A stretch of DNA of 33,762 bases from positions 1-33,762 of the forward strand of contig JAIRNA010000152.1 in the NCBI GenBank assembly GCA_031258305.1, written 5' to 3'. The number at the start of each line of letters is the position of its first letter. The stretch's first letter is position 1. The DNA comes from Treponema sp. (lineage in GTDB: Bacteria > Spirochaetota > Spirochaetia > Treponematales > Breznakiellaceae). Under the pieces are notes generated by a model. The model saw only the letters and a list, made by a program, of their open reading frames with translations, had not been told where the DNA came from and searched no databases. The position numbers were made by a program, and so were the translations under genes. Below are positions 1-33,762 of the stretch, piece by piece.

Positions 1-131
1 GGACTCTATTCCAATCAGAATACCGACTTTATTCCGAGTAGAATATGGACTCTATTCCAGTTAGAATACCGACTTTATTCCGAGTAGAATACGGACTCTA
101 TTCCAGTTAGAATACCGACTTTATTTCAAGC
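1..131. repeat. Tandem repeat, 46-bp period (about 2.8 copies, truncated by window start), each made of two related 23-bp half-units
   Basis: GGACTCTATTCCArTyAGAATAy/CGACTTTATTCCGAGTAGAATAy repeats at 1-46, 47-92 and 93-~131; each half-unit contains the inverted repeat TATTC-N6-GAATA. Confidence 0.95.
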
Positions 132-264
132 GGCGCGCTTTGCTAAGGTTTGCCAAAAATCCTCTTGTCAAAAAGGCGTAAATTGCTTACTATAGAAACA
201 AAGGTTGAGCATATCGCCCAATTGAATGTCGGCGGCGGTTTTGCCGCCTTTTAGAGGAGTAACA

Positions 265-867
265 ATGAAAACATGGCTTGATGACGACGACGATGAAAAA
301 GAAGAAAAGAGCGCCCCATTATCGGACCCGCTTGTCGTGAAAATGCTAAAGACGCGGACGATTATTTTATCAGGTGAAATAAACAAGGAGCTTGCCGAAA
401 GGACTATCAGACAGCTTCTCCTTTTAGAAAACAAAGGCGATGATCCCATAAAGATTTTCATAGATTCGCCTGGAGGAGATGCGGATGCGGGTTATGCGAT
501 ATTTGACATAATACGCTTCGTAAGCCCCCCGGTTTGGACTATAGGCATGGGGCTTGTGGCTAGCGCGGCCTCAATTATCGAGCTGGCAAGTCCTCGAGAA
601 CGGCGCGTAGGGCTTCCCAACAGCCATTACCTCATCCACCAGCCGCTTTCCGGCATACGAGGTGTGGCAACGGATATAGAGATTCATGCCAGAGAACTGG
701 AAAAGCTTCGGGCTAAAATCAATCGGCTTATTGCAGACGAGACCGCCATGACTTTTGAACAGGTTGAAAAGGACACTGACCGTGACTATTGGATGACCGC
801 CGATGAAGCTGTCAAATACGGGCTGATTTCACGGATTGTTACCCGCAAATCCGAGTTACAATGGTAG
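265..867 (+). CDS. clpP: ATP-dependent Clp protease proteolytic subunit (ClpP)
   Basis: ClpP motifs IDSPGGD, VASAAS (Ser), LPNSHYLIHQPLSG (His), KDTDRDYWM (Asp); start at 265 has upstream GAGGAG. Confidence 0.93.
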   Translation: MKTWLDDDDDEKEEKSAPLSDPLVVKMLKTRTIILSGEINKELAERTIRQLLLLENKGDDPIKIFIDSPGGDADAGYAIFDIIRFVSPPVWTIGMGLVASAASIIELASPRERRVGLPNSHYLIHQPLSGIRGVATDIEIHARELEKLRAKINRLIADETAMTFEQVEKDTDRDYWMTADEAVKYGLISRIVTRKSELQW

Positions 868-946
868 GAGAGGAAGCAGGCTTGTTGTTAGAAAATCGCA
901 TAATATGTTTTTTAGATAAGTCTCACAACTTTTTTACGGGGCAACA

Positions 947-1723
947 ATGAAAATACTGTCTTGGAATGTGAACGGTATCCGCGCCGTTGAGAAGAAAGGC
1001 TTTTTGGAATGGTTGAAAGCCGAAAGCCCGGATATGCTGTGTATTCAGGAAACAAAAGCCGAGCCGAATCAGCTTTCGGAAGGCTTACGCAACCCACAGG
1101 GCTATTTTTCTTATTGGACAAGCGCCAAAAAGAAAGGTTATTCAGGGACGGCCATCTATACCAAGATTCAGCCGATGAGTGTTCAGCCTCTCGGCCTCGC
1201 CCAATTCGACGATGAAGGCAGGGTGACGCAAGCTGATTATGGTGATTTCATCCTTATCTGCGCGTACTTCCCTAATTCTCAAGACGCTGCCAAACGTCTG
1301 CCCTACAAGCTCGAATTCTGCGCGGCAATGCTTGAACATTGTAAAAAACTCGTTTCACAAGGGAGGCACATCATCCTATGCGGGGACTACAATATAGCGC
1401 ACACAAGAATTGACCTTGCCCGCCCAGATAGCAACGAACATAAGGCGGGTTTTTTGCCTGAGGAACGCGCCTGGTTCGACACGTGGCTTGAAGCGGGTTT
1501 TGTAGATACATTCCGTTATTTTTACCCCGACAAACGTGACTGTTACAGTTGGTGGACATATCGAGGCGGCGCACGCGAGCGTAACGTGGGATGGCGCATT
1601 GATTATCATTGTGTAGATAAAGGCTTTCTTCCGCGGGTAAAATCAGCGGGCGTCAAAACAGACGTTTATGGCTCAGACCATTGCCCTGTGGAAATTATAG
1701 CGGCAGCTCAGAGTAGCCAGTAA
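947..1723 (+). CDS. exoA: Exodeoxyribonuclease III (ExoA/XthA family AP endonuclease)
   Basis: MKILSWNVNGIRAVEKKGF, QETKAE, GDYNIAHTRIDLARP, GWRIDYHCVD, YGSDHCPVE. Confidence 0.94.
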   Translation: MKILSWNVNGIRAVEKKGFLEWLKAESPDMLCIQETKAEPNQLSEGLRNPQGYFSYWTSAKKKGYSGTAIYTKIQPMSVQPLGLAQFDDEGRVTQADYGDFILICAYFPNSQDAAKRLPYKLEFCAAMLEHCKKLVSQGRHIILCGDYNIAHTRIDLARPDSNEHKAGFLPEERAWFDTWLEAGFVDTFRYFYPDKRDCYSWWTYRGGARERNVGWRIDYHCVDKGFLPRVKSAGVKTDVYGSDHCPVEIIAAAQSSQ

Positions 1724-1739
1724 CACCCCATCACGAGAC

Positions 1740-1759
1740 GAAAAGCAATGTTGCTTTTC
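1740..1759. terminator. Perfect 9-bp hairpin between exoA and ligA (possible terminator, no clear T-tract)
   Basis: GAAAAGCAA-TG-TTGCTTTTC. Confidence 0.45.
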
Positions 1760-1784
1760 CCATCGAGTCTTGCTAAAATAAGTT

Positions 1785-3761
1785 ATGGAATTGAACGATG
1801 AATTTTTCTCGGAAGAGCGCATAGCGGAGCTTGAGGCGCTCATACAGGAGTATCAAGCTTCTTACTATAATGGTGAGGCTGAAATCAGCGATGCCGAGTT
1901 CGATTTGCTTTGGGATGAACTCAAAAGTCTTGCGCCGAATAGCCCTATCTTGACAAAAATCGGGGCGGACAGCGTAGACGGTTTTCCAAAAGCGGCGCAC
2001 GTCATCCCAATGAGTAGTCAAGAAAAAGTCGCGGACGCGGATGAATTCCGCATTTGGGCAAACAAGACTTCCGCGTCAGCCTACCTTGTCCAGTTCAAGC
2101 TGGACGGTGCAAGCCTTGAGTTGCAATACGAGAACGGCCGTCTCGTCCGTGCAGTTACCCGCGGGGACGGCGTAATCGGAGATGACATCACCTCAAACGC
2201 ACGGCGTATGAGCGGTGTAGTGACGGATTTGCGCGTTCCTTTCTTCGGCGGTGTGCGCGGCGAAGTGATCCTGCCTCGTGAAATGTGGAAAAGCAAATAT
2301 TCCGACAAAGCGAACTGTCGCAACGCCGCAAACGGATTTATGCGCCGAAAAGACGGCGCGGGATGTGAGGACCTGGTTCTCATATGCTACGACGCCTCCG
2401 TAACAGGTAATATTTCTTTCTTTACAAACGAGTCAGATAAGATAAACTGGCTAAAAGAACAAGGCTTTTTTATCGCGGAAACGCAGGAATTCACCGGTAC
2501 GGACATAGAGAAGATCATCGCCTACCGCGCTGAAATCGCGGAAAAGCGGCAGGATTTGCCCTTTGATATAGATGGACTCGTGATAAAGGACAAAGTTACC
2601 GACATAGATGACCTTCGTAGAGCCAGACCAGAGCGGCAAATCGCATTCAAATTCGCTCTGGAGACCGCCTACAGCGTGGTACGAAGCATCGAGTGGAGTG
2701 AATCTGGCGCGACTTACACGCCGATAGCGATCATAGACGCGGTTCGCCTTGCGGGAACGACCGTACGCAGGGCAAGCCTTGCCAATTCGGGCATACTTCG
2801 TAGTCTAGGGCTTAAAATCGGGTCCGTGGTCTCGGTGGTAAAGCGTGGTGAAATCATTCCTAAGATTGAAAGCCTTGCGCCTCCAGGTGTTCTGCCTATG
2901 GAACAAAAGGAATGGGAGATTGTGTTCCCGTCAACCTGCTCGGTCTGCGGTTCACCTCTGGCGGATGATGGTATCCGCCTTTTCTGTCCTAACTCGGATT
3001 GCCCCAAACTCCTTCTTCACCGCTTGCAAAAGTGGGTAAAGGTACTTGACATCCGTGAAATTGGCGACAAACTCATCCGACAGCTTTTCGATTCGAGCCG
3101 TGTACGGCGTATTCACGACCTTTATTCGCTCACTACAGACGAATTGGCGGAATTCGAGCGTATGGGTGAAGTTTCTGCGGCAAAGGTCATTCGCAACCTC
3201 CGCGCTCCACGCAAACTACCGCTTGCCGTTTTTATTGCAGGTTTTGATTTTGACGGAGTGGGCGAAACGATTATGGAAAAGGTCGTGGACGCGGGCTTTG
3301 ACACGCTCGAAAAACTCCGCGCCGCGTCGATTGAGGTTCTTACGGCGATTTACGGACTGGGAGAAATCACCGCAAAAACTATTGTCAACGGATTACAGGA
3401 ATCGTCAGCGGAAATGGATGCGACTCTTGCTAGCGGCGTAATTTCCATTGCGCCGCGTACTGAAGAAAATTTGCCGCTTACGGGCATTTCCTTTTGCTTC
3501 ACAGGTGAACTTGTTTCGCTGAAGCGCGCCGCGGCGCGGGAAAAAGTGCAGGCTCTCGGTGGGAGCGCTAAATCTTCGGTTGTCAAAGGGCTTTCATATC
3601 TGGTAACAAACACACCGAACTCCGAATCTTCCAAAAACAAGAAGGCCCGCGAATTGGGCGTGCCGGTCATCGGGGAGCAGGAGTTTTTGGATCTGCTTGA
3701 AGGGAAGGCGCAGAATGAGAAAAACAGCGGACAACCGTCGCAAGGTGAGTTGTGGAAGTAA
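1785..3761 (+). CDS. ligA: NAD-dependent DNA ligase LigA
   Basis: FKLDGASLELQYENGRL adenylation motif, TRGDGVIGDDIT, zinc finger CSVCGSPL...CPNSDCP, HhH region, C-terminal BRCT-like domain. Confidence 0.93.
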   Translation: MELNDEFFSEERIAELEALIQEYQASYYNGEAEISDAEFDLLWDELKSLAPNSPILTKIGADSVDGFPKAAHVIPMSSQEKVADADEFRIWANKTSASAYLVQFKLDGASLELQYENGRLVRAVTRGDGVIGDDITSNARRMSGVVTDLRVPFFGGVRGEVILPREMWKSKYSDKANCRNAANGFMRRKDGAGCEDLVLICYDASVTGNISFFTNESDKINWLKEQGFFIAETQEFTGTDIEKIIAYRAEIAEKRQDLPFDIDGLVIKDKVTDIDDLRRARPERQIAFKFALETAYSVVRSIEWSESGATYTPIAIIDAVRLAGTTVRRASLANSGILRSLGLKIGSVVSVVKRGEIIPKIESLAPPGVLPMEQKEWEIVFPSTCSVCGSPLADDGIRLFCPNSDCPKLLLHRLQKWVKVLDIREIGDKLIRQLFDSSRVRRIHDLYSLTTDELAEFERMGEVSAAKVIRNLRAPRKLPLAVFIAGFDFDGVGETIMEKVVDAGFDTLEKLRAASIEVLTAIYGLGEITAKTIVNGLQESSAEMDATLASGVISIAPRTEENLPLTGISFCFTGELVSLKRAAAREKVQALGGSAKSSVVKGLSYLVTNTPNSESSKNKKARELGVPVIGEQEFLDLLEGKAQNEKNSGQPSQGELWK

Positions 3762-3927
3762 AGGAACTTTTTCTTCCGCGACTCTGCCGCTCTGTTCGCT
3801 GTAGATGATCGCTTTGAGTCTTCAGGCGTGTAAATCAAGAGCGTCTTGTGAAAATAATGCCCATGTACATACGAGGTGCGGTATCGTATCCTTGTCTTTT
3901 TCCCAAAATTGCACTATTTTGTTGGTA

Positions 3928-6900
3928 ATGACGAGAAATCAATACGGGCAGACGCCCTGGGGGAGGTGGTTCATTGATGCTCTGGACGCGCCGAGCGGGC
4001 GGCTTGACCGCGGGCGCTCTTATGCCAATACCGACAAGGTAACGAAACTTGAAATAAAAGACCGCTTGGTTAAGGCGAGGGTTAGGGGTAATTACCGGCC
4101 GTTTTACAAGGTGGAAATCTTATTCCCAGAATTGGCTGAAAAAGAACGTGTGTTGGGAATCATAGAAAAAGATCCATCCCTGCTCGCCCGTATCGCGGCT
4201 GGAGAAATGCCTGAAGAACTATTGCTTAAACTGAAAGATGAAGGCATCCGACTCATTTCTTCACGGTGGTCGGATATGCAACGACAGTGCGATTGTCCGG
4301 ACAATGGAGACCCTTGTAAACATGAGGCGGCCGTTTACTATACTCTGGCAAAGTATATAGACGCTGATCCTCGTCTCCTGTTCACCTTGCGCGGCCTTGA
4401 CCTTTCCGCGCTTATGGAGAAATTCGGCGCGGAGCCTGACGCTAAAATCGCACCGCCGTTCACGGTGGAAACGGATAACGGTGAGCGCCGTATCTTGTCC
4501 GACCAGCCCGTTATACCGGAACTTCCCTCTTGCATCAGCCTGATTCTATCACTCCTGCCCCAAACACCGTTTGGGCATAAGGATTTAGGCGTTTCGCTTG
4601 CGGAATTCTACCACTATACGGCGCATTTCGAGATGTGGGACGATGCCGATAGAGAAAAGGAGGAGTTTACCGCGTCCCATTCTTACTGGAAAATTTTATG
4701 TACTGCCCCTGCCCCTGCGCCGGGTAAGGAATTGTTCCTCGAACAGAAAGCCATTGACGGTCAGGTTACCCGCCTCTCAGTTTATGAGTCCTTTCTCCAA
4801 TTCCGCTCCTTTTCGAGCGCCGATGGTACTGCCTCTTATCGATTCTTGTTCTATTTGTTCAAATTCCTGAATATCTTGACCGCAGCCGGCGCTTTTGTAC
4901 CGTGCGTTCTTCTTGAAAGATTCTTGTACGTCGTATGGAAACCTTTTGAAGGACTGGAAATTGTCAAAACAACTCTGGAAAAAATTGCGGAATTCGAACC
5001 TGCTATGTTAAAAATTGAGAGCAAAAAGGGTGGGAAACGGAAATATGTTACTGGTTTGTCGGTTACACGGCTTTTGTCGTGCGCTTTGTTGGGTGAATGG
5101 GTTAAACGTCGATATTTCTTTTCACAAAAAATGGACGAAATACAGGGGCTTTTCTTTCTAGGGCTTGCGCTTGATGTGTCTCGTCCCGCGAAGCGTTCCC
5201 TCCCTTTGAGTATTGACCATTGGCTGTCCGCATTGTCTGTTGACTGGAAGGCGTGGAAATATCGACTTACTTTGTGGGAAGAGAGCGAAAAGAGAGTCGC
5301 GCCGTCCAAACACAATGAAGTTAATAGCAAAGAATACAACTTCAAGTTGTCTATGGATGCGCTCTTGACCGATGATCAGGGTAAAATTCAAAGTATCCCG
5401 CTTAAAGATGCGGCAAAGCGGACTGGACGCATAGACGTTTTGAAAGCGCCTTCCGCGCTTGCCCATTACTTACCGGAACTTGCCTCACTTTCGTCCTTCG
5501 CATCCGTTTCTTTAAGTGAGGAACGGCTCGTTGATTTTCTGGACAATGCGGCAAATCTCCTTTCCCGTCTTGGCGTTGAGGTTGTTTTCCCAAAAAGTCT
5601 GAAGCGGGAACTTAAACCTCGACTCGTGCTTTCAACTAATAAAAAGAAACAGGGAGGCGGGCTTTTGTCCTCTATGAGTCTTGACGAGATTCTTGAATGG
5701 AAATGGCAGGTTGCCATTGGCAACTCTCTATTGACTGAAGCGGAATTTGCAGCGCTGGTTAAGCAAAAGCGGTCCCTGGTTAAGTTCCACGACCAATTTG
5801 TTCGAGTTGACGCTGGGGAGCTTGCGCGTCTTTTCAAAAGCGCGGAAAAGCCCGCTCCATCTACCCGCGATTTCTTGAAAGAGTACTTTTCTGGCAACAG
5901 CGTTCTGTCTTTTGACGCGGAGCAAATCATCGAGAATCTGTTTAGAAAACAGGATTTTCCGCGGCCCGAGTCCTTGAACGCGGTACTGCGTCCTTATCAA
6001 ATGCAAGGCTACCAATGGGCATGCTCTCTGCTTCTTATGGGATTCGGCGCGATATTGGCGGATGATATGGGACTTGGTAAGACGATTCAGGCGATTTCCG
6101 TCATTTTACGCCTTAAAGAAAATGGTCTGCTTAACGAAAAAACCGAAAAGACGCTGGTTATTGCACCTTCAGCTCTTTTGGAAAACTGGGCGCGTGAATT
6201 GGCGAAATTCGCGCCGTGTCTTACAATAGCGCGTTATCACGGGGTAAAACGGCGGTTTGACGATTCGGATGTGTTTCTTACTACCTATCAAACGGTGACG
6301 CGGGATGCGGAGAAGCTTTTTGAGCGTAAATTCGCGCTTTTGATTGTGGATGAGGCGCATTTGCTTAAAAATGCGGATACTCGCAGCGCGAAAACGGTGA
6401 AAAATCTACGCTCTCGTTTTAAGCTCGCTCTGTCAGGTACGCCGATTGAGAATCGGCTTGAGGATATGCGCTCGCTTTTTGACTTTATCCTGCCTGGTTA
6501 TCTGGGGAGCGCTGGTGAATTCAAGGAGAAATACCGTTTTCCTATCGAGGTTAAGCGGGAAAAAGCCAAAGCGGACGAGTTACGTCTGATAACCGCGCCG
6601 TTTCTTATGCGACGGCTCAAGACGGATAAGGCGATTATCGCTGATTTGCCGGACAAGGTTGTGAAAAACGAATACGCGGTTTTGGAAAAGGAGCAAGCGG
6701 CGCTTTACGAAAGTGTCGTGGAGGAAACGCTTAAGAAATCCGAGGAAATGCGGCGCAACGATGGGGAAGCGGCGCCGCAACGGCACGTTCTGATTCTGGG
6801 TTTACTCACAGCGTTGAAACAGATTTGCAATCACCCTCGTGTTTTTGATAAGGAGAGTCCTTGTGTGTCAAAATTGTCGGGTAAGGCACAGCTTTTGCTT

Positions 6901-7404
6901 GAACTCTTAGACGAAATTCGCCGTTCTCACGAAAAAACACTTGTCTTTAGTCAATATGTTGAAACGCTGGTCTGTCTTTCAACTATTATCCGTAATGAAT
7001 TGGGCGAGAATGTCTTGATTTACCACGGAGGTCTGTCTCAAACCGGTCGGACCGGGGTTGTTGACCGTTTCCAGTCTGACGATGGTTGCAAAATATTACT
7101 GGCGAGTCTTCGGGCCGGCGGTCTTGGGCTGAACTTAACGAGCACTTCTCAGGTGATTCATTACGATTTGTGGTACAATCCTGCTGTTGAAAACCAGGCG
7201 ACTGATCGCGCTTTCCGTATTGGGCAACGGCGTAACGTATTTGTTCACCGTTTCATCACAAAAAATACGTTCGAAGAAAAGATTGACGCACTGTTGTCGG
7301 GGAAACGAGAGTTGGCAGATATGACGGTGGGAGCCGGGGAGGCTTGGTTGTCGCGGATGAGTCACGAGGAGTTACGGGCTTTATTTAATAGAGTTGTGCA
7401 ATAA
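3928..7404 (+). CDS. SNF2-family DEAD/DEAH helicase with N-terminal SWIM zinc finger
   Basis: SWIM CDCPDNGDPCKH; SNF2 motifs DDMGLGKTIQAI, DEAHLLKN, LSGTPIENR, Q..DRAFRIGQ. Start set at 3928, not the ORF 5' end at 3805. Confidence 0.92.
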   Translation: MTRNQYGQTPWGRWFIDALDAPSGRLDRGRSYANTDKVTKLEIKDRLVKARVRGNYRPFYKVEILFPELAEKERVLGIIEKDPSLLARIAAGEMPEELLLKLKDEGIRLISSRWSDMQRQCDCPDNGDPCKHEAAVYYTLAKYIDADPRLLFTLRGLDLSALMEKFGAEPDAKIAPPFTVETDNGERRILSDQPVIPELPSCISLILSLLPQTPFGHKDLGVSLAEFYHYTAHFEMWDDADREKEEFTASHSYWKILCTAPAPAPGKELFLEQKAIDGQVTRLSVYESFLQFRSFSSADGTASYRFLFYLFKFLNILTAAGAFVPCVLLERFLYVVWKPFEGLEIVKTTLEKIAEFEPAMLKIESKKGGKRKYVTGLSVTRLLSCALLGEWVKRRYFFSQKMDEIQGLFFLGLALDVSRPAKRSLPLSIDHWLSALSVDWKAWKYRLTLWEESEKRVAPSKHNEVNSKEYNFKLSMDALLTDDQGKIQSIPLKDAAKRTGRIDVLKAPSALAHYLPELASLSSFASVSLSEERLVDFLDNAANLLSRLGVEVVFPKSLKRELKPRLVLSTNKKKQGGGLLSSMSLDEILEWKWQVAIGNSLLTEAEFAALVKQKRSLVKFHDQFVRVDAGELARLFKSAEKPAPSTRDFLKEYFSGNSVLSFDAEQIIENLFRKQDFPRPESLNAVLRPYQMQGYQWACSLLLMGFGAILADDMGLGKTIQAISVILRLKENGLLNEKTEKTLVIAPSALLENWARELAKFAPCLTIARYHGVKRRFDDSDVFLTTYQTVTRDAEKLFERKFALLIVDEAHLLKNADTRSAKTVKNLRSRFKLALSGTPIENRLEDMRSLFDFILPGYLGSAGEFKEKYRFPIEVKREKAKADELRLITAPFLMRRLKTDKAIIADLPDKVVKNEYAVLEKEQAALYESVVEETLKKSEEMRRNDGEAAPQRHVLILGLLTALKQICNHPRVFDKESPCVSKLSGKAQLLLELLDEIRRSHEKTLVFSQYVETLVCLSTIIRNELGENVLIYHGGLSQTGRTGVVDRFQSDDGCKILLASLRAGGLGLNLTSTSQVIHYDLWYNPAVENQATDRAFRIGQRRNVFVHRFITKNTFEEKIDALLSGKRELADMTVGAGEAWLSRMSHEELRALFNRVVQ

Positions 7405-7474
7405 CGCACAACTTCCGCTAAAAAACGGCAGATTTGAGCGGGGGAGATGCGAAAAAATCGTAATGAAGGGGCTT

Positions 7475-7502
7475 TTGACACAAACCTTGTCTTTACTATT
7501 CT
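7475..7502 (+). promoter_or_regulatory. Putative sigma70 promoter of the LacI-family gene
   Basis: TTGACA (7475-7480), 16-bp spacer, TATTCT (7497-7502); ATG 7510 follows after 7 nt. Confidence 0.5.
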
Positions 7503-7509
7503 CGCCCAC

Positions 7510-8577
7510 ATGCTATATACTAGTAGTCAAATGACCGTTAAAGATATCGCCGAACTTGCGAAAGTTTCTATTGGAACCGTGGACCGGGTTATTTGTCACC
7601 GGGGCCGGGTGTCCGCGGAAACCAAGTCAAGGATCGAGGCAATCATTGAGAAATATCATTTTACCCCAAACCCCATGGCACGGCGGCTTGGCCGGAACCG
7701 GGCGTACCAGTTTTGCGCCTTCCTGCCCCGGAGGGATCTGGATGCCGGTTATTGGAGGCAGGCACTGGAGGGGATACAGGAAGGGGCGGCCGAGATAGCC
7801 CCTTTTGGGGTAGAGACAAAGGTTGTTGAATTTGACCGTTATAGTGTCCGGGGGATTTCCCGTGCCGCCGATTCCATGCTGGCGGTAAAACCTGATGGAA
7901 TAATTCTATCCCCCATTATGCCTGAAACAATCAAAAAAGTAATAGAAAAAATTCGGCAGAGTGGGATTCCCTGCGTGTTTTTTGACACCGACCTTGCTGG
8001 TAACGATTCCCTGTGCTCCATCGGCCAGGACTCGTTCCGGGGTGGGTATCTGGCGGGCAGGCTGATGCATCTTTTCGCGGGAAAAATAGTAAAACCGTTA
8101 GCAGTACTGAATGCCTATGGGGGGGGGGGGGCCTCCCACCGGAACGGTTTTTTACATTATGCCGGAGAACATGGCTTTTCCACGGTAGTACGGGAATATC
8201 CGGACAATGCGGGAGCTGAAATACCGGTAGCTGAAATCGCCCTTTTTCTCAAGGAGAACCCAAATCTTGCGGGTATATTTATCACCAACTGCATGGCCTA
8301 TCGTGTTGTTGATGCCGTGAAGCGGCAAAAAGGGAGGCGGACCTTTGTTCTTGTGGGGTACGATCTTATCCCAAAAAATCGGGAGCTGTTACAGGAGGGA
8401 GCGATAGACGCGGTAATCTCCCGGCACCTTAAAGAACAGGGCCGCCTTGCCTTGTTGAATCTGTACCGCCACGTTGCGTTGGAACAGCGCATACTTCCCA
8501 AAATACAAATGCCCCTGGATGTGTATTTCAGGGAAAATATTCCCATTATTGACGAACCTTTTTCAGAACCCGGTTAG
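7510..8577 (+). CDS. LacI-family transcriptional regulator with periplasmic-binding-protein-like effector domain
   Basis: HTH MTVKDIAELAKVSIGTVDRVICHRGRVSAETKSRI followed by a sugar-binding PBP fold. Alternative start at 7531. Contains the in-frame G13 tract 8119-8131. Confidence 0.92.
   Translation: MLYTSSQMTVKDIAELAKVSIGTVDRVICHRGRVSAETKSRIEAIIEKYHFTPNPMARRLGRNRAYQFCAFLPRRDLDAGYWRQALEGIQEGAAEIAPFGVETKVVEFDRYSVRGISRAADSMLAVKPDGIILSPIMPETIKKVIEKIRQSGIPCVFFDTDLAGNDSLCSIGQDSFRGGYLAGRLMHLFAGKIVKPLAVLNAYGGGGASHRNGFLHYAGEHGFSTVVREYPDNAGAEIPVAEIALFLKENPNLAGIFITNCMAYRVVDAVKRQKGRRTFVLVGYDLIPKNRELLQEGAIDAVISRHLKEQGRLALLNLYRHVALEQRILPKIQMPLDVYFRENIPIIDEPFSEPG
8119..8131 (+). repeat. Homopolymeric tract of 13 G inside the LacI-family coding sequence
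   Basis: TAT GGG GGG GGG GGG GCC, read in frame as Y-G-G-G-G-A. Confidence 0.93.
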
Positions 8578-8680
8578 TTTTGAAAAAGGGTAACTCCATT
8601 CGGTCGACAGCGGGTGTTAAAGTACGAGAGAAAGGTACGCCAAAAAAATATTTTTTTACCTCCAAAAGACATTTTTTCCC

Positions 8681-8709
8681 TTGACATAGAGAACAAGGCG
8701 TGATACAGT
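8681..8709 (+). promoter_or_regulatory. Putative sigma70 promoter of the LamG-GH51-GH51 operon
   Basis: TTGACA (8681-8686), 17 bp, TACAGT (8704-8709), immediately upstream of operators. Confidence 0.75.
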
Positions 8710-8713
8710 AATT

Positions 8714-8731
8714 GATGTGTACGTACACGCA
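8714..8731. promoter_or_regulatory. LacI-type operator O1a
   Basis: GATGTGTAC|GTACACGCA, containing the perfect palindrome GTGTACGTACAC. Confidence 0.8.
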
Positions 8732-8746
8732 TTGGATCCTACCGTG

Positions 8747-8764
8747 TGCGTGTACGCTAACGCA
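8747..8764. promoter_or_regulatory. LacI-type operator O1b (perfect left half, weaker right half)
   Basis: TGCGTGTAC|GCTAACGCA; centre 33 bp from O1a. Confidence 0.65.
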
Positions 8765-8783
8765 ATACTTTTTGGAGGTTTAT

Positions 8784-9659
8784 ATGTTTAGGAAAAAAAT
8801 CAATTGCCGCCTCATCGCGGCGTTTGCAGTGCTTGCGGCGATCTTTCTCGTCGCATGTCCCAACGATGACTCCGAGCCACTCGAAGATCCACCGCCTAGC
8901 CCGCTGGTTAATTTCAAGGTAAACGACGCCGGGAATGCCTTTGAAAACACCGGGACCAATACCGAGGTGCCTGCGCCAACGGTAGTCAATGGGGAATTTA
9001 AAACCGTAAACGGTCTCAAAGTGTTTAACACCGGAGGTACCAAGAGCGACACGCAAAGTGAAATTCCCTGGTGGGAGGGGAACTATTGGGATGACTATAC
9101 AGACATCGGCTATGTTGATTTGGGGGTAGCCACAGGAAATCTGCTCGGTACTCTGGAAAGTTTTACCATCGAAACCTATCTCAAGCTGCCCGCAGATGCC
9201 CAAGTCGACAGGGTTGGTCAGTATGTGTGGGCATTTGCCGACCAAATCGCGCCGACTAATGCGGTATGGCTTAACTACCGGGAATTTACATTCCTGATTA
9301 AAGATGCCGCAAAGGACCCGACGGATGAAAGTGTGATAGCTGGATGGGACGCCGCCAGTCCCCTACACGGTTTAGACACATGGCACCATTTGCTTGTTAC
9401 CAAAGACAGTACTACCGCTGTTATTTACCTGGACGGCGAGGTGGTAGTAAATGGTCCTTCCACGTACCTTACCACAGTTTTTGCCTCCGGAACCCTTGAT
9501 ACCAACTACCTTGGGAAGCCATGCTACGATCCCGGCGTCTATGACCAGGGGCTTTTCGGTACCCTGTTCTACAGTTTTGCCATTTATGGCGAGGCTCTTA
9601 GCGCGAATCTGGTTAAAGAACTCTATCAGGATGGACCCATAAACACTCTGCGGAATTAA
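8784..9659 (+). CDS. LamG/ConA-like domain lipoprotein, putative surface glycan-binding protein
   Basis: Lipobox AIFLVAC; LamG-like FTIETYLKLPAD..., WHHLLVTKDSTTAVIYLDGE; SD GGAGG. Paralogous to 16567 and 19683 gene products. Confidence 0.8.
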   Translation: MFRKKINCRLIAAFAVLAAIFLVACPNDDSEPLEDPPPSPLVNFKVNDAGNAFENTGTNTEVPAPTVVNGEFKTVNGLKVFNTGGTKSDTQSEIPWWEGNYWDDYTDIGYVDLGVATGNLLGTLESFTIETYLKLPADAQVDRVGQYVWAFADQIAPTNAVWLNYREFTFLIKDAAKDPTDESVIAGWDAASPLHGLDTWHHLLVTKDSTTAVIYLDGEVVVNGPSTYLTTVFASGTLDTNYLGKPCYDPGVYDQGLFGTLFYSFAIYGEALSANLVKELYQDGPINTLRN

Positions 9660-9678
9660 GCCTATCCATATAGCGCAC

Positions 9679-9710
9679 AGGCTGTCCATGAAATAATTTC
9701 TGGACAGCCT
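9679..9710 (+). terminator. Long intra-operon stem-loop
   Basis: AGGCTGTCCA-TGAAATAATTTC-TGGACAGCCT, 10-bp perfect outer stem with complementary inner sequence. Confidence 0.6.
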
Positions 9711-9729
9711 CTTTGTAAAGGAAATAAGT

Positions 9730-11760
9730 ATGAAAGATAGAGAGAATCCGCGTGTAATGGGGCGAATGGTCCTTATGGCGCTTGTTGTTTTAGTCCCCAT
9801 CCTCCTTCGGGGGTTTTCCGGCTGTCAAAGCATGGGCGCGGGATCGGGCGGAAGCCGTGAAATCACGATAAACCTGGATCTTCAAAAAACCGGACCCGAA
9901 ATTGCCGCTACTTTTTACGGTATCTTTTACGAGGACATAAACTATGCGGCGGACGGCGGACTGTACCCGGAACTAGTCAGAAACCGCTCCTTTGAAGCCA
10001 AATCGCCGGATCCCAGTCCTGTGATCAAAACTCTTTTTGGCTGGGAAGCAAATTACCGGAAGCTGGGCGGCGAAGGCAAGGTTGCCGCCGGTACGGGCAC
10101 GCCCCTCTTTGATACTAACCCCACGTATGTTACGGTAACCGTAACGAGCGCACCCTATGCCATCGCCAATATGGGCTATTCCCTTAAACCCGATATGCCA
10201 TTTATGGAAGGGGCGGTGTATAATTTTTATCTTTACCTCCGTAATCAAAACTATTCCGGAAACATCGTCTGCTCTCTGGAAAACAGGGACGGGGAGATGG
10301 TTTCCAATACCGTAACCCTTACCCCGGAGGCCGTCGGCTGGCGAAAATACGGCACCTATACCTTTACCTCGGACTATACCGGCAAGGGTGCCCTGGTGCT
10401 ACGCTGTGAGGGAACGGGCCAATTCGACCTGGATTTCGTTTCCCTCATGCCTGTAGATACCTGGGGGTACGGTGAAAGCGCCTGGCCTTACGGCGGCCTG
10501 AGGCGGGATTTGGTCGAAGTCCTGGCGGATTTGAAACCGGGTTTTTTACGTTTCCCCGGCGGCTGTATCGTTGAAGGGGCGTACCGGCATGAAACGGCCT
10601 ATAACTGGAAGGACACTATCGGGGAACCGGAAAAACGCCGTGAAAACAGCAATCTCTGGGGTTACATGATGTCCTACGGTCTTGGATTCCACGAATACTT
10701 CCAGTTGGCCGAGGAACTGGGCGCGGAACCTGTTCCGGTACTCAACGCCGGAATCTTGTGCCAGGCTCGCAACAGGGGCGGGAACACCGAACCCGATTAC
10801 CGTCCCGGTGTTCCCGAATTCGATCAACTCATTCAGGATTATCTTGATTTGATAGAATACGCCAACGGAAACCCGGCAACGGTGTGGGGCGCAAAACGGG
10901 CGGACAATGGACACAGTGCGCCTTTTAATCTGAAAATGATCGGCATCGGTAACGAAAACTGGGGCCCAAACTACTGGCGGAATTTTAAGGCTATACGGGA
11001 AGCGGTGCTGGCCGCCTACCCTGATATCAAGGTGATTACCACTACCGGCCCTCTAGCTTCAGGCCCTATAAACAACGAGGCGTGGCTCCATATAAACGCT
11101 TCTTACAGGGACGCAATTGTGGACGAACATTACTACATGGAGCCCGCATGGTTTTTGACAAACACGACACGTTACGATTCTTACCCAAGGAGCGGAGTCG
11201 AAATCTTTGTCGGCGAATACGCCGCCCACGAAACCAACCGCGCCAATACCTGGAACGCGGCCCTTTCCGAAGCTGCGTACATTACCGGACTTGAGCGCAA
11301 CGCCGACTTGGTAAAAATGTCCTCTTACGCTCCTTTGTTCGCACGACAGGGAATGCCCCAGTGGGCGCCGGACCTAATCTGGTTTGACGGCGCCGGAATA
11401 ACCAGTCTAACACCGAGTTACCACATCCAGAAACTCTTTTCAAACAATACCGGAAAGGAAGTCTTGAGTCCGGAAAAAGCGCCTGCCAAAAAAGATATGT
11501 TTCACGCCTCAAGTGTGGACCGGGAAAAGGGTCTTGTATACACCAAACTTGTCAACCCGTACGAAAAAGAACTGACCGTCACCCTGAATTACGCCAACTG
11601 TTCCGTTCAGGGTGAGGCGGAACTAACAACCCTGTCGGGAGACCCATCCGCCCGGGAAGTCCACATTGAAGAAGGCATTGTCTCTGTAGGGGATAATATG
11701 ATAACATTGAATCTTGCACCCTGTTCCACAGTGGTGTTGAGAATCAAAATTACTCTATAG
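9730..11760 (+). CDS. GH51 alpha-L-arabinofuranosidase-like lipoprotein
   Basis: Lipobox LRGFSGC; FYGIFYEDINYAADGGLYPELVRNRSFE, RFPGGCIVEG, IGIGNENWG, VGEYAAHE typical of GH51. Confidence 0.88.
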   Translation: MKDRENPRVMGRMVLMALVVLVPILLRGFSGCQSMGAGSGGSREITINLDLQKTGPEIAATFYGIFYEDINYAADGGLYPELVRNRSFEAKSPDPSPVIKTLFGWEANYRKLGGEGKVAAGTGTPLFDTNPTYVTVTVTSAPYAIANMGYSLKPDMPFMEGAVYNFYLYLRNQNYSGNIVCSLENRDGEMVSNTVTLTPEAVGWRKYGTYTFTSDYTGKGALVLRCEGTGQFDLDFVSLMPVDTWGYGESAWPYGGLRRDLVEVLADLKPGFLRFPGGCIVEGAYRHETAYNWKDTIGEPEKRRENSNLWGYMMSYGLGFHEYFQLAEELGAEPVPVLNAGILCQARNRGGNTEPDYRPGVPEFDQLIQDYLDLIEYANGNPATVWGAKRADNGHSAPFNLKMIGIGNENWGPNYWRNFKAIREAVLAAYPDIKVITTTGPLASGPINNEAWLHINASYRDAIVDEHYYMEPAWFLTNTTRYDSYPRSGVEIFVGEYAAHETNRANTWNAALSEAAYITGLERNADLVKMSSYAPLFARQGMPQWAPDLIWFDGAGITSLTPSYHIQKLFSNNTGKEVLSPEKAPAKKDMFHASSVDREKGLVYTKLVNPYEKELTVTLNYANCSVQGEAELTTLSGDPSAREVHIEEGIVSVGDNMITLNLAPCSTVVLRIKITL

Positions 11761-11785
11761 TAATTGGAAATTGTAAGGAAAAACT

Positions 11786-13282
11786 ATGACGAATAAAACA
11801 AAACTGCTTTTGGATAAGGATTCCGTTATCGGTCCGGTAGGGAAACGGCTTTATTCCACCTTTGTTGAACATCTGGGCCGTTGTGTCTATGAAGGCATCT
11901 ACGAACCCGGGCATCCCTGTGCAGACAAGGATGGTTTCCGCGAGGACGTGCGGGAACTTGTCCGGGAACTGCACTTTGGCGCGATCCGCTACCCCGGCGG
12001 CAACTTTGTGTCAGGGTACAACTGGCGAGACGGCATTGGCCCGCTCAATGAGCGGCCGGTGCGACTGGACTATGCGTGGTCTTCGATTGAACCGAACCAA
12101 ATCGGCATCAATGAATTCTGCGATTACGCAAAGTCGGTAGGAAGCGAGGTCATGTACGCGGTGAATATAGGCACAGGTACGCCTCAAGAAGCGGGTTATG
12201 TGGTGGAATACGCCAACTTTCCCCAAGGGACCTTTTTTTCCGATCTGCGCGTAAAAAACGGCCATAAAGAACCCCACAACATAAAACTATGGTGTATCGG
12301 CAATGAAATGGACGGGCCCTGGCAGATATGCCACCTGGATGCCCGCGATTACGGCAAGAAAGCCCTTGAAACGGCAAAAATCATGAAGTGGGCCGACCCA
12401 TCCATTGAACTCGCGGTATGCGGCAGCGCATCGTCGTTGCAGCCGACTTTTCCCGAATGGGACCGCATTGTGCTGGAGTACACCTACGATCAAGTGGACT
12501 ATCTTTCCCTGCACCGGTATTACGAAAACTTCGGAAACGAACTCGATTTTCTCGCGTCCTATCACGAGATGGACAAATTTATCAGATCCGTCGTGGCAAC
12601 CGCGGATTATGTAAAAGCGGTTAAACGCTCAAAAAAGACCGTGATGCTCTCGTTTGATGAATGGAACATCTGGTATCAGACGAAGACCCAGTTAAAACCA
12701 TGGAAGTTCGCTCCTCATATTCTCGAAGACAACTATTCCCTCCTTGACGCGCTCGCCTTCGGTGGTCTCCTGTGCACACTGATCAATAACGCCGACCGGG
12801 TGCGCATAGGTTGCCTTGCCCAGATGGTAAACGTTATTGCGCCTATCTTTACCGAAAAGGGAGGCAAGGCGATCAGGCAGACGATCTTTTATCCTTTTGC
12901 GATGGCCGCGAAAAATTGTACCGGCGACGCACTTCGGGTAAGAGGAAAAACGCTGGTACTGGAAAGCAATGCCTATGGCCCGGTGTCGGCGCTCCCCTGC
13001 GCGGCCACATGGGACGCGGAACGGGGTGAAATCAGTGTTATCTGCGTGAATATTTCTGCCGAAAATCAGACTGTGGAATTTGATATGCGTTCCTTCGGGA
13101 GGGTAAAACCGCTTGAACATACCGTGATCCATGGCGGTGATCTTTCTGCGGTAAACACCCTCACGGATCCCGACCGGGTAAAGCCCGAAAGCCGTATCTG
13201 TCATGGAGCTGTTACGGACACGCCGGAAGTGGAACTGGAACCCATGTCGTTTCATCTGTTCAAATTTGCCGTGGCAGTCTGA
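11786..13282 (+). CDS. abfA: GH51 intracellular alpha-L-arabinofuranosidase
   Basis: STFVEHLGRCVYEGIYEP, RYPGGNFVSGYNWRDGIGP, WCIGNEMDGPWQ, LSFDEWNIWY; no signal peptide. Confidence 0.93.
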   Translation: MTNKTKLLLDKDSVIGPVGKRLYSTFVEHLGRCVYEGIYEPGHPCADKDGFREDVRELVRELHFGAIRYPGGNFVSGYNWRDGIGPLNERPVRLDYAWSSIEPNQIGINEFCDYAKSVGSEVMYAVNIGTGTPQEAGYVVEYANFPQGTFFSDLRVKNGHKEPHNIKLWCIGNEMDGPWQICHLDARDYGKKALETAKIMKWADPSIELAVCGSASSLQPTFPEWDRIVLEYTYDQVDYLSLHRYYENFGNELDFLASYHEMDKFIRSVVATADYVKAVKRSKKTVMLSFDEWNIWYQTKTQLKPWKFAPHILEDNYSLLDALAFGGLLCTLINNADRVRIGCLAQMVNVIAPIFTEKGGKAIRQTIFYPFAMAAKNCTGDALRVRGKTLVLESNAYGPVSALPCAATWDAERGEISVICVNISAENQTVEFDMRSFGRVKPLEHTVIHGGDLSAVNTLTDPDRVKPESRICHGAVTDTPEVELEPMSFHLFKFAVAV

Positions 13283-13447
13283 GTTGGTCATTCCCGAAAA
13301 CAACTTCGTTAGGAACTGTTGTCCGTGTCCTCTATAAAAGTGGGAGGGCCGCGACGGGAGTCGATATTTCACATTTATATCAGGGAGAACCTCCCGCCCG
13401 AAAGAAACGGCCAGGATAAATTAAATAAAGAATTCCCCGCCCTCCAA

Positions 13448-13457
13448 GGGGGGGGGG
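13448..13457. repeat. Intergenic poly-G tract (10 G) within a GC-rich inverted repeat
   Basis: CCCCGCCCTCCAAGGGGGGGGGGTTAACCCTATAGGG between convergent genes. Confidence 0.85.
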
Positions 13458-13472
13458 TTAACCCTATAGGGA

Positions 13473-14741
13473 TTAAAAGACTCCCATTTCAAAAGTGATA
13501 GGGATCGCGATGCCTATCTGAGTACCCTCGTAGGTGGGTATCTGTACCACTACACCAGTCTGTATAGAAGCATTGGTGAGAAAGTTGGTAACCTGAACGC
13601 CGGCGGCTATGTCGACGCGGGGTTTTTTGTCTTCATAGTAAATCCCATTGACATACTTACCAATATTGTACGCCGACACATTCAAAAGACTGGTCAGGTA
13701 GACATTATGCACATATTTAAGCTGACCGCCAATTTTATAATTGGAGATAGCTTTGCCATAGGTACGATCGGTTCCAAGCTGTATATCCCCCAGAATACGG
13801 AATGAAAAGGGATTGAATAGACTAACTTCGACTCCCATAGGAATTGACACGGCGCCCTTGTCTGAGGTAAAGCGAGATCCCCACATAGTATCGCACTGGC
13901 TCAAATAATAGTGAAATCCCATCCTGAAGTCAAAACCAGGCAGGGCGGTAATATTAGCCGCCGCCTGAATCTGGCTGGTAGCGCCGTCCCGTTTATTGTA
14001 ATTCCCCGTAATTTTACCGTCAGGATCAAACCCAATCATCTGGAGCCGGAAGAATCCGATCCCTTTCAGATCATACCGGGCGCCCACCTGGATGGTCTGG
14101 AGATAATCAAGAGGATCCATCGTGGAATCAATGCCTTTAAAGTTTATATCAACGGTAAAGGTACCAAAGTAACCCTCAAATAGAGCGCCTACAGGTATGG
14201 ATGTCCCCGCCGAATACTCCGGTGTACCCGGTATAAAGGTACTCTCCTTAATGGTTGACTGCATCATGTTGTCGTAACCGGCAAAAAATTCATCCTCCGC
14301 AAGTCCGTTGGAATCGGTGTACCGGACCCGGTCAAAAAAATCAAGCGGCCAGCCGGTATCCCTGTCGTAGTTGTATTTCCCTACTCTCACAAAGAGCTGG
14401 TTCACCGGCCGTATCCAGAGGCTGTAGGAATAAAAGTCTCCGTTCTCTATCCATGACGAAAAAATGTTGGCGCCATCATCGTTAGTCATCTTCATCATGG
14501 TAGCCATTTCCGCGTCGAACCCAGCTGTCCGTTCCCCGTTGCTGGCGTTTACGCCGAACTTGGTCCACCAGATATGGGCGTTTATGGACCCGTCAGAGTC
14601 TACGTCCGTAGCTCCGGGGTTTATAGGCCGCTCAAAGGGGGTGAGCTGGGCCCGGCCCCACCACCAGAAACGGACCTGGGCGGACAAAGAACCCGCGACC
14701 AGCACGAAAAACACAGTCAAGAGAATTGTTTTCATTTTCAT
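13473..14741 (-). CDS. Putative outer-membrane beta-barrel protein/porin
   Basis: Signal peptide MKMKTILLTVFFVLVAGSLSAQ, alternating amphipathic strands, C-terminal Phe; SD GGAGG on minus strand. Confidence 0.7.
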   Translation of the reverse strand: MKMKTILLTVFFVLVAGSLSAQVRFWWWGRAQLTPFERPINPGATDVDSDGSINAHIWWTKFGVNASNGERTAGFDAEMATMMKMTNDDGANIFSSWIENGDFYSYSLWIRPVNQLFVRVGKYNYDRDTGWPLDFFDRVRYTDSNGLAEDEFFAGYDNMMQSTIKESTFIPGTPEYSAGTSIPVGALFEGYFGTFTVDINFKGIDSTMDPLDYLQTIQVGARYDLKGIGFFRLQMIGFDPDGKITGNYNKRDGATSQIQAAANITALPGFDFRMGFHYYLSQCDTMWGSRFTSDKGAVSIPMGVEVSLFNPFSFRILGDIQLGTDRTYGKAISNYKIGGQLKYVHNVYLTSLLNVSAYNIGKYVNGIYYEDKKPRVDIAAGVQVTNFLTNASIQTGVVVQIPTYEGTQIGIAIPITFEMGVF

Positions 14742-14769
14742 TGCATTTCCTCCAAAGATAATATAAATA

Positions 14770-14787
14770 TGTGTACGTACACGCACT
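14770..14787. promoter_or_regulatory. LacI-type operator O2 (beta-barrel promoter)
   Basis: TGTGTACGTACACGCA at 14770-14785. Confidence 0.8.
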
Positions 14788-14792
14788 TTATG

Positions 14793-14821
14793 ATATTACA
14801 ACAATATGTTTAAGCTGTCAA
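14793..14821 (-). promoter_or_regulatory. Putative sigma70 promoter of the beta-barrel gene
   Basis: Minus strand TTGACA (14821-14816), 17 bp, TAATAT (14798-14793). Confidence 0.75.
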
Positions 14822-14850
14822 GGATTTTTATTAAAATTTAAAAAAAATCA

Positions 14851-14880
14851 TTGACAATGTTGACAACAAGGATTTATACT
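14851..14880 (+). promoter_or_regulatory. Putative sigma70 promoter of the GH43 operon
   Basis: TTGACA (14851-14856), 18 bp, TATACT (14875-14880). Confidence 0.7.
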
Positions 14881-14898
14881 AAAAAGTCGATGAAATAT

Positions 14899-14916
14899 TA
14901 CGTGTGCGTACACGCA
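14899..14916. promoter_or_regulatory. LacI-type operator O3 (GH43 operon)
   Basis: TACGTGTGC|GTACACGCA. Confidence 0.8.
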
Positions 14917-14946
14917 TAAGGACGGTCCCTTTTTGGAGGTAACTGA

Positions 14947-16476
14947 ATGGAAAGTAAAATTAGTTTTTGTATACCCCTGGCGATCCTTACCGCTGGGATT
15001 AGTATTTCGTGCGGTACTATGGAAGAATTTGTCATACCCGGCGCGGGCTTTTCCTTTGATGATGCCCCACCGCCCCGATTCGGTCCGGTGTCGGTACATG
15101 ATCCTTCGGTGTTTCCGGCGGACGACGTGTTCTACGTCATCGGTTCCCACCTTGCCATGGCAAAAACCGGGGACTTTATCCAGTGGAACCAGGTAAGTTC
15201 GGACTGGAACGGCAGGCCCAATATACTTTATCCTGCGGATAACCCGGACCCGTCTGTCCAGACCATGAAGGAGCAGATTGCCGATGTCATGCGGGGGCAA
15301 CGGAACCCTTTGGGATTTTTTGCCAGCGACATACACCTCATGCCCGATGGGAAATTCTACCATTACTACAGCATAACCGCTTCGTGGTATTGTAGCGCCA
15401 TAGGACTGGCTGTCGGTGATTCCGCCGAAGGTCCCTATGTTACCCAGGGGCTTATCGTCCGTTCCGGCGAAGCGGCGGACGACAGCAAAACCCCCGACGG
15501 CACAAGCGCCTGGATACAAATCAGGTTTCCCAACTGCATCGACCCCCAGGCGTTTTTTGACAACGACGGGAAATTCTGGCTTGTGTACGGTTCCTGGAGT
15601 GGCGGTATTTTTCTGCTTGAACTTGATCCCTCTACGGGAATGTTGAAAGAGGGAGCCGCCATCAATGCCGAAAGCAACGGTTATGGCAGAAGATTGATCC
15701 GCAACGCCCATGGAGCGGTAGAGGGGCCGTACATAATTTACAGTCCCCAATCAGGATATTACTACCTGTTCGTCTCCTTCGGCGGACTGGCCGCCGCGGG
15801 AGGGTACAACATGCGGGTATTTCGTTCCACCAGCCCCGACGGGCCCTACGAGGACACGGTGAACCATGATATAGGAAAGGAATTCCGGCACACAAGCCTT
15901 AAGGATTACGGCGTCAAAATCATGGGCGGCTATCAGTTTAGCCGACTTGGAGGCCCGCCGGGTCTGGGGAATGTCGGGTACTTGTCCCCCGGGCACAACA
16001 GCGTCTGGTACGATGCCGATACGGGCAGGTACTTTTTGATATACCATCAGCGGTTTTCCGGCAGGGGCGAATATCACGAAGTCCGGGTGAGGGAGCTGTT
16101 TGTAACCGAAGACAACTGGTTTGCGGCATCCCCCTTTCGGTACGACGGCGGCAGGGTCCGGAGTTTTATCCCTGATCAGCTAACTGGTGACTGGAGATTA
16201 ATCAACCACGGCAGGGACAATAACACAACGCCCCACGAATCCCGGATATATCAATTCCGTGGAGACGGAAAAATAACCGAAGATTCCGGCAAGGATGTGG
16301 GAATCTGGGAACTTGGCGATGACGGCAAGACCGCCAATATTACAGTGGATGGTATTTTGTACAAGGGCGTATTTCTGCGCTGTTGGGACGATGAGGATAA
16401 TAGCTGGGTACAGGCCTTTACCGCGTTGTCAGGAGAAGGGGTTGCCCTTTGGGGCGCCGGAGCGGCACCGAAGTAA
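14947..16476 (+). CDS. GH43 arabinanase-like lipoprotein (Abn2-type layout: beta-propeller plus C-terminal beta domain)
   Basis: Lipobox AGISISC; VHDPSVF, FFASDIHLMPDGKFYHYYS, NCIDPQAFFDNDGKFWLVYGSWSGGIF, C-terminal GDWRLINHGRDNNTT... Confidence 0.88.
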   Translation: MESKISFCIPLAILTAGISISCGTMEEFVIPGAGFSFDDAPPPRFGPVSVHDPSVFPADDVFYVIGSHLAMAKTGDFIQWNQVSSDWNGRPNILYPADNPDPSVQTMKEQIADVMRGQRNPLGFFASDIHLMPDGKFYHYYSITASWYCSAIGLAVGDSAEGPYVTQGLIVRSGEAADDSKTPDGTSAWIQIRFPNCIDPQAFFDNDGKFWLVYGSWSGGIFLLELDPSTGMLKEGAAINAESNGYGRRLIRNAHGAVEGPYIIYSPQSGYYYLFVSFGGLAAAGGYNMRVFRSTSPDGPYEDTVNHDIGKEFRHTSLKDYGVKIMGGYQFSRLGGPPGLGNVGYLSPGHNSVWYDADTGRYFLIYHQRFSGRGEYHEVRVRELFVTEDNWFAASPFRYDGGRVRSFIPDQLTGDWRLINHGRDNNTTPHESRIYQFRGDGKITEDSGKDVGIWELGDDGKTANITVDGILYKGVFLRCWDDEDNSWVQAFTALSGEGVALWGAGAAPK

Positions 16477-16504
16477 CAGACGGCTTTAAAAACTAGTTCT
16501 TTAG

Positions 16505-16533
16505 CGGAAGCCATTCGAAAACGTGAGCTTCCG
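16505..16533 (+). other. Intra-operon stem-loop between the two GH43 genes
   Basis: CGGAAGC (16505-16511) / GCTTCCG (16527-16533). Confidence 0.4.
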
Positions 16534-16566
16534 AACAACCCAAGTCAATATTTGGAGGAAACAATT

Positions 16567-19530
16567 ATGACCTTAAGAATATCTTTAACATACCGCGGTT
16601 TAACTGCGGTGATGGTAATGTGTGTCTTTTTCTTGGCCGGATGTTCAGATCCGGTAAATCTCTCGCCCCCGCCGCCCGAACCTGACCCGGTGTCTCCCAT
16701 AATCAGCGTCCAGCCCCAGAGCTCCGTTTATGCCGTCGGCGCGACACCTGCCGATCTGTCGATAACAGCTTCGGTAAGCGATGGGGGAAGTCTGACTTAT
16801 CAGTGGTACGGTACGACGGCAAACTCCGCAACAGGCGGCACGGCGATCCATGATGCGGTAAACGCACGTTATACTCCACCTACCGGAACTGCCGGAACGA
16901 CATATTATTACGTGGTGGTTACCAATACCAAAAACGGAAAAACGAAGACGGCGACAAGCGATGCGGCGCGGATCGTGGTCTCATCTCCCGATGCGGACCC
17001 GGTGCCCCCAGAAATTACCTGTCAGCCCAAGAACGCATCCTATTACATCGGAGAAACGACCGTCCCTCTGGAGGTAGAAATTTCCCTAAATGACGATGGA
17101 GTGATAAGCTATCAGTGGTACTCCAATACGGAAAATGCCGCCACAGGCGGCACGGCGATTCAGGATGCGGTGAATGCACGTTATATGCCTCCTGTCGTAA
17201 GACCCGGAACGATGTATTATTACGTGGTGATTACCAATACCAAAAACTCAAAAACAGAGATGGTAACAAGCGCGGTGGCAGGGATTGTGGTTTCCGCGAG
17301 TCCGTTAAAGGTAAAATATGTAGTTAACGAAGAGAGTAACGGCTTTGTAAACGTTGCGCCTTCAGACGGGAGTATCTATACCGCCACGGTAATAGGCGGT
17401 TCTTTTGGGACAGTAAACGGACTCAAAGTTTTTGACACCGGTGGTATAGACAGCGGTACGGACATTACCGCGCCCTGGGATTCCAACACCACATGGGATC
17501 ATTATACCAATGTGGGCTATGTCGATTTGGGACCAAGGGTTGGCGATTTGCTTTGTGATCTGGAAGATTTTTCTATCGAAACTTACGTGTACGTTCCATC
17601 TGACTATCAAATTGTGTCCCTGGGTAACTATGTCTGGACATTTGCTGACAGCGATAACGAGCCGTCTAACGCGGTATGGTTCCGTTACCGTGAGGGAAAT
17701 TATACCATCAAAAAAGATGGAACAGATGAGTCTGTAGAGAACGGTTATAATACCATATCCCTCGGCTCATGGCATCAGATACTGGTTAGCAAAAACAACA
17801 GTACAGCGGCAATTTATGTGGACGGTTCCCTCCTTAAAACCGGAACCTCTGCAACCATTACCGCCGCCTTTCAGGCGGGTACTTTTACCTATAACTACCT
17901 CGGAAAGCCCGCCTATAACGCCGACGAATACCTCCATAATTCACGGTTCTACAGTTTCAGCCTTTATGACAAGGCGTTTTCCGCGGCTGAAGTAAGCGCG
18001 CTCTATGCGGAAGGTCCCATGACGGACTTGAGAGGCGGACAGACCCGGCCCGGTGCGGGCTTTACGTTCAGTGATGCCGCCACGCCGAGTTTTTCCAATG
18101 TAACCGTACATGACCCGTCGATATTTTACACGGGTAGCGAGTACCGCGTTATCGGTTCCTTCCTCGCGTCAGCCAGAACCACGGATTTTATAAAATGGTA
18201 TTCTGTCCAGGGAGACGGAAATACATCCAACTACAGCAGTAAAAAATACTACCCCAAGGATAACGCTGATTCGGGTATACAGACCATGGCGCAGCAGATT
18301 GAGGACGTTCAGCGCGGTGAGGATTCTGACACAGGGTGGAACTTTTTTGCCAGCGACATACACAAGATGCCTAACGGAAAGTTCTATCACTACTATAGCA
18401 TTACCACATCATGGAAATGCAGCGCTATCGGCGTAGCTATTGCCGACACCGTTGAGGGGAATTATGTAACCCAGGGACTCTTTGTCCGTTCAGCCGAGGC
18501 CGGGAATAATAAAGCTCCGAACGGGATGACTACCTGGTCGTATGATAGTCATCCCAACTGCATCGACCCCCAGGCGTTTTTTGACAAGGATGGAAATTTC
18601 TGGCTTGTGTACGGTTCCTGGAGCGGTGGTATCTTCATCTACGAGATTGATCCCACCACAGGAAAACCAAAAAATAACTCCACGATTAACAACCAAAATG
18701 CCGGTTACGGCAAAAGGTTAATCGCCAACAGGCACTCGGCGATAGAGGCGCCCTACATTCTCTACAATCCCCAATCGAACTATTATTACCTGTTCACATC
18801 TTTTGGCGAATTGGGAACCAATGGGGGCTACAATATGCGGATGTTCCGTTCCCGCAATCCCGACGGACCCTATGAGGACGCGGAACATACCGACTTGGCT
18901 TCCAACAATCTGCATCCTACCCAGGACAATACCTACGACTTCAGGAAGTACGGTGTCAAAATCATGGGCGGTTATCAGTTTGCCCATTTGGAGGGCGAGA
19001 AGGGTACAAAGACCACCGGTTACCGGGCGCCCGGCCACAACAGCGCCTGCTATGAAGAGGCCACCGGCAAGTACTACCTCATTCATCATACCCGTTTTGT
19101 GGGCGGCAAAAACAACATATATGAGGCCCACGAGGTGCGGGTACGGGAACTCTTTCTAACCGAAGATAACTGGCTGGCTACCTCTCCTTTCCGGTATGAC
19201 GCGGGGACGGTGCGTACGTTTACCGCCACCCAGCTTGCCGGAACATGGAAGATTATCAACCACGCACGAGATGTGAACACCACAGAACATACTTCCCAAA
19301 CCTATCGGTTCTTGACCAACGGTACAATTTCCAATGAAGGCGGTACGACGGCGGGGACCTGGGAATTGGGTAGTGACGGCAAGACCGCTCACATTACAAT
19401 CGGCGGCGTATTGTATAAGGGCGTATTCCTGCGCTGTTACGACGAAGACAATACAATGTGGGTACAGGCGTTCACTGCCCTGTCCGATACCGGTATTGCC
19501 CTTTGGGGTGCGGGAGGAGCATTCAACTAA
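16567..19530 (+). CDS. Multidomain lipoprotein: two Ig-like repeats, LamG domain, GH43 arabinanase-like domain
   Basis: Lipobox FFLAGC; two repeats with YQWY...ATGGTAI.DAVNARY.PP...YYYVV.TNTKN; LamG FSIETYVYVPSD; GH43 VHDPSIF...NCIDPQAFFDKDGNFWLVYGSWSGG. Confidence 0.88.
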   Translation: MTLRISLTYRGLTAVMVMCVFFLAGCSDPVNLSPPPPEPDPVSPIISVQPQSSVYAVGATPADLSITASVSDGGSLTYQWYGTTANSATGGTAIHDAVNARYTPPTGTAGTTYYYVVVTNTKNGKTKTATSDAARIVVSSPDADPVPPEITCQPKNASYYIGETTVPLEVEISLNDDGVISYQWYSNTENAATGGTAIQDAVNARYMPPVVRPGTMYYYVVITNTKNSKTEMVTSAVAGIVVSASPLKVKYVVNEESNGFVNVAPSDGSIYTATVIGGSFGTVNGLKVFDTGGIDSGTDITAPWDSNTTWDHYTNVGYVDLGPRVGDLLCDLEDFSIETYVYVPSDYQIVSLGNYVWTFADSDNEPSNAVWFRYREGNYTIKKDGTDESVENGYNTISLGSWHQILVSKNNSTAAIYVDGSLLKTGTSATITAAFQAGTFTYNYLGKPAYNADEYLHNSRFYSFSLYDKAFSAAEVSALYAEGPMTDLRGGQTRPGAGFTFSDAATPSFSNVTVHDPSIFYTGSEYRVIGSFLASARTTDFIKWYSVQGDGNTSNYSSKKYYPKDNADSGIQTMAQQIEDVQRGEDSDTGWNFFASDIHKMPNGKFYHYYSITTSWKCSAIGVAIADTVEGNYVTQGLFVRSAEAGNNKAPNGMTTWSYDSHPNCIDPQAFFDKDGNFWLVYGSWSGGIFIYEIDPTTGKPKNNSTINNQNAGYGKRLIANRHSAIEAPYILYNPQSNYYYLFTSFGELGTNGGYNMRMFRSRNPDGPYEDAEHTDLASNNLHPTQDNTYDFRKYGVKIMGGYQFAHLEGEKGTKTTGYRAPGHNSACYEEATGKYYLIHHTRFVGGKNNIYEAHEVRVRELFLTEDNWLATSPFRYDAGTVRTFTATQLAGTWKIINHARDVNTTEHTSQTYRFLTNGTISNEGGTTAGTWELGSDGKTAHITIGGVLYKGVFLRCYDEDNTMWVQAFTALSDTGIALWGAGGAFN
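16690..17301 (+). repeat. Two tandem Ig-like repeats, about 300 bp each, recognisable at DNA level
   Basis: GCAACAGGCGGCACGGCGATCCATGATGCGGTAAACGCACGTTAT vs GCCACAGGCGGCACGGCGATTCAGGATGCGGTGAATGCACGTTAT. Confidence 0.8.
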
Positions 19531-19587
19531 GGGAACTTTCCGGGAATCCCAACCAGGATTTTCGGAATTCCCCCTCGATACGAAATG

Positions 19588-19624
19588 GGTCTTTTCCAAA
19601 ACCCTAGAGGTTTTGGAAAAGACC
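19588..19624. terminator. Perfect 16-bp inverted repeat with 5-nt loop, putative bidirectional terminator
   Basis: GGTCTTTTCCAAAACC-CTAGA-GGTTTTGGAAAAGACC between convergent genes ending at 19530 and 19683. Confidence 0.75.
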
Positions 19625-19682
19625 AAATACATAGAAATCAATCTTTGGTTTTTTTCTTAGCGCCTTGCGTTGAAGGTAAAAC

Positions 19683-20549
19683 TCAATTGCCCTCGTTCAA
19701 TTTCGCCAACGGTCCCTCCGCGTAGAGGGTAGCAACTTCCTTGGCGGAAAGAGCGCCGGAATAAATGCTAAAGCTGTGAAACTTGGCGTTATGGAGCGGA
19801 TAGTCGGGAGGATAACAGGATTTTCCAAGGTAATTCGCGGTCAGTGTATTTCCTTTATACGAAGTTGAACGGATCTGTATCGGTCCAAAGGCAACCTGGA
19901 CGCCGTTTACATAGATAATCGTATTCCAACTGTCCTTGACAACCACCAAATGGGCCCACGAACCGGAATACGGAATAAACGAACCATATCCATCATCCGG
20001 CACTATGGCGTCCTGAGCGTTAAAAACAAACTGATCGATACCATTCAGGATCACATGGAAACTTGTATGTCTGGCGCTGAACCACATGGAATTTCCCGGG
20101 TCTCTCCCGTTGGAAAAGGACATGAAAAAGTTGCCAATGGCAAGATAGTCGTAATCGGCCGGGACCCATACGTATGTCTCAATGGAAAATGTCGGCAAAC
20201 TCTGCAACAGGGCGCCTGTCTCGGCTCCCAAATCGACATAACCAACATTCACGTATTCATCGATAGTGTCTACCTCGTTCCAGCCTACGGTTACCCTGTT
20301 CCCACTTGGTTCACCGCCAAGGTCAATAACCTTGAAGCTGTTTTCTTCAACAATCGTCGCGCCGTCCACCAGTTTGGCGGTATACGTGTTCCCGTCCGGT
20401 GGGGCCGTGTTGACAAAGGCGGTACCTTCAGCATTGGACTCGTATCGGAGTCTGAGTTCCGCCGGTCCGCTGTCGGGTGTGCTGGCACAGCCATACAATA
20501 CCAACCCAAGGGCACAAAGCCCCATAGCAAGTAATCCTACTCTTTTCAT
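19683..20549 (-). CDS. LamG/ConA-like domain lipoprotein, putative surface glycan-binding protein
   Basis: MKRVGLLAMGLCALGLVLYGCAS lipobox; NVGYVDLGAETGALLQSLPTFSIETYVWVPADYDY. Confidence 0.8.
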   Translation of the reverse strand: MKRVGLLAMGLCALGLVLYGCASTPDSGPAELRLRYESNAEGTAFVNTAPPDGNTYTAKLVDGATIVEENSFKVIDLGGEPSGNRVTVGWNEVDTIDEYVNVGYVDLGAETGALLQSLPTFSIETYVWVPADYDYLAIGNFFMSFSNGRDPGNSMWFSARHTSFHVILNGIDQFVFNAQDAIVPDDGYGSFIPYSGSWAHLVVVKDSWNTIIYVNGVQVAFGPIQIRSTSYKGNTLTANYLGKSCYPPDYPLHNAKFHSFSIYSGALSAKEVATLYAEGPLAKLNEGN

Positions 20550-20609
20550 TTTAATCTCCTTTAAAGATTCAGTGTTTTACGGAACAGGACGTTCCGTTTA
20601 ATAATGCCT

Positions 20610-20627
20610 TATGTGAACGTACACGCA
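20610..20627. promoter_or_regulatory. LacI-type operator O4 (LamG gene)
   Basis: TGTGAAC|GTACACGCA at 20612-20627. Confidence 0.8.
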
Positions 20628-20638
20628 AGACATTAATT

Positions 20639-20667
20639 ATTTTATAACAGGTTTTTTGAGTTGTCAA
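20639..20667 (-). promoter_or_regulatory. Putative sigma70 promoter of the minus-strand LamG gene
   Basis: Minus strand TTGACA (20667-20662), 17 bp, TAAAAT (20644-20639). Confidence 0.7.
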
Positions 20668-20699
20668 CAGAAAAATATGGTAAAAACGTAAATTTGTGC

Positions 20700-20728
20700 T
20701 TGACAGTCAAATCTTGTTGTGCTAATCT
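20700..20728 (+). promoter_or_regulatory. Putative sigma70 promoter of the ABC transporter operon
   Basis: TTGACA (20700-20705), 17 bp, TAATCT (20723-20728). Confidence 0.7.
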
Positions 20729-20731
20729 GAT

Positions 20732-20749
20732 AATGTGGACGTACACGCA
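20732..20749. promoter_or_regulatory. LacI-type operator O5 (ABC operon)
   Basis: TGTGGAC|GTACACGCA at 20734-20749. Confidence 0.8.
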
Positions 20750-20770
20750 AAATTTGGAGGAAAATGGTTT

Positions 20771-22270
20771 ATGAAAAGAAATCAGAACAAAGCGGCGCTG
20801 GCCTTATGTGTCTGCGTTGCAATAGCCTTGACAGGCTGTAGGAAATCCGGTAAGACGACTGCTGGTTCATCGGCAAAGCCGGTATTGACGGTAAGTGTAT
20901 TCGCCCAGGAACATGAACAGGTCATGTACCGCGAGGTAATCAAAAGGTTTGAAGATGACAATAATGTAACGGTAAACTTTCAGGTGGCCGGCGATCAATA
21001 TTGGCCCGAACTGGAGGCGATGCTTACCGCCAACACAGCTCCGGATGTATTTTATCTGGGCATCCCCGATATTAAGCGCCGTGTCTGGGCTGGAAAAGTC
21101 GCCGCCCTTGACGAACTTCTTGATACTGCCTCGCTCGGTAAAATCTGGACTGATTCACTAGATCTTTACCGTTATGATGAGGGGACAAACACTCTGGGCA
21201 CGGGCAAAATTTATGCGTTGCCAAAGGATTTTTCCGCCGTCTCCATGACGGTGAACCGGGCAATTGTTGAAAAACGGAGAACGGCTATCGAATCGCTGGT
21301 AGCCGGCGGTACGTTGCCGTTCTTCCCGGAAACCGACGCGAAGGGTAATCTTCCGGTATACACCTTTACGGAATTTGCCAATCTCTGTAAAATCCTTACA
21401 TTTGATGATCCATCGCTGCCTTCGACGGCCGGCGGTATTAAGGTCTACGGTACGCACCTGTGGGAAGATTTCTGTCTTCAGCCTTTTGTCTGGGGGGCAG
21501 GCGGTGATTATCTTGACCCTACGCATACAAAAGCACTTTTCGATTCTTCCGAATTTATCGAAGGGTACGAAGGTTTTATGAAGATAGTAGAACTGGGCGG
21601 TTCAGGTTCATCAACCGATGAAACAAGCGGATACCTGAAATTCCTGGCCGGTCGTTGCGCCTATTTCCCTTGTGGCACCTGGGATGTGGGAGCTTTTGAG
21701 TCTATTGAGAAGGATAGCGCCATCAACCCGGACAAGTCGTGGTTCGATTTTGATCTTGCCCCCTGGCCTATCAGCGACCGGTACAGAAATCTTTCTATCG
21801 AAGATCGTCAAGATAAATGGTTTGGTAGGGTGGATTCCATAGGGTATGCGGTTTCTACTCAATCCAAAAACAAAGAACTTGCCGCAAAACTGGCCTATGT
21901 CCTGAGTGCCGATGAAGTGGTTCAGCGGTTCCTTGCGAAACAGGGCGGGCAGGTGCCGAATATCGTTTCTATGGCGGAGGGCGAGTACCTTACCGATAAC
22001 AGCTATTTCCCTGAATCACGAAAAGTTTTTGTGAATATGCTCTCCGGCCAAAACGGGCACCGTATTCCTACAACCTATACGTTCAATACCATGTGGTACT
22101 CCGATGCATTCCTTCCGGGTTTAGGCGGCATCTGGGCGTATTACGAAAAAATCAACAATGGCAATCCACCGGTGAGTGTGGCCGATTACTGCAAAAGCAT
22201 CGCGGCAAAAGCCCAGTCTTTACTCAATGAGTCAATTGAGGATGAAAAAGCTTTAAATCCTAATTTGTAA
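20771..22270 (+). CDS. CUT1-type ABC transporter sugar-binding lipoprotein
   Basis: Lipobox IALTGC; family-1 extracellular solute-binding protein pattern; SD GGAGG. Confidence 0.9.
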   Translation: MKRNQNKAALALCVCVAIALTGCRKSGKTTAGSSAKPVLTVSVFAQEHEQVMYREVIKRFEDDNNVTVNFQVAGDQYWPELEAMLTANTAPDVFYLGIPDIKRRVWAGKVAALDELLDTASLGKIWTDSLDLYRYDEGTNTLGTGKIYALPKDFSAVSMTVNRAIVEKRRTAIESLVAGGTLPFFPETDAKGNLPVYTFTEFANLCKILTFDDPSLPSTAGGIKVYGTHLWEDFCLQPFVWGAGGDYLDPTHTKALFDSSEFIEGYEGFMKIVELGGSGSSTDETSGYLKFLAGRCAYFPCGTWDVGAFESIEKDSAINPDKSWFDFDLAPWPISDRYRNLSIEDRQDKWFGRVDSIGYAVSTQSKNKELAAKLAYVLSADEVVQRFLAKQGGQVPNIVSMAEGEYLTDNSYFPESRKVFVNMLSGQNGHRIPTTYTFNTMWYSDAFLPGLGGIWAYYEKINNGNPPVSVADYCKSIAAKAQSLLNESIEDEKALNPNL

Positions 22271-22286
22271 ACGTTATCGGTGTATC

Positions 22287-23225
22287 ATGGAGAAGTTGAA
22301 AGTGCAAAAAATTAACAGAATTCGCCTGAACGATAATATATGGGGATATGCGTTTGTCCTACTACCGCTTGTGGGAATGGCCGTCTTCGTGGTTATTCCC
22401 TTCTGCATGACCCTGTATTCCAGTTTCACCAACTGGCCCCTAGGGCAACCCATCCGGTCGGCGAAGTGGGTAGCCTTAAAAAATTACCTCGACATGTTCA
22501 ACAATCCGCTTTTCTGGCAGAGTCTTGGGAATACCTTTTATTATATGATTGGTATTCCCATCGGCATCATTTTGGCGCTTTTTTTTGCGTCTCTGATGAA
22601 CCGGGGTACGACGGGAGAGCAGGTGTTCCGAGTGATTTACTACACCCCGGTCATTACCAGTGTTGTGGCGGTGAGTTTTATTTTTCAGCGCCTTTTTATG
22701 ACCGATGGCGGTGTTATCAATATGTATCTTCAGTCACTGGGAATAACAAATCCACCCAAATGGCTTTCGGACCCGCATTTTACCAAATGGGTTATCATTA
22801 TTATGAGTGTGTGGAAAGGGCTGGGCGGATCAATCATCCTGTATGTCGCGGGTATGCAGGGTATTTCGTCTAGTTATTATGAAGCGGCGCGGATTGACGG
22901 CGCGGGATCTTTTCGTATTTTTCGAAGCATTACATTTCCCCTTCTTATGCCGATTACATTCTATATGGTGGTTACCAGCATCATCGGGGGCGCACAGATT
23001 TATGTGGAGCCCCGCCTCATTTTTACCGGTAATGGTCCGGGTAACAGTACTTTCAGCACGGTTATCTATCTGTATGATCATACCTTTCGTAATTCCCGGG
23101 CCGGTTACGGTTCGGCGATAGCGATTGTATTAAGCACGATTGTATTTTTAGTAACCGCCATTCAATTGTATCTTAACGGACGGGAGGATAAACTTGACCG
23201 TGAAAAAGTCAAAAAGAATCGCTAA
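22287..23225 (+). CDS. ABC sugar transporter permease (MalF/UgpA-like)
   Basis: Membrane protein with EAARIDGAGSFRIFRSITFPLLMP (EAA loop). Confidence 0.93.
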   Translation: MEKLKVQKINRIRLNDNIWGYAFVLLPLVGMAVFVVIPFCMTLYSSFTNWPLGQPIRSAKWVALKNYLDMFNNPLFWQSLGNTFYYMIGIPIGIILALFFASLMNRGTTGEQVFRVIYYTPVITSVVAVSFIFQRLFMTDGGVINMYLQSLGITNPPKWLSDPHFTKWVIIIMSVWKGLGGSIILYVAGMQGISSSYYEAARIDGAGSFRIFRSITFPLLMPITFYMVVTSIIGGAQIYVEPRLIFTGNGPGNSTFSTVIYLYDHTFRNSRAGYGSAIAIVLSTIVFLVTAIQLYLNGREDKLDREKVKKNR

Positions 23226-24030
23226 TGCCGCAATATTTCTGTTTCTTGTCTTGGGTTCCATAGTTATGCTGTACCCGTTCATCTGGATGATCTTTACGTC
23301 TATGAAGCCCAAGATGCACATCTACCTTTCGGGATTGTTGCCAAAGGTATGGGATTTTTCGAGCTATTCCCAAATTTGGAAAGAAATACCCCTATTCCGG
23401 GGTTTTCTCAATACTCTCCTGTACTCAATTCCACCAGTATTCATTGGTTCCCTTGTTTCCGTTGCCGCGGCCTTTGCACTGGCAAAAATTCATTTTAAGG
23501 GACGTAACACGGTTTTTTTGCTACTCCTGAGCATGATCATGATTCCCTTTCCGGCGATTATGATACCCCAGTTTGTCTTGTTCAGTGACATGGGCATTCT
23601 ACAGACGCCCTGGCCGCTCATCCTGCCCAAACTTACCGGTAACGTACTGATGATATTTTTCCTGAAACAATATATGGTAAATATCCCGGATTCCCTGATT
23701 GAAGCGGCGAAACTTGACGGATGCAACTACTTCCGCATTTATCACAGTATAGTGCTGTACATGGTAGGACCGGCCCTGGCGGCCCACGGTGTTCTGTGGT
23801 TTATCGGCGCATGGAACGATTATCTTGCACCAACCATCTTCATTCAAGACGAGGTATGGCAACCGGTAACGGTGATGATCGCTAAATTTAACGCGCAATA
23901 CGCGATTAACACCCATGTTCCCCGTATGATGGCCGGATCAGTCATACTCCTGGTACCGGTATTGGTTATCTACGGTATATTCCAGAAGTGGATAATCAAA
24001 TCGGTCATGTTTTCCAGCGTAAAAGAATAA
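23194..24030 (+). CDS. ABC sugar transporter permease (MalG/UgpE-like)
   Basis: PFIWMIFTSMKP, EAAKLDGCNYFRIYHSIVLYMVGPAL; overlaps upstream permease by 32 bp; TTG or GTG start. Confidence 0.9.
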   Translation: MTVKKSKRIANAAIFLFLVLGSIVMLYPFIWMIFTSMKPKMHIYLSGLLPKVWDFSSYSQIWKEIPLFRGFLNTLLYSIPPVFIGSLVSVAAAFALAKIHFKGRNTVFLLLLSMIMIPFPAIMIPQFVLFSDMGILQTPWPLILPKLTGNVLMIFFLKQYMVNIPDSLIEAAKLDGCNYFRIYHSIVLYMVGPALAAHGVLWFIGAWNDYLAPTIFIQDEVWQPVTVMIAKFNAQYAINTHVPRMMAGSVILLVPVLVIYGIFQKWIIKSVMFSSVKE

Positions 24031-24092
24031 ACAACGAAATCTGATTCAAAACCAACCGGGCTTTGGAACAAACTTTATTTTAAAAATGAGGT

Positions 24093-24120
24093 TTAATACC
24101 CCGCCCCTTGGGGCGATTAA
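24093..24120. terminator. GC-rich palindrome at the cassette's right edge, possible terminator between convergent genes
   Basis: TTAATACCCCGCCCCTTGGGGCGATTAA; core CGCCCCTTGGGGCG is a perfect palindrome. Confidence 0.55.
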
Positions 24121-24181
24121 AACTGAAGGTGCGGGAGGGGGAGGGCAGACCCCCCCTATCATTCCTTTAGTCGTTCAAAGC

Positions 24182-26938
24182 CTATCTCCCGTGGCACTGC
24201 TTATATTTCTTGCCCGAACCGCAGGGGCAGGGGTCGTTGCGTCCCACTTTCGGTTGACTGCGGACAACTGTGACCGACTCGCCCTGGGTGCGGTTGGGGA
24301 GCGGGGCATTGCGCCGCGCTGTCGCAAAAGCGCCCATTGAGCCGTGAGTCGCCGAAGCCGTTGTCGTGCGCGTCTTCACCTCACGGTCCGCGTTCACTTG
24401 AATACGGACAAGATGGGTGCGGGATGCGATTTCTTCCCGAATCTGGTCAATCATCGTGTCAAAAATCTGGAAACCCTCGATTTTGTATTCCGTGAGCGGG
24501 TTCTTCTGCGCGTAACTCCGCAAATACACCGCCTCGCGTAAGGCTTCCATATTCTCCAAGTGGTCGAGCCACTTACGGTCAATCGCCGTTAAATATTGCA
24601 TACGGATGAACATATTGAGATTATCCTCGCCTACAAGGTCGATTTTCTCGTCAATATCGCGGCGCAAATCCTCGTCAAGCCGTTTTTCAAGCGTATCCGG
24701 CGGTTCTTTCATCAGTACCGCCGCATCTTCCGCGCTCAACACATAGCCGAACTTGGTCTTGAGATAATCCAGCAACTGCTTGCCTGCAACTTCAGGATCT
24801 TTTTTCAGAGTGGAACGGAAATCCTCCATTGCTAAAGAGAGCATATCCGCGGACACGCCATTCACCCGCTCCTTTAGATTCACGTCCAGCAGAATGGCAT
24901 CCCGCTGTTCGTAGATAAACTTGCGCTGTTGATTAAGAACGTCGTCGTATTCGAGGAGATGCTTGCGGATTTCAAAGTTGCGCTCCTCCACTTTCTTCTG
25001 CGCCTGCTCGATACTTCGGTTGAGCCACGGATGCTGAAGCTCCATACTTTCTATGTCCGCCTTGTCCGCACCCATCATGCGGGACATAAGCCGCTTCATA
25101 CGCTCGCCGCCGAAAAGCCGCATCAGATCGTCATCCATTGAAATAAAGAATTTCGAGCGGCCCGGGTCGCCTTGCCTGCCAGAACGCCCCCGCAACTGAT
25201 TGTCGATGCGCCTGCTTTCATGGCGTTCCGTACCGATAACATAAAGCCCTCCCAGACTTTTCACTTCTTTATAGTCTTTTTCCCATTTCTCGAACTCTTC
25301 CGCGTAAATTTCCGCATATTTCACCGCGTCAGCGTCAGTGCCGGCGCGTTTACGGGCGCGGTGTTCCGGGCTTCCGCCGAGCTTGATGTCCGTACCGCGT
25401 CCTGCCATGTTCGTGGCTATGGTTACCGCGCCCTTCGCTCCTGCCTCAGCGATAATCAACGCTTCGCGGGCATGGTTTTTGGCATTCAGTACCTCGTGGC
25501 GCACGCCGCGCCGCGTCAAAAGCGCGGATAGTTTTTCGGATTTTTCAATGGAAACCGTGCCGACGAGCATAGGCTGTCCTTTCTTGTACGCGGCAACTAT
25601 TTCATCGCAGAGAGCGTTGAATTTGTCGCTTTCGTTCAAATAAATGACATCATCCTCGTCCTTGCGGGCGACCGGTAGGTTCGTGGGAATGACCACCACG
25701 TCGAGTTTGTAGATTTTGTTGAACTCGACCGCCTCGGTGTCCGCGGTGCCGGTCATACCAGATATTTTCTTGTAAAGGCGGAAGTAATTTTGAAACGTGA
25801 TGGTTGCTAGGGTGCGATTGCGCTGGGCGATTCTGATGTGTTCCTTTGCCTCAATGGCCTGATGAAGCCCATCCGAGTAGCGCCTGCCGTGCAGGATGCG
25901 TCCAGTGAATTCATCCACGATTTGCACCTGCCCATCCTGTACCACGTATTCGGTGTCAAGGTGAAACAACTTGTGCGCCCTGAGCGTCTGCGTGAAATAA
26001 TGAATGAACTCGAAGTTTTCTTCATCAACTATCGCTCCTTTGATAAGTCCGCGTTTTTGCAATATAGTCTCAATCTTGGTCAATCCGTTATTGGTGAAGG
26101 ATACGCTCTTGTTCTTTTCGTTGATTTTATAGTCTCCGACAACTTCTTCGCCCTGGGTCTCGTCAGGATAATCGTCGTTGGGCTTCTTTTTGACTTCCTC
26201 CAAAGCGCCGACAAGTCGGTCTACTTCGGCGAATTTGAAAGTGTCGTCCTCCGCGGCTCCGGAGATGATGAGCGGAGTACGCGCCTCATCAATGAGTATG
26301 GAGTCGATTTCATCAACAATACAATACTCGTGTCCACGCTGAACCCGCTGTTCCAGGGTGGGACACATATTGTCGCGGAGGTAGTCGAAGCCGAACTCAT
26401 TGTTTGTTCCATACGTGATGTCGCGGGCGTAGTTTTCTTTGCGTCTCGCGTTGTCCATATCGGACAGAATTACCCCGACAGTCAGTCCCAAATAGCTGAA
26501 AATCGGACGCATCCAATCCGAGTCACGCTCCGCGAGATAGTCATTCACGGTAACGACGTGCAAGCCCTTGCCGGGTATGGCGTTGAGGTAGGCGGCTAAA
26601 ACGCTCATCAAGGTTTTGCCTTCACCGGTTTTCATTTCAACGATTTTGCCTTGATGAAGCACAATCGAGCCGAGCACTTGCACATCGTAGGGGCGCTCGC
26701 CGAGATTGCGCCGCGCCGCTTCCCGCGCCAGTGCAAACGCTTCAGGTAACAGCGCATCAAGGCTTTCGCCTTTTTCAAAACGTTCCCGGAACGTTTGCGT
26801 ATTCTTGGGGAATTCTTCGGGCGGAAGTCCGGAGGCCCAGGACTCTTTCTCGTTGACCGCGTGTAGCACGGGGAGTAGTTTCTTGAGGTCCCGTTCGTGC
26901 TGGGACCCGAAAAGCACTTTTATAATACCATCAAGCAT
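24182..26938 (-). CDS. secA: Preprotein translocase ATPase SecA
   Basis: [65 protein letters not shown]-terminal [14 protein letters not shown]. Confidence 0.98.
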
Positions 26939-27002
26939 AATACTTATTATACTACAAATAACGACTTTCGGCAAGGGGAAGTTTTTTGGAAGGATACTTT
27001 TA

Positions 27003-29543
27003 CTATTGCAGATAGTGGCTCAGTTTGGTTATAACCTCGTCAATGTCTATGGGCTTACCCAAATGGTCGTTCATACCCGCCGCAAGGCATTTGTCAATAT
27101 CTTCCTGAAAGACATTGGCCGTCATCGCGATTATGGGTATTTTTTTCGGAAGCTCTGAAGTATTTGAAGCGGAATAATGTTCCGCTTCAAATGTACGGAT
27201 ACGACGGGTTGCCTCAAAGCCGTCTACGTCCGGCATCTGAACATCCATCAGAATAGCGTCATATTTTTCTGTCTCCGCTTGGTACATATCCAGGGCCTTG
27301 GCGCCGTTATCCGCGCAGTCAATTCCCAGTTTGGTATGTTCCAAAAGGGCGATGAATATTTCTTGGTTGATAGGTACATCTTCGGCCAGCAGAATATGGT
27401 ATCCTTCGAAACAGCCTGAATTATCCCCTACAGCTTTTTCGTCCGCCGGGCTGTACTCCGTCCCCAAGTAGTCGTTGATACAGTCCATAATGCTAGAAGG
27501 AAAGAAAGGCTTGGAAAGGAATTTATCAACCCCAGCGGTTTTTGCCTCTTTTTCTATAATGCTCCATTCAGTGGCGGAAATCATAATGATTACCGAATTA
27601 TTCCTCACGTCGTTTTCCTTTATTTTGCGGGAAAGCTCAATGCCGTTTAGCCCGGGCATCTTCCAGTCAATAAAATAAAAGGAATAGGGTCCATTTTTTT
27701 CTATCAAGGCAAGGGCTTCTTCCCCACCGGAGGCAAGATCGTAGGAAAAACCGAATCTTTCGACGATTTCCCCGAAATATTGTAATAATTCCGGATCGTC
27801 ATCTACTACCATAAGCCGTATGGACCGGTTTTCTCGTTTTAAACCTACCGGAGACTCATTGGCTGGCGCCCGTTCTAATTGAATGGTAAAGATAAAAGCG
27901 GCGCCCTCACCCAGTTTCGACTCGATCCATATCCGACCATTCATCATCTCCACAATCCGTTTTGAGATAGCCAGCCCCAGCCCGGTACCGCCGAATTTCC
28001 GGGAGATATTATTTTCCGCCTGAGTAAAAGAATTGAACAGCCGTGCTTGCTGTTCCGCGCTTATGCCGATACCCGAGTCGGTAACGGCTATCTGAATGGT
28101 ACAGAAACCTCTCTCTTCTTTGAGCAATTTAGTATCCAGCCGAATGAAACCATTTTCCGGGGTAAATTTTACCGCGTTTGACAGGAGATTGGCGATTACC
28201 TGAGCGATGCGCTGATCATCCCCGATGAACATAACCGGAATGTCTTTGTCCAGACGGACGATAAAGTTCTGATGCTTCTGATCAACCCGAAAATTGATTA
28301 CTGTAACCACTTTCTGGAGCATTCGCTCAAAGTTGAATATTTCAGGAGAAAGTTCAAACTTATTGGCTTCAATTTTAGACATATCCAGAATATCGTTGAT
28401 GACCCCCAGAAGATGCGCTGAAGCTTCCTCTATTTTAGAAAGGCAATAATTTTTCCGTTCAACATCACCAGAAGCTTTGGCGATGGAGGTCATACCGATA
28501 ATGGCGTTCATAGGGGTGCGTATCTCGTGACTCATATTGGAAAGAAAATCGCTCTTGGCCCGGCTGGCGTTTTCAGCCATTTCTTTAAGTTCCACAAGAC
28601 GTATATTCTGTTCCTGAATTTTTTGAAAAGGGCTGGCGATAGCTTCTCCTGCGATAAATGCCGCGAGAATCCCTAGCCCCATAAAAACGCATGAGGAAAT
28701 AAGGAGAATATCACGGGTTAAGGACCCGGGACTTTCTTCAATGGGCGCGGCCACAATAAGCATCCATTTATCAGAATCCTGCACTGGGCTATAGACTCCG
28801 ACACGAGGAATTCCATTGTAGCTATATATACCTGAACCAGTTATCCCAGCCCGCAAACCGTCGAAAAAATTTATTGTTCCCGGCGTTTCCGCTTCAGATA
28901 CTATTTCTTTAAGAATACGTCGTTCCTCCACAAGAAATGAGTGGGTATTGGCGATAATAACTCCTTCAGAGTCTATAAGGAATATATTCCCCGTTTTCCA
29001 TATCTTGTATTTGACGATAATATCCGAAAGGATCATCCCCGGCAAGGTAACGACCAAAATTTGAGAATCCATAGGCACACAGATACGGATAAGTAACCGA
29101 CCGTCAGGAGACAGTTCAGTAGTAGTGATGACGCTCTCTCCGTTAAAGGCCCGCCGGGCGTAGGAACTACGGGCAAAACTGCGGTCTGGGGCATAGTCCC
29201 CTCTGGAGACAATCACTCCTCGGTTGCTCATCACTGTAAGAGCTAAATAATTGTAGATTTGGATATATTCTTCCAGAACTTCCTGAATTTCCTGATTCTC
29301 GCTGGATAAAGCATTATTCATATTCTCCATCAGCATCGCGGCGGTCATATCCGCTTCTGTTTTCCAAAGCCGTAGGTGGATGGAGACCAAATTTTCCGCA
29401 ATCTGCCTTACCACCATCATATCGCCCTCTATGGTTTTCACCAGATTCAGACGCTGGTAGTATATACTTATACCCATGCTGGAAGCGGTAATTAGAGCCA
29501 CAATAGAAGATATTATCAAAACGGACTTAATACGGATGGACAT
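27003..29543 (-). CDS. Hybrid sensor histidine kinase (periplasmic sensor, HisKA, HATPase, two REC domains)
   Basis: [39 protein letters not shown]1 [14 protein letters not shown]2 [12 protein letters not shown]. Start 29543 (AAGGA upstream) or 29552. Confidence 0.92.
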
Positions 29544-29770
29544 AAATAACATTCCTTATTATCGAATATTATTCAAAACTTTCATCTTTTTGTCAACTAG
29601 CACTGAAAGCGAGGCTTCGGCGTTCGTAAATGGACCGCTTTTTCTTGCTTCTTATACAAATCAAGTCATATTAAGAATATGTAATTGCGCTTCCTCTTCC
29701 CTTCATCCCTACCGCGTCTTTTATTACGGCTACTTTTCAGAATACATAGAAATAGACTATTATTCACCTT

Positions 29771-30211
29771 ATGAATACCATTACCATAAACGCAGAATCT
29801 GTTCCACTTCCCCCGTGGACTGATGAAATTGAGGCTTTCGTTCAGCGGGTACTCGCAATTCTTGGTAAGGACAACTGGGACCTTTCCGTGCTTTTCTGCG
29901 ATGATACTTATATACGGACTCTCAACTCCCATTTTCGCTCCAAGGACGAAGCGACCGATGTATTGTCGTTTGCCCTAGGCGAATGGGATGGAGATCGTTA
30001 CCTGCCCGGCGACATCGCAGTCTCCCTTGACACATTGAAAGCAAACGCCGCGTATTTCGGCGTTTGTGAAGGCGAGGAGATTCGCCGACTCATCGTTCAC
30101 GGCATCCTACACTTGGACGGCATGGACCATACAGGCTGTCTCGGCGCTGAAAATGAGCCGATGTTGATATTGCAGGAAAAAATACTAGCGACCGCTGTTC
30201 CTACGTATTAG
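29771..30211 (+). CDS. ybeY: Endoribonuclease YbeY (rRNA maturation)
   Basis: SKDEATDVLSFALGEW, PGDIAVS, metal motif HGILHLDGMDH. Confidence 0.95.
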   Translation: MNTITINAESVPLPPWTDEIEAFVQRVLAILGKDNWDLSVLFCDDTYIRTLNSHFRSKDEATDVLSFALGEWDGDRYLPGDIAVSLDTLKANAAYFGVCEGEEIRRLIVHGILHLDGMDHTGCLGAENEPMLILQEKILATAVPTY

Positions 30212-30539
30212 ACGGACGCCACGCCAAATAATCAACATATCGCTGAAATTGCTTCCCCCCCGGGGAGGATTTTACCAAGAAACCAGCCTCGCAAGAATCG
30301 GACTCGGTATTGACCCAGCGGTTCTCTACTTGCAAGTCAAAGGGCGCTATCTTGGATATGGACTCCGGTATAATTTTCAAGGTATAAACGATTCCGGGAC
30401 GAGCGTTGATGAAGACTGTTGTTTCTATACGACAACCCGTCACGCTGATGTCTTTTAGGAGAGCGTCTCCTTCAAAAAGCCCGCGTGCGCGCACGTGAGC
30501 TATGGTACGATAACGAATATCTTGTCTTTTTTCAGACAT
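30201..30539 (-). CDS. PilZ-domain protein (putative c-di-GMP effector)
   Basis: RQDIR (RxxxR) and DISVTGCRI (D/NxSxxG) motifs; SD AAAGGAG. Confidence 0.82.
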   Translation of the reverse strand: MSEKRQDIRYRTIAHVRARGLFEGDALLKDISVTGCRIETTVFINARPGIVYTLKIIPESISKIAPFDLQVENRWVNTESDSCEAGFLVKSSPGGKQFQRYVDYLAWRPSNT

Positions 30540-30595
30540 ATGTACTCCTTTAACATATAAATAAGTTATTCAAATGGTATGAGCCCATCTTCTTT

Positions 30596-31321
30596 TTAAG
30601 CCAACCGTAAAACCCCTACAAAGGCAGGCGCACTATAGACCGGAGAAAAATTACTATTCATACCCGAAGCGACTATGTAGAATGCGACATAGGCGTGTTT
30701 TTCAGCCGGTGTTCCGCTTGCGGAAACGACATCCGCGTTTGCGAGACTAGTGGCGTTTGCCGATTCGGTCAACTCATCGGAGACACGGAAATACCGGTCA
30801 GGTTCGGGCTTAAAGTTACCGCCCCCGTTTGACCGAAAAAGCGTGTAGGATGTTCCGTCTATTTCCATGACGGGAATCTGCCCTGGAATTTGCAAGAAAT
30901 CAAGTGTAAGCGTTTTATCACCTGACGCAAGCACGTTATCTATGTTCGCCGATTCCAATTCGAGCGTATAATAGTTTCTGTTTCTAAATATCGTACCTAC
31001 GGCGCTGACGTTTACCGTGTTGGTGGAACTGGTATCCCTATAAGGCAGAAAAACGTTGTAATCGGATGCCAATGTCGGATTCAAAGCACTGTAATCAGAG
31101 ATAGATACGGAATTAAGAGACATTCCACTGACGTATATGCGATAAAACAGTGTGAAATGGAAGTTAGACACCGAATCGTAATTGCTGCTTGACGGCAGCC
31201 GTATAGTCGCTTTTTCATTAAATACAACGGTTATGTTCGACTCTGGGACCGGATATAAATAGAGGTAATCCTCTATGCCGCACGAAGAGAAAAGCATTAT
31301 GAAAACACATAAAACCAACAT
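30596..31321 (-). CDS. Lipoprotein of unknown function
   Basis: MLVLCVFIMLFSSC lipobox. Start moved to 31321 (ATG) from the ORF 5' end (TTG at 31408). Confidence 0.65.
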   Translation of the reverse strand: MLVLCVFIMLFSSCGIEDYLYLYPVPESNITVVFNEKATIRLPSSSNYDSVSNFHFTLFYRIYVSGMSLNSVSISDYSALNPTLASDYNVFLPYRDTSSTNTVNVSAVGTIFRNRNYYTLELESANIDNVLASGDKTLTLDFLQIPGQIPVMEIDGTSYTLFRSNGGGNFKPEPDRYFRVSDELTESANATSLANADVVSASGTPAEKHAYVAFYIVASGMNSNFSPVYSAPAFVGVLRLA

Positions 31322-31436
31322 TAAAAGTATTATAACATAAATCTTATTTAAAGACAAGGACTTTCCTAAAACGTTCCTGGTGGCAGTTTTGAGAAAGGTA
31401 ATTGACAAAAATCGTAGTTTAATCTAAAATTCAAGT

Positions 31437-32105
31437 ATGAAACGGATACTTCTCACATTTTCCCTTTTTTCTCTTTTCACGCTCAGCGTATTCGCTCAAA
31501 ACAGACCTGACGCATTGGCAAAATATCGGAGCGGACGTAATTTGGAAGGTTCAAATCGTTTACAAGAGGCGACAGCCGTCTACAATGAAGCCGTCAGCAT
31601 CTGTAATGACGAGATAAACCGTAAAATAGCCACAAGAGACACCTATGTTGTTATGACATGGACGCTTCAGAGGCTGAAGAAATATGATGACGTTATTTCT
31701 TGGGCGGAAAGAGGATTAAAGCTCTACCCCGATGATTATCGCCTCAATGAAATCATGGGAGAAGCTTTTTTTTACAAGGACGATTATGAACGATCTCTCG
31801 ACCTAATGCAATCCTTTGTTGTCGGACTACCTCGAAATGATAGGGTGTCCACGGCATATTTTTTCATGGGGGAGATTTTCAGAATAGAGGGAAAATTTCG
31901 GCGCGCTGAAATTGCCTACAGCACCGCTGTGTATCTGGAACCGAACATCGCCCTGTGGTGGTATAGATTAGGACTAACCAGGGAGTCCTTAAAGGACTAT
32001 GCTTCGGCCCAGGAAGCGTTCAACAGGGTTCTGAAACTCAATCCCAATTATAAAGAAGCATCTGAAGGACTTGAACGCATAAAGCAATTCGATGGAGCGC
32101 TTTAA
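31437..32105 (+). CDS. Exported tetratricopeptide-repeat protein
   Basis: Signal peptide MKRILLTFSLFSLFTLSVFA; TPRs such as AEIAYSTAVYLEPNIALWWYRLGLTRESLKDYASAQEAFNRVLKLNPNYKEA. Confidence 0.85.
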   Translation: MKRILLTFSLFSLFTLSVFAQNRPDALAKYRSGRNLEGSNRLQEATAVYNEAVSICNDEINRKIATRDTYVVMTWTLQRLKKYDDVISWAERGLKLYPDDYRLNEIMGEAFFYKDDYERSLDLMQSFVVGLPRNDRVSTAYFFMGEIFRIEGKFRRAEIAYSTAVYLEPNIALWWYRLGLTRESLKDYASAQEAFNRVLKLNPNYKEASEGLERIKQFDGAL

Positions 32106-32109
32106 AGTC

Positions 32110-32400
32110 GCTGCGTTCTTTGGACAGGGCGCGGAAAAGTTTTTCCACACGGAAAGCGAGAGCTTCGGACAGTCCCGTACCGTCGGATACTCGTCGTAGA
32201 CAAAAAGAGACGGTACTCCGAAATGCGGGTCCCGTACCCGCTCCGCGTCCCGATGTCCCTGCTGTCGCAAAGCAGGAACACCGGCGCGATGTTTTTGATG
32301 AGCCGCCGCCCGTTGTAATCTTTCGCCTCCGACTAATACGTTCAATTCCGCCTGCTGGTCTTGGGAGAGGGCTTTCGTTGGAAAAGGCAGCCTGTCTCAA
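32110..32400 (-). pseudogene. Frameshifted remnant of a DEAD-box helicase C-terminal (DUF1998-like) domain
   Basis: Minus-strand peptides in three frames: RLIKNIAPVFLLCDSRDIGTRS, then RDPHFGVPSLFVYDEYP, then TGLSEALAFRVEKLFRALSKE. Confidence 0.6.
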
Positions 32401-32434
32401 TGTGTCTACAACTGTATATTACGAGGAAAAATAA

Positions 32435-33229
32435 CTATTCTGACTTGGCTTCCTGCCAGTATTTTTCCATAAGCGCAAGGTTTTCGTGATTCATCGGTTG
32501 GGAAATTTCCCGCAAGCGCTGTTCAATATGTTTAAATCGTTGTATGAACGTAACGTTTGTCCTCTGAAGCGCCAACGAAGGTTCCACGTTGAGGAAACGA
32601 CACAGATTCACCGTTGCGAAAAGCAGGTCTCCAAGTTCAGCCTCAAGAGAGACGGCATGGGATGAATCGTTCCTGGTGATTTCCGCTCTTACCTCGGCGA
32701 TTTCCTCTTGGATTTTGGCAATGACTTCCTCAGGCTTATCCCAATCAAACCCCATTTTCGCGGCTTTTTTCTGAAGTTTATAGGCGCGATCAAGAGGCGG
32801 CAGAGCATTGGAGACCTCATCCATAGCGGAATCTTTTGGAGAACGCCCTTCCTGTTCAACCTTGATTTTCGCCCAGTTACGGAGAACTTCGGCGCTGTTC
32901 TTGACTTCCGTATTGCCGAACACATGCGGATGGCGGCGCATAAGCTTTTCAGAAACGCCCGCCAGAACATCGGAAACCGAAAAGAGTCCGTCCTGCTCGT
33001 GCATATAGGAAAGCATAACTACGAGGAGAAATATATCCCCCAGTTCTTCCTTGATATGCGCGGAATCTCCCTCGTCTATGGCTTCGATACATTCGTAAGT
33101 CTCCTCGATAAGGTCACCGCGCAGAGTCGCAGGAGTCTGCTCCCTGTCCCATGGGCATCCATCCGGAGCGCGGAGCCTGACCACAATGTCATATAAACTC
33201 CTGAAGGTTTTTTCTATTTCATCAATCAT
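32435..33229 (-). CDS. mazG: Nucleoside triphosphate pyrophosphohydrolase MazG
   Basis: LRAPDGCPWDREQTPATLRGDLIEETYECIEAID, EELGDIFLLVVMLSYM, second MazG half EAELGDLLFATVNLCRFL. Confidence 0.95.
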   Translation of the reverse strand: MIDEIEKTFRSLYDIVVRLRAPDGCPWDREQTPATLRGDLIEETYECIEAIDEGDSAHIKEELGDIFLLVVMLSYMHEQDGLFSVSDVLAGVSEKLMRRHPHVFGNTEVKNSAEVLRNWAKIKVEQEGRSPKDSAMDEVSNALPPLDRAYKLQKKAAKMGFDWDKPEEVIAKIQEEIAEVRAEITRNDSSHAVSLEAELGDLLFATVNLCRFLNVEPSLALQRTNVTFIQRFKHIEQRLREISQPMNHENLALMEKYWQEAKSE

Positions 33230-33465
33230 AACTCATTATACATTAAAGCAAGTTGCTGGACAAGGTAATAATTCTGAAACGCCTAACGTATAGGCATAGG
33301 CAAAGCATTTTATAAAACAAATGCTTGATTCTAAACAAGAACCGTATGATTTTTTATAATTGCCTTATTTGACTATCCCAAGCCTTTTATTTCAGAGCAA
33401 CGGTGATATTATCTATTTCCATCTTGTAAATTTTTTTATAATAGTTATAATATTTCTAAATAAAA

Positions 33466-33560
33466 CCTCCCCGTCGCAGAGCGGCTGGAGTATTAAACCC
33501 AAAGGAAATAAAAGGAATAAGCGTGTGGAATTTCCGCGTAGTAAAAACGCTGGGTTAAAC
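33466..33560 (+). ncRNA. Candidate structured 5' leader RNA upstream of the MCP gene (unidentified class)
   Basis: Hairpin CTCC(33467-33470)/GGAG(33487-33490) enclosing GTCGC-AGA-GCGGC; second element TTAAACCCA(33493-33501)/TGGGTTAA(33551-33558), stacked on GCGT(33521-33524)/ACGC(33547-33550) and GTGGA-ATT-TCCGC(33525-33537). Confidence 0.45.
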
Positions 33561-33598
33561 CACTACAGAAAAACTTTTATAATAACAAGGAGTATGTC

Positions 33599-33762
33599 GT
33601 GAAAATAGGTAACAAACTCAGTCTTATGATTATCGCCATCGTGCTGTTCGGTATTGGCATCCTGACTTCGGTGATACTGCTTTCCGCCCGGAATGAAATA
33701 ACCGAGCGAGTATACAGCGAGATTAGCAACCTAGCAAAACAGGAAGCCAGCCAGACCCAAAT
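33599..33762 (+). CDS. Methyl-accepting chemotaxis protein N-terminus (truncated by window end)
   Basis: GTG start after AAGGAG; VKIGNKLSLMIIAIVLFGIGILTSVILLSARNEITERVYSEISNLAKQEASQTQ, a TM helix followed by a sensor-domain start. Confidence 0.65.
   Translation, partial: MKIGNKLSLMIIAIVLFGIGILTSVILLSARNEITERVYSEISNLAKQEASQTQ

Follow-up and report, generated by a model that had tools for sequence, protein, structure and literature searches.

A survey of LacI-family regulons covers seven phyla, listed without Spirochaetes, and describes 72% of the surveyed regulators as autoregulated (PMC4052901). In Bifidobacterium, the LacI-family regulator AraQ controls araBDA and, in some genomes, also arabinofuranosidases and arabino-oligosaccharide transporters (PMC5928203). 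Bacillus subtilis AraR, which combines a GntR helix-turn-helix (HTH) with a LacI-type sensor, controls arabinose catabolism, transport, and arabinan degradation; its eight boxes are distributed over five promoters, some of them doubled (PMC4218819). We found no description in the literature of a spirochaete-wide LacI-type arabinose repressor, nor of a LacI regulon in termite-gut-type spirochaetes.

The locus described here belongs to an uncultured, termite-gut-type Treponema (2.48 Mb, 158 contigs, 93% complete) and lies on contig C93; the window is the whole stretch of DNA that was analyzed, 33,762 nucleotides long. Six similar palindromic sites accompany five transcription units next to a gene for a LacI-family protein. 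We put at about 0.86 the probability that these sites are operators of the adjacent LacI protein (7531 to 8577), which would act as an arabinose-responsive repressor of the cassette until released by sugar. The features of the locus are as follows.

7531 to 8577, plus strand: predicted LacI-family repressor of 348 amino acids from the ATG at 7531, with LacI HTH and Peripla_BP_4 domains; reading frame open from 7447
8681 to 8709, plus strand: promoter 1, TTGACA-17-TACAGT, 10 of 12 consensus matches
8714 to 8731, plus strand: operator 1, GATGTGTACGTACACGCA, 4 bp after the −10 of promoter 1
8747 to 8764, plus strand: operator 2, TGCGTGTACGCTAACGCA, second leader site, 33 bp center to center from operator 1
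8784 to 9659, plus strand: unit 1, LamG-domain lipoprotein-like protein (Laminin_G_3), 38% identical to a G019 protein that has a perfect operator upstream
9730 to 11760, plus strand: unit 1, GH51-type alpha-L-arabinofuranosidase (ASD1_dom, 203 bits; Alpha-L-AF_C), with a 63% identical G019 ortholog that has its own operator
11786 to 13282, plus strand: unit 1, second GH51-type arabinofuranosidase (Alpha-L-AF_C, 145 bits)
13473 to 14741, minus strand: unit 2, secreted 422-amino-acid protein with signal peptide and terminal Phe; 57% identical G019 ortholog behind a perfect operator
14768 to 14785, minus strand: operator 3, TATGTGTACGTACACGCA, serving the minus-strand gene that starts at 14741
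14899 to 14916, plus strand: operator 4, TACGTGTGCGTACACGCA, after TTGACA-18-TATACT and serving the plus-strand gene at 14947
14947 to 16476, plus strand: unit 3, GH43 enzyme with a GH43_C domain (Pfam)
16552 to 19530, plus strand: unit 3, LamG, GH43, and GH43_C enzyme (Pfam)
19683 to 20549, minus strand: unit 4, LamG lipoprotein-like protein (Pfam)
20610 to 20627, minus strand: operator 5, TATGTGAACGTACACGCA, heading unit 4
20732 to 20749, plus strand: operator 6, AATGTGGACGTACACGCA, 5 bp after the best-scoring −10
20771 to 24030, plus strand: unit 5, ABC transporter made up of a solute-binding protein and two permeases (SBP_bac_1/8, BPD_transp_1), with 78, 81, and 86% identical G019 orthologs behind an operator

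The original prediction had claimed six shared palindromic sites, and all six are present, well above chance. The full 18-mers start at 8714, 8747, 14768, 14899, 20610, and 20732 and differ from the ideal TGCGTGTACGTACACGCA at 3, 3, 2, 2, 3, and 4 positions, respectively. Three of the predicted positions (8714, 8747, and 14899) stand, while 14770, 20612, and 20734 start two bases too far into the left arm. Dinucleotide shuffles give an expectation of 0.01 sites with no more than three mismatches to the ideal; the window has five, and only the site at 20732, with four mismatches, falls outside this limit. Every operator contains one exact copy of the half-site GTACACGCA, and these six copies are the only ones in the window. 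A position weight matrix (PWM) built solely from relatives' sites returned exactly these six window sites at a threshold of 10 bits (scores of 19 to 26 bits) and none other. All six are even palindromes of 18 bp with a central CG. The predicted consensus was right, because the ideal itself occurs as a perfect palindrome in the relatives G019 and G048. A chance or otherwise nonregulatory repeat, for which nothing speaks except the short length of the sites, has a negligible probability and is refuted by the shuffle count, by promoter-proximal placement, and by conservation in other genera.

The five cassette promoters match TTGACA/TATAAT at 10 or 11 of 12 positions, each with a TTGACA-type element, and the operators start 4, 9, 18, 11, and 5 bp after the −10 in transcription units 1 to 5, respectively. 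With a promoter of this type and an operator within 4 to 18 bp at each unit, the sites do cover all five cassette units, as predicted. The accompanying claim, that every site lies just downstream of a sigma70 promoter, is correct for five; the site at 8747 is a second operator with no promoter of its own, located in the same leader 33 bp downstream of 8714 and 37 bp from the −10. An even palindrome with a central CG, positioned 4 to 18 bp after the −10 at five sites, is what is looked for in a LacI-type operator, and a protein bound there would block initiation or promoter clearance. The paired sites are 131 and 122 bp apart; DNA looping between them was considered and is not claimed.

The regulon had been called private, a description that we abandon. 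The source genome was scanned by pattern searches; one of the patterns gave 12 forward matches, compared to 3 for a reversed control. Close matches in promoter positions were found only on the window contig and on contig C22, where two operators, TGCGTGGACGTTCACGCT (1837) and TGCGTGAACGTTTATGCA (1926), precede araB-araA-araD (FGGY kinase, L-arabinose isomerase, and L-ribulose-5-phosphate 4-epimerase by NCBIfam). A TTGACA-17-TACAAT promoter lies 7 bp ahead of the first, and the second occupies the leader upstream of the ribosome site; 8714/8747 have this two-operator layout too. A PWM made solely from the six window sites matched exactly these two sites in 20 kb. The genome-wide scan that had been called for thus revealed sites elsewhere at araBAD, while the other placed near matches of at least 12 bits outside the window and C22 are all inside open reading frames (ORFs). 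Near matches inside ORFs on C38, C43, C74, C108, C109, C121, and C142 were treated as chance, and weaker matches occur at C1:9962 (11.6 bits) and on C36, C143, and C154. Beyond this genome, the association of the motif with ara genes is conserved at the level of both the family and the order.

The adjacent regulator has an N-terminal LacI HTH (PF00356, 53 bits against a cutoff of 27, and 57 bits in the genome search) and a C-terminal periplasmic-binding-protein-like sensor (PF13407, Peripla_BP_4, 111 bits); it matches PDB entry 3gbv, a putative LacI-family regulator (E value, 7e-31). Translation probably starts at the ATG at 7531, since homologs align from that Met. Just upstream, TTTACT-18-TATACT is a possible promoter of the gene's own. 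Its −10 precedes the start by only ∼12 bases and no clear ribosome site is seen in the window between 7476 and 7531, so the LacI mRNA may be nearly leaderless. An SNF2/SWIM helicase gene (3805 to 7404), unrelated in content to the regulon, lies directly upstream of the LacI gene.

Homologs were searched for in 60 genomes, the source genome included. A LacI homolog is present in 30 and araA in 25, and many genomes have both genes no more than 15 kb apart (G010, G011, G025, G026, G028, G029 twice, G044, and G048, as well as G050, G051, G056, and G057). Upstream regions of 150 bp per gene were scored with a PWM from source-genome sites only, at a threshold of at least 14 bits. An operator lies no more than 70 bp from the gene's own start for 8 of 26 LacI homologs but for only 14 of 508 other ORFs, a contrast that is if anything understated because the 508 include some true targets (p = 2e-6, a guide only, as relatives are not independent samples). 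Among the homologs with an operator at their own gene, L042 and L045 share a clade with the window LacI (95/91 support). Similar sites precede araB in G026 and G028 and the binding proteins of CUT2-type sugar transporters in G002, G003, G010, G011, G024, and G025, the latter ∼10 kb or less from ara genes in all six genomes but G024. Close LacI orthologs occur in G024 and G021, but without sites in the vicinity of their genes, and araA is missing from G021. A scan of the collection for LacI returned only four loci, two of them in Treponema MAGs. Two matches in G018 (C192 and C145), inside a DNA polymerase gene and an aldehyde-dehydrogenase-like gene, were left uncounted.

Because homologs carry the same operator before their own genes, the adjacent LacI is the leading candidate for reading the sites, and to that extent the original assignment is upheld; its qualification is a possible coreader elsewhere in the genome. 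This paralog (L049; G000:C47, 11134 to 12222) is 46% identical to the window LacI, belongs to the same subfamily, and has a near-identical hinge helix, and it could be imagined to read the sites alone or together with the window LacI. We consider that improbable. The recognition helix VS(I/V)GTVDR is common to all aligned homologs except the C47 paralog: L039 differs by a single Ile/Val change, whereas the paralog alone has Thr in place of Ile, unlike every operator-linked homolog. Moreover, there is no operator-like site in the 18.8 kb surrounding the paralog gene, and none of the window or C22 targets is next to it.

Another conceivable reader is a Bacillus-like AraR of the GntR type, since the B. 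subtilis AraR box, At(T/A)tGTaCGTAcaa(A/T)T, contains the TGTACGTACA core that the window operators have as well (PMC4218819). The arms differ, however, being TGCG/CGCA in the operators and ATTT/AAAT in the AraR box, and no full-length GntR-type AraR was found in the 93%-complete source genome, which makes this reading very improbable. The only two GntR-domain proteins there, from frames of 135 and 253 amino acids, are too short to be an AraR complete with a LacI-type sensor. Control of the cassette by the adjacent LacI is very probable.

In G019, which belongs to another genus, cassette orthologs are found on four contigs (L158 to L161), each with an operator: the GH51 enzyme, the transporter, the 422-amino-acid protein, and the LamG protein, at the identities given above, plus GH43 genes. 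Their operators are TGCGTGTACGTACACGCA itself or a one- or two-base variant, with a TTGACA promoter whose −10 lies 3 to 9 bp upstream. No LacI of the window LacI's subfamily was detectable in this 74%-complete assembly, and this negative result, given the operators, is the main loose end.

We infer binding and the sign of control from established LacI biology together with the gene content of the regulon. A LacI dimer would bind the 18-bp palindrome TGCGTGTACGTACACGCA at the transcription start or immediately beyond it and, once bound, would block initiation or promoter clearance at each unit. L-Arabinose or a close derivative, bound in the Peripla_BP_4 domain, would release the repressor, and joint induction of arabinofuranosidases, GH43 enzymes, arabino-oligosaccharide uptake, and, on the second contig, araB-araA-araD would follow. 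Judged from gene content only, L-arabinose or such a derivative is the most likely effector. An arabino-oligosaccharide or another pentose, rather than free L-arabinose, is an unlikely but still credible choice. LacI proteins are able to sense oligosaccharides, the window encodes oligosaccharide handling, and its type of solute-binding protein is common for oligosaccharides; against this, the same sites precede the araBAD operon, and the neighbors of homologs include araA and monosaccharide transporters of the CUT2 type, so that the monosaccharide or its first products are favored.

The first GH51 enzyme (9730 to 11760) looks secreted or membrane anchored, and the second (to 13282) has no obvious signal peptide; the adjacent pair suggests outside and inside steps. 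The 422-amino-acid protein (13473 to 14741) is possibly an outer membrane porin-like barrel. It has no Pfam match, its AlphaFold model (pLDDT of 30) gives no usable fold, and relatives were found in only 3 of the 59 other genomes searched and in none of the viral contigs.

Compared with the described systems, the window regulator is like the surveyed local LacI sugar regulons in its HTH and sugar sensor, its even 18-bp palindrome with central CG, its near-promoter placement, and its carbohydrate targets. Unlike the autoregulated majority of that survey, it is without an operator at its own gene (PMC4052901); the best PWM score upstream of the LacI gene in the source genome is 0.7 bits. It resembles AraQ, going by the published description of that regulator's targets, in family and in arabinose genes, control of araB-araA-araD being predicted here from the two C22 operators. 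AraQ, in contrast, also governs central glycolysis and is a proposed activator of some genes, and no such sites were seen here (PMC5928203). With AraR it has in common the doubled-box layout, similar targets, and the TGTACGTACA core, whereas the DNA-binding domain (GntR in AraR, LacI here) and the operator arms differ (PMC4218819). The common core may reflect convergence, or it may simply be what any short palindrome centered on CG tends to produce. We regard it as an even question whether a spirochaete-wide LacI arabinose repressor has converged on the AraR-like core and doubled-box layout with an unrelated DNA-binding domain.

As sugar regulons go, this one is well supported, of an ordinary kind, and lineage-wide. 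For the use of hemicellulose arabinose in termite-gut-type spirochaetes, a regulator, an operator, and a regulon can now be proposed. The shared operator explains how scattered genes, for secreted enzymes, uptake, and araBAD, could switch together, and the core that recurs in the Bacillus ara boxes is a modest instance of possible convergence that can be checked.
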